This document shows positions 1-64,000 of a stretch of 64,000 nt of DNA, in pieces. The notes below the pieces were generated by a model. The model was not told the DNA's origin and did no database searches. It was given only the letters and a program-made list of their open reading frames with translations. Numbering within the stretch: the first letter of the stretch is position 1; every line of letters starts with the position of its first letter. The stretch spans positions 10,938,411 through 11,002,410 of the forward strand of contig OZ005690.1 in assembly GCA_963930775.1 (NCBI GenBank). The letters are read 5' to 3'. The position numbers and the translations under genes were made by a program. This stretch comes from Cliona cf. orientalis. Taxonomy: Eukaryota > Porifera > Demospongiae > Clionaida > Clionaidae.

Positions 1-44
1 ATTTATTTTCACTCTCTCTCTCGTACACATTCACTGCCACATAG

Positions 45-1359
45 GCTGAGTTATTTGCTCGTTTTCGTAACCAAGCAGCGGCTGCTATGGGTCACGGAGG
101 ACCTGGTGGTGGTGGTCCGGGGGTAGGTCCGATGGGGGGCGCGGCTAGCCCGGGAATGGGCGGAGCCAAGCAGGTGTCCGAGGAAGAGGCTGCTGATGCT
201 AATCAACGGAACCGGGCAATCTCTAGCAGCGCCATAAGCAGGGCTATGTCTGACGCTAATGCTGGTCAGTATAAGAATGTCAGTGAATACACTGTATACA
301 ATGACAATTCTAATTTGATTGGGACCGTTTATTAAGAATGGGAATTTCCCCCACTTACTCCTGAATCCTAGCTTATTTATGCTCATATACGACGCCCTTT
401 ACAAGTTAGTACTCCACTTGATACAATTGAACCTATGTATAGTAGTCACGGTGTAAGGCAGCTACCTTCTTATTACAGCCACTTGTAGTTCAAGTGTACA
501 TAGTACATGCAAAAATAGTCCAACTGGTGCATGTCAGATTTTTGAAGAAACAGCAATTGATATATAGATTGAATCTTGTATCCAACCACCCCCCCCCCCC
601 CCCCCCACCTCACCATTAGGTGACTACGAGGGAGCAGTGGACACCCTGCGGATGGCCATCACTCTCATCAAACAGTCAGTGACTGCTGGTACTGAGTCAA
701 GTCAGATCCTCATTCAGTCGCTGCAGGACTGCCTCCACGGTATAGACGAACAGGCAGCTATGGCTAAGTAAGTGTGGTGTACATATACGTTGTAAGTCTT
801 CTGGCCAGTATGATTGTACAAGCATGATAGATTGAAAGAATGTCAATTGCTTTTCTCTTCCTCTATATACCTTCTCCCTCTCTCCTCTCTCTCTCTCCCC
901 CTCTCTATGGCATTGTAAGCACTCTGGCCAACACAAGCATATAATAGATTGTATACACATTGTGGATCGGGATATTTTCGCTGGTATAATAATATTATTT
1001 CGCTTGTTAACTTTTCGCGTAGTCTAATTTTTGTCGCATACATGAACGTACATAATACATCATTGTATTAACTAACACGCGCAAAAAATATTTTGCGTAT
1101 TTAATGTTCGTCAGGAAAGATTGACAAAAAATTTTAACAACAAAAATTTCCCGATCTTGGTATTTTAGTGTTTACTTTTTACCTCTCTCCACCCCTCTCT
1201 CCTCTCTCTCCCTCCCTGATCTTTCCCTCTCTCCTTAGGCGTTCCTCGAGCTCGAGGCGTGAGCACCGTAGTCATGACGACCGTGGTGAGCGAAGTGGCC
1301 GTAGCAGTCACCGCAGCTCCAAGCATCACAGAGACAGAAGCAGGGAGAGAAGAAGATGA
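45..1359 (+). CDS. cpsf6: CPSF6-like mRNA 3'-processing factor, last three exons (partial)
   Basis: Exons 45-264, 620-767 and 1239-1359 join in frame at GT-AG sites. The translation contains RNRAISSSAISRAMSDANAG, then DYEGAVDTLRMAITLIKQS, then SLQDCLHGIDEQA and an Arg/Ser-rich tail ending in RERRR. This matches the conserved C-terminal region and RS-like domain of CPSF6 (CFIm68), the cleavage factor Im subunit that helps select poly(A) sites in the nucleus. The RRM and proline-rich parts lie off the left edge. Intron 1 holds an 18-base C run (589-606) and the last acceptor follows a CT-rich tract. A poly(A) signal AATAAA is at 1464-1469. CPSF7 is the alternative, since invertebrates usually have one CPSF6/7 gene. 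The 5' limit at 45 is inferred from an acceptor ending at 44. Confidence 0.85.
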
Positions 1360-1556
1360 AAAAAAACAACAACACTAACTTTCAAAATTAATTACAATGA
1401 CATTGTGTATAATACCTTGCTTCCACTATTACTGCATGGGTTTTGTTTCATGACATTGTTCAAAATAAAACAGTACTTCCCTATTAAATGCTCTCTTGTT
1501 GGTACTATACTGTGTTCAGTGATATTGATAATTATTGAGTGATGTAAAAGCAGTTT

Positions 1557-1568
1557 TGCGCATGCGCA
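1557..1568. promoter_or_regulatory. NRF-1-type palindrome upstream of copy A
   Basis: The perfect palindrome TGCGCATGCGCA lies 42 bp before the ATG of copy A. It matches the known NRF-1 consensus (YGCGCAYGCGCR). The same motif recurs at a similar place before the other kinase genes, which supports a promoter role. Binding is inferred. Confidence 0.6.
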
Positions 1569-1609
1569 GTAATCTGGGTGTGAAAACGTAGAAGTTGCCT
1601 GACAAGGAA

Positions 1610-4600
1610 ATGGCGAGCCCTAGTTCTACCCTACAGGAGCTGGTACCGTTCGAAATCGCCACATCCGACATCCAAGGACTCGAAGACGAAGACACCCGTG
1701 GCTCTGGCTCGTACGGTGCCGTGTACGCAGTGACAGTGAGAGGTACATCCAGAATTGCAAAACGTCTGCACAGTATATTAGTGGGTGCTGACGTAAATCA
1801 GTCCGAGAAGCAGGGAATCAGAGAGAGATTTCTCAATGAATGTCTACTCTTGAGCAAGTTAGATCACCAAAACGTGGTCAAGTTTGTTGGAGTCCACTTC
1901 AGCCCCAAAGATCGCTCAGATGTCACCCTGATCATGGAGCGATTGCACATGGATCTGGAAAAATTTCTGGACCCTGATGATCGTCCTGATATTGATACCT
2001 ACACCAAGCTCTCCATCCTTCTTGATGTAAGCTCAGGTTTACTCTATCTTCACACTCAGCTAGCAAAACCGGTAATTCACCGTGACCTCACTGCGGGGAA
2101 CGTGCTATTGACCGAAGATTTCAAACAAGCTAAAATTGCCGACCTTGGAGTGTCAAAGCTCATAGATCACCATCTACATCGAGCAGTGACTCGCACAGCA
2201 TGTCCAGGTACCCTCGCATACATGCCTCCCGAAGCACTCACTGACAACCCCAAGTACGATACACCGCTGGATGTGTTCTCGTTCGGGCAATTGTCCCTCT
2301 ACGTTGCCCTTCAGCAGTTTCCCCAGGTTGCATTTGAGCTGCCTCCCGATCAATCAATAAGAGCTTATCAGTTAGGGGAGGTGGCAATACTCAAACGAAA
2401 GAAGTGGCTTGATATGCTTCCAGAGGATCACTATTTTCATGATTTGATTCTGTCTTGTCTAAGAGATGACCCAAGTGAGCGTCCAAGCACAGAGAGACTG
2501 AACGTGAAGATGAAGGTGCTCTGTGGATTGGAGCTGGAAGAATTCGAAATTAAGGATGTCATGGGAATCATAGATGGTGAATTGTACAGCTCATATACAG
2601 CCGTCTACAAAGTCATTGCTAGAGGAGCACCTCGAATTGCAAAACGATTGAATAGCATTCTCGATTCTGAGCTTCACAGCGATATCTCCCCTTCTGAAAG
2701 GCAGCGTATCCGAGAGAGATTTCATAGCGAATGTCTGGCTTTGAGCAAGCTAGACCATCCCAATATCCTAAAGTTCGTTGGAGTTCATTTCAACCCTGAA
2801 GATCGATCTGACATGTCCATCATCTTTGAGCACCCACACATGAGCTTGGAGGAATTTCTGAATTCACAAGAATTCCCCGATATTCATCTGAATACCAAGC
2901 TCTCCATACTGTATGATGTAAGCTGTGGATTACTCTATCTTCATGCCCAGCTAGATTCGCCATTCATTCACGGTGAACTGACTGCAGCAAATATATTGAT
3001 CACTGAAGACATGAGGCAAGCAAAAATCGCTGATCTAGGCATATTGAAACTCCGAGACAGCTATGTAAACAAGCAACCCAAAAACATTAGGGTTCTATCT
3101 CATCTTCCTCCAGAAACTTTTCTCGATAATGCAAAACTTGCCACCCCTATTGATATATTTTCATTTGGTCATTTAGCGCTGTATGTAGCACTCCAAAAAT
3201 TTCCTGAGATCTCAGAGAAAGAGGTATTGACAGTGACACGAAAGAAACGTGAAATCGAAATATTGATAAGGAAGAAATGGATCGATGAACTAGAGCAAGA
3301 TCACTACCTTCGAGACCTGATACTGCGATGCCTAAAAGACGAACCGGAGAAGAGACCAACTGCAAGAGAACTGAACAATATCATGAGTGGTCTGAACAAT
3401 GCTATTAACCCTGAAAGGAAGACAAAGGTACACTAAACTTTTGTTCTGACTACATAATATTATCGTATAATGTAGCTAGTTGGCAAAATTGGTTGCCAAA
3501 TTTGGAATTACCAATATATATAGTGTTTGGCATTATCAACATTTTAATTTACCAAAGCCAAACAAGAGTATTTTTGCAGAATAATATTATGATACTTACT
3601 GGTTTAATGGTAGGTATGGCTGACCATCCATTATGCGAGATCATTCAGGCTTAAATGGGACCAATGTTAATCTGTTGAGCTAGGGGATTAAAATTTAAGT
3701 GGGGTTCAACTGTGTATAAAAACTAACTACTATGCTTGTACATGTGCTGATGCTAGTAGTGTTGGTTACCTGCAGTAATTGCAATGTGGTTAACCAACTT
3801 GTTATCCGGACACTTATCAGAACATACCCACTTCCTGCATGTGATGACCATGACATTTCCATGCATTTATGTACACTGTATATACTTATGATGTATTGCA
3901 TTATTTGTATTTCTTCCAATATAGCGTGGCATTGCACTTCAGAACCAGTTCGCTGATCTCTGTCACATCTGTAGAAGTGGACGGCTAGATCTACTCAAAG
4001 ATTTCTTTTACTATAACAAGGAGATCTTAAACTATTCTACATTAAAAGGTTCGACAATATTACACGAAGCTGTTGAAGGTGACCAACCAGATGTGATACA
4101 GCTGTTACTCTTGCACGGTTTCAATCCTGATGTGCAAGCAAAAGGAGGCATAACCCCACTGCATTTGGCCGTTACTAATGGCCAAGTTGACTGTGTCCGT
4201 GCACTGATTGAGAATGGTGCAGACATCTCAGTGCAAGATAATCAAAGACAAGATGCCATAACAAAGGCAGAGCAACGTATACGTAGCAAGAAGCGTAATT
4301 CAGAAGCTGTCATGAAACACCTTCGTAGTAAACGTAAGATACTAGAATTTTATAAGTGGTATAAATATAATCATAATTATAATTATTATTATCCTTTCTC
4401 TAGAAATTATACAGCTTGCTAAGTCAGGGAAACTGGATGAATTAGAAAAACAACTAAATCAGCATCCAAAACCAGCAATATATGACATGGAAGAAGCAAT
4501 ATTAGTGGCAATTACAAATAATAATGATGAGTTGATCCCCCTCTTGGTTGTGGGTGGAGTCAGACGCCTAGACTGTGCTCTTGAGCTTGCAATACAGCTA

Positions 4601-7600
4601 GACAGAATCAATGCAATAGCTATCCTATTACTCTGCAAAGCGGCCATAACTGGCGACACAGCTGCCATTCGCTCACTCCTCTGTGAGCCTCTAGGATCCA
4701 CTAATATCCCCTGGTATGTGCCACAGGTACAAAGGATACTTTCTCATGGTAGCATACAAATGAGGTATCCAATAGCCATTTCCATCCTTGAGAAGAAGTA
4801 TGAAGCAACAAGGGAATTACTGTTGAATATCAATTTTGATATGGGACGCAAGCAGGTCGATTGGAGTAGCCTAAAACTGACGATTCTCCATTCTTCCTGG
4901 ATTTACTCCATTGCTCCGTGGGTAGTGAGTCTGAAGCTTGTCAACAACCATCTGAGGAATCTGCCATCAGAGATATCCAGTGCCACTCAGCTCAGGAGAC
5001 TCGACCTTTCCCGGAATCTTCTTGAGACTGTGACTCCAAATTTATTTTCCCTCCCAAATCTCGAATACATCTCAGTAGGCCACAACAGATTGAAAGAAAT
5101 CCCCGAGACTAGCAATTGGTCTGCGTCCCTCCTCTCTCTTGATCTCTCTGAGAATTTGCTCAGTAGTTTGCCTCAGGGCATACAACACTCATCAATTGAG
5201 ATCCTTAATTTGAGCAAAAATCAATTCACAGTGGTGCCCAAGTGCTTGTGTCGTATTCGCACTCTGACCTCATTGGATCTCAGCTACCTGCCGATATCTT
5301 CCCTCCCAAAGGAAATGGAGCACTTGGATAATCTTGTCAATCTCAATGTCTCAAACACCAAGATCACCAACCTCCCAAATGGAGTGCTTCAAGGGGGGAT
5401 CAGTGGAATATTCAGGGCCCAGGCCCGCTTCAACAAGCCGTGCAACCACGTCAAATTGATGCTTCTCTGTCACTCAGATATCGTTAAAACCGTCATGCTC
5501 TCACGACTCAAACCCCACTTCAATTCCTCCCAGCTGGCACAAAACTATCCCCTTCCTGAGATCGATGTGTTCCAGTGGTCCTTCAAACCTTTCTTCACTC
5601 GAAAGGTCTTTGTCTCCCCAAAGCTGTACTTTCACACATGGCTCATCGGTAGTAACTTCTCCTGCCGATCCATCTTTCCCTGCTTCTTCACACCGAGCGC
5701 CCTTTATGTCATCGTATGGGACAGGACCACCACAGCCGACCTGAGGGAGCAGATCAAGCCGTACATCGATCTCCTCATTCGCTACGTTCCTTCGGCTAAC
5801 ATCTTGATCATAGTAGTCTTGCCGGAGCAGTATGAAGGGTGGACCAGTGAGAGGCAAGCTGAAGGGCTGGTTGGAAGGCTGAACAACTTCTTCTCCAAGC
5901 CTAGCTACCAGTCTCTCTATTACCATGGAGTGCTGATGATGGTGGCAAATCCTAACATCAAGGCAGGGCAAAGTGATCTAAAGCAGCGACTGTACGATGC
6001 GGCTCAGCAAATGATCGTCAATGGCCAACAGATTATTGGTCGCCTAATTCCAGAGACCTACTTCTCTCTGATCCCCGTGGTGGAGAAGGAGCAGCAAACG
6101 TTCAGGTCAAAGTCCAAGCCTGGTGTGCTGGAGGAGAGTACTATATGGATGCTCTTTGACAAGGCCCTTGCTTCTGACCGTTCCAACAAGACTGAGCTTC
6201 CTGATATGGTCGAGTTCCTCAAGGAGGCGGGAATTCTCTTGCACTACGAGGACCCCAACGATCATCTTGATTGGTGCTACTTCACACGACCGATTTGGCT
6301 CTACAACACGTTGCTACGAGTTGTACGTCATGCCCTGGAGCACCGTAGTCATCTCTTCCTCACTCGTGGCGAGCTCTCCTCTCTTGCAAACATCAGCTGG
6401 AACAGAGATATCGCTCAAGCTCTCATTCGATTGATGATTCGCTACGCCATTGTCCTACCAATTCGCCATGATCAGTACCTCATTACTTGCCTTCTTCCCC
6501 ACTCTCAGCCTCCAGCTGATGTCCTCTACTGTGGCGTGCTAAGGCGACAGTTTGCTCCAAAGGTCCTTAGTATACCAATTGATCTCTGGAGCTGGTTATT
6601 GTGCTCAATAATTTCCAACCTGCCTTGGATCACAGACATGAGCAAGCTCAAGAAGGTGTCAAAGAGTAAGGAGAAGGAGAAGGGACATGACACAGACGAT
6701 GAAATGGATGAGCATGGCCTGGCTACTACAACGGCCAAGAGACTGCTCCCTGAGCATTTTGATCAAGCACACAGTGACCCAAATTTGCTCTCCAGGGTCA
6801 GTAAGATGGTGCAAGAAGGTAGTCAAAAATCAAAGGAGCCTCCCACCCTAAAAACAGCCAATCAGGCTGAGAGAGAGGAAAGTACGAATTCTCAAGAAAA
6901 GATAAAAAGAGAAAATGGAGGCAAAGATGATAAAGAGGATGATCAGGTTAGAATGGAGGACATTTCGGTTGATGTACAGCCAGCGAGTTTGCCAGAGGAG
7001 AGCAAGAGTGTGTTGGACCGTCACCCTCGAGGTTTCACTCGGCTGCACCTGACTCAGTCTCTGCACACTGAGGACTCTTCTTGCGACAACACACCAGCGG
7101 ATAGTCCCAACGGTGATGGCTCCAAGCCTTCTTCTCCTAAAAAGACATCAGGTCAGCTGCCACTGAATTTACCGGATCAGTCCGAGATAGAGAAGGAGGA
7201 GGTAGCTTCGGCTGAAGTTGAAAAGGAATCGGTGAAAGAGGCAGAAAAATCAAGTGAAAAACCAAAGGAGAGCAATCCTAGTGAGACACCACCATCAGGG
7301 CAACCTGGTGCAACTGCAACTGCCACTGAAAGCAGAATCCAGAAAGGAATCAAAGAAGATTCACCAATTTCACCAACAGCAGGGGATCAGAGGCTGGCGT
7401 CCAGAATTTTGCGAATGACTTCACCCGTGAAACACATCAGTCGGGATAGATCGGGCAGTCCTGCATCTTCTGACTCCACCCACACCCCACCCACTGGCAG
7501 CACACCAGTCAATGGACAGCTGCAAGCTAGCATTCCTCAGCATTCGTCAGAGGGGTCTAGGCTACACAGAAATGTCAGTGCTCCACCCAAGAAGAGGGAT

Positions 7601-9946
7601 CTATCCAGACGTTCACTGTACGCCAAACCAGCTGCCATCGACAAGGGCGTGGAGGTATGGGAGTCGGGCATGATTTACAACCACAAAGGTATAAAGTTTA
7701 GCATCTTTCCTTGCATTTCAGAAGTATCCACAGTGGAGGAGAGAGGAATCGAAATTTGCTGCACTCGGGATAACTATGGCTACGCCATAATGGCCCGGCT
7801 GTGTTGGCTGGTGCAGAGAAACCTTGAGGAACGATTTCCCAACCTCTTTTCAACGGAAACACCTCTTCAGAAACACGAGCTCACGCAGATAGCCATTTGC
7901 CCCACCTGCCTCAAAAGAAACGAGAGAAACCCTTCCTGCTTCTTAATCGAAGCATGCGTTCACGCCCTACAGACCAAGGGTGAACACAATTGTAGGTGCC
8001 ACCCTGAGGCTATTCTGCTACGAGACCTCGTCCCTGACTATCTCCTGCTTGATTTCCCCTCTCACCTCCGTCTCACAAAGACAATGTTTGAGTACAATGA
8101 AGCCAAGCCGCTTCACCGAGGCAGACAGACAGTTCTCCACAATGGTCACTTCAACGGGAAGGAGGTAGCCATTAAGATGTATTATCAACTGGATAGTAGA
8201 TCCATCAATCTCCCTCTCTCTTGTGTGAGAAGAGAAACAGACATGCTTAGCTCACTCAATCATCCGAATATCGTCAAGACCTTTGGCTTTTGCCTCGATC
8301 CTCCCTGTGTGCTCGTGGAGAAGGCTTCTCTCGGAAATCTCTACCAGAAGCTAATGGACACTGAGGTGAAGATCAACAGAACTGTTCGATTTCACATCGC
8401 CTGTCAAGTCGCCTCCGCCCTCAGCTATCTCCATCAACGTGATATCATCTATCGTACGCTCAAAGCAAGCTCCATTCTGCTATGGTCTCTGGATTTCAAG
8501 TGCGAGGCCAGCGTTAAATTAGCCGGTTTTGAGCGAGCCGCCTACCAGTCACCAAGTGGGCTACTCAGCAAGACAACGTTCTCCTCTTATCCCGCACCAG
8601 AGATGCTTAAGTACTCCTTCAGAGAAGAATACACTGAGAAAGTGGATATCTACTCTTTTGGTATATTCCTCTATGAGCTAGTGACAAGACGGCAGCCCTA
8701 CGGAGGAACAAATGATGGTGCTCACTCTCAAAAACCAAAGCTATCTGGTGTGGTAACCACTAGCTACAGCACCATGGTGAAGTTGATGCAGGAGTGCTGG
8801 CAAGATGAATCCATGGCCCGACCTTCTGCCAACGATCGCCTTCTGCAGCTGTCCCAGCCCTCCCTCCAGTGCCACCTTGCTTCTCAGGTGCTCCGTGATT
8901 TTATCTCTGTGCGTGGATGCTGTTTTGTGCCCTCAGTCGGACAGATCTGGGTCTATGGAGAGTACAGTAAGATTAGGTATGATGGAGAGATCTCCGAAGG
9001 AACACAAGTATTCATTCTCAATGCTGAAAACTTGACTGTGCAGGGAAGCTTGGAGCTGAGAGAGAGAGCTAGTACCATATTTACTGTTGACAATAAGGTA
9101 TGGATTGGAATGACAGAGCTGTGTGTCTATGCCTATGACACCACAACCTTCCGATTCACCGATCGATTCCATCTCGACGATTCAGCCACAGTCGTCACTG
9201 ACAACGACTGCTATGTGTTCGTTGGTCAGGCCAATGGTCAACTCAAATGCTACTCCAAGCTGCAATTACAGCAAGGAGACTGCCAACCGGTCGTTGTAGA
9301 GATAGGAGACAAAGCCATCATCACCATGGTCACAGTTGGTGATATCATCTGCTTGGGTTGCAGCAATGAACTAGTGATACTGAGCGCCGAAGATGAAGTT
9401 ACAATAGAGCGAAGAGCACAGGTGTGTGAGTCCTCTGACCAGGTGATTGCCATGACTGTCTCTCATAACACAAACATATTGTGGTGTATTAGCCGTACCT
9501 CTCATAGGATCACCAGTTGGGATCTCCATACAACAGAGCTAAATCAGAGTGTTGACTTGTCTGAGCAACTCAAGTGGATTTGTTGTGAGCTGAACTATGA
9601 CCCAATGTTCTTAAGGATAGTATCCATTGAGTGCATTAGTGACACTCTGTGGGTGGAGCTTTCATGTGGAGTGATCATGATTTTATCAGACACAGAGCAA
9701 CCAGAAAAGATTATTCACCTTAAAGCACACAAGCAAGCTACTGGCTGTCTGTTGAAGATACCTCAGAGTAATGATCTCCACCAACAGCATGATTACCCCA
9801 TGATTCTGAGTGGCGGATTCGGAGAAGTGTCCTCTCTCTCAAGTGAGGCATCGGAACAGAATGGAGTTGTCATGCTGTGGCAAGCCTTTACAGCAAATGA
9901 ATTTAGTACCATATCCAAAAGGCATTCCAATTATGTAATGCACTGA
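1610..9946 (+). CDS. Copy A: tandem kinase-ANK-LRR-Roc-COR-kinase-WD40 (LRRK-like Roco fusion)
   Basis: Exons 1610-3427, 3925-4333 and 4404-9946 join at GT-AG sites (phases 0 and 1) into 2,589 aa. Kinase 1 (about 20-300) has GSGSYG 31-36, Lys51, HRD 157-159, Asn164 and DLG 178-180, so it looks active. Kinase 2 (about 312-595) has no glycine loop and HGE for HRD, so it is a pseudokinase. Ankyrin repeats follow (about 645-715), then about six LRRs (915-1070), a Roc-like domain (about 1090-1285) with the P-loop reduced to HSDIVKT, COR (about 1290-1490), a Ser/Glu/Pro-rich linker (about 1490-1815) and a Cys/His-containing C-terminal COR part. The LRRK-position kinase (about 1965-2225) keeps VAIK but has YRTLK for YRDLK and GFE for DFG/DYG. 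A WD40-like propeller ends the protein. The upstream TTG-initiated extension is rejected because all paralogues start at ATGGCGAG. Probably a cytosolic signalling scaffold; ligand unknown. Confidence 0.85.
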
Positions 9947-10137
9947 CATAGTGATTGAGGGTTTCTATTATTGCTAATATTATTAGTACAGTATTACTGT
10001 AAATCTAGTGTTTCTTGGACAAGTTTGATGATAATTATTATTAAAGTGCATTATTAAATTATTTTTGTTACTAATTACAATATTATCATGGTTGTGGTAG
10101 ATTTACATATGATGTGTGGTTGTCATACACACCCCCT
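9947..10137. other. AT-rich intergenic DNA after copy A
   Basis: This is the 3' flank of copy A, with many A/T-only runs. No coding pattern is visible. The next segment begins the relic of an Ig-receptor gene. Confidence 0.5.
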
Positions 10138-10480
10138 ATAATTTGTGTTATAACGTATCCTGATCCTGAAAAAGCCAAACTTAGTATAATAATATTATTA
10201 TCTCCCTCTGGAATATAATATAGCATTATAGCATGTGATGGGGAGATCAACTAGAATTGACATGCCACACACCATGCAGGCAGGGTTCTTGACTAGAATA
10301 TCAAATGAATGTGTTACTTGAAGATGATTAATATTATGTTTTGGACAGTGTATCTCAGATACTGCCATCTCACATAATAACAGTCAATGCCACCATCAAG
10401 TTTGTTTTTACGAGATCTAGAGTTTCTCCAAAATTAATAGTCATGCTCAGCCACTTACGTCCAGACTAGTGATCAGTCAC
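10138..10480 (+). pseudogene. Decayed Ig/Sushi receptor 5' part (promoter plus Ig exon)
   Basis: ACGTATCCTG followed by AAGCCAAACTTAGT at about 10155-10190 matches the promoter of the receptor gene at 61430. From about 10205, the stretch reading GCATGTGATGGGGAGATC and continuing through a TTACGTCCAGACTAGTGATC stretch matches the Ig exon 61559-61830. Indels and in-frame stops break it, and the signal-peptide exon is not recognisable. It shows that copy A was once followed by a receptor gene. Confidence 0.75.
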
Positions 10481-11338
10481 AGCCTGGGCCAAATATTCGT
10501 GAATAATTTTTTTGAATAATAGACAGCTTATTGAAAAAGGGTTTTTCAACTGCTCAAGGAAGTAGTACGCATACACAATGTGTGTTTAAATAGAAAACTT
10601 TGTGTCATGACATTGTGATATGAATCTGTGGTCAAATGGAGGAAGCACTTGAGCAAACAACTCAGACAATTAACTGGTTGTCAATCATTTTTGGGAGTGC
10701 TTTAGCCTCAGAACTTACAATAAAGAGAAAATTTGCAGGTAATTCAGTACTTGTTGGCCAAAATACAAGCTGTTATGCACATATCCCAGCCCAGGTAGAA
10801 AATAGGCCTGAGCCAAATATTCCTTTAAATTTGCCCATTATTTTACTTATCTACCCCATTATTCAAGAGAAAGTTTCCTATTATTCTTAAAAAATTAAAG
10901 GCAAATGAACATGAATAATGTACATGTACTGTTGTCACCAGTGTCTGCAGATAGTCCATTGATCTTATACTCCAGATATGTTCGTACAAGTTAACTATGC
11001 TTCCACTAGTACTGCATGGGCTTTGTTAAATGATACATTGTTCAAAAGAAATCATATTATTATTGTAAAAATTAATATCACTAGTTGAGCAGTTATAAAC
11101 TAAGAGACCTTACTTACACATGTATATGATGTCCACCAGCCGACTATATGATGAGGCCAGAGAGTGCCATTAAAAATGCACTAATTCCCTGATTGACCTC
11201 ATTTTCAGTACCTTGACCTCGTCCCTATTGCCAAACTCTAACCCCAGTACACCATAAATGACTACTCCACAGAGTCTCATAAAATTGTCCATGCACACAG
11301 AAATCTGTTAGTAACAGTGTTATTATTGATAACTAGCT
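10481..11338. other. Non-coding stretch with a CPSF6 3'-UTR fragment
   Basis: An 84-codon ORF at 10636-10890 has no recognisable domain and is probably chance. Around 10998-11070 the sequence (CTTCCACTAGTACTGCATGG, then TTTGTTAAATGATACATTG) resembles the CPSF6 3' UTR at 1420-1465, so the duplicated block reaches here without its exon. Nothing else is clear. Confidence 0.45.
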
Positions 11339-13764
11339 ATGAATTCTAGAGCTGCCTTCACTGGATTTGAGCCTTATAAATTGACTGGAGTTAGAGTGAC
11401 AGATCGAGAGTTTGGACACGGCTCCTACGCTACTGTCTTAGAACTAGACTACATGGGATTGAAATGTGCTGGCAAGAAACTCCATGATATCATGTGTGCT
11501 ACTAAGGCAGGGAGATACCAGCTATACTGTTCGCAGATTCAAGGAAGAATGTCGTCTACTCAGTCAAGTGCGCCACCCCAACATTGTCCAATTTCTTGGC
11601 ATACATTTCTACCATGGAGAGCCGATTCCTATCCTAGTCATGGAGTTTCTTCCCACCAACCTCACCTCCTGTATCGAGCAATATGGCATTCTCCCAAAGG
11701 AGATTAGCTATTCCATCCTTCACGATGTGGCTCTTGGTTTGAACTTTCTCCACGGCCAGGCTCCTTCCATTGTTCATCGAGATCTCTCTTCTAACAATGT
11801 CCTTCTCACCCCCAACATGACAGCCAAGATCTCTGATCTGGGTGTGGCCAGGATCCTCAATCTCACTCCAGGACATCTCACCCACTTGACACAGACTCCT
11901 GGCACCCCTGCCTACATGCCACCAGAGGTGATGGTAGCCAACCCCAAATATGATACGAGTGTTGATGAATTTTCATATGGTGCCTTAATGATCCATATCT
12001 TGAGTGGTAGGTGGCCAGAACCACAGGTTGGACAGGCGAAATTGGAGGAAGGCAAACTAGTTCCAGTCTCTGAAGCAGAGCGACGTGAGGTGTTTCTTCA
12101 AATCATCGGAAAGGACCACCCTCTTATGGATCTCATTCGAAAGTGCATTGACAATGATCCCAGTCATAGAGTTGCAGCAAGGGGGATTGTTGAAATCATA
12201 GCAGCTTTGGTGCTACAATTTCCCACCACATTCGAGAACAGATTAGAAATGCTGAGACGTGCACAAGTTCAGGAAAAGAAGATACGATCATTGAGTGAAG
12301 AAGTTGACCAGAAAGCGAGAGAGATTGAGCACCTAACCATGCTTCATACCAGTGAAGTCGAAGCACTTCAGCTACAAATCACAAATTTTGATTCAGATGG
12401 TATGTTACTGAGAGAAGAAAAAACAGCCGAAGTAGAGGGGCTGAAGGCAAATGTGGTACTGTATGAAGCTCAGCTTGAACACATCGAGAGTACACTGAAA
12501 CAGCTCAAGACACAACAAATAAAAGAGAGAGAGGAGTTTGATATTCAGCTAAACAACGAGCGACAAGCAAGCCAGAAGTTATCAGCTGAAAATCTTGATC
12601 TACTATCTGAAGTGATGAAATTGAAAGTAGCTGTTAACTCAGCTCAGAGCAAGGTATCGTCACTTGAAGCGGAGATCACTTTGAAGGATTTTGCTCTATC
12701 GCAAAAGGATGCTTCCCTCAAACAAAGCTACGCTGAAATCAAGGCAAAATCTAAAGCGATTCAGAGCAAAGACGGTATCATCTCACGGATGGAGGAACAG
12801 CTAGCTAGGGTGAGAGAATATCTGGCTACAAAACAACAGGTGAGATCATAGCTTGTTATTTTACTCATGGCCGTACCTGCTATACCGTAACGGTGTAGTT
12901 TAATATTTTAATGCTCTCAGCTACTATAGTATGATACATTTTTTAAGTACTCTATGGATAAATTATTGAATACTTGGGGTATAGAGTATTATTATTATTG
13001 TGTTGTTGACATTGCATTAGGCTTTTCACATGGAAGCAGCTAGCATCAGGTGGAAGCAGTGTGCTAATCTACCAACCAAGATGAACGCTGTAAAGTCAAC
13101 TGTCATTGAAGGGAAGGTCTATTGTAGAGGAGTGACTGAGGAAGGTGGAGATACTGAGTACATTGTCTACTGCTATGCCTTGTCACAAGACAAGTGGACC
13201 ACTCTGCCGCCACTTCCTGTGAAATGGTTCGGTCTCGGCCACATCGATAGCAACTTAGTGGCTATTGGAGGGTGGAAGAGAAATGGCGACCAAACTAATG
13301 AGGTGTACACGTACGATGAACAGTCGAGAAAGTGGAAGCAGACCATTCCCCCTATGCCAACGAGTAGGGTCTACCCCTCTGTATTGAGCCTCAAATCGCA
13401 TATTTTCGTCATTGGTGGCTATTCTCCGTCCTATACTGCTGTAGTGGAGATATTTAAGTCGGACGTTTCTCAGTGGTTTAAGGCTGACCCACTGCCTAAA
13501 GCTTGTTGTGACATGTCCAGTGTTGCTATTGATGACGTCATCTATTCACTGGGAGGATACAAACATCCACTGCATCTCAGTCAAGCTGTGTGTGCACCCA
13601 TCAGCGACCTTCTCCACAGTGCCGTATCAGCCGATGACAGTATAGAAAGTGAAATAAGCTTCACAAAGTCCGTTTGGAAGAAGCTACCCAATACCCCAAC
13701 ATACGAACCATCTGCAGCTGTGCTAGGTGGAAAGCTTCTGGCAATAGGTGGAACAGATAAGGAG

Positions 13765-13800
<36 letters not shown>

Positions 13801-13947
13801 TCCATCTCTCTCTCCCTCTCCTTAAGGCATTCCTCCAGCTCTAGGCGCGAACATCGTAGTCATGACGACCGTGGTGAGCGAAGTGGCCGTAGCAGTCACC
13901 GTAGCTCCAAACATCACAGAGACAGAAGCAGGGAGAGAAGAAGATGA
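11339..13947 (+). CDS. TKL kinase-coiled coil-kelch gene with a frameshift and an RS-tail read-through
   Basis: The first frame (11339 to about 11505) gives a kinase N-lobe with GHGSYATVLEL and CAGKKL. Homology then continues one frame over (YTVRRFKEECRLLSQVRHPN), so one extra base lies near 11500-11510. The kinase keeps HRD (SIVHRDLSSNNVLL) and DLG and looks catalytically competent. A long heptad-rich coiled coil follows to 12839. GT-AG splicing (12840-13020, phase 0) joins it to an exon with kelch repeats (IGGWKRNG, FVIGGYSPS, AIGGTDK). At about 13762 kelch similarity stops, and the frame runs through a (CT)n tract into a copied CPSF6 RS exon, ending at 13947. The kelch 3' part missing here survives at 38886-39217. 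It may be a pseudogene, an assembly error, or a real chimera. Confidence 0.6.
13769..13798 (+). repeat. (CT)n microsatellite
   Basis: An uninterrupted CT dinucleotide run lies between the truncated kelch exon and the copied CPSF6 exon. It corresponds to the polypyrimidine tract before the genuine CPSF6 terminal exon at 1239. In the kelch frame it reads Leu-Ser repeats. Confidence 0.9.
13827..13947 (+). CDS. CPSF6 terminal (RS) exon, copy 2
   Basis: This has the same length and reading frame as the genuine exon 1239-1359, with the acceptor AG at 13825-13826. It differs at eight positions; seven are synonymous (for example CGT/CGC, GAG/GAA, CAC/CAT) and one is Arg to His at the first full codon. 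The frame stays open to the same TGA. It could serve as an alternative 3' exon or be a recently duplicated relic under constraint or gene conversion. Confidence 0.7.
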
Positions 13948-13955
13948 ATAAACAC

Positions 13956-14502
13956 ACTCAATCTTCTACCTATGTCAATGTTGCTTGAGCTCAGTGACCT
14001 GTGTTTCTTCATAAAGTCTTTGAAACTCCATGAGTCGCCCAACCAATCCTTTAATATTTCCAAACATGTTTCCTTCAGCCACAACAACACCAGGTCTGGT
14101 ACCTTCAATAAGCTAGTTCAGCCTCCTATTAAACATAATAGAGACAAACAATTTTACTTCTACAGATTACCGCATTAGATTCTCTGGAACTCATTACCTC
14201 CCATCGACCTAAATTTATCATTCACAATCAGAAAGCAATTAATTAATATCTTTTGGAAGTCGTTTCTCACAAAATTCAATCCAGATGTCAGTTGCTCCTA
14301 CTACTTTGCTTGTCCATGCCCAAGATGCTTCTCCCTGCCAAAGTCCCGCTTCAACTCACTGGTCCAAGATCCTACAACAATTTTTAATCATCTATGACTT
14401 TTCTAGCCTAGAACGATTTATTTTATACTACTTTATTATTTTATCATCCTGTCAGGCTGTTACAACCCTGTAGCAGACCTTCAGCTATAGAAGCTGTAAA
14501 GC

Positions 14503-14529
<27 letters not shown>
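13956..14529 (+). mobile_element. 5'-truncated non-LTR retrotransposon (LINE) 3' end
   Basis: The translation LLPMSMLLELSDLCFFIKSL, then QFYFYRLP, then (one frame over) LWNSLPPIDLNLSF and CSYYFACPCPRC is typical of the C terminus of animal LINE reverse transcriptases, as I recall the family. It ends in a (TAA)n tail (about 14497-14530). AATAAACAC occurs at 13947-13955 and 14530-14538, a plausible 9-bp target-site duplication. The element interrupts a copied CPSF6 3' UTR, which resumes with ACTAACTTTCAAATTACAA. It is frameshifted, 5'-truncated and inactive. Confidence 0.7.
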
Positions 14530-14535
<6 letters not shown>

Positions 14536-14726
14536 CACTAACTTTCAAATTACAATGATGTTGTGTATAATACCTTGCTTCCACTATTACTGCATGGGCT
14601 AGCTTTGTTTCATGACATTGTTCAAAATAAAGCAGTGCTTCCCTATAATATTGTTATATTAAATGCTCTCTTATTGGTACTATACTGACATGTCAGCCAT
14701 AATAATCAAATTTTGCAGGCTTTTTA

Positions 14727-14737
14727 ACGCATGCGCA
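14727..14737. promoter_or_regulatory. NRF-1-type site upstream of the triple-kinase gene
   Basis: ACGCATGCGCA lies 71 bp before the ATG at 14808, followed by GTAATCTGGGTGTG as in copy A. It has one mismatch to the perfect palindrome. Confidence 0.55.
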
Positions 14738-14807
14738 GTAATCTGGGTGTGTACTTACGTACATGTATTCATAGGAGGGGCTGGCGCGCGAGACTAGTAT
14801 TTAGGAA

Positions 14808-17800
14808 ATGGCGAGCCCTAGTTCTACCCTACAGAAGTTGATACCGTTCGAAATCTCCTCTTTCGACATCCAAGGACTTGAAGACGAAGACACCCGTGGC
14901 TCTGGACCGTACGGTGCCGTGTATGCAGTCACAGTGAAAGGAACGCCTAGAATAGCAAAATGTCTGCACAGTGTACTAGTGGGTGCTGACGTGAATCAGT
15001 CCGAGAAGCAGGGAATCAGAGAGAGATTTCTCAATGAATGTCTACTTTTGAGCAAGCTGGATCACCAAAATGTGGTCAAATTTGTTGGAGTCCACTTTAG
15101 CCCCAAAGATCGCTCAGATGTCACCCTGATCATGGAGCGATTACACATGGACCTGGAAAAATTTCTGGACCCTTATCAACGCCCCAATATTGATGCCTCC
15201 ACCAAGCTCTCCATCCTTCTTGATGTTAGCTCAGGCTTACTCTATCTTCACACTCAGCTAGCAAATCCGATCATTCACTGTGACCTCACTGCAGGGAACG
15301 TGCTACTGACCGAGGATTTTAAGCGAGCTAAAATTGCCGATCTCGGAGTGTCAACGCTCATAGATCACCACCTACATCGAGCAGTGACTCGTACAGCATG
15401 TCCTGGTACCCTCGCGTACATGCCTCCCGAAGCACTCACTGACAAACCCAAGTATGATACACCACTGGATGTGTTCTCGTTCGGGCAATTGTCCCTCTAC
15501 GTTGCCCTTCAGCAGTTTCCCCATGTGTATGAGCTGCCTCCCGATCAGTATGTAAGAGCGTACCAGTTAGGGGAGGTGGCAATACTGAAACAAAAGAAGT
15601 GGCTTGATATGCTTCCAGAGGACCACTATCTTCGTGATTTGATTCTGTCTTGTTTAAGAGATGACCCAAGTGAGCGTCCTACCGCAGAGATACTGAACGT
15701 AAAGTTGAAGGTGCTCTGGCAAGCTTATAACCGAGACAAGGAAATGGCAAGACCTAGTTTTATCCTACAGGAGCTTATACCATTCGAAATAAACTCTTCC
15801 GACATCCAAGGCCTTGAAGACGAAGACACCCGTGGCTCTGGCTCGTACGGTGCCTTGTATGCAGTCACAGTGAAAGGTACATCCAGAATAGCAAAACGTC
15901 TGCACAGTATACTAGTGGGTGCTGACGTGAATCAGTCCGAGAAGCAGGAAATCAGAGAGAGATTTCTCAATGAGTGTCTACTTTTGAGCAAGCTGGATCA
16001 CCCAAATGTGGTCAAGTTTGTTGGAGTCCACTTCAGCCCTGAAGATCGCTCAGAAGTCATCCTGATCATGGAACGATTGCACATGGACCTGGATAAATTT
16101 CTGGACCCTGATCAACGCCCCGATATTGATACCTACACCAAGCTCTCCATCCTTCTAGATGTAAGCTCAGGCTTACTTTATCTTCACACTCAATTAACAA
16201 AACCGATAATTCATTGTGACCTCACTGCGAGGAACGTGCTACTGACTGAGGATTTCAAACGAGCTAAAATTGCCGACTTCAGAGTATCGAAGTTCATAGA
16301 TCACCACCTACATCGAGTGGTGACTTATACAGCGTGTCCTGGTACCCTTGCATACATGCCTCCCGAAGCACTCACTGACAAACCCAAGTATGATACATCG
16401 CTGGATGTGTTCTCGTTTGGGCAATTGTCCCTCTATGTTGCCCTTCAGCAGTTTCCCCATGTTGCATTTGAGCTGCTTCCCAATCAGTTAATAATAAGAG
16501 CTTACCAGTTAGGGGAGGTGGCGATACTCAAACGAAAGAAGTGGCTTGATACGCTTCCAGAGGACCACTGTCTTCGTGATTTGATTCTGTCTTGTTTAAG
16601 AGACGACCCAAGCGAGCGTCCTAACGTAGATATACTGAACGTGAAGTTGAAGGTGCTCTGGCAAGGGTATTACCGAGACAAGGAAATGGCGAGCCCTAGC
16701 TCTACCCTAGAGGATCTGATACCATTCGAAAACATCCCTTCCGACATCCGAGGGCTTGAAGACAAAGGTGGACCAACAGCTCATCAGCTCTATGAGAGAA
16801 TAGGGGAAGTGAAGGAAACCCCCCAATATGCAGAGAGTGAGAGAAGCTCTGCTGAATCTGATGCTGGCATACGAGAGCAGCTACAGGGAGAGAGACGACG
16901 ACAAGAACAGAGCCAGGAAGAAATTCATCGACTGAGAGATGAAATCAGGCAAAAAGAGATACTGGTTGAAGAAGTGTTTGAAAATGCGAAGCAACAACAA
17001 GCTCTTGCCGTGGAAAGAGAAGTTCAAAATGAGAGAAGGCGTATAGCACAACTGGAGCAGCAACTTGAACAGAATCAAGAACTAGCAAGACAGCAAGTCA
17101 CTGAGCTACAGCGACAGATACATGTTGAGCAACAAAGAGTATTGCGAAGTGAAGCATGGGCTAGAGAGCAAGCAAGGACGGAAGGCCAATTGCAAGAACA
17201 TATACAAGAATTGGAACGCAGACTTGAACAATGCGAAGTAGAAGCTTTAGGAGTACGTGTAACTGGATTGCAGCTATTACCTCAGGGGGATTCATGGAAT
17301 GTCCCTCGCAGAGAAATTCGAATCATAGAGCAGATTGGATATGGAGCAGCAGGTTTAGTGTCTAAAGGTCGCTATCAAGGCCAAGAAGTAGCTGTGAAGC
17401 AAATCCACCGAGAAATTCTTCGAGAGAAGCACATCATGGATGAATTCAAGAGGGAGGTTGGAATAATGGCCACAATTCAACATCCAAATCTCGTCCGATT
17501 CATTGCTGCAGTGTTTGACGAACGAGTCAATCAGCTACAAGAAACACCTTTACTTGTGCTTGAGCTGCTGCACACTAATCTTCGAAATGCATACAAAGAT
17601 TTCAACCTCGGTCCCAGCAAAAGCATACCAATCTTTCGTGACGTAGCCTACGGCCTGCACTATCTTCACGAGCACAGTGAGCCCATCATTCATCGCGACG
17701 TGAGTGCACCCAACATCCTACTGGAGTCCCTACCTGGGGAAACGTGGAGAGCAAAGCTTTCAGATTTCGGATCGGCAAATTTCCTCAATCGAGCCAAGAC

Positions 17801-18110
17801 ACTCGGAGTGGGAGCAATAGTCTACACAGCTCCCGAGATGTTCCCCCGAGAGGGACCCAGTGCTCCAATGCCACGCCCAACTACCAAGTGTGACGTATTC
17901 AGTTATGGGATAGTCTTAGTGGAGGTCATCACCAAGACGATGCCTACGACGGAAAATCGACACAAGCTGTTTGGTGAAGTGGAGAGGAAGTGGAGATTGA
18001 TGCACAACTTGGTCTCTCGTTGCACTGAGGTCAGTCCTCAAGCTAGACTCACTATGGCTGACGTACTAAACACGCTCAATCGAATTCCTACTGCTAAACC
18101 AAAACAATAA
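14808..18110 (+). CDS. Intronless triple-kinase protein (kinase-kinase-coiled coil-kinase), 1,100 aa
   Basis: Kinase 1 (1-312) and kinase 2 (313-625) are both copies of kinase 1 of the LRRK-like genes. Both have HCD in place of HRD (Asp kept). Kinase 1 has GSGPYG and DLG; kinase 2 has GSGSYG and DFR in place of DLG/DFG. A third truncated start (627-650) reads into a Gln/Glu/Arg-rich coiled coil (about 655-805). A different TKL kinase ends the protein (about 830-1095), with GYGAAG, VAVK (Lys864), HRD (Asp964) and DFG (Asp986), all intact. Each internal repeat begins with RDKEMA, which is the copy A leader GACAAGGAAATGGC read in frame. The Roco part is absent. Probably a cytosolic kinase; the C-terminal domain is the best catalytic candidate. 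Confidence 0.85.
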   Translation: MASPSSTLQKLIPFEISSFDIQGLEDEDTRGSGPYGAVYAVTVKGTPRIAKCLHSVLVGADVNQSEKQGIRERFLNECLLLSKLDHQNVVKFVGVHFSPKDRSDVTLIMERLHMDLEKFLDPYQRPNIDASTKLSILLDVSSGLLYLHTQLANPIIHCDLTAGNVLLTEDFKRAKIADLGVSTLIDHHLHRAVTRTACPGTLAYMPPEALTDKPKYDTPLDVFSFGQLSLYVALQQFPHVYELPPDQYVRAYQLGEVAILKQKKWLDMLPEDHYLRDLILSCLRDDPSERPTAEILNVKLKVLWQAYNRDKEMARPSFILQELIPFEINSSDIQGLEDEDTRGSGSYGALYAVTVKGTSRIAKRLHSILVGADVNQSEKQEIRERFLNECLLLSKLDHPNVVKFVGVHFSPEDRSEVILIMERLHMDLDKFLDPDQRPDIDTYTKLSILLDVSSGLLYLHTQLTKPIIHCDLTARNVLLTEDFKRAKIADFRVSKFIDHHLHRVVTYTACPGTLAYMPPEALTDKPKYDTSLDVFSFGQLSLYVALQQFPHVAFELLPNQLIIRAYQLGEVAILKRKKWLDTLPEDHCLRDLILSCLRDDPSERPNVDILNVKLKVLWQGYYRDKEMASPSSTLEDLIPFENIPSDIRGLEDKGGPTAHQLYERIGEVKETPQYAESERSSAESDAGIREQLQGERRRQEQSQEEIHRLRDEIRQKEILVEEVFENAKQQQALAVEREVQNERRRIAQLEQQLEQNQELARQQVTELQRQIHVEQQRVLRSEAWAREQARTEGQLQEHIQELERRLEQCEVEALGVRVTGLQLLPQGDSWNVPRREIRIIEQIGYGAAGLVSKGRYQGQEVAVKQIHREILREKHIMDEFKREVGIMATIQHPNLVRFIAAVFDERVNQLQETPLLVLELLHTNLRNAYKDFNLGPSKSIPIFRDVAYGLHYLHEHSEPIIHRDVSAPNILLESLPGETWRAKLSDFGSANFLNRAKTLGVGAIVYTAPEMFPREGPSAPMPRPTTKCDVFSYGIVLVEVITKTMPTTENRHKLFGEVERKWRLMHNLVSRCTEVSPQARLTMADVLNTLNRIPTAKPKQ

Positions 18111-19180
18111 CTGTATTGATTTACCGTAAGTGTATAAACTTCCCACTCCCCTTCTAGTTATAATTATATAATATATTATACAATGAAAATCATTTTTCTT
18201 ATAATATTATAATCCATGTCATTACATGAGGGCACGGATACGCATCTTAATGGTAAAGGGTCAATGCGCATGATTACGCTGTATGAACTGCTTCCATTTC
18301 TATTAAATTCCACAGAGTGTAAGAGTGAGCTGCCAGTTTGTTCCATGATCCATTAAATTAAATGCCGTGATGTCATTATAAAAAAATTATTCATTGACCA
18401 AAATGCTTGCTCCGGTCTAAATCTTTTATAGCTACCGGTACCGGTACAATTCATCAAAATAAAAATCCTTAGTAAGACAATGCATGTCATTGTAGCTACT
18501 CATTAATACAATCATAAAATTTAATTATTATACATGTGTAAATATTGTGTGACTGATGTTTGTCTTGATTCTGCGGATGATGTCTAGTATACAACTGCTG
18601 GCTGTATATATTGGTTAGCACTACTAATAGGACTCCTGGCTCTACCTGTCTAATAGAATGTTTATCAAGTCTGGGAGATGACATTCTGTAAACTGTCATC
18701 CTGAGCTGCACTTTTTAATAGCTAGTGATCATGTGATGTGCATCAATCTTGACCTATTTGCTGAGTTTGCCAGACATCTTTAAGGTCATTCTTTAATATT
18801 GTTGACAATGGAGTTGGGAAATCAAGCTTCATCTGCAGGTACGGTGCCTGTGTGCATAATGTAAGTACACCTTGTGTGTAATTAGTAGTATACCTGTGGT
18901 CCACTATTACCGCTGTTTACATTGTTGTGGTGTGCTGGGGAGCTAACTGTGTGTGTGGAGGGGGGGGGTGGCAAATTCGAGGTACATCCAATGACCTTTT
19001 TATCCTTACTTGCCAACTACATAAGTTGTACCTACAAAAAATAAGGGCCACAATATATATACTTGTGTAGGCAGTTTTGGGGTATTAATTAAGATAAGTA
19101 GCTATAGCAATAATATTATTGTTGGTAGCTATAAACTTGAAATTCTCTTGAGAGTGTTTTATATAAAAATCTAGCCACAT
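18111..19180. other. Intergenic region, no clear gene
   Basis: AT-rich sequence with short ORFs only. A possible mini-exon (ATG at about 18808, GT donor after TCATCTGCAG) cannot be supported. No repeats with clear ends were seen. Confidence 0.4.
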
Positions 19181-19373
19181 GAGATACCGAGTACATTGTC
19201 TACTGCTACGCCTTGTCACAAGACAAGTGGACCACTCTGCCGCCACTTCCTGTCAAATGGTTCGATCTCGGGCACATCGATAGCAACTTAGTGGCTATTG
19301 GAGGGTGGAAGAGAAATGGTATAGATGGTATAGACAAACAGGCCAAGTAAGTATGGTATACGTTGTACTTAGG
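19181..19373 (+). pseudogene. Chimeric relic: kelch fragment joined to CPSF6 exon end
   Basis: 19181-19319 matches the kelch exon at 13148-13286 (TACCGAGTACATTGTCTACT and onward to GAGAAATGG). It switches abruptly to GGTATAGA.AAACAGGCCAAG and GTAAGTATGG, the end of the CPSF6 exon and its donor (739-780). The CPSF6-like part has lost the codons for AMA. This is a junction of two unrelated genes left by rearrangement of the array. Confidence 0.75.
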
Positions 19374-19786
19374 AGCCTTGTCCAAAGTCCTTGTCGAAAA
19401 ATTGATGTCCCTCCCCCCTCCCTCTCTTAACATCACAGCATTTTAGCATTGATTCAACACTGAAACTCTGATTCTGCCGTTCATTTAGCCTACACATTCG
19501 GTATTCACTTGTATTCTACGGTGTTTGCTATGTCTTCATGATTCATTGCATACCTGTGCTTCTTGGACAGTTTCTTGCTTGCCTGTATATAGCACACTGG
19601 AGGCATGTCTAGACTTATAACCACAAAAATGCATAATCACAACTGAAGTTAAAATCTGCTGACAATGCAGTTGTATAATGTCGACCCACTTCCCCCCCTA
19701 ATGTCATAATGACGTTAATTTTTCCACAAGGACTTTGGGCAAGTCCCCTTATAATATGGCATTGTAAGCACTTTGGCCAACACAAT
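19374..19786. other. CPSF6-intron-like DNA with extra sequence
   Basis: The end (about 19755-19795, ATGGCATTGTAAGCACTTTG and onward) matches CPSF6 intron 2 at 906-954. The middle has no match in the genuine intron. No coding pattern is visible. Confidence 0.5.
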
Positions 19787-19795
19787 AGATTGTAT

Positions 19796-20258
19796 TAGTC
19801 TCGCAAGCCAGACCCTCACACTCCGCAGCGTTTAGTTCTTTCAGGATAAACACGCGGGGGGGGAGGGTCTGGCCCACTGCCTATGCCCGTTTGGATCCAT
19901 GATTTCGTAACATTTCGACACGTGACGTTCAACTGCGTGATGTAATTCAAAATCTCGCTCGAAAATGGTAGCCACGGAAGCATAAAGAAACAACCTGAAC
20001 AAGCGACGCTACTTTTTCGATACTAGAAAATGCCCAAACGGTAAGTCAACTTCCAAAAAACCTCGCCGTTCACCAGCTATACGCAGGATAAACATTGAAC
20101 GTGACGTAATCATATTTTCCACGAATCTGATTGGCCAGACAACATCTTGTCTGGCTGGATCCAAACAGGTATAGGCAGTGGGCCAGACCCTCCCTCCGCG
20201 TGTTTTTCCTGAAAGAACTAAAACGCTGTGGAGTGTGAGGGTCTGGCTTGCGAGACTA
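19796..20258. mobile_element. MULE-like MITE with ~103-bp inverted ends
   Basis: The left end TAGTCTCGCAAGCCAGACCC (19796-19899) and the right end (20156-20258) are inverted repeats of about 103 bp with few mismatches. AGATTGTAT flanks both sides (19787-19795 and 20259-20267), a 9-bp target-site duplication. Long TIRs with a 9-bp duplication are characteristic of Mutator-like elements. The core (about 256 bp) has no transposase. The paralogous CPSF6 intron at 946-954 carries a single AGATTGTAT, the empty site. Confidence 0.85.
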
Positions 20259-20392
20259 AGATTGTATATACAATGTGATAATGTCATGTTGTTAGTGTTT
20301 TTGTTTTTAGCTTAAGTGACCTTTTACCTCTCTCTCCCTTTATATCACCCCACCCCCCCCCCCTCTCTCTCCTTCTTTCCGTCTCTCCTAAG

Positions 20393-20543
20393 GCGTTCCT
20401 CGAGCTCTAGGCGTGAGCACCGTAGTCATGACGACCGTGGTGAGCGAAGTGGCCGTAGCAGTCACCGCAGCTCCAAGCATCACAGAGACAGAAGCAGGGA
20501 TCGAGAGAAGAAGATGAAAAACACACTAACTTTCAAAATTTAA
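20393..20543 (+). pseudogene. CPSF6 terminal (RS) exon, copy 3, shifted end
   Basis: The acceptor after TCTCCTAAG and the RS codons match 1239-1359. A 4-bp TCGA insertion near 20499 moves the frame, so the TGA is missed and the frame reads on through ..REKKMKNTLTFKI to 20543. The 3'-UTR match continues with ATTACAATGACATTGTGT. The poly(A) motif is altered (AAAAGAAA). Confidence 0.75.
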
Positions 20544-20776
20544 TTACAATGACATTGTGTATAATACCTTGCTTCCACTATTACTGCATGGGCTTTGTTT
20601 CATGGCATTGTTCAAAAGAAAGTGGTGCTACATGTATCTCCCTAATAAAATTAATACTTTCTTGGTGGTACTATACTGAGTTCAGTAATATTGAGTTTAA
20701 TCATTCTTTTAAAGTTTTTGTCAGCCATAATAGCTATTATTATGTACGTAGCTGGTCGAACTGTGTCGACAGTTTT

Positions 20777-20788
20777 TGCGCATGCGCA
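20777..20788. promoter_or_regulatory. NRF-1-type palindrome upstream of copy B
   Basis: Perfect TGCGCATGCGCA, 94 bp before the ATG of copy B, followed by ATAATCTGCGTG as in copy A. Confidence 0.6.
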
Positions 20789-20881
20789 ATAATCTGCGTG
20801 CTGTATATGTAGTGACCTGGCGCCACACCCCCTCTTTAGGATTGGGGGTGCGGCGCGCGAGTATTTTACGGAGAAAAGGAA

Positions 20882-23800
20882 ATGGCGAGTCCTAGCTCTA
20901 CCCTACAGGAGCTAATACCGTTCGAAATCACCTCTTTCGACATCCAAGGACTTGAAGACGAAGATACCCGTGGCTCTGGCTCGTACGGTGCCGTATATGC
21001 AGTCACAGTGAAAGGTACATCCAGAATTGCAAAACGTCTGCACAGTATACTGGTGGGTGCTGACGTGAATCAGTCCGAGAAGCAGGGAATCAGAGAGAGA
21101 TTTCTCAATGAATGTCTACTTTTGAGCAAGCTGGATCACCAAAATGTGGTCAAATTTGTTGGAGTCCACTTCAGCCCCGAAGATCACTCAGACGTCACCC
21201 TGATCATGGAGCGATTGCACATGGACCTGGATAAATTTCTGGACCCTGATCAACACCCTGATATTGATACCTACACCAAGCTGTCCATCCTTCTTGATAT
21301 AAGCTCAGGCTTACTCTATCTTCACACTCAGCTAGCAAAACCGATAATTCACCGTGACCTCACTGCAGGGAACGTGCTATTGACTGAGGATTTCAAACGA
21401 GCTAAAATTGCCGACCTCGGAGTATCAAAGCTCATAGATCACCACCTACATCGAGCGGTGACTCGTACAGCATGTCCTGGTACCCTCGCGTACATGCCTC
21501 CTGAAGCACTCACTGATAAGCCCAAGTACGATACACCGCTGGATGTGTTCTCATTTGGGCAATTGTCCCTCTACGTTGGCCTTCAGCAGTTTCCCCAGGT
21601 GGCATTTGAGCTGCCTCCTGATCAGTTAATAAGAGCTTTACAGCTAGGGGAGATAGCAATACTCAAACGAAAGAAGTGGCTCGATATGCTTCCAGAGGAC
21701 CACTGTCTCCGTGATTTGATTCTCTCTTGTCTAAGGGACGACCCAAGTGAGCGTCCAAGCACAGAGAGACTGAATGTGAAGATGAAGGTACTCTGTGGAT
21801 TGGAGCTGGAAGAATTTGAAATTAAGGATGTCCTGGGAATCATAGATGGTGAATTGTACGGCTCGTACACAGCCGTCTACAAAGTCATTGCTAGAGGAGC
21901 ACCTCGAATTGCAAAACGATTGAATAGCATTCTCAATTCTGAGCTTCACAGCGATATCTCCCCTTCTGAAAGGCAGCGTATCCGAGAGAGATTTCATAGC
22001 GAATGTCTGACTTTGAGCAAGCTAGACCATCCCAATATCCTAAAGTTCATTGGAGTTCATTTCAACCCTGAAGATCGATCTGACATGTCCATCATCTTTG
22101 AGCACCCACACATGAGCTTGGAGGAATTTCTGAATTCACAAGAATTCCCCGATATTCATCTGAATACCAAGCTCTCCATACTGTATGATGTAAGCTGTGG
22201 ATTACTCTATCTTCATGCCCAGCTAGATACGCCATTCATTCACGGTGAACTGACTGCAGCAAATGTATTGATCACTGAAGACATGAGGCAAGCAAAAATC
22301 GCTGATCTAGGCATATTGAAACTCCAAGACAGCTATGTAAACAAGCAACCCAAAAACATTAGGGTTGTATCTTATCTTCCTCCAGAAACTATTCTCGATA
22401 ATGCAAAACTTTCCACCCCTATTGATATATTTTCATTTGGTCATTTAGCGCTGTATGTATCACTCCAAAAATTTCCTGAGATCTCAGAGAAAGAGGTATT
22501 GACACTGACACGAAAGAAACGTGAAATCGAAATATTGAGAAGGAAGAAATGGATCGATGAACTAGAGCAAGAGCACTGCCTTCGAGACCTGATACTGCGA
22601 TGCCTAAAAGACGAACCGGAGAAGAGACCAACTGCAAGAGAACTGAACAATATCATGAGTGCTCTGAACAATGCTATTAACCCTGAAAGGAAGACAAAGG
22701 TACACTAAACTTTTGTTCTGACTACATAATATTATCATATAATGTAGCTAGTTGGCAAAATTGGTTGCCAAATTTGGAATTATCAATAGTGTTTGGCATT
22801 TAATTTACCAAAGCCAAACAAGAGTATTTTTGCAGAATAATATTATGATACTTACTGGTTTAATGGTAGGTATGGCTGACCATCCATTATGCGAGATCAT
22901 TCAGGCTTAAATGGGACCAATGTTAATCTGTTGAGGGGATTAAAGTTTAAGTGGGGTTCAACTGTGTATAAAAACTAACTACTATGCTTGTACATGTGCT
23001 GATGCTAGTAGTGTTGGTTACCTGCAGTAATTGCAATGTGGTTAACCAACTTGTTATCCAGACACTTATCAGAACATACCCACTTCCTGCATGTGATGAC
23101 ATTTCCATTTATGTACACTGTATATACTTATGATGTATTGCATTATTTGTATTTCTTCCAATATAGCGTGGCATTGCACTTCAGAACCAGTTCGCTGATC
23201 TCTGTCACATCTGTAGAAGTGGACGGCTAGATCTACTCAAAGATTTCTTATACTACAACAAGGAGATCTTAAACTATTCTACATTAAAAGGTTCGACAAT
23301 ATTACACGAAGCTGTTGAAGGTAACCAACCAGATGTGATACAGCTGTTACTCTTGCACGGTTTCAATCCTGATGTGCAAGCAAAAGGAGGCATAACCCCA
23401 CTGCATTTGGCCGTTACTAATGGCCAAGTTGACTGTGTCCGTGCACTGATTGAGAATGGTGCAGACATCTCAGTGCAAGATAATCAAAGACAAGATGCCA
23501 TAACAAAGGCAGAGCAACGTATACGTAGCAAGAAGCGTGATTCAGAAGCTGTCATGAAGTACCTTCGTAGTAAACGTAAGATAGAATTTCATAAAATCAA
23601 AAAAATGATATGAAATAATATAATAATGTAATTATCCTTTCTCTAGAAATTATAGGGCTGGCTGAGGTAGGAAAACTGAATGAATTAGAAAAACGACTAC
23701 ATCAGCATCCAAAACCAGAAATATGTGACATGGAAGAAGCAATGATAGTGGCAATTACAAATAATAATGATGAGTTGATCCCCCTCTTGGTTGTGGGTGG

Positions 23801-26800
23801 AGTCAGACGCCTAGACTGTGCTCTTGAGCTTGCAATACAGCTAGATAGAATCAATGCAATAGCAATCCTATTACTCTGCAAAGCGGTCGTAACTGGCGAC
23901 ACAGCTGCCATCCGCTCACTCCTCTGTGAGCCTCTAGGATCCACTAATATCCCCTGGTATGTGCCACAGGTACAAAGGATACTTTCTCATGGTAGCATAC
24001 AAATGAGGTATCCAATAGCCATTTCCATCCTTGAGAAGAAGTATGAAGCAACAAGGGAATTACTGTTGAATATCAATTTTGATATGGGACGCAAGCAGGT
24101 CGATTGGAGTAGCCTAAAACTGACGATTCTCCATTCTTCCTGGATTTACTCCATTGCTCCGTGGGTAGTGAGTCTGAAGCTTGTCAACAACCATCTAAGG
24201 AAGCTGCCATCAGAGATATCCAGTGCCACTCAGCTCAGGAGACTCGACCTTTCCCGGAATCTTCTTGAGACTGTGACTCCAAATTTATTTTCCCTCCCAA
24301 ATCTCGAATACCTCTCAGTAGGCCACAACAGATTGAAAGAAATCCCCGAGACTAGCAATTGGTCTGCGTCCCTCCTCTCTCTTGATCTCTCTGAGAATTT
24401 GCTCAGTAGTTTGCCTCAGGGCATACAACACTCATCAATTGAGATCCTTAATTTGAGCAAAAATCAATTCACAGTGGTGCCCAAGTGCTTGTGTCGTATT
24501 CGCACTCTGACCTCATTGGATCTCAGCTACCTGCCGATATCTTCCCTCCCAAAGGAAATGGAGCACTTGGATAATCTTGTCAATCTCAATGTCTCAAACA
24601 CCAAGATCACCAACCTCCCAAATGGAGGAGTGCTTCAAGGGGGGATCAGTGGAATATTCAGGGCCCAGGCCCGCTTCAACAAGCCGTGCAACCACGTCAA
24701 ATTGATGCTTCTCTGCCACTCAGATATCGTTAAAACCGTCATGCTCTCACGACTCAAACCCCACTTCAATTCCTCCCAGCTGGCACAAAACTCTCCCCTT
24801 CCTGAGATCGATGTGTTCCAGTGGTCCTTCAAACCTCTCTTCACTCGAAAGGTCTTTGTCTCCCCAAAGCTGTACTTTCACACATGGCTCATCGGTAGTA
24901 ACTTCTCCTGCCGATCCATCTTTCCCTGCTTCTTCACACCGAGCGCCCTTTATGTCATCGTATGGGACAGGACCACCACAGCCGACCTGAGGGAGCAGAT
25001 CAAGCCGTACATCGATCTCCTCATTCGCTACATTCCTTCGGCTAACATCTTGATCATAGCCGTCTTGCCGGAGCAGTATGAAGGGTGGACTAGTGAGAGG
25101 CAAGCTGAAGGGCTGGCTGGAAGGCTGAACAACTTCTTCTCCAAGCCTAGCTACCAGTCTCTCTATTACCATGGAGTGCTGATGATGGTGGCGAATCCTA
25201 ACATCAAGGCAGGGCAAAGTGATCTAAAGCAGCGACTGTACGATGCGGCTCAGCAAATGATCGTCAATGGCCAACAGATTGTTGGTCGCCTAATTCCAGA
25301 GACCTACTTCTCTCTGATCCCCGTGGTGGAGAAGGAGCAGCAAACGTTCAGGTCAAAGTCCAAGCCTGGTGTGCTGGAGGAGAGTACTATATGGATGCTC
25401 TTTGACAAGGCCCTTGCTTCTGACCCTTCCAACAAGACTGAGCTTCCTGATATGGTCGAGTTCCTCAAGGAGGCGGGGCTTCTCTTGCACTATGAGGACC
25501 CCAACGATCGGCTGGACCGCTGCTACTTCACGCGACCAATTTGGCTCTACTACACATTGCTACGAGTTGTACGTCATGCCCTGGAGCACCGTAGTCGTCT
25601 CTTCCTCACTCATGGTGAGCTCTGCTCGGTTGCAAACATCAGATGGAGCAGAGATATCGCTCAAGCTCTCATTCGATTGATGATTCGCTACGCCATTGTC
25701 CTACCAATTCGCCATGATCAGTACCTCATTACTTGCCTTCTTCCCCACTCTCAGCCTCCAGCTGATGTCCTCTACTGTGGCGTGCTAAGGCGACAGTTTG
25801 CTCCAAAGGTCCATAGTATACCAATCGATCTCTGGAGCAGGTTATTGTGCTCAATAATCTCCAACCTGCCTCGGATCACAGATGTGAGCAAGCTTATGGA
25901 GTCAAAGAGTAAGGGGAAGGAGAATGGATATGACACAGACGATGAAACAGATGAGCATGGCATGGCTACTACAACAGCCAAGAGACAGCTGCCTGAGTAT
26001 TTTGATCGAGCACACAGTGACCCAAATTTGCTCTCCAGGGTCAGTAAAATGGTGCAAGAAGATAATCAAAAATCAAAGGAGCCTCCCAACCTAAAAACAT
26101 CCAAAGAGGCTGAGAGAGAGGAAAGTACGAATTCTCAAGAAAAGATAAACGGAGAAAATGAAGGCAAAGATGATCAAGAGGATAATCAGATTAGAATTGA
26201 GGACATTTCGGTTGATGTACAGCCAGCGAGTTTGCCAGAGGAGAGCAAGAGTGCGTTGGACCGTCACCCTCGAGGTTTCACTCGGCTGCATCTGACTCAG
26301 TCTCTGCACACTGAGGACTCTTCTTGCGACAACACACCAGCGGATAGTCCCAATGGTAATGGCTCCAAGCCTTCTTCTCCTAAGAAGACACCAGGTCAGC
26401 TGCCACTGAATTTACCGTACCAGTCCGAGACAGAGAAGGAGGAGGTAGCTTCAGCTGAAGTTGAAAAGGAATCGGTGAAAGAGGGAGAGAAATCAAATGA
26501 AGAGCCAAAGGAGAGCAAACCTATTGAGACACCACCATCAGGGCAACCTGGTGCAGCTACTGAAAGCAAAGGAATCAAAGAAGATTCACCAATTTCACCA
26601 ACAGCAGGGGATCTGAGGCTGGCATCCAGAATTTTGCGAATGACTTCACCCGTGAAACACTTCACTCGGGATAGATCAGGCAGTCCTGCATCTTCTTACT
26701 CAACCCACACCCCACCCACTGGTAGCACACCAGTCAATGGACAGCTGCAAGCTAGCATTCCTCGGCATTTGTCAGAGGGGTCTAGGCTACACAGAAATGT

Positions 26801-29180
26801 CAGTGCTCCATCCAAGAAGAGAGATCCATCCAGACGTTCACTGTACGCCAAACCAGCTGCCATTGATGAGGGTGTGGAGATATGGGACTCAGGCATGATC
26901 TACAACCACAAAGGTATAAAGTTCAGCATCTTTCCTTGCAGTTCAGAAGTCTCCACGGTGGAGGAGAGAGGAATCGAAATCTGCTGCACTCGGGATAACT
27001 GTGGCTACACCATCATGGCTCGACTGTGTTGGCTGGTGCAGAGAAACCTCGAGGAACGATTTCCCAACCTCTTTTCAACGGAAATACCTCTTCAGAAACA
27101 CAAGCTCACGCAGATAGCTATTTGCCCCACCTGCCTCGAAAGAAACGAAAGAAACCCTTCCTGCTTCTTAATCGAAGCATGCGTTCACGCCCTACAGATC
27201 AAGGGTGAACACAATTGCAGGTACCACCCTGAGGCTATTCCACTACGAGACCTCGTCCCTGACTATCTCCTGCTCGATTTCCCATCTCACCTCCGTCTCA
27301 CAAAGACAATGTTCGAGTACAACGAAGCCAAGCCGCATCACCGCGGCAGACAGACAGTTCTCCACAATGGTCACTTCAACGGAAAGGAGGTAGCCATCAA
27401 GATGTATTACCAAATGGATAGTAGGTCTATTGCTCTCCCTCTTTCTTACGTGAGAAGAGAAACAGACATGCTGAGCTCACTCAATCATCCGAATATCGTC
27501 AAGACCTTTGGTTTTTGTCTCGATCCTCCCTGCGTGCTCATGGAGAAACCTCCTCTGGGAAATCTCTACCAGACACTGAAGGACACTGAGGTGAAGATCA
27601 GCAGAACAGTTCGATTTCATATTGCCAATCAAGTTGCCTCAGCCCTTAGCTATCTCCATCGACGTGATATTATCTACCGTACGCTCAAAGCAAGCTCCAT
27701 TCTGCTCTGGTCTTTGGATTTCTATCGTGGTGCCAGCATTAAGTTAGCCAATTTTGAGCGAGCTGCCTACCAGTCACCGAGTGGACTGATGAGCAAGCCA
27801 ATGTTCTCCTCTTACCCTGCGCCAGAGATGCTTAGGTACTCCTTCAGAGAAGAGTACACAGAGAAGGTGGATATCTACTCCTTTGGCATCCTCCTCTATG
27901 AACTAGTGACAAGATGGCAGCCCTATGGAGGAATAAGCAATGGTACTCACTTTCAGAAACCAAAGCTATCTGGTGTGACCACTAGCTTCAGCACCGTAGT
28001 GAAATTGATGGAGAAGTGTTGTCAAGAAGAGTCATTGTCCCGTCCTTCAGCCGACGGTCTCTTTCTGCAGCTGTCCCAGCCCTCCTTCCAGTGCCACCTT
28101 GCTTCTCAGGTGCTTCGTGATTGTGTCTCTGTACGTGGATGCTGTTTTGTACCCTCAGTTGGACAGATCTGGGTCTATGGAGAGTACAATAAGATTAGCC
28201 TGTGTGGTGATGGACAGATCTCTGAAGGAACACAAGTATTCATTCTCAATGCTGAGAACTTGACCGTGCAGGGAAGCTTGGAGCTGAGAGAGAGAGCTAC
28301 GGCCATGTTCACTGTCGACAACAAGGTATGGATTGGAATGACAGAGTTGTGTGTCCATGCCTATGACACCACAACATTCCGATTCACCGATCGATTCTAT
28401 CTTGATGATTCAGCCACGACCATCGCTGACACTGACTGGTATGTGTTTGTTGGTCAGGCCAACGGACAACTCAAGTGCTACTCCAAGCTACAATTGCAGA
28501 GGGGAGACTGCCAACCGGTGGTCATACAGATAGGAGATGAAGCCATTATTGCTATGGTTACGGTTGGTGACATCACCTGGATTGGTTGTGGCAATGAGCT
28601 AGTGATACTGAGCGCTGAAGATGAAGTTACAATAGAGCAAAGAGCAGACGTGTGTGAGTCCTCTGACCAGGTGGTTGCCATGACTATCTCTCACAACACA
28701 AACACAATATGGTGTATTACCCGTTGCTCTCATAGAATCACCAGTTGGAATATCCACACAACAGAGCTAAAGCAGAGTGTTGACATATCTGAGCACCTCA
28801 AGTGGATTTCCTGTGAGCTAAACTATGACCCCACGTTCTTGAGGATGGTATCAATTGAGTGTGTTAGTGACACTCTGTGGGTGGAGCTTTCATGTGGAGT
28901 GATCATGATTTTATCAGTCACAGAGCACCTAGAAAAGATTACCCACTTCAAAGCACACAAGCAAGCTACTGGCTGTCTGTTGAAGATACCTCATATTAAT
29001 GATCTCCACCAACATCATGGATTCCCCACGATTCTGAGTGGCGGATTTGGAGAAGTGTCCTCTCTCTCAAGCATGGCATCGGAACAGAATGGAGTTGTCA
29101 TGCTGTGGCAGGCCTGTACAGCAAATGAATTTAGCACCATTTCAAAAAGGCATGCCGATTACGTACATCTATTACACTGA
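20882..29180 (+). CDS. Copy B: LRRK-like Roco fusion with N-terminal tandem kinase
   Basis: Exons 20882-22699, 23167-23575 and 23647-29180 give 2,586 aa in one frame. It is the closest relative of copy A: intron 1 is also nearly identical, and exon 2 is 409 nt in both. Kinase 1 has GSGSYG, IAK, HRD and DLG. Kinase 2 has HGE. The Roc-like domain has HSDIVKT. The linker is about 335 residues with DRSGSPASS-type serines. The LRRK-position kinase keeps VAIK but reads IIYRTLKASSILLW, and NFE replaces DFG/DYG. The WD40-like C terminus starts near VRGCCFVPSVGQIW. No frameshift was seen. Predicted cytosolic; function inferred from architecture only. Confidence 0.85.
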
Positions 29181-29390
29181 CACTAGTACTGCAATTAAGG
29201 ATGTCTATTATATTAATTATCACTATAATATTAATGGTACAGTAGTGTTTCTTGGACGATAATAATTAATATAATTATAGTGAGTGTATAATTTTGCCAC
29301 TATTACAATACCATAAATGTAATAACATAATATTTATATTATTTTCTCGTGAAACATGTCTTTATCATTACAATAATAACTATTATTCCA
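29181..29390. other. Intergenic 3' flank of copy B
   Basis: AT-rich; short ORFs only. No clear features. Confidence 0.4.
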
Positions 29391-29880
29391 AGATACGTCA
29401 TCCAAACACTACCTACCATAATGCACACTATCAAATCAATACCATTGGAGCTAAACCCTCATGGATCAGTGCTGTGAGATTTATTGCACTAAAAAATGAA
29501 AATTAAATACTTATTTTCATGTCGACCATCTGGGTGTATCTAGTTGTCATTAATTTTGTCTGAGAAACAAAAAAATCAAGTTGGTATGGCCTTAATAATA
29601 CTACTAGACAGTCTGACTCTACACTCGTCTTTTACCTATAATATATACTTCTATAATTATAATTGCAAAGCTTCACCTTAATTACTGTGAAAACGCAGGA
29701 TCTCAGCTTGATGTCTCAGTTGAGGTAGCTATACGTAATAGGCTACCTGAATGAATAACATTAGTTTTGACTGTCTCCCTGGACTTGTACTGGCTTGATT
29801 AACTGGTATAGGGAATGGAGAATGGGAACCAGACCCTGGGGATGTGAAAGTGTTGATTCAGAAAAGATTGCTTTATGTTC
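29391..29880 (+). pseudogene. Decayed Ig/Sushi receptor pieces (promoter and Sushi exon)
   Basis: 29395-29445 resembles the receptor promoter at 61327-61380 (ATCCAAACACT, CACACTATCAAAT). 29600-29870 matches the intron and first Sushi exon of the 61430 gene (62385-62635), including ATTACTGTGAAAA, GGCTACCTGAA, TTGGACTTGTACTGGCT and GGAATGGAGAATGGGAACCA. The frame is broken by indels. TTGATTCAGAAAAGATTG continues the match to the following intron (62715). Confidence 0.8.
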
Positions 29881-29888
29881 TCTCTATA

Positions 29889-29978
29889 GGCGTGAGCACC
29901 GTAGTCATGACGACCGTGGTGAGCGAAGTGGCCGCAGCAGTCACCGTAGCTCCAAGCATCACAGAGACAGAAGCAGGG
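29889..29978 (+). pseudogene. CPSF6 terminal (RS) exon, copy 4, truncated
   Basis: Begins at the codons for RREHRSHDDRG after CTCTATAG, so the first five or six RS codons are gone. Its end is altered (AGGGGAGAAGGAGATG), so the normal TGA is out of frame. It directly follows the decayed Sushi exon, marking a block boundary. Confidence 0.75.
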
Positions 29979-30134
29979 GAGAAGGAGATGAAAAAAAAAC
30001 GCTAACTTTCAAATTACAATGACATTGTGTATAATGCCTTGCATTGAAAAGATCAGGGAGCCTGGGGACGAGGCTATACCTTTAGTACCATTATTACCCT
30101 CACCTTTGCACCTGCTTCCACTATTAAGGAAGTG

Positions 30135-30212
30135 AACCAGTTATGAAACATGTACCAGTTATGAAACAAAGAGCTACACTGTTTCATAACTGGAACTGTT
30201 TCATAACTGGTT
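30135..30212. repeat. Inverted repeat with doubled arms
   Basis: CCAGTTATGAAACA occurs at 30137-30150 and 30155-30168. Its complement TGTTTCATAACTGG occurs at 30180-30193 and 30197-30210. The whole folds into one long hairpin with an 11-base loop, or two alternatives. It lies in the 3'-UTR-like segment upstream of copy C. Confidence 0.85.
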
Positions 30213-30355
30213 TGGTCTATGATTCACCTTACTGCATTCATGATAATATTGTTCAAAGTAATAAAAGCTATTAAATTAAATGCGCTCTTGTACTGTGTTC
30301 AGTGATATTCATGTCAACCATAATAATTTTATTCACATTCAAGTTGCACGTTTTT

Positions 30356-30367
30356 TGTGCGTGCGCA
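30356..30367. promoter_or_regulatory. Degenerate NRF-1-type site upstream of copy C
   Basis: TGTGCGTGCGCA lies 63 bp before the copy C ATG, two changes from the perfect palindrome. The weakest site precedes the one LRRK-like copy with a broken start. Confidence 0.45.
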
Positions 30368-30429
30368 GTGTTGCTTTGTGTACTTGAATAATAGGAGGGG
30401 CTGGCGCGCGAGACTGCAGAGACAAAGAA

Positions 30430-33400
30430 ATGGCGAGGCCTAGCTCTACCCTACAGGAGCTTATACCGTTCGAAATAAACTCTTCCGACATCCAAGGACT
30501 CGAAGACGAAGACACCCGTGGTTGGCTCGTACGGTGCCGTGTATGCAGTCACAGTGAGAGGTACGTCTAGGATAGCAAAACGTCTGCACAGTATACTGGT
30601 GGGTGCTGAGGTGAATCAGTCCGACAAGCAGGGAATCAGAGAGAGATTTCTCAATGAATGTCTACTCTTGAGCAAGTTAGATCACCAAAATGTGGTCAAA
30701 TTTGTTGGAGTTCACTTCAGCCCCGAAGATCGCTCAGATGTCACCCTGATCATGGAGCGATTGGACATGGACCTGGATAAATTCTTGGACCCTGATCAAC
30801 GCCCCAATATTGATACCTACACCAAGCTCTCCATCCTTCTTGACGTAAGCTCAGGGTTACTCCATCTTCACACTCAGCTAGCAAAACCGATAATTCATCG
30901 TGATCTCACTGCGGGGAATGTACTACTGACTGAGGATTTCAAACGAGCAAAAATTGCCGACCTCGGAGTATCGAAGCTCATAGATCACCACCTACATCGA
31001 GCGGCAACTCGTACAGCGTGTCCTGGTACCCTCGCATACATGCCACCCGAAGCACTCACTGACAAGCCCAAGTACGATACACCGCTGGATGTGTTCTCGT
31101 TCGGGCAATTGTCCCTCTACGTTGCCCTTCAGCAGTTTCCCCGTGTGTATGAGCTGCCTCCGGATCAATTAATAATAGCTTGTCAGTTAGGGGAGGTAGC
31201 AATACACAAACGAAAGAAGTGGCTCGATATGCTTCCAGAGGATCACTGTCTTCGTGATTTGATTCTGTCTTGTCTAAGAGACGACCCAAGTGAGCGTCCT
31301 AGCACAGAGAGACTAAACGTGAAGATGAAGGTGCTCTGTGGATTGGAGCTGGAAGGATTCGAAATTAAGGATGTCATGGGAATCATAGATGGTGAATTGT
31401 ACGGCTCGTACACAGCCGTCTACAAAGTCATTGCTAGAGGAGCTCCTCGAATTGCAAAACGATTGAATAGCATTTTCGATTCTGAACTTCTCAGCGATAT
31501 CTCCCCTTCTGAAAGACAGCATATCCGAGAGAGATTTCATAGTGAATGTCTGACTTTGAGCAAGCTAGACCATCCCAATGTCCTAAAGTTTGTTGGAGTT
31601 CATTTCAACCCTGAAGATCGATCTGACATGTCCATCATCTTTGAGCACCTACACATAAGCTTGGAGGAACTTCTGAATTCACAAGAATTCCCCGATATTC
31701 ATCTCAACACCAAGCTCTCCATACTATTTGACATAAGCTGTGGATTACTCTATCTCCATACCCAGCTGGAATCACCATTAACTCACGGTGAGCTAACTGC
31801 AGAAAATGTATTGATCACAGAAGACATGAGGCAAGCAAAAATCGCTGATCTAGGCGTACTGAAACTCCGGGACAGCTATATAAACAAGGAGCCTGAAAAC
31901 ATTAGGGCTCTACCTTATCTTCCTCAAGAAGCTTTTTCTGATAATCAAGAACGTGCCACCCCTATCGATGTATTTTCATTTGGTCATTTAGCACTGTATG
32001 TAGCACTTCAACAATTTCCTGAGATCTCAGAGGAAGAGGTGTTGACAGTGACACGAAAGAAACGTGAAATCGAAATATTGAGAAGGAAGAAATGGATCAA
32101 TAAACTAGAGCAAGTTCACTGCCTTCGAGACCTGATACTGCAATGCCTAAAAGATGAGCCAGAGAAAAGACCAACTGCAAGAGAACTGAACAATATCATG
32201 AGTGCTCTGAACAATGCTATTAACCCTGAAAGGAAGACGAAGGTACAATCATGATGGGATTTGCCATATATATATTATAATAATATAATGCTCAGCATAA
32301 TAAAGCCTCTAGCATTAGAACTAGACAGACAACATAATACTATAGATTCTTGGGCAGGAAACATGGAAATAGTAAGCACAATGGTGCCTTCACAGTAATA
32401 ATAATAATTATTATGCTATTTGTAGTTTAACAATTCGTTATCCAAATATTATTATGTGCAATCAAAACTGATGAGCCCACATCTTTTACATGGTGATTAT
32501 GAGTTTATTAATATGACCATATTATTTGTCCATGGATGCTTATACATGAAGCATGGTGCTACTGTAGTATGTTATTAGCTTATCTGCTATCCATCTAAAT
32601 TCCCTTACACACATGTAGCGTGACATTGCACTTCAGAGCCAGTTTGCTGATCTCTGCCGAGTATGCAGAAATGGAGAACTGGATCTACTCAAAGAGTTCC
32701 TGTATTACAAAAAGGAGATCTTAACCTACCAGCCTCCACCCAGTTATACCTCAGTATTGCATGAAGCTGTTGAAGCTGATCAACCAGATGTGATACAGCT
32801 GCTAATCTTACATGGTTTCAATCCTGATGTACGAGCAAAAGGAGGCTTGACCCCACTGCATTTAGCCGTCACCAAAGCAAAAGTAAGCTGTGTCCGTGCA
32901 CTGGTTGAAAATGGTGCAGATATGAGCATGAGAGATAAGCAGGGACAAGATGCTATTGCCAAAGCAGAGCTACGTAGCAAAAAGAGAGAGAGTATTTTAA
33001 AACTTCTTCGTAGCAAAGGTATGACATTGCACAGTATTAGATTATTCAATTTTGATACCCAAAAGTAATTAAATTATAATTTCTCTCTCCAGAATTGGTG
33101 ATGTTTGCGGAGAAGGGAGCTGTGAAAGAGCTCGAAAAGAGATTGAAGCAGCAGACTCCTAAGCCTGAAATGAGGGATATTGAAGAGGCTATGCTAAGAG
33201 CCATTTGTAGCGGCAATGATGGATGTGTTCCCCTCTTGATCTTGGCAGGTGCTCGACGCCTCGACTGTGCCCTCTACCTCGCCATCCAGCTGGAGAGAAT
33301 CAAGGCTATAGCTATCCTCTTACTCTGTAAAGCTATCATCAATGGCGATGCAGCTACCATTCGCTCACTCCTCTCAGAGCCCCCGGAGACAGCCCATGTC

Positions 33401-36400
33401 CCATGGTACATGCCTAAAGTGCACAAGGTCCTTTCTCAGGGCTACGTCAAGATGAGCTACCCGATAGCCATCTCCATCTTTGAGAAGAAGTACGAAGCAA
33501 CAAAGGAGCTTCTACTGAGGATAGACCTCGACATGGGACGGAAGCAGGTCAATTGGAGCAAGCTGAAGCTGACTATGTTTCACTCTTCTTGGATGTACTC
33601 CATCGCTCCATGGGTGGTAAGTCTGAAGCTCTTCAAGAACCATCTGAGGATGCTGCCATCGGAGATGTTTAGTGCCATACAGCTCAGGAGACTCGATCTG
33701 TCCCAGAATCTTCTTGAGACTGTGTCCCCTGATCTATTTGCCCTCCCAAACCTTGAGTATCTCTCTCTCGGTCACAATAGATTGAAGGAAATCCCCGAGA
33801 CTAGCAATTGGTCCTCCTCCCTCCTCTCTCTCGATCTCTCTGAGAATTTGCTCAGCACTTTGCCTCAGGGCATACAGCACTCGTCGATTGAAATTCTCAA
33901 TTTGAGCAGAAATCAGTTCACGTTGGTACCAAAGTGCCTGTGTCGTGTTCGCACTCTGACCTCACTGGATCTCAGCTACATGCCGATATCTTACCTCCCG
34001 AAAGAGATGGAGCACTTGGATCATCTTGTCAATCTCAACGTCTCAAATGCCAACATCACCGACCTTACAAACGGAGGGGGAGTACTTCGAGGGGGGACCA
34101 GGGGAATAGTCAGGGCCCGGGCCCGCTCCGACAAGCCATGCAACCACGTCAAATTGGTGCTTCTTTTTCACACTGATGTCGTCAAAACTGTCATGCTCTC
34201 ACGACTCAAGCCTCATTTCAACTCCTCCAAGCTGGTGCCAAACTTTCCTCTTCCTGAGATCGACGTGTTCCAGTGGTCCTTCAAACCTCTCTTCACTCGA
34301 AAGGTCTTTGTCTCCCCGAAGCTCTACTTTCACACATGGCTCATCGGTAGTAACTACTCCTGCCGATCCATCTTTCCCTGCTTCTTCACACTGAGTGCCC
34401 TTTATGTCATCGTATGGGACAGGACCACCACAGCCGACTGGAGGGAGCAGATCAAGCCGTACATCGATCTCCTCATTCGCTACGTTACCTCGGCTAACAT
34501 CTTGATCATAGCCGTCCTGCCGGAGCAGCATGATGGGTGGACTAGTGAGAAGCAAGCAGAAGGGTTGGCTGAAAGGATAAGCAGGTTCTTCTCGAAGCCT
34601 AATTACCAGTCTCTCTATTACCATGGAGTCCTGATGGTGGTGGCAAATCCTAATTTCAAAGAGGGGCAGAGTGATCTAAAGCAGCGACTGTATGACACTG
34701 CTCAGCAAATGATCGTTAATGGCCAACAGATTATTGGTCGCCAGATTCCAGAGACCTACTTCTCTCTCATTCCCGTGCTAGAGAAGGAACAGCAGACATT
34801 CAGGTCAAAGTCCAAGCCCGGAGTGCTTGAGGAGAGCACTGTATGGATGCTCTTTGACAAGGCTCTTGCCTCTGACCCTCCCGACAAGATGGAGCTTCCT
34901 GTTATGGTCGACTTCCTCAAAGAGGTGGGGCTTCTCTTGCACTACAAGGATCCCAACGATCATCTGGACCACTTATACTTCACACGACCAATTTGGCTCT
35001 ACAACACGTTGCTACGAGTTGTACGTCATGCCCTGGAGCACCGTAGTCGTCTCTTCCTCACTCATGGCGAACTCTGCTCACTTATAAATGTCAGCTGGAG
35101 CAAAGATATAGCTCAAGCTCTCATTCGATTGATGATTCGCTACACCATTGTCTTACCAATTCGCCATGATCAGTACCTCATTACTTGCCTTCTTCCCCAC
35201 TCTCCGCCTCCAACTGATGTCCTCTACTGTGGCGTGCTAAGGCGACAGTTTGCTCCGAAGGTCCATAGTATACCAATCGATCTCTGGAGCAGGTTATTGT
35301 GCTTAATTATCTCCAACCTTCCTCGGATCATTGACGAGAGCAATCTTAAGAAGGAGCAATCTCTGAACTCTGAATACTCTTCTACACCAGATCAGTTCAA
35401 GACAGAGAAGGAGAAAGTAGCTTCAGCTGAGTTTGAGAAAGAGTCGGTTAAAATGGGGGAGAAATCCAATGAAGAGTCAAAGGAGAGCAAACGTGAAGAG
35501 ATACAACTACCAGAGCAATCTGATGCAACTCTAGTTGCCACTGAAAGCAGAATCCAGAAAGAAGATTCACCAATTTTACCAACAGAAGCGGATCAGAAGC
35601 TGGCGTCCAGAATTTTGCAAAAGACTTCACCCATGAAAGACTTAATCAATCAGGATAGATCAGGCAGTCCTGCCTCTTCTGATTCCACCCACAGCCCACC
35701 CAATGAAAGTGCATCGGTCAAGAAGAGTGATCCATCCAGACTCTTGGTGTACGCTGAACCAGCTGCCATTGACAACGGTGTGAAGATATGGGACTCAGGC
35801 ATGATCTACAACCACAAAGGTATAACGTTCAGCATCTTTTCTTGCATTTCAGAAGTGTCCACGGTGGAGGAGAGAGGAATCGAAATCTGCTGCACTCGGG
35901 ATAACTATGGCTACACCATCATGGCTCGACTGTGTTGGCTGGTACAGAGAAACCTCGAGGAACGATTTCCCAACCTCTTTTCAACGGAAACACCTCTTCA
36001 GAAACACGAGCTCACACAGTTAGCCATTTGCCCCACCTGCCTCGATAGAAAAGTGAGAAACCCTTCCTGCTTCTTAATCGAAGCATGCGTTCACACCCTA
36101 CAGATCAAGGATGAACACAATTGTAGGTACCACCCTGAGGCTATTCCACTACGAGACCTCGTCCCTGACTACCTCCTGCTCAATTTTCCCCCTCATCTTC
36201 GCCTCACAAAATCAATGTTTGAGTACAATGAAGCCAAGCCACTTCACCGTGGCAGACAGACAGTTCTCCATAATGGTCATTTAAATGGGAAGGAGGTAGC
36301 CATCAAGATTTATCACCAATTTGATAGTGGATCCATCACTCTCCCTCTTTCTTGGGTGAGAAGAGAAACAGACATGCTGTGTTCATTAAATCATCCTAAT

Positions 36401-38077
36401 ATCATCAAGACCTTTGGCTTTTGTCTCGATCCACCTTGTGTGCTCGTGGAGAAGGCTCCTCTGGGAAATCTCTACCAGACACTGATGGACACTGAGGTGA
36501 AGATCAACAGAATAGTTCGATTTCACATTTCTAATCAAGTTGCTTCGGCCCTTAGTTACCTCCATCGACACGATATCATCTATCGTACGCTCAAATCAAG
36601 CTCCATTTTGCTATGGTCTTTGAATTTCAAATGTGATGCCAGCATTAAGTTAGCCCATTTTGAGCGAGCTGCCTACCGGTCACCAAGTGGGCTACTCAGC
36701 AAGATAAGGTTCTCCTCTTATCCTGCCCCAGAGATGGTGAGGTATTCCTTCAGAGAAGAGTACACAGAGAAAGTGGATATCTACTCCTTTGGTATATTCC
36801 TCTATGAGCTAGTGACAAGATGGCAGCCCTATGGAGTAACAAACGATGGTGCTCACTCTCAGAAACCAATGCTATCCAGGGTGGTAACCACTAGCTACAG
36901 TACCGTAGTGAAATTTATGGAGGAATGTTGGCAGGAAGAGTACCTGTCCCGCCCCTCAGCTGATGACCTCCTGCTGCAGCTGTCCCAGCCCTCCTTCCAG
37001 TGCCACCTTGCCTCTCAGGTGCTCCGTGATTGTGTCTCTGTGCGTGGATGCTGTTTTGTGCCCTCAGTTGGACAGATCTGGATCTATGGAGACTACAGTA
37101 AGATTAGGTATGATGGAGAGATCTCCGAAGGAACACAAGTATTCATTCTCAATGCTGAAAACCTGACTGTACAGGGAAGCTTGGAGCTGAGAGAGAGAGC
37201 TAGGACCATATTTACTGTCGACAACAAGGTATGGATTGGAATGACAGAGCTGTGTGTCCATGTCTATGACATCACAACATTCCGATTCACCGATCGATTC
37301 CATCTCGACTATTCAGCCACGATCATTACCGATAACGACTGCTACGTGTTCGTTGGTCAGGCTAATGGTCAACTCAAGTGCTACTCCAAGCTACAACTGC
37401 AGCGAGGAGACTGCCAACCAGTGGTCATACAGATAGGAGATAAAGCCATTATCGCTATAGTAACGAATGGTGACATCATCTGGATTGGTTGTGGCAATGA
37501 ACTAGTGATACTGAGCACCAAAGATGAAATGACAATAGAGCAAAGAACAGAGGTGTGTGAGTCATCTGACTGGGTGTATGCCATGACTGTCTCTCATAAC
37601 ACTTACACAGTGTGGTGTACTACCCATAGCTCTCATAAAATCACCAGTTGGGATCTCCATACAACAGGGCTAAAGCAGAGCGTTGACTTGTCTGAGCACC
37701 TCGAGTTGATTTGTTGTGAGCTGAATTATGACCCTAGCTTCGTTAGGATGGTGTCCATTGAATGTGTTAGTGATACACTGTGGGTGGGGCTTTCGTGTGG
37801 AGTGATCATGATTTTATCAGACGCAGAGCAACCAGAAAAACTTATCCACTTTAAAGCACACAAGCAAGCTACCAAATGCCTGTTGAAGATACCGCAGAGT
37901 GACGTTTACCACCAACATCATGATTTCCCCGTGATCCTGAGTGGTGGATTTGGAGAAGTATCCTCTCTCTCAAGCAAGGCATCGGAACAGAATGGAGTTG
38001 TCATGCTGTGGCAAGCCTTTACAGCGAATGAATTCAGCACCATTGCCAAAAGGCATGCCAATTATATATTACAATGA
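30430..38077 (+). CDS. Copy C: LRRK-like Roco fusion, frameshifted in the first kinase
   Basis: Exons 30430-32242, 32619-33018 and 33093-38077 correspond to about 2,400 codons. A 2-bp deletion near 30520-30524, inside the codons for the glycine loop (GGCTCTGGCTCG in paralogues, GGTTGGCTCG here), breaks the frame after residue 30. From there on the frame is open. Kinase 1 otherwise has IAK, HRD and DLG. Kinase 2 has HGE. Exon 2 is 400 nt and resembles copy D. The Roc-like motif reads HTDVVKT. The linker is only about 155 residues. The LRRK-position kinase reads IIYRTLKSSSILLW and HFE. Either a recent pseudogene, a gene using a later start, or a sequence error. Confidence 0.75.
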
Positions 38078-38224
38078 CACAGCGATTGCAGACTTCTATT
38101 ACATTATTACTAGTCTAGTATTTCTTAGACAAGTTTGATAATAATATAATAAGCTTAAAGTGCATTTTTAATTTTTGTTACTATTAAAGTAACTATCATT
38201 ATGAAATTATGTCAATATAATATT

Positions 38225-38424
38225 TATTAGTAATTATTATATATCCTATTCCAGGATATTAATTTTTATCCAAACACTGTTCAGATATATACCATAAATT
38301 ATTTTACACTATCAAAATAAACGTATCCTGAAAAGCCAAACTTAGTGTACACAAATGACATTGTTATGTACACTAGCTATTCCTATGTAATATAATATAC
38401 TCAGCAAGACAAGATTCTCCTCAG
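38225..38424 (+). pseudogene. Relic of Ig/Sushi receptor promoter after copy C
   Basis: ATCCAAACACTGTTCAGATA, CTATCAAAATAAACGTATCC and AAGCCAAACTTAGTGTACAC match 61325-61420, directly upstream of the receptor gene at 61430. No receptor exon follows; kelch-derived sequence begins instead. Confidence 0.7.
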
Positions 38425-39217
38425 GTGGCATTGGGTGGAAGCAGTGTGCTGATCTATCGACCAAAATAAGTGCGGGAAAGTCAACGGCCGGTCATTGAAG
38501 GGAAGGTCTATTGTGGAGGAGTGACTGAGGAAGGTGGAGATACTGAGTACATTATGCCTTGTCACACAACAAGTGAACCACTCTGCTGCCACTTCCTGTC
38601 AAATCGTTCAGTCTCGGGCACATCGATAGCAACTTAGTGGCTATCAGAGGGTGGAAGAGAAATGGTGATCAAACTAATAAGGTGTACACGTGTGATGAAC
38701 AGTCGAGAAAGTGGAAGCAGGTCATTCCCGGGCCCCTATGCCAATGATTAGGGTCTACCCCTCTGTATTGAGCCTCAAATAGCATATTTTTGTCATTGGT
38801 GGCTATTCTCCGTCCTATACTGCTGCAGTGGAAATATTTTTACGTCGGACATTTCTCAGTCCCTAACATAGCTAATATGAACCAGCTGCAGCCGTGCTAG
38901 GTGGAAAGCTTCTGGGAATAGGTGGAACAGATAAGGCCACAAAGGGAGAAAACCGAAAGAAAGTGTACATGTTTGCCGAATCTGCTAATTTGTGGACGTA
39001 TATCGGTGATTTTCCTGCTCCAAGCTTCAACGCTGCTGTTGCTGTTGTATCATCAACAGAGATTCTGGTGATTGGCGGCTGGGGTGGGGAAACCGTACAG
39101 GAGAGAGTGAATACCGTCTACAAAGGAATACTAAAACTTACAGATCAAAAAATTGGATCTCATGAATACTTTCTTAATCAACCACTTGGTGCAGACGATA
39201 ATAATAAGATTACGTAA
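38425..39217 (+). pseudogene. Decayed kelch exon with intact 3' end
   Basis: 38425-38870 matches the kelch exon at 13046-13480 but with indels and stops (for example TAG within SLKSHIF). A gap of about 200 bp follows relative to the intact copy. From 38886 the frame is open: AAVLGGKLLGIGGTDK, two further kelch-type strands (FAESANLWTYIGDF, EILVIGGWGGE) and a stop at 39217. This supplies the 3' part that the 13-kb kelch gene lacks. Confidence 0.75.
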
Positions 39218-39435
39218 TTTAGTGTACATGTGAGCTAGTAAAAAAGAGATGTTAAATTAATATGTAATGTATATTATAATTATATATTTTTATAGTGACA
39301 CACTAATAGTCTGTGGCAACATTGTATAATAACAAACTCATTCATGATGCACTTAAAGCTGCTGGTTACGTATGATAATTTTTATCGAACTTTTGCCTAG
39401 TAAGAGAACTAGAATGTCATACCTTATAGGTGCTC

Positions 39436-42400
39436 TCAATCAATATGATACACATATATACAATTGGCATGTCTTTTGGCAATGGTGCTGAATTCATTCA
39501 TTGTACAGGCTTGCCACAGCATGACGACTCCATTCTGTTCCGATGCCTTGCTTGAGAGAGATGATACCTCTCCGAATCCACCACTCAGAATCGTGGGGTA
39601 ATCATGCTGTTGGTGGAGAACGTCATTCTGTGGTATCTTCAGTAGACAATCAGTGGCTTGCTTGTGCGCGTTAAAGTGGGTAATCTTTTCTGGGTGCTCA
39701 GCATCTGATAAAATCATGATCACTCCACACGAAAGCCCCACCCACAGAGTGTCACTAATGCATTCAATGGACACCATCCTCGCGGAGCTGGGGTCAAAGT
39801 TCAGCTCACAACAAATCCATATGAGTTGCTCCGATAAGTCAACACTCTGCTTTAGCTCTGTTGTATGGAGATCCCAGCTAGTGATTCTATGAGAGCTACG
39901 GCTAATACACCACACTATGTTTGTGTTATGAGAGACAGTCATGGCAACCACCTGGTCAGAGGACTCACACACCTCTGCTCTTCGTTTTATTACAATGTCA
40001 TCTTCGGCACTCAGTATCACTAGTTCATTGCCGCAACCAATCCAGATGATGTCACCAACTGTGACCATTGTGAGTATGGCCTTGTCTCCTATCTCGACAT
40101 CAACTGGTTGGCGGTTTCCCCTCTGAAGCTGCAGTTTGGAGTAGCACTTGAGTTTTCCATTGGCTTGACCGATGAGCACAAAGTAGTCGTTATCACCAAT
40201 GATCATGGCCGAATCATCAAGGCAGAATCGATCTGTGAGCTGGAAAGTCGTCGTGTCATAGGCATGAGCGGAAGAATCTCCCAGTCCTATCCACACTCTG
40301 TTGTCGACCGTAAACATGGACGTTGCACTCTCGCTCAGTATTAAGCTTCCCTGTATGGTCAAATTTTCTGCATTGAGGATGAAAATTTCTCCCATACCAT
40401 ACGGGCTCTTTGCATCATACTCTCCATACACCCAAATCTGTCTGACAGATGGCACAAAACAGCATCCACGTACAGAGACACAATCACGGAGCACCTGAGA
40501 AGCAAGGTGGCACTGGAAGGAGGGCTGGGACAGCTGCAGAAGGAGGTCATCAGCTGAAGGGCGGGCCATGGATTCATCTTGCCAGCACTCCTGCATCAAT
40601 TTCACCATGGTGCTGTAGCTAGTGGTCACCATACCAGATAGCTTGGGTTTTTGAGGAGAGTGAGCACCATTGCTTGTTCCTCCATAGGGCTGCCATCTTG
40701 TTACTAGTTCATAGAGGAACATGCCAAAGGAATAGATATCCACTTTCTCAGTGTACTCTTCTCTGAAAGAGTACCTAAGCATTTCTGGTGCAGGATAAGA
40801 GGAGAACGTTGTCTTGCTCACTAGTCCACTCGGTGACTGGTAGGCAGCTCGCTCAAAATTGGCTAACTTAATGCTGGCCTCGCATTTGAAATCCAGAGAC
40901 CATAGCAGAATGGAGCTTGCTTTGAGCGTACGGTAGATGATATCCCGTCGATGGAGATAGCTAAGGGCCGAGGCAACTTGATTGGCAATATGAAATCGAA
41001 CTGTTCTGTTGATCTTTACTTCAGTATCCACCAACTTCTGGTAGAGATTTCCCAGAGGAGCTTTCTCCATGAGCACACAAGGTGGATCGAGACAAAGGCC
41101 AAAGGTCTTGATGATATTAGGATGATTGAGTAAGCTCAGCATGTCTGTTTCTCTTCTCACGTATGAGAGAGGGAGGGTGACGGATCTACGGTCCACCTGG
41201 TGATATATCTTAATGGCTACCTCCTTCCCATTGAAGCGACCATCGAAGAGAACCATCTGTCTGCCGCGGTGAAGCGGCTCGGCTTCATTGTACTCAAACA
41301 TTGATTTAGTAAGATGAAGACGAGGGGGGAAATTGAGCAGGAGGTAGTCAGGGATGAGGTCTCGTAGTGGAATAGCCTCAGGGTGGTACCTACAATTGTG
41401 TTCACCCTTGAGCTGTAGGGCATGAATGCACATCTCGACTAAGAAGCAAGTCGGATTTCTCTCTTTTCTTTCGAGGCAGGTGGGGCAAGTGGCCATCTGG
41501 ACAAGCTCGTGTTTCTGTAAAGGTGTTTGTGTTGAAAAGAGGTGGGGAAATCTTTCCTCAAGTGTTGTCTGCACCAGCCAACACAATCGAGCCATGATAA
41601 TGTAGCCATTGTCATCTCGAGTGCAACAGATCTCTATCCCTCTCTCCTCTACTGTTGATACCTCTGAAACGCAGGGAAAGATACTGAATTTTATACCTTC
41701 GTGGTTATAGATCATGCCTGAGTCCCACATCTCCACCCCCTTATCGATGATGTAACACTTGGCAGGTGAACTTTTACTGGATGTCAGCCACGAGCTTTGA
41801 GCTGTTTCAAGTGGACTAGTGGAACCTTCTTTTGCCTTTCTTATGTCTGTGGCGTCTGTAGCTGAACCTTGGTCAAGATTGTCCGATCGTTGCTTGTCTG
41901 TCCTATCACCTACATCAGGACCTGTCTCTTTGCTCCTGCTCTGTGAATCCTTGACGTTGCTGACATCAACAATTTTAGATAGATTGTGTAATATGGCGCA
42001 TAGCAATCTGCTCCAAAGGTCAATTGGGATTTTATAGGCTTTTGGAGCAAACTGTCTCCTGAGTGTGCCGCAGAAGAGTGCCTCAGGTGATGGCTGTACA
42101 TTGGGAAGGAGACATGTGACGAGGTACAGGTCTCTGTGAACTGGGAGGATGATGGCGTAGCGAATCATCAGTCGAATGAGAGCCTGAGTGACACCCTTGC
42201 CCCTGGTAGTGTCGACTGATGATCCGGAGGAGCAGAGTTCATCGGGAGTGATAAGGAGCTTACTGTGGTGCTCGACAGCTTGCCGCATGACTTGTAGTAG
42301 TGTGTTGTAGAGCCAAGTGGGCTGTATAAAGTAGTACTGATCCAAGCTGTCATTGGGGTCCTCATAGTGCAGCAGAAATCCAGCCTCCTTGAGGAAGTCG

Positions 42401-45400
42401 ACTATAGCAGGAAGCTCTTCCCTGTCGGGAGGGTCAGAAGCGAGAGCCTTGCTAAGTTGTGTCCAAATATCTCCCTCCTTCAGTATAACAGGGTTGGACT
42501 TTGGCCTTAATATCTGCTCTTTTGTCTCAAACACTGAGATGAGAGATAAGTACGTTTCTGGAATCTGGCGACCAACAACTTGTTGACCATTGACGATCAT
42601 TTGCTGAGCAGTTTCGTAGAGTCGTTGCTTGAGGTCGCCTTGCCCCACCTTGACGTTTGGATTTGCTGCCATCGTCAACAATCCGTGATAAATTAGAGAC
42701 GCATAACCAGGCTTGGAGAAGATCTCGTTTAGTTTTGTAGCCATCTCCTTCTCACTAGTTAATCCTCCTTCTGGTAGGATAGCTATGATCAAGACGTTGG
42801 CCGAGGGTACATAGCGGACGAGAAGGTCGATGTACGGCTTAATCTGCTCCCACGCGTCAACCGTCATCAAATCACACACAATGGCATGGAGGGCACTGGG
42901 TGTAAAGAAGCATGGATAGATGGAACGGAAAGAGTGACTACTACCCATTAGCCACGTGTTGAAGTACACCTTGTCCTTTCTAGAGAAAAGTGGTTTGAAG
43001 GACCACTGAAAAGCATCAATCTCAGGCAAAGATAAAAACTGGGAGGAGGAACTAAAGTGAGGCTTTAGTCGTGATAGCATGACATGTTTGTAAACTTTCA
43101 TATGACAGATAAGCACCAACTTGACGTGATTACAGGGCTTGTTGGAGCGGGCCTGGGCCTTGAATTTTCCCTTGATCCCCCCTCGTAGCACTCCCCCTCC
43201 ACTAATATTGGTACCTGAGATATTCAGATTGACGAGACGATCCAGTTGCTCCATTTCCCTGGGGAGAGATGATATTAATAAATTATAGCTGAGATCCAGT
43301 GAGGTCAGAGTGCAGATACGACAGATACACTTTGGTATCACTGAGAACTGATTTCTGCTCAAGTTAAAAATCTCAATGGATGAATGTTGTATTCCCTGAG
43401 GCAAGGTGCTGAGTAGATTGAATGAGAGATCTAGGGATAGGAGAGAACCAGACCAGTTGCTAGTCTCGGGGATTTCCTTCAATCTGTTGTCACTTAGAGA
43501 GAGGAATTCCAGGTTTGGAAGAGAAAAGAGATCAGGGGAAACAGACTCAAGAAGATTCTTGGACACATCAAGTCTCCTGAGCTGTGTGGCACTGGACAGC
43601 TCCGAGGGCAGCTTCCGTAGGTGGTTGTTGGTGAGCTTCAGGCTTACCACCCATGGAGCGATGGAGTACATCCAAGAAGAATGAAGTGTAGTCAGCTTCA
43701 GCTTGCTCCAGTCGACCTGCTTGCGTCCCATATCAACGTCTGTCCTCAGTAGAAGCTCTTTTGTTGCTTCGTACTTTTTCTCAAAGATAGAGACGGCTAT
43801 CGGGTAGCTCATCTTGACATTGCCCTGAGAAAGGATCTTATGCACTTTTGGCATGTACCAGGGGACATTGGCTGACTCCGGGGGCTCTGAGAGGAGCAAG
43901 CGAATGGCAGCTGCATCGCCACTGATGGTAGCTTTACAGAGTAGGAGGGTAGCTATGACCTTGATTCTCTCTAGCTGGATGGCGAGGTAGAGGGCGCAGT
44001 CGAGGTGTTGAGCACCTGCCACGACGAGGAGGGGGACACATTCATCAATGCCGTTACGAATGGCTGCTAGCATGGCTTCCTCGATGTCTCTCAATTCTGG
44101 CTTAGGAGTCTGCTGCTTCAGTCGTTTTTCTAACCCATGAATGTCTCCTTTCTCAGCAAGTATCACAATCTCTGAAGAGAGGAGTTATAATATTATCATA
44201 ATTCTTTGAGTATCTAAGTTTAATAACATACCTTTGCTATGAAGAAGATTCAAAACCGATTTGCTCTTTTTGCTACGTATCTCTGCCTTGTTAATAGCAT
44301 CTTGTCCCCGGTCGTCTCTTATGCTCATATCTGCACCACTATCAATCAGTGCACGGACACAGCTTAACTTTTCTTTGGTGACGGCTAAATGTAGTGGGGT
44401 CAAGCCTCCTTTTGCTTGCAGATCGGGATTGAAACCATGTAAGATTAGCAGCTGTATCACATCTGGTTGGTCACCTTCAACAGCTTCGTGCAATACTGAG
44501 GTATAACTGGGTGGAGGCTGGTAGGTTAAGATCTCCTTTTTGTAATATAGGAAGTCTTTGAGTAGATCCAGCTCTCCATTTCTGCATACTCGGCAGAGGT
44601 CAGCAAACTGGCTCTGAAGTGCAACGTCACGCTATATATGGGGGAAGAGACATGTTATAATAAGATAATACTACAATAGTACTGTACTTTATGTGTCCAT
44701 GAACAAATATGGTCATGTAAATAATCTCATTGTCACCCTGTACAGGATGTGGGTACATTTTATTATCACATCAGGTGTGTAAACAATGTATTGGTGAATT
44801 ATCCTTAGCATTCTCGGTGCACCTGAAGGCACCACATTAAATACTACTAAGTCTTGTGCTTACTATATATAATATTATCCTGCCACAAGGATCTATAGTA
44901 TTATTATCAGATTGTGTATAATAATGTTGTGACAGTCACGTTCTAACTTCTAGTGTTATTTGTATTATCAGTATCCATAATATTAGTGACAATACGTATA
45001 CTGTACTGATCCTAGCATGCATACATACATACCTTTGTCTTCCTTTCAGGGTTAATGGCATTGTTTAGGCCACTCATGATATTGTTCAGTTCTCTTGCAG
45101 TTGGTCTTTTCTCTGGTTCGTCTTTTAGGCACCGCAGTATCAGGTCTCGAAGGCAGTGATCTTGCTCTAGTTCATCGATCCATTTCTTTCTTCTCAATAT
45201 TTCGATTTCACGTTTCTTTCGTGTCACTGTCAAGACCTCTTCCTCTGAGATCTCGGGAAATTGTTGAAGTGCTACATACAGTGCTAAATGTCCAAATGAA
45301 AATATATCGATAGGGGTGGCACGTTTTGGATTATCGAGAATAGCGTCCGGAGGAAGATAAGCTAAAGCCCTAATGTTTTTGGGCTCCTTGTTTACATAGC

Positions 45401-46850
45401 TGTCCCGGAGTTTCAATACGCCTAGATCAGCGATTTTTGCTTGCCTCATGTCTTCAGTGATCAATACATTTGCAGCAGTTAGCTCACTGTGAGTGAATGG
45501 TAATTCTAGCTGGGTATGAAGATAGAGCAATCCGCAACTTACATCACATAGTATGGAGAGCTTGGTGTTGAGATGAATATCAGGGAATTCTTGTGAAGTC
45601 AGAAACTCCTCCAAGCTCATGTGTAGATGCTCAAAGATGACAGACATGTCGGATCGATCTTCAGGGTTGAAATGAACTCCAACAAACTTCAAGATATTGG
45701 GATGGTCTAGCTTACTCAAAGCCAGACATTCGCTATGAAATCTCTCTCGTATACACTGTCTTTCAGAAGGGGAGATATCACTGTGAAGCTCAGAATCGAG
45801 AACGCTATTCAATCGTTTTGCAATTCGAGGTGCTCCTCTAGCAATGATTTTGTAGACAGCTGTGTACGAGCCGTACAATTCACCATCTATGATTCCAATG
45901 ACATCCTTAATTTCGAATTCTTCCAGCTCCAATCCACAGAGCACCTTCATCTTCACATTCAGTCTCTCTGTGGTTGGACGCTCGCTTGGGTCGTCCCTTA
46001 GACTAGACAGAATCAAATCACGGAGACAGTGATCCTCTGGAAGCATATCGAGCCACTTTTTTCGTTTGAGTATTGCTACCTCCCCTAACTGGTAAGCTCT
46101 TATTGACTGATCGGGGGGCAGCTCAAATGCAACCTGGGGAAACTGCTGAAGGGCAACATAGAGGGACAATTGCCCAAATGAGAACACGTCCAGCGGTGTA
46201 TCGTACTTGGGCTTGTCAGTGAGTGCTTCGGGAGGCATGTACGCGAGGGTACCAGGACACGCTGTACGAGTTACTGCTCGATGTAAGTGGTGATCTATGA
46301 GTTTTGACACTCCAAGGTCGGCAATTTTAGCTCGTTTGAAATCCTCGGTCAGTAGTACATTCCCCGCAGTGAGGTCACGATGAATCATTGGTTTTGCTAG
46401 CTGAGTGTGAAGATAAAGTAAGCCTGAGCTTACATCAAGAAGGATGGAGAGCTTGGTGAAGGTATCAATAACGGGGCGTTGATCAGGATCCAGAAATTTA
46501 TCCAGGTCCATGTGCAGTTGCTCCATGATCAGGGTGACATCTGAGCGATCTTCAGGGCTGAAGTGGACTCCAACAAATTTGACCACATTTTGGTGATCTA
46601 ACTTGCTCAAAAGTAGACATTCATTAAGAAATCTCTCTCTGATTCCCTGCTTCTCGGACTGATTCACGTCAGCACCCACTAGTATACTGTGTAGACGTTT
46701 TGCAATTCTAGACGTTCCTCTTACTGTGACTGCATACACGGCACCGTACGAGCCAGAGCCACGGGTGTCTTCGTCTTCAAGTCCCTGGATGTCGGAAGAG
46801 TTTATTTCGAACGGTATAAGCTCCTGTAGGGTAGAGCTAGGGCTCGCCAT
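39436..46850 (-). CDS. Copy D: LRRK-like Roco fusion, inverted
   Basis: On the minus strand, exons 46850-45033, 44631-44232 and 44171-39436 give 2,317 aa. Kinase 1 has GSGSYG, IAK, HRD (MIHRDLTAGN) and DLG. Kinase 2 has HSE for HRD. Ankyrin repeats span exon 2, then LRRs. The Roc-like domain reads CHMKVYKHVML, so even the Lys-Thr pair is lost. COR follows, then a very short linker (about 80 residues). The LRRK-position kinase reads IIYRTLKASSILLW and NFE. WD40-like end. It is the most compact copy and lies tail-to-tail with copy C. No frameshift seen. Confidence 0.85.
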
Positions 46851-46908
46851 TTCTTCCCAACCCAGCTGCCGGGAATTGTGGGCAGGATGAGCAATTTACC
46901 GCAATTAT

Positions 46909-46920
46909 TGCGCATGCGCA
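46909..46920. promoter_or_regulatory. NRF-1-type palindrome upstream of copy D
   Basis: Perfect TGCGCATGCGCA, 59 bp from the copy D ATG on the minus strand. Confidence 0.6.
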
Positions 46921-47150
46921 AAAAACGTCAGAGCGCCAGCATGATGGACGGCATAATAGATGTTAAACTATAGCTATAGCTATCTATGATAATATTATTT
47001 TCAAACCATGTTAATTTCAAAAATCTGTACAATATTATTATCATTACATTATGATCATGATAAGTAAACCGGTATACTCTGTATTATTATTAAAATTAAT
47101 TTTAATATAGCTGGCGTGTGCATTACTAGTGGCTAAACCGTGATTGATAA

Positions 47151-47826
47151 CAGTGGCGTAGCTACACCAGGGCCTACCAGGGCACAGGCCCAGGCCAAAC
47201 TGACCAGTGCCCTGGTAAAATAGCCAATTCAATTAAGGATAAAGTACCTCAAAGCAAAAATAAGTGGATCATGTTAACCCGCGTTAACCTATAATGCATG
47301 AGAGGTAATTACTTCAGTTGCACCCACTTTTTAATTCTCCCATGCTAGTTCTCAACATAATCCAGTTAATCATAGTAATTAACACAGTGTTCATTCCACT
47401 ACACGAAGTATGCATGCCAGTCTGGCATGTTGCACGTACTTCTTGTCCAGTTTTGAAAACTATCATGGGACAATTAAGCAGTAAGTGCAAGTAATATTAT
47501 GTTATCAACAAATTCGCATGTTTGATATAGTTATGTATATAGTGGAGTGAATACTTCATTAATCACTATGATTAACCGAGTTATTTTGAGAACCATCATG
47601 GAAGAAGGTAGTGCATGTATGCATGCACTACTTAGAAAACCCACATTCTGGGTTAAGTTAACAACCCACTTAATTGTTTTGGCTGTGAGGTATAATAATT
47701 ATAGTTATTACAAGATTTTTTTCATTGGGTTGGGAGAGATCGAGGTCGATAGGAGTTGCAAATTCTCAAATCACTACTGGGTCCACCAAGTGCCCAGGTA
47801 ACGTTAGAAGTCTAGATACGCCACTG
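47151..47826. mobile_element. hAT-like non-autonomous DNA transposon
   Basis: The ends are CAGTGGCGTAGCTA and (complement of the right end) CAGTGGCGTATCTA, a terminus type known from hAT elements. ATTGATAA flanks both sides (47143-47150 and 47827-47834), an 8-bp target-site duplication as expected for hAT. The 676-bp interior has no transposase frame. Confidence 0.88.
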
Positions 47827-47938
47827 ATTGATAATAATATTATTAGTAGTAGTCTATCCTGGGATATCACAACATGGAAATATTATCAACAAACAGCCAC
47901 GGTCATGAAGAAGCCAAACAACACTGAGTAGCTTTGCC

Positions 47939-49771
47939 ATGGAAATGTCACTTCAGGTTCATGTGCTAATTCTTCTAGTTCTGAGTAATTGTGGACTCAC
48001 AGTTGGTAAAAAAAACAGTTGAATGAATGATGAATCTGTTACTATGAAGATTATAATGTTTCAGATGAAGTTACACTCTACCCTTCTGGGACGGCACTAG
48101 CATGCGATGGAGGTCAGCTGGAGTTCATATGTAGCATTAGAGGCAATTATCTGCGATGGATTATAGCTGTGCCAACTGATGACAACCGAACAGACTTTAA
48201 TATAGCTACACGGATACTGACTGAGTATACACAGGCATGGTCATTCTTACGGTTTTCTACCAGCTTATTCACATTCTCGGTAATCTCTCCTCCTCACACT
48301 TCACCACTATCTTCTAGTTTATTAATCAGTCCAGTAATCGACAATTTAAATGGAACTGAGGTGACTTGTGATCCACTAACATCGATATCATCTCATTCAG
48401 CATCTATCAGCATCATAGATAATAGCACCGGTAAAAGATAATCATTGGATAATCAGTATGAAGAAAAAAATTAATATTGTCCATGCAGATTCTCAGGGGT
48501 TTAATATTACGTCTCTGTCAGAGCAATTTGAAAGTCAGGATGTCTCAGTCACTCTGGAGCTGATCATGTTAAAAAATTCTATTTATTCGTATCAAGTCAC
48601 TGTGGTTCCACAGTTAAATATAGTATACTCAGAAAAGGACAGATTTATATTTCAACTGAATGTATCCTATGATATTCCGTACAATGTCACTGTTGAATCA
48701 TCTCAATGTTCACATGGACAAACAGTTCCTGGCGCAATAGCCACTACTGTACTCTACTATAGTAAGTATAATTTTAATTACATTTTGCTATGCTTCTCGT
48801 AAAGATTCTATAGGTTGTGATCACCCAAGTGCTCAGCTCAATGATTCCCAGATTATGATAATGGGCTATAATGAGATATCAATGGGGATTACTGTTACAT
48901 TAAGTTGTCTCACTGGATTGGTACTCACCGGACCAAATTCATCAATATGTATGGGAAACGGAGAATGGGAACCAAATCCTAGGGAGGCAGAGTGTAAAGG
49001 TGAGAAAAATCTATCATAGATAGAAGAAAGGTTACCCTGCATGCATGCCAACAATTACCATGCAATAGACCTAGCTATATAGGTGATTGAGGGCTTTGAA
49101 AGAGTAAAAAATAATTATTTTAATGTGTAGCTATAGGCATCCTTGCTTATCCATGTAGCTAGAGTATTGAAATGCAGGCAGTCTCTTGGAGGTCATGTGG
49201 ATCTATCCGTATAAAATTTTTGAATTACAGTAAATTGTGGTGATCCTCCTTCTCATCCTGTAAATGGCCATATTGTTCCTTACACCAACACACTGGAGGG
49301 AGCAGTAGTAACATATGTATGCTGGACTGTTTATCAAGAAGAGAACATATCATTGTGTGCAGAAATAAATACAACAGCTGTTTGCAATAACAATGGAATT
49401 TGGGAACTTCATTCTCAGGATAGATGCTCTGTATTTTCAGGTATTAAATAATCTCTCAATCTGCAGTGATTGAATACTGATACATAATTATTTATAATTA
49501 TTCTTAAGAAAAAGCACCCTTCAATTTTGAAGCACGAAGTAGAGATGGAACAATTGCTGTGGCTTCCTCAGTAACTGTGTTTATTGTGACTGCAATTTTA
49601 TTCTTTGTGACTGGTTTTTTGAGTCGACACTTCTGTCAAAAAGGGAGAAAGACAGATGATGATCATCAGGTGGTAAAGAAAGAGATCCCTATATATGATG
49701 ATATTGTACTAAAGGAACAGGGACAGGAGCTAGAGCTGAAGGAAAATGTAGCTTATGCTCCAGTACGATAA
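47939..49771 (+). CDS. Receptor 1: Ig-FN3-Sushi-Sushi-TM with ITIM-like tail
   Basis: Exons 47939-48005, 48065-48430, 48489-48761, 48814-48999, 49231-49440 and 49509-49771 join at GT-AG sites, all phase 1, into 454 aa. The first encodes a signal peptide (VHVLILLVLSNCG). The second is Ig-like (two Cys around a Trp). The third is FN3-like. The fourth and fifth are Sushi/CCP modules (NGEWEP and NNNGIWEL). The last holds one TM helix and a tail with PIYDDIVL and ENVAYAPV; VAYAPV fits the ITIM consensus V-x-Y-x-x-V. AATAAA follows the stop at about 49775. Predicted single-pass surface receptor; ligand unknown. Confidence 0.8.
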
Positions 49772-50399
49772 AATAAATGTATAATAATTATTGTAACAGC
49801 TAATAATTATAACATGTCCATAAAGCCAAAATAGACTAAATCACTCTACGTTTTGTTGATCATTTTATATTAATTTTTTGAACGGAATATTGTTGTAGAT
49901 TTGCATGTTATTGTTAAGTGGTTGGGGAATTATTATTATCATAACAGTGTGTGGTCACATGAATGATTATTATCATCAGTGTGCTATCAAAACTTGAAGC
50001 TACTCATGTCCATACACTGCTGGTCTTGACATACTTTTGGACGAGAGTTGCTTCAATTAAAATATGATCTCCAAAAAATTATTAATGGAAATTAATGACA
50101 TTAATTGTATGAATAGAAGTGGCAACAACATTAATAATAAACAAACACAAAAATCAATTTTATCAGCCTTATAGTATAATAATAATAATTATAACAAGAA
50201 TCAAGGAAATTTAAAATACTCTATTGATTATAATTATTATGCATGAATATCAAGTGTATCAGAGAAAACAGTCATGAATACCTACTATGTGCACACACAT
50301 ATAATACACATGTATGATACACATACACACACACGTACATGCATGCATACGCAAGCATGGAACACCCTACACCCTACAGAGCTAATTTTAAGGTTACAC
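49772..50399. other. 3' flank shared with 54475-55222
   Basis: AT-rich intergenic DNA with a CA-rich tract (50290-50350). The same sequence, diverged, recurs at 54475-55222, including ATGTAGCTTATGCTCCAGTA from the receptor tail. It is part of a segmental duplication. Confidence 0.65.
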
Positions 50400-51821
50400 C
50401 TAATATTCCAACAAAAATCGAAAAATAAGCAATATAGAAACCAAAGGATAGCTTTGCACACAATATGGATATTTGAATGTGCAATCTTGGATCTTTAGGT
50501 AATGTATGAATTTCTCTTTGTCATCCAGGTTGATATTTTGCCACTCTGCATTGGAAACCTTTTTTATCATGGCTGTGTAGCCCGTAGTTACGCTAGCTGC
50601 ACGGAAGCATGGATAGATAAATAGTATGCAGTGCTCGAGGGCAAACAAAAACACATAAGCAAGCCGGAGTCTGCAAGACACTAGATGTTCACCGTGGCAC
50701 TGGATATCAGGGTCTTCCTGGCCATACAATTCGAGTATTATCATTTGTGCTACATATGCGATCGACATGAATGCTGTAATCGTATAGAGGATCCAGTGGA
50801 CGGCAAACCAGGTTCCAAATGGGTACAGGGTTGTGTGAAGCATCCGGTGATACCACTTTAATATCGCCTTCAATAAGTGTAGCCGAGATTCTTTAATTAT
50901 ATCCTCATCCGTTATATATTCTTTATCTCTGAGCCATTCTAAATTTCTATCAATAACACGAATACGCCCAGTATCAGCATCAGGTTCACCGATACGGAAA
51001 TGCGTTGCATGCTCTACTTTGCTGAAGAGTTCAGGAAGCTTTTGCGTGCATGTGGTTCGGACAGAATAGGCCACCTTTGAAAATATGAAACAGCTAAGTA
51101 TGGCACAGAATTGCGAAGCAAACTGAAATGTTAGTCCACCAGCATCAATCGTTTCCCTTATCTTTTGTCGTTGATCTATGCTTCCGGTAAAAATGATAAA
51201 GAGGAGTGCTACACTGCCAACGTAGATTAGAATGTTCAGGGAAAATATGGCCATAAAGTAGCACGATTGCTTGGGGGATAGTTTGGTGGCAGTGTTTCCA
51301 TTTGAATCTATGAAAGGGCTCTGGAGAATACCTGTATTTTCTGGCTTAAGATTTTCACCAAAATACTCCCAACACTCTCTCAACCATGCCTTTACCTTTT
51401 TTGATATCTTTCTGAAAATGCTGTACTGCGTGTACAACACGTATATCATAAACAGATATGAGATTGTACCAGATACAGTTGCAGTAGTGAGAACTGTCTT
51501 TTGCCAATCATAAAATATCGTCAAATTGATAGCTTGAACTGCACCAAGATCAGATTCGTTGGTGATATTATGTGCCATTGTTAAATTGAGTAATTGTGTT
51601 GTTTTAATAACACTGATGTAACCACAGAACTTATATGGACACCATGCAATAATATAAGTGTCAAACACCAGCGAAAGTACGTTGATACCCAAAAATATCA
51701 CTGTAAATATCGAGGTCCACACCAAAATTATGATCTTTTTCCAATCTTTATGGCTGCTCGGTATGATAGTTAACTGGCCAGTGAGAGAGCAAAGAAAGTA
51801 GAAAACAAAGTACAAAGACAA
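50400..51821 (-). pseudogene. Multi-pass membrane protein copy 1, broken at both ends
   Basis: About 470 codons resemble 55223-56713 throughout, with about seven hydrophobic segments and the shared motifs AHNITNESDLGAVQ and SPFIDSNGNTATKLSPKQ. The frame opens with TTG. A 10-bp deletion relative to the intact copy removed the ATG, and TAA/TGA lie just upstream in frame. At the 3' end one T is missing (near 50475), which replaces the last TM segment with unrelated residues. I do not recognise the family. Confidence 0.7.
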
Positions 51822-53595
51822 CCTGGCTCATTATGATTGGGCTGTTCTGCTTAAACAATAGCGTCTTGCTGTCCACCTTCAAGAAGCCTGTCAGCTACAC
51901 ATGTAATACATAAAAGTTAGTCCTGACTTAGTACGAAAATCAATACATTGATCATGATATTTGCTCTGCATGCACCTGGCCCGTCTTAGCCTGAGGTGGT
52001 TACTCATAATACACACACCACAACAGTTACGTGTAAATAATCTTATTGTTGAAAAAGCTAACTCTAACCGAAGATAAAGTAATTGGGAGAGAGATTGGTA
52101 ATTGCTACATCACGAATGTCTATACACGAAAGCAAGAATATAAATATTAATATTACTCTTGATGAAAATAGGTGTCAAAATAGCCTCGCCCCCTGCCATA
52201 TGGCCCTTGGGGATGAGGCTAATGCCAAGTGTTTTGCCTAAATTAGTAATTGGGCTTCGGTTGGTGCAGTACATGTACAGCACAGCCATGCATTGAACCT
52301 CAACAGAAGACCTAAGGCACCAAAGAACTTAAAAATTAAAGCTTGAGTCCTATAATTGTATTAGATATATACCAAGATATTAACCTAGCTCTCTCTCAGG
52401 CTGGTCAGAATCTATCATTTTTTTCCCTATCATGCATCCCACAATCATATGTGACTCAAATTTTTACCCTGTGCCCATGCGCAAGGGGTAAAGCAATCAA
52501 TTTGTCTGTCTGTCGTCATCGGCACGAAAATCGCCAGATCTTGCGTTCTATATAGGCGTCTATGTGTGCTATAAGCATAACCAATTGGTAGATATCGGTG
52601 AAAAATTGGTTTGTAGCTACGCGCTTCGAATTGCATGCAGCTACAATCAAGTAGCTAGCACTTTCTTTCAGAGATTTGAACCACTGCACTATGAGAAGGT
52701 TGTCGACATTGACATAGAATATTTAACTGCCACTGCATCTTTTAGGCACCTTAATACTGATTGTCAGACTGCATTAGGCTAAGTGACTGATTATGCAACG
52801 TAAGCAACCATAGTTGCAGAAGCATATTATATATATAGGGTGATAGAAGCTTGTTAAGTTTGTAGAATTCCATCATCTAACATGATAAGTTACGTAACTT
52901 TATATATGACTGTATAGATTTCATTTTAGCCACAGCTGTTATTGTTAAAGTACATGCATGCAGACTTCAATTTAGCTGACACGGTGAACACGTGATATGT
53001 ACACTATAGTCATTCCATTATTATAATGCTTCTAATGTTGTGGAAGCTTGTTAATGGATTTGTTATATTATATTATGTGCAATCCCATATTTAAAATGGA
53101 TCTAACAGGACTTGTTAAATTTATGACTGAGCAAAATTCATTATAGCCATAGCTAATTAATTTTATCATAATATTATTTTATTATATAAGTAGAGTCACA
53201 TCTTAATTTCAGTTTAATGATAGGGAAGCACTTTAATGGATTTTGCTCGGAGAGTCCCATTCAATTTGATGCTGCAATTCTATTAAAACCTGTAGCAATG
53301 CTGTGTTCTATAATGCCGTGGCCAAGAGGGACACTGCCATTCCCAACAGAAGACCTAAGGCACCAAAGAGCTTAAATTATAATAATTATTTATTAAAGCT
53401 TGAGTCTTATTCTATTAGATACCAAGCTAGTAAACCTCTCTCAGTCTAATCAGAATCTATCCTTTTCCCCCTATCATAATATATGTCCCACAATTAGCAA
53501 TACTATAGCCAATGTGTCAATAATATTATTATTAGTACATACACATATCACTGGAAAGTGGACTGTGTTTAAAAATTAATTATAGATCTACTCAC
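51822..53595. other. Intergenic region with a direct repeat
   Basis: Only short ORFs. A sequence starting AACAGAAGACCTAAGGCACC at 52302-52445 recurs at 53346-53494 in diverged form, a direct repeat of about 145 bp. No gene could be identified. Confidence 0.5.
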
Positions 53596-53644
53596 CTTCC
53601 CCTTCCCGATCGCGATCACCAACAATGGCAATATCGTCGGCCAT
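53596..53644 (-). CDS. Possible first coding exon of an unknown gene
   Basis: On the minus strand ATG at 53644 opens a frame reading MADDIAIVGDRDREGE, followed by a strong donor GTGAGT (53595-53590). A perfect TGCGCATGCGCA lies 100 bp upstream, as in the kinase promoters. No downstream exon was found to the left, so this may be an orphaned first exon or promoter copy. MAD plus acidic residues recalls CPSF6 N termini, but that is too weak to claim. Confidence 0.35.
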
Positions 53645-53743
53645 AGCTGAAGTTCAGTATTAAAAGTGCCGCGTCGTTATAATGCATTCACAATCATGTG
53701 ACTGCCATGGATCATTGACTGTTCAGCCCCACCCGTTAATCAT

Positions 53744-53755
53744 TGCGCATGCGCA
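53744..53755. promoter_or_regulatory. NRF-1-type palindrome, orphan
   Basis: Perfect TGCGCATGCGCA with no kinase gene next to it. It is placed correctly for the possible minus-strand exon ending at 53644. Confidence 0.45.
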
Positions 53756-53825
53756 TAATAATAATATTATGCCATCTGGGGGAGGGGCTGGTTAGCTCCA
53801 TTGAACTAGTTGTCATGGTTTCGGG

Positions 53826-53903
53826 GAGGGTGGGGGGGTGGGGGGGAAGCTCCCCCCCCCCCCCCCCCCCCCCCCCAAAAAGAAAGAGAGAAAGAAGAAA
53901 AGA

Positions 53904-53986
<83 letters not shown>
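53826..53986 (+). repeat. G-run, 25-base C-run and (GA)n microsatellite
   Basis: Interrupted G runs (53824-53846), a C homopolymer (53852-53876), a GA-rich stretch, then a pure (AG)n tract of about 80 bp to 53986. ORFs here on both strands are products of the repeat. Confidence 0.95.
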
Positions 53987-53988
<2 letters not shown>

Positions 53989-54474
53989 GCATGGTGTGGG
54001 AAAGGGAGCGTGTACATTTTTGCGTCGCATTGCAAGTGATCAGTATGGTCTCCTACTTCATGACTCAATTATTTAAGAGCACTAGATAAAACTATGCAAT
54101 ACCTCAGTGACATCAGAAAACACAATCGTTTTAATTGAGGTAAAGGTCATGGTGCGTGAAACTGCCACGCCCACTTCTCCCCCAAAAATTTTTTTCTGGA
54201 TGAAACCCTGGTTGTTCTGCCATGCAGTGCTAGCTATACATTTTACGTCCCATTAAAAGTTAGATATTAAATCATCTGATTTTATGATGGTTCAAGTATT
54301 TGATCATGAGCTGAAAATGAATCTAACTTTTATCTGGTTATACTATACATAATCTTTATAATACCTCAGACACTTATAAAACCCTCAGGTTCGCCTTCGG
54401 TATTTTATATCAGTGTCTTCAGTATTCTAAATCCTGTAGATCCCTGTCTAACTTCAGTAAGGGACAGATTTAAA

Positions 54475-54711
54475 ATGTAGCTTATGCTCCAGTACGATAA
54501 AATATTATAATACTAATTATTGTAACACAGCTAATGATTATAGCATGTTCATACAGCAAAGTAGACTAAATTACTCTATGTTTTGTTGATCATTTTATAT
54601 TTAATAACAGGATATAATTGTTGTAGATTTGCATGTTATTATTTATTAATAATAAGTGGTTGGCGAATTATTATTATCATATTATTTTTATTATACTCTT
54701 TAAAAACCCTC
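54475..54711 (+). other. Duplicated receptor tail and 3' flank
   Basis: 54475-54501 repeats the last codons of receptor 1 (GTAGCTTATGCTCCAGTACG) and its 3' flank. No other receptor exon precedes it on this strand. It marks the left edge of the segmental duplication. Confidence 0.7.
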
Positions 54712-54900
54712 AATCACCTAGCTAGCTGTATTGCATGGTAATTGTTGGCATGCAGGGTAACCGTTCTTCTCTGATCTATCTATGACAGATTTTCATTCTG
54801 CCTCCGTGGGGTTTGGTTCCCATTCTCCATTTCCCATACATGTTGATAAATTTGGTCCGGTAAGTACCAATCCAGTGGGACAACTTAATGTAACAGCACT
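54712..54900 (-). pseudogene. Inverted Sushi-exon relic
   Basis: On the minus strand this matches the first Sushi exon and following intron of receptor 1 (48890-49095), including CATGTATGGGAAATGGAGAA and AACCAAACCCCACGGAGGCA. It lies inside the duplicated flank in opposite orientation, so an inversion or fold-back event took place. Confidence 0.75.
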
Positions 54901-55222
54901 TCACGGTCTCCAAAATAATTATTAATGGGAATCAATGACATTGTATGACTAGAAGTGCATGGAAACAATAATAATATTAATAATAAATCACAAAAATCAA
55001 TTTTATCAGCCTTATAGTATAATATAACAAGAATCAAAGAAATTTAATACTCTACTGACTATAATTATGCATGACAAGTGTATCGGAGAAAACAGTTATC
55101 AATACCTACTTTGTGCACACACATACATTACTATATACAATCATACGTATGATACACATGCATATAATTATACACACACACACGTACATGTATGCATACA
55201 CAAACATGGAATACCCCACATC

Positions 55223-56713
55223 TTACAGAGCTAATTTCAAGGTTACACCTAATATTCCAACAAAAATCGAAAAATAAGCAATGTAGAAACCAAAGGATAA
55301 CTTTGCACACAATATGGATATTTTGAATGTGCAATCTTGGATCTTTAGGTAATGTAGGAATTTCTCCTTGTCATCTGGGTCGATATTTTGCCACTCTGTG
55401 TTGGAAACCTTTTTTATCATGGCCGTGTAACCTGTTGTTACGCTAGCTGCACGGAAACACGGATAGATAAATAGTATGCAGTGCTCGAGGGCAAATAAAA
55501 ACACATAAGCAAGGCGGAGTCTGCAGGATGCTAGATGTTCACCGTGGCACTTGATATCAGCAGCTTCCTGACCGTACAATTCGAGTATTATCTTTTCTGC
55601 CACGTACGCGATGGACATGAATGCTGTTACTGTAAAGAGGATCCAGTGGACGGCAAACCAGGTTCCAAACGGATACAGGGTTGTGTGAAGCATTCTGTGA
55701 TACCACTTTAATATCGCCTTCAATAGGTGTAGCCGAGATCGTTTAATTGTATCCTCATCTGTTATATATTTTTCATCTCTGAGCCACCTTAAGTGTTCGT
55801 CATCATTAAGAGGTCCAATGATACGTTCACCAAAATGCTCTGCAGCTGCAAGCTCTACTTTGTAAAAGAGTTCAGGAAGTTTTTGTGTGCATGTGGTTCG
55901 GACTGAATAGGCCACCTTTGAAAATATGAAACAGCTAAGTATGGCACAGAATTGGGAAGCAAACTGAAATGCTAGTCCGCCAGCATCGATGATTTCCCTT
56001 TCCTTTAGTCGTTGATCTACCTTTCCGGCAAAAATGATAAAGAGGAGTGCTACACTGCCAATGTAGACTAGAATGTTCAGGGAATATATGGCCATAAAGT
56101 AGCAGGATTGCTTGGGGGATAGTTTAGTGGCAGTATTTCCGTTTGAATCTATGAAAGGGCTCTGGAGAACATCAGTTATTTCTGGCTTAAGTTTTTCACC
56201 ACAACATATCCAAAACCTTCTCAACCATTCCCTGGGCTTACAATTTACTGGTATCTTTACAAGAATGCTGTACTGCGTATACAACACATATATCATAAAA
56301 AGGTACGAGATTGTACCAGATGCAGTTGAGGTGGTGACAACTGTCTTTTGCCAATCATCATATATCGTCAAATTGACAGCTTGAACAGCACCAAGATCAG
56401 ATTCGTTAGTGATATTATTTGCCATTGTTAAATTTAGTAGTCGTGTTGTTTCAAATACACTAATGTAACCACAGTATTTGTATCGACACCATGCAATAAT
56501 GTAAATGTCAAATACCAGTGAAAGTAGGTTGATACACAGAAATATCACTGTAGTTATCAAGGTCCACACCACAATCAAGATCTTTATCCCATCTTTACAA
56601 CTGCAGCTGCTTGGTATGATAGTTAACTGGCCAGTGATAGAGCAAAGAAAGTAGAAAACAAAGTACACCATCTTATAAAGACAACCTGGCTCATTATGGT
56701 TGGGAAACTTCAT
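55223..56713 (-). CDS. Multi-pass membrane protein copy 2 (intact), 496 aa
   Basis: Single-exon frame with ATG at 56713; a second ATG at 56671 (MVYFVFYFLCSITGQ) is an alternative start. About eight hydrophobic segments are visible: near the N terminus, KILIVVWTLITTVIFLCINL, TASGTISYLFMIYVLY, SLNILVYIGSVALLFIIF, FQFASQFCAILSCFIF, WFAVHWILFTVTAFMSIAYV, LAYVFLFALEHCILFIYPCF and FGFYIAYFSIFVGILGV. N-glycosylation sites occur in NLTMANNITNESD. I cannot assign a family; a channel, transporter or receptor-like role is open. The upstream edge lies in a 59-bp perfect inverted repeat. Confidence 0.7.
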   Translation of the reverse strand: MKFPNHNEPGCLYKMVYFVFYFLCSITGQLTIIPSSCSCKDGIKILIVVWTLITTVIFLCINLLSLVFDIYIIAWCRYKYCGYISVFETTRLLNLTMANNITNESDLGAVQAVNLTIYDDWQKTVVTTSTASGTISYLFMIYVLYTQYSILVKIPVNCKPREWLRRFWICCGEKLKPEITDVLQSPFIDSNGNTATKLSPKQSCYFMAIYSLNILVYIGSVALLFIIFAGKVDQRLKEREIIDAGGLAFQFASQFCAILSCFIFSKVAYSVRTTCTQKLPELFYKVELAAAEHFGERIIGPLNDDEHLRWLRDEKYITDEDTIKRSRLHLLKAILKWYHRMLHTTLYPFGTWFAVHWILFTVTAFMSIAYVAEKIILELYGQEAADIKCHGEHLASCRLRLAYVFLFALEHCILFIYPCFRAASVTTGYTAMIKKVSNTEWQNIDPDDKEKFLHYLKIQDCTFKISILCAKLSFGFYIAYFSIFVGILGVTLKLAL

Positions 56714-56845
56714 AAAATTTAATACTTAGTCTTGTATGCAGCTGTATGGCAGAAGAGCTGATGTCGTTAGTGGTCTTCCTAGGGAACATCAGCTCTTCTG
56801 CCATACAGCTGCATACAAGACTAAGTATTAAATTTTATGAAGTTT
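56705..56845. repeat. Perfect 59-bp inverted repeat with 23-bp spacer
   Basis: 56705-56763 and 56787-56845 are exact reverse complements. The spacer is TCGTTAGTGGTCTTCCTAGGGAA reduced to its 23 bases at 56764-56786. The left arm contains the ATG of the membrane-protein gene; the right arm contains a mirrored copy. Confidence 0.92.
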
Positions 56846-57113
56846 TCATCACAATGAATACTCTAACTTGCAGTTTGGACTAAGTGATGCTCACAGGTAA
56901 TAATTATGCTATAGAAAACAGGCTAGGTGATTGTCTGACTCTATGATGAGAACAAGTGTTTGAGCTGAAAATGAATCTGTATAAATTTTATCTGTTAAGG
57001 TTATTAACTATTATGCCACGAAAGGAAATAATGGTCTAAAGTTGAAAATATTAATGTGTAGTTAGTGATATTATTATCGGTCACAGGGCTCATCGATAAG
57101 CCCTTGCCGGTTA

Positions 57114-58758
57114 CTAATGTTCAATAGTGATGGATTTTGATGCTCCATAGGCCACATTAACTGTTAGCTCAAGATTTTCCTGGGGTTTTGCTGTACTTGC
57201 AATTGGTAGAATGTAATCATAAATAGGGTCTTGATCATGATCAGTTGTGGTGATGTGAAATTTCCTTTTGAACCGAAAATATCGACCAATCACAAATCCA
57301 GCGATGAAAATTATAGTTGAAGTAGCAATAAACGTAAATATTGAAGACGATACTGCAGCTGCAAGTGAACACTCTGATTTGGGCATACATTCTTGAACAG
57401 TGGTACTCTCTAGATCTGTATACACTGATAAACACCAATAATAATATTATTATTATTAATGCGAATCAGTATGCATGTATAATGATCATATTAATAGTTA
57501 TTGCACATGAGGATCTGGTGATCTGTAAAACAGTTTTGTATATAACAGTTTCTGTATACTCCTTTCTCCTCCCTCTTACTCTTATTTAATAATGTACCTT
57601 CTGAACGGTCAGAGATATTATCACACATTATCCTCCTTGTGTCAAGTTCCCATTCTCCATTCCCTGTGCATGTTGCTGAATCAGGTCCAATAAGTACAAA
57701 TCCAGGAGGATAACTGAAACTGACAGTACTTCCCTCAAATGTGAGTATCATGCCATCAACTCTTGGGACAGTATCATTGTCAAATGTAAACAGCATCTCT
57801 GGATTATCACACTTTGCTATACAAACAGGGCAGAAACATAATTAGTCATGGTTTCAAAATAATATAGCTACTCTTAGTATAATTATGTAGCTGTATCTCA
57901 CCATAGTTTAATGTAATGACAGCAGTACTGCAAGGAGGAGCAGCCTCAACACTGACATTATAGTTAGTGTTGTACGGTATCGTTAGTTGACGACTGCTAT
58001 TCCCAGTGATGGCTATGGAGGTCAAAGGTGATACACTGGTGGTGTACGTGACACCTTCTTGTGGAGTCCACTCCACAGTGACTGTGACATTATCAGCCTC
58101 GTAACGCTCGTCCGAAACCCTCAATTTCGGAGTGTATAGCGGGAAATCTATGATTATATTAGCATGAATACAAGATACGCATATTATTATTACTTTTGTT
58201 ACAACAATAATGAATTCACCCTGATGGGTATCAATAATTTGGATGGTAGTTGCAGCTGATGTTGTTGAGTCTGATAGATCCGAGCAGTTCACTACTGATC
58301 CGTTCAAAAAAATGCTAACTGAATCAATAGATAGCGTAGAGACCAGAGGTGAAGCTCCTGGATCAGAGATTTTTGTGAAAGTGAACATAATGGAATTATT
58401 GACTGTTACTGGTGTCCTCTGATTCTTGGCACTTCCTAATGTGATTACTACATCATCGACAAATCGGAAGGTACTCTCAGACTGGAAGATATCCCATTTT
58501 ATGCCGGATTCTACAGGTGCTGTACATGTCAGCTGAAGTGGATCCCCAACACGACACACTGAGGCCACACTCGTAGGAGAAAGTGTCAACTGACCTATAT
58601 TAATAAACACTTACAATATTTAAGATTCATAATGTATCATACTTACCTATAACATTTTCATCACAGTAGCTCAGAAGCAGAACTGAAATTAACCACAACT
58701 TTTTAATGAGAATGACGATGACTGATGCCCAAATGAACTCAGTTTTTGTGATAGTCAT
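57114..58758 (-). CDS. Receptor 2: Ig-FN3-Sushi-TM
   Basis: Minus-strand exons 58758-58647, 58594-58220, 58147-57902, 57816-57598 and 57424-57114 join in phase 1 into 420 aa. Order: signal peptide or anchor (KKLWLISVLLLSYC), Ig-like (SVASVCRVGDPLQLTCTA, ..NGSVVNCSDL), FN3-like (VTVTVEWTPQEGVTYTTSVS), one Sushi, TM (FTFIATSTIIFIAGFVI). In the Sushi the second cysteine is Tyr (VSFSYPPGF, where receptor 3 has VSFSCPPGF). The tail has PIYDYIL and NVAYGAS; the second has lost the hydrophobic +3 residue of an ITIM. The start is uncertain; an upstream ATG at 58890 is possible. Confidence 0.75.
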
Positions 58759-59196
58759 TCTTAACACGAGAAATAATATAATACCATAAGATGTAGACTC
58801 TCTGGTCTGGCTATATGATATGATAGATGGCTTGTTTACTGCGATGAGAGGATGTTGTTGAAAATAACCGACTGCCATATCGGTGTACATAACGGTGGGG
58901 AACTAAGGGGCTGAAGTCCCTCCAGGATTCCATAAATTATGCATAATTGAGGGCTTATCGAGCCGTGGCTTGATAAGCCCTTGATACAATACTTTCATAA
59001 TGGACAAGCCATTTTCTCATTAATTTATTTATTTATGATGTCTACTGCCTGAAGCAGTAATCAATACATGTTATGATTGGTAAAGGTCGTCACTCATCCG
59101 AAAGCACTACTAGCAAGGAATTACGCTTTGATGCTAATCACGCGCGTACACAAGGAAATAATGAATTTTAGTACGGATAACGAGTGACAGTAAAAG
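58759..59196. promoter_or_regulatory. Divergent promoter region between receptors 2 and 3
   Basis: The two receptor genes start head-to-head about 440 bp apart. A short imperfect hairpin AGGGCTTATC..GATAAGCCCT lies at 58950-58980, and a related GATAAGCCCTTG occurs at 57093. No NRF-1 palindrome was seen here. Confidence 0.45.
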
Positions 59197-61231
59197 ATGG
59201 AAGATCTGTTCGTACACCAGTCTTTATTATTCAAAATTTATTTGGCTCTGTTTAGCATTGAAGCAACTGTTAAAGGTGATTATGTTTAATACTATTCCTG
59301 GATACCAGAAAAGATTTTCTTTGCAGGTCAGTTGACACTATCTCCTATGAGTGTGGCTCCAGTGTGTCGTGTTGGGGATCCACTTCAGCTGACATGTACA
59401 GCATCAGTAGAAGCTGGCATAAAATGGAGTGTCTTCAACCAGGTTAATGAGCAAATTGTCAGTGATGTATTGATCACCATACAAAGTGCCAACAATCAGA
59501 GGACAACAATAACAGTCAATTCTATTATGTTCAATTTCGTGAGAACCTCTGCTCAAGGAGCTTCACCTCTGGTCTCTACATTATCTATTGACACAGTTAG
59601 CATTGGTTTGAATGGAACAGTAGTGAACTGTGGAGATTTATCAAATCCTATGACATCAACATCAACTACCATCCAAATCATTGACATAAGTCAAAGTGCG
59701 TTTGTTAAAGAAAAGTAGCTAATATCTAGCTATTATTATCCTGTATTCTTGTTTGTATCATAGATTTACTGCTGTACACTCCAATACTGAGGGTTTCAGA
59801 CGAGCGTTACGAGACTGATGATGTCATAGTCACTGTGGAGTGGACTCAACGAGAAGGTGTCACGTACACCACCAGTGTATCACCTTTGACCTCCGTAACC
59901 GTCACTGGGAGTAGCAGTCGTCAACTTACAATATCGTATAACACTGACTATAATCTCAGTGTTGAGGCTGCTCCTCCTTGTAGGCCAAATCCTACTACTG
60001 TTATTACATTAAATTATGGTGAGGCATACTAATTACTGTGAAATAATAATTATTATGTTTTTTTCCCACTTTATATAGTAAAGTGTGGTAATCCAGAGAT
60101 GCTATTTACGCTAAATTTTGATAATGATACCATACCAAGAATTGAAGACTATGATGACATGGTAGCCACATTGGAGGGACGTACTGTCAGTTTCAGCTGT
60201 CCTCCTGGATTTATACTTACTGGACCTGATTCAGCAACATGCACAGGGAATGGAGAATGGGAACCTGACCCAAGAGGGACCACATGCAATAGCGTGAGCT
60301 CAGAAGGTCAGTATATATACAATGCTACATAAATTTATTGGCAATCCTGTGTAGTAGCTATCACACTACCTGTTATGCATTTCCTTATCATACAGATTCT
60401 GAAAATGTCACTAAAAATTATCAAGTTGTGCTACAAGAAGTAAGATCTGTTCTATAGCTCTAATGCACTTAAATAATATTATTATTATAATATATGATAA
60501 TACTTAATTTGCCAATCTATTAAACTCATGATCTCATTATAGCTACCTTGTATGTCAAAGAGAAGGATCAACTATTGATAATAATATTACGTAGGCTTGA
60601 AAAGCAAAATAATTATTAATATTAAATTTTTGCTGGCATGGCTAAACTTTCATAATTCAACTGTATGATACATTCATTTTATAGCATCATCTGGGACAGC
60701 TGAAACTCATAGCAGTGTGAATTATTCATTCCACAACTCTACTTTGGAAGGAGCAATGGTCACATTTTGGTTCACTGATGTGCCACTACAGCAGGGTAAG
60801 GAACTCGTACCAGTGTATCTGAGGAATACAACAGCTGTTTATAATAACAATGAGATTTGGGAGCTTAATTGTATTTGACTCTCAGGAAAGATGCTTGTAC
60901 TATAGATTATATTAATTGTTTAATTTATTTAAAGGAAATGAAGGATTGAGTGGAGATGGAAAGATTGCTGTGGCTTCCTCAGTGACTGTTTTTGCCGTGG
61001 CATCAATTCAGTCTATTCTTCATTATTGGTTTTCTGTGTGGACACTTTTGTCAAATGAAGAGGAAATCAAGTACAAGAGCTGCAGCTGGTGAGACTGTTC
61101 CTCCAGGAGGAAGTGGAGGACAGACACAGACTCCATACTATGATGATGTGGTGATACAGCAATCTGATCAAGAGCTGGAACTGAAAGACAATGTAGCTTA
61201 TGGTCCAATTAGATCGATAATTAATGTTTAA
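59197..61231 (+). pseudogene. Receptor 3: Ig-FN3-Sushi, membrane part broken
   Basis: Exons 59197-59275, 59327-59695, 59764-60018 and 60079-60306 are open and phase 1 (signal peptide, Ig, FN3, Sushi with four Cys and NGEWEPDPRG). The second Sushi exon (60685 on) has lost its cysteines and reaches an in-frame TGA at 60876-60878. The TM exon (60935-61231) carries a 4-bp insertion at about 61010-61013 that shifts the frame inside the TM helix, although the tail codons (YYDDVV, NVAYGPI) remain open. It may encode a secreted Ig-FN3-Sushi protein or be decaying. Confidence 0.7.
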
Positions 61232-61429
61232 TAAACTACAGATTGTACTGTTTGAAAAGAGTAATATCATTATAATTAAAAATTGATCGATATCTTGAGG
61301 GATGGGAGTAACAAAAGTACCAGGTGGGATATTGTATCCAAACACTGTTCAGATATACCATAATACACACTATCAAATAAACGTATCCTGAAGAAGCCAA
61401 ACTTAGTGTACACACTAGCTATTCTATAC

Positions 61430-63368
61430 ATGATGGAGATAATATCGACTGAGCTCAATGTGCTACTGGCTATTCTCATTCATCATTGTGGATTTGTAAA
61501 TCCAGGTACATCTTCAAACCATGAGACTTTTTACTCATTAGTAATTACATGCATGCAGGTGAAGTGACAATATCTCCCGCTGGAATAGCATTAGCATGTG
61601 ATGGAGATCAGCTTGAGTTGACATGCCACATAACAGGCAGAGTTCTTGAATGGAACATCAACGTGTTACTTGAAGATGATCGTTTTGAATCCGTTTTAGA
61701 CAGTGTATCTCCGATACTGCCATCACACACAATAACAGTCATGAATACCACCATCAAGTTTGTTTTCACGAGAATTTCTCCTCCAAACAGTCGGCCACTT
61801 ACGTCCAGACTAGTGATCAGTCAGGCAGACAGTGGTACTATAAATGGAACTATAGTGAGCTGTGTTGACAGAGAAACGCGTACTAACTTTTCAACAATAA
61901 TCAATGTCATAACTGATCAGGCCATTATGGGTAAGCAATAACATTAACACTAGCCACTTCATACTGATCAAGATAGTATAAAAGTACTCATAGCTAAATA
62001 TCCTATGGATCATCATTTCGTGCATCTGTAATAAATATGATATTTAGATTTTCTAGACTTCAATGATTCAGAAGCAAGCCTAAGGATCAATTTTACAACT
62101 GTATCAGAAGAATTTGATATCGATGGTGTTACAGCCACGCTGGAGTGGATGCAAAGAAGCACCCTTTATTCGTATCGAGTCAGTGTGGTGCCACCATCAT
62201 GGAATATCATCTACTCTAGATCTGAGAGGGTCAGAGTTCAAGTAAAGGCACTCTATGACATCCTATACAACGTAAGCATTGAAACATTGCTGTGCGGAAT
62301 ATCTGCAGGCACTACAGCTGCTACTACCCTATACTATGGTAAAATTAATAACAAGACTCTTAGAGTAGCCTAATCTACTCTTGTACAGTCTGACTCTATA
62401 ATATTTTTATATTTATCTACTTCTATTTGCATGAAAAGCTTCATCTTACTGTGAAAATCCAGAAGCTCATGCTCAGTTTGATGCCTCGGTTGAGGTAATA
62501 GGCTACCTGAAGGAAAGGGGAAATAACATTAGTTTCAGCTGTCCCCTTGGACTTGTACTGGCTGGTCCTACCTCATCAACTTGTAAAAGGAATGGAGAAT
62601 GGGAACCAGATCCTAGGGATGTGAGGTGCAAAGGTGAGTGTGATAATGGTCTATTATTATAGTTTACATCCCCAGGCTCCTCTAATCTTTTCAATTTAAC
62701 AAACACGATAAGTATTGATTCAGAAACGATTGGGGAGCCTGGCCCGAGAATGAGGCTAGAGTGTACATAGTATTAAAGTAGCTTTTCTAATCAATATTTT
62801 TAAACAGTAAACTGTGGTCAGCCGCCTTCTCCTGGAAACGGTCACATCATTCCTTACTTCAGTACACTTGAAGGAGCAACAGTGACGTATGTATGCTCGT
62901 ACATTTCTCAAGAAGAGAACACATCTCTGTGTACGGAATTAAATACAACAGCTGTTTGCAATAACAATGGAGTTTGGGAACTTGATTCTCAGGATAGATG
63001 CTCCGTATTTTCAGCATCAGGTAGAGCATGAATAATTGTTAATCTTTAGACAAACATGGCTTAATTTGTTTAAAGGAAGTGAAGGATTGAGTCGAGATGG
63101 AAAGATTGCTGTGGCTTCCTCAGTGACTGTGTTTACTGTGGCGTCAATTCTATTCTTTATCATTGGTTTTCTGTGTGGACACTTTTGTCAGAAGAAGAGG
63201 AAATCAAGTACAACAGCTGCAGCTGGTGAGACTGTTCCTCCAGGAGGAAATGGAGGACACACACAGACTCCATACTATGATGATGTGGTGATACAGCAAT
63301 CTGATCAAGAGCTGGAACTGAAAGAGAATGTAGCTTATGGTCTAATTAGATCGACAATCAGTGCTTAA
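61430..63368 (+). CDS. Receptor 4: Ig-FN3-Sushi-Sushi-TM with ITIM-like tail
   Basis: Exons 61430-61505, 61559-61930, 62048-62338, 62439-62633, 62808-63020 and 63076-63368 are all phase 1 and give 479 aa. Signal peptide (LNVLLAILIHHCGF), Ig-like (ALACDGDQLELTCHITG), FN3-like (GVTATLEWMQRSTLYSYRVS), Sushi 1 (SFSCPLGLVLAGP, NGEWEPDPRD), Sushi 2 (NCGQPPSPGNGH, NNNGVWELDSQDRC), TM (FTVASILFFIIGFLCGHF), and a tail with a Gly/Thr-rich spacer, PYYDDVV and ENVAYGLI (fits V-x-Y-x-x-I). This is the most complete member and the source family of the relics after kinase copies A, B and C. Surface receptor predicted. Confidence 0.82.
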
Positions 63369-63741
63369 TTGCATAAATTTCAGATTGTACTATAAATAAT
63401 ATTATGTTTGAAAAAGAGTACTATTATTACATGTATAACATAATTAATTATCCCTATCAGTCATTAATTTCAGTGTATTATCAACTTGTCATTGTCTAAG
63501 GGAGTTCAGTTTTTGTTTTGAATGAGTATTGTATACACTAGCTTGTTTTGAGTCAACACATGACTGCTGGCAGTGTCTGCAATCATTATTGCACACTATA
63601 GACGGTACAAACATGTTAATTCAAATTCAACTAGTGATGTCATATGATGTAATTCAGGATAGCTAAAGCTATCTGCCGGAAGGAAGACTTATTCTTTCGT
63701 GTATTCTAGAGATCTGTGTGACAGTCCCAGGCTACTTCAAG
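63369..63741. other. Intergenic region between receptors 4 and 5
   Basis: AT-rich; no coding pattern seen. Probably the promoter of receptor 5. Confidence 0.4.
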
Positions 63742-64000
63742 ATGTGTTTTGCTTTGCTGTTTGGAAGTTTGATCCTTGGCTATTATGGAAAAGTAGCAAT
63801 AGGTACCCTGTGGCTTTGTAGACTACGTATGATTATGAGAGTAATAATTAATTGTAGGTCAGTTGACATTATCTCCTATGAGTGTGGCTACATTGTGTCG
63901 TGTTGGGGATCCACTTCAGCTGACATGTACAGCATCAGTACAGTTCATAAGATGGAGCATTGTGGTGACTAACGAGCAGGGTGTGGAAGAAGAGATTACT
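63742..64000 (+). CDS. Receptor 5 (partial): signal peptide and Ig start
   Basis: Exon 63742-63802 encodes MCFALLFGSLILGYYGKVAI, a signal peptide. The exon from 63858 reads GQLTLSPMSVATLCRVGD and LTCTASVQFIRW, matching the Ig modules of receptors 2 and 3. It is cut by the window edge. Confidence 0.8.

Follow-up and report, generated by a model that had tools for sequence, protein, structure and literature searches.

Four gene copies, A to D, lie in the window that we analyzed, a 64,000-nt stretch of the genome of the sponge Cliona cf. orientalis. They are best read as a new variant within the Roco/LRRK family, in which a degenerate scaffold carries a transplanted kinase-pseudokinase. Taken as a whole, from the single gene through the capture to the mechanism, this explanation of a LRRK scaffold bearing a foreign kinase pair appears probable to us. 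The family includes LRRK2, the Parkinson's disease kinase.

All four copies show the same layout, as the initial annotation had described: a kinase-pseudokinase in exon 1, ankyrin repeats (ANK) in exon 2, and LRR, Roc, COR, kinase, and propeller domains in exon 3 (table 1). The predicted proteins are 2589 aa (A), 2586 aa (B), and 2317 aa (D) long; copy C departs from the description in being 2 nt short where kinase 1 begins (about 30520), which breaks its frame. The annotation had called for a domain search, and Pfam, run on exons 1 and 3 of copies A and D and on exon 2 of copy A, supplied three kinase folds together with ankyrin, LRR, and propeller domains. It reported two kinase stretches in exon 1 of A and D, ankyrin in exon 2 of A, and LRR, kinase, and Beta-prop_LRRK2 (54.6 and 65 bits; cut-off 26.9) above the cut-off in exon 3 of A and D. 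Matches to COR-A (32.5 and 29 bits in A and D), COR-B (15.5 bits, copy A only), and Roc (14.7 and 13.8 bits in A and D; cut-off 27) fell below the Pfam cut-offs. In comparison with PDB, the LRR-Roc-COR stretch aligned to a LRRK1 chain with 106 bits, and the best matches of copy A exon 3 were LRRK1 chains, followed by LRRK2. Together with the Pfam order in A and D, where LRR precedes Roc and the kinase directly follows COR, these matches agree with the LRRK1/LRRK2-like C-terminal order proposed earlier. An Rfam scan of the window gave nothing at gathering scores.

Table 1. Predicted features of copies A to D, in positions of the window
Feature	Position	Strand	Content and basis
Copy A exon 1	1610-3427	+	Kinase 1 and pseudokinase 2; two Pfam kinase stretches, motifs, phase-0 donor
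Copy A kinase 1	about 1700-2503	+	Best Pfam stretch; HRD and DLG present
Copy A pseudokinase 2	about 2573-3394	+	Best Pfam stretch; HGE
Copy A intron 1	3428-3924	+	GT-AG, 497 nt
Copy A exon 2	3925-4333	+	Ankyrin repeats; TAG directly upstream; no in-frame Met before residue 130
Copy A intron 2	4334-4403	+	Phase 1, 70 nt
Copy A exon 3	4404-9946	+	LRR, degenerate Roc, COR-A, long COR-B loop, COR-B, degenerate kinase 3, LRRK2-type beta-propeller; Pfam and PDB
Copy A degenerate Roc	5453-5812	+	P-loop, switch II, and G4 motifs lost
Copy A COR-B loop	6635-7654	+	Ser/Pro/Glu/Lys-rich, about 340 aa
Copy A kinase 3	8120-8833	+	HRD to YRT, DFG to GFE; predicted inactive
Copy B exon 1	20882-22699	+	Kinase 1 and pseudokinase 2
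Copy B exon 2	23167-23575	+	Ankyrin
Copy B exon 3	23647-29180	+	Degenerate Roco
Copy C exon 1	30430-32242	+	Frame broken at the kinase 1 start, near 30520
Copy C exon 2	32619-33018	+	Ankyrin
Copy C exon 3	33093-38077	+	Degenerate Roco
Copy D exon 1	46850-45033	-	Kinase 1 and pseudokinase 2 (HSE); Pfam, motifs
Copy D exon 2	44631-44232	-	Ankyrin
Copy D exon 3	44171-39436	-	Degenerate Roco; Pfam

Both junctions are GT-AG in the four copies. As the initial annotation had noted, the first is in phase 0 and the second in phase 1, and reading past the first donor leads to an early stop, two codons on in A and B, three in C, and six in D. We treated A and B as one copy for this junction because their first introns are 99% identical. 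Among A/B, C, and D, identity is 92–98% over the final 60 nt of exon 1, 25–48% over the opening and 32–42% over the closing 60 nt of intron 1, and 77–95% over the opening 60 nt of exon 2; homology drops at the GT and comes back at the AG. In all four copies, exon 2 is immediately preceded by a TAG and has its first in-frame methionine only at residue 102 or 130, and therefore requires an upstream exon.

Two neighboring genes duplicated as a block, one for a kinase-pseudokinase ending soon after exon 1 and one for an ANK-Roco protein, would account for these early stops and would draw on hexamers within intron 1 that resemble poly(A) signals (AATAAA in C and D, ATTAAA in A and B) and make a 3' end there possible. 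As a discriminator between intron 1 and the 3' flanks, the hexamers are uninformative: AATAAA or ATTAAA also occurs in the 3' flanks of A to C, and copy D has neither within 600 nt past its stop. Small leader exons can be drawn within intron 1 of each copy but are common to A/B at most. Two further loci bear on the two-gene alternative. A predicted kinase-less relative on contig 16, whose exon 3 shows mosaic relationships with the window copies, has a Met of its own inside the ankyrin exon as its start and shows that the ANK-Roco part is able to stand alone. The fifth locus, a diverged one at a distance of 6.6 Mb, speaks against a single gene through its several broken frames, through an in-frame ATG seven codons ahead of exon 2, and through the first stretch of its exon 2, which shows 25–37% ungapped identity to the window copies and thus no match; in favor of a single gene, its GT-AG junction lies at the corresponding position, likewise in phase 0, with a 161-nt intron. 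Against two genes stand the homology that ends and resumes at the splice sites, the startless exon 2 of A to D, the adjoining Roco at every kinase-pseudokinase exon found, and related loci holding kinase and ankyrin in a single open frame, all of which make this alternative very improbable. The same stops and hexamers could reflect one gene with two products, the long spliced protein and a short kinase-pseudokinase form arising by retention of intron 1 or early polyadenylation. However, the intronic tails (VH in A/B, VQS in C, and VCMYAC in D) are unlike each other, so the end of the short form is not conserved. We regard such a second product, which would be compatible with the main explanation rather than exclusive of it, as unlikely. 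The junctions, the exon-sharp homology, and the startless exon 2 thus support the earlier proposal of one gene with three kinase folds; each copy is very likely a single gene, and we infer that splicing joins exons 1 to 3 in vivo.

Among the three kinases, only kinase 1 (K1) looks catalytically complete. Its catalytic residues are present, with DLG in place of DFG, and it is presumably active. Kinase 2 (K2), with HGE or HSE in place of HRD, looks like a pseudokinase. The N-terminal pair recognized in the initial annotation is therefore a tandem kinase-then-pseudokinase on a single exon, function being read from the motifs. A genome search in which 72 of 959 candidates were scored recovered five full or nearly full kinase-pseudokinase exons, each just upstream of a degenerate-type Roco. 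The kinase tree places K1 and K2 amid short-frame kinases of the same genome, which we take to be TKL-type, apart from the other front kinases (100/100). Comparison of copy A exon 1 with prokaryote genome contigs and viral contigs gave 20 and 6 pattern matches, respectively, none of them a relative, as expected of an animal gene. The outcome of a search for fibrillar-collagen domains is likewise consistent with an animal host.

The native enzymes of the LRRK part have lost their key residues. The P-loop GxxxxGK[ST] is absent from six of six degenerate loci, the G4 motif (THLD in paralogues) from the five read, and in kinase 3 both the HRD Asp and the DFG Asp are replaced in all six, with the Lys of VAIK retained in the five loci aligned. 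GKT and THLD are retained by the ten LRRK1-like paralogues that we fetched; three of these ten, with Roc intact, lack the catalytic Asp in their native kinase as well, so that losing it is no peculiarity of the window group. Roc and kinase 3 are both likely inactive. The LRRK-type label of the initial annotation holds for descent and domain layout but, given these losses, not for predicted activity. As the native GTPase and kinase look dead, K1 is probably the only working kinase in the copies studied. The COR-B loop varies in length, from about 340 aa in A and 333 in B to 151 in C and 79 in D.

We estimated dN/dS between independent copies (NG86) for K1, K2, exon 2, and exon 3. Values were 0.07–0.20 for K1 in all pairs, 0.17–0.23 (three pairs) and 0.36–0.40 (two pairs) for K2, 0.24–0.28 for exon 2, with 0.50 for the C/D pair, and 0.21–0.26 for exon 3. 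Roc gave 0.14–0.23 and kinase 3 0.12–0.20 between independent copies, and the COR-B loop 0.56 (A/C) and 0.58 (A/B). Ratios of up to 1.7 (K2) in the nearly identical tracts of A and B have almost no synonymous change behind them. Judged by these ratios, the folded domains are under purifying selection, the degenerate Roc and kinase 3 included. A decaying, functionless pseudogene array, to which the broken kinase 1 frame of copy C and the several breaks in the diverged locus might point, is most improbable given dN/dS far below 1 in the folded domains and frames that are open across 2317–2589 codons in A, B, and D.

Having a front kinase does not set copies A to D apart within this genome. Nine of the 13 LRRK1-like loci counted have a kinase-coiled coil-ANK arrangement upstream, within a single open frame in eight of the nine, and each has a single front kinase. 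The front kinases of these nine loci group in a clade of their own, which makes two independent captures in this genome probable. Replacement rather than two captures, with an ancestral front-kinase LRRK behind both groups and a later swap of the kinase in the window lineage, would explain why the front kinase lies directly ahead of the ankyrin repeats in both groups and why both have a phase-1 donor behind these repeats (five of five front-kinase LRRK1-like loci read). We consider replacement doubtful. The front kinases are not sisters, and those of the LRRK1-like group match, with their coiled coil, a large kinase-coiled coil family. Moreover, an intron separates kinase and ankyrin in the window group only, and LRRK-type loci without a front kinase but with their own Met are present in both groups. 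Five loci in this genome (L032, L035, L036, L037, and L040; domain order by Pfam for L032 alone) resemble A to D in having a kinase ahead of ANK-LRR-Roc-COR-kinase-propeller, but this kinase is single, accompanied by a coiled coil, encoded in the same exon as the ankyrin repeats, and from a clade apart from K1/K2, and their P-loop and THLD are intact.

LRRK1 and LRRK2 (Roco group 2) have in common with A to D the ANK-LRR-Roc-COR-kinase-beta-propeller order, down to the match with the LRRK2 propeller model. Unlike them, the window copies add the front kinase-pseudokinase and a COR-B loop of up to about 340 aa and lack the P-loop, switch II, and G4 of Roc and the HRD and DFG Asp residues of kinase 3. 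Most cnidarian LRRK4 proteins have a COR-B insert of at least 200 residues ahead of a conserved W-x-x-G (Reimer et al. 2023, PMC10643122). A very long insert likewise occurs in A to D, a likeness by published description and not by sequence; the available description of LRRK4 makes no mention of a front kinase such as that of A to D, and the words "sponge" and "Porifera" are absent from the available text (PMC10643122). In the relevant part of a review, the DAPK1 group (Roco group 3) is the only one with a kinase before Roc-COR (PMC6337361). DAPK1 has its kinase ahead of ankyrin and Roc-COR, as in A to D, but this kinase is calmodulin-dependent, and the protein has a death domain and no LRR. 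The window copies have LRR, Pfam reports no death domain in them, and their K1 nests with other kinases of its own genome. To our knowledge, DAPK1 has neither a C-terminal kinase nor a propeller. Tandem kinase-pseudokinase proteins of plants, WTK1/Yr15 among them, combine a kinase and then a pseudokinase in one chain, as in A to D; no Roco scaffold appears in the available part of their description (PMC6170490), and the likeness is one of layout only. N-terminal kinases are known on Roco proteins of some organisms, according to an available excerpt (PMC11378527), so that Roco proteins with a front kinase are not new in themselves. Our search of titles and abstract openings, which covered few subscription journals, found no LRRK protein with front kinases, although one may exist in print.

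The domain order, junctions, degenerate motifs, purifying selection, and kinase relationships read from the sequence lead us to propose the following history. In a LRRK-type Roco lineage, the residues for catalysis and nucleotide binding would have disappeared from the GTPase and the kinase, and both folds would have been retained as a scaffold. Exon capture would have brought in a kinase related to those in short TKL-type frames elsewhere in the genome, and duplication of the captured kinase would have provided a second copy that became the pseudokinase; residue loss or capture could have come first. In the protein, ANK, LRR, and propeller may bind a ligand or partner, upon which Roc-COR and the dead kinase would dimerize or shift as a putative nucleotide-independent switch that releases or clusters K1, with K2 as allosteric partner. 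In its details this regulatory scheme is tentative. That LRRK-type Rocos gained front kinases on two or more occasions, and that in one lineage a dead, GTP-free scaffold controls a transplanted kinase-pseudokinase pair, has in our estimate a little less than an even chance of being correct.

The tandem copies and the sequence exchange within the array are as expected of a fast-evolving signaling or immune family; an immune role for this family would be a guess.

How the scaffold governs the kinase, and whether GTP is required, is a central open question for LRRK2. A scaffold kept under selection without its GTP-binding and catalytic residues, and with a different kinase at its other end, amounts to a natural experiment on this question. 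If K1 is controlled by the scaffold, the mechanical role of the scaffold would be separable from its enzymes. Repeated kinase capture would also add to the range of layouts known for Roco proteins in animals.

The window lies at 10.94–11.00 Mb on contig 2 of the 217-Mb genome and holds four gene copies (A–D), whose exons we reconstructed from the DNA sequence. Fibrillar-collagen domains were matched in part in this genome and in none of 14 named control genomes, which is compatible with an animal. According to Pfam, exon 1 encodes two kinase folds (K1 and K2), exon 2 ankyrin repeats, and exon 3 LRR, Roc, COR, kinase (kinase 3), and a beta-propeller of the LRRK2 type. The matches to Roc and COR score below the cut-offs. 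The solved structures closest to exon 3 are LRRK1 chains, followed by LRRK2, and the LRR-Roc-COR-A stretch aligns with LRRK1 at 106 bits. The domain order proposed in the initial annotation was recovered for the kinase pair, ankyrin repeats, LRR, kinase, and propeller; its Roc and COR correspond to sub-cut-off Pfam matches and to the LRRK1 alignment. K1 retains the glycine loop, Lys, HRD, DLG, and PPE, and its dN/dS values are among the lowest (0.07–0.11 among A, B, and D; 0.17–0.20 against the broken copy C). In K2, HRD is replaced by HGE (A, B, and C) or HSE (D). From these motifs, K1 is predicted to be active and K2 inactive. Identity between K1 of A and the K2 domains of A and D is 53–56%.

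Features of the window and of related stretches
Feature	Position	Strand	Observation
Gene upstream of A	1–1360	+	Arg/Ser-rich tail (by eye)
Copy A	1610–9946	+	
Kinase with long likely coiled coil	11339–12851	+	Groups with a contig 2 locus at 10.85 Mb (99/97)
Kelch-like open frame	13030–13947	+	Arg/Ser-rich tail reappears, fused behind it (by eye)
Intronless 1100-codon open frame	14808–18110	+	Another fusion of the K1-type module: two K1-type kinases, stub of a third start, likely coiled coil, distant further kinase
Copy B	20882–29180	+	
Copy C		+	
Copy D		-	
Multi-pass membrane protein-like frame, 473 codons	50400–51821	-	Related to the next (by eye)
Multi-pass membrane protein-like frame, 496 codons	55223–56713	-	Related to the preceding (by eye)
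Immunoglobulin-like open frames	57846–63368		Adjoin the two membrane protein-like frames (by eye)
Kinase-like stretch	L029:49–639		~7.4 kb upstream of the window; ~30% identical to K1
Second front-kinase-like piece	L036:9018–9500		Upstream of the L036 front exon; 66% identical to that of L032; ends at the edge of the fetched stretch
Kinase-less ANK-degenerate Roco (L025+L026)	contig 16, ~207–213 kb		Exon 3 protein 87% identical to A

Four lines of evidence, all read from genomic sequence, favor a single gene joining exon 1 to the Roco exons. First, homology between independent copies is exon-sharp at both borders of intron 1, A and B being counted as one because their intron 1 is 99% identical. 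In stretches of 60 nt, identity is 92–98% at the 3' end of exon 1, 25–48% directly after GT, 32–42% directly before AG, and 77–95% at the 5' end of exon 2. Second, exon 2 evolves as coding sequence (dN/dS 0.24–0.28 for A/B against C/D; 0.50 in the close pair C/D) yet lacks a start of its own. The codon directly before it is TAG in all four copies, and its earliest in-frame Met, at residue 130 (A and B) or 102 (C and D), falls where the detected repeats end or beyond. Third, a genome search (72 of 959 candidates scored) turned up five kinase-pseudokinase exons that are complete or almost so, each adjoining a degenerate Roco. Fourth, other LRRK-type genes of this genome hold kinase and ankyrin repeats within one open frame. 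As signs of two genes, the initial annotation had named transcripts with a poly(A) site in intron 1 and a separate start before the ankyrin exon. A poly(A)-like hexamer is present within intron 1 of each copy, and a short isoform ending there may exist.

The fifth kinase-pseudokinase locus lies on the same contig, 6.6 Mb away, and its exon 3 is 54–70% identical, depending on the piece. It retains the phase-0 junction, with an intron of 161 nt. Its support for a single gene is weakened by the start of its exon 2, whose opening codons have no match in the window copies, by an in-frame ATG in the intron seven codons 5' of exon 2, and by several disrupted frames. The K2–K1 split predates the separation of this locus.

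Front kinases were also found at LRRK1-like loci, where a kinase lies ~240–290 nt 5' of the ankyrin repeats in six of the ten loci fetched. A single open frame of 514–566 codons joins kinase, coiled coil, and ankyrin repeats at five of the six loci; at the remaining one, L031, the frame is broken. For L032, the Pfam matches of the front exon are kinase and ankyrin; those of the main exon are Roc (76.8 bits), COR, kinase, and propeller. As with the window copies, a phase-1 donor, placed by sequence, ends the ankyrin part in all five loci read, and the exon after it is related to its window counterpart. Searching the genome with the L032 coiled coil-ankyrin part yielded nine full-length places, all upstream of LRRK-type main exons. 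In a search that scored 84 of 1641 candidates, the whole front exon (512 residues) matched over 1–512 at eight places, with stop-free frames of 514–568 codons, and over 92–511 with one stop in L031. Among the same candidates, kinase and coiled coil matched without the ankyrin part at a minimum of 75 further places. These open frames, mostly of 700–800 codons and often arrayed (contigs 1, 4, 5, 15, 16, 19, and others), form a large family that shares its kinase with the front of LRRK1-like loci and lacks the ankyrin part. Since the closest of these places sit beside and within the LRRK array of contig 16 (943–982 kb), a neighboring kinase-coiled coil gene is a likely source of the LRRK1-like front kinase.

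The main-exon search (25 of 1031 candidates scored) counted 13 LRRK1-like loci. The ankyrin exon has its own Met in L033, L038, and the contig-16 copy, and no front kinase was found upstream within ~5, 3, and 9 kb, respectively; in L034 and L039 neither a front kinase nor an ankyrin exon was matched. By our count, 14 of the 19 LRRK-type loci found carry a front kinase exon.

In a midpoint-rooted tree of 38 kinase domains, which carries a long-branch warning and whose two-clade split is starred, the five LRRK1-like front kinases form one clade. K1 and K2 fall in another, nested with short-frame kinases of 312–372 codons (L047–L052; 100/100). The simplest reading of this phylogeny is that front kinases were captured twice; one fusion with later replacement of the kinase is possible.

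A and B are near-identical from K2 through intron 1 into exon 3 (dS 0.01–0.03) and diverged in K1 (dS 0.26) and from COR-B onward (0.2–0.4), which looks like a gene-conversion tract. Exon 3 of the contig-16 copy is a mosaic relative to the window copies, a similarity suggesting exchange between contigs. The recurrence of the Arg/Ser-rich tail at 13030 makes it seem that tandem duplication carried along part of the gene upstream of A.

The Roc of A–D is degenerate. At the P-loop position, where an LRRK1 chain has GPPRQGKS, A and B read CHSDIVKT, C FHTDVVKT, and D CHMKVYKH; switch II and G4 have been lost as well. Kinase 3 reads YRT in place of HRD and GFE, NFE, or HFE in place of DFG, and no glycine-rich loop can be recognized in it. 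The same losses occur in the contig-16 copy and, at the P-loop, HRD, and DFG positions, in the diverged locus, hence in six of six loci. As a control, GKT and THLD are retained in all ten fetched LRRK1-like paralogues; their own kinase is less strictly conserved, with an HRD-type Asp in seven and a DFG-type Asp in nine (by eye). In L032, L035, and L037, the C-terminal kinase has YRS or YRN for HRD and the Roc is intact; some members of the LRRK1-like group, too, appear to have a native kinase in decay. Despite the lost motifs, dN/dS between independent copies is low for Roc (0.14–0.23) and kinase 3 (0.12–0.20); the COR-B loop gives 0.56 and 0.58 in the two pairs allowing an estimate. Both folds are therefore under selection for roles other than these activities.

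Like the window copies, DAPK1 carries a kinase ahead of Roc-COR, and the DAPK1 group is described in a review as the only Rocos so arranged (PMC6337361). According to a 2024 study, some organisms have Rocos with an N-terminal kinase, and animal Rocos come in ~40 layouts (PMC11378527). Our literature search, which covered sources in part, returned no account of an LRRK protein with a front kinase or kinase-pseudokinase.

The LRRK1 kinase is kept inactive by the ankyrin repeats and a COR-B loop (PMC10643122), and the Roc domain of DAPK1 controls the kinase in front of it (PMC6337361, PMC6320773). In the window copies, the ankyrin repeats come directly after the kinase pair and would thus be suited to restraining K1. 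Binding on LRR, ankyrin, or propeller surfaces would then free K1 independently of GTP. The Ser-, Pro-, Glu-, and Lys-rich COR-B loop, of 340, 333, 151, and 79 aa in A, B, C, and D, may be a substrate for phosphorylation by K1.
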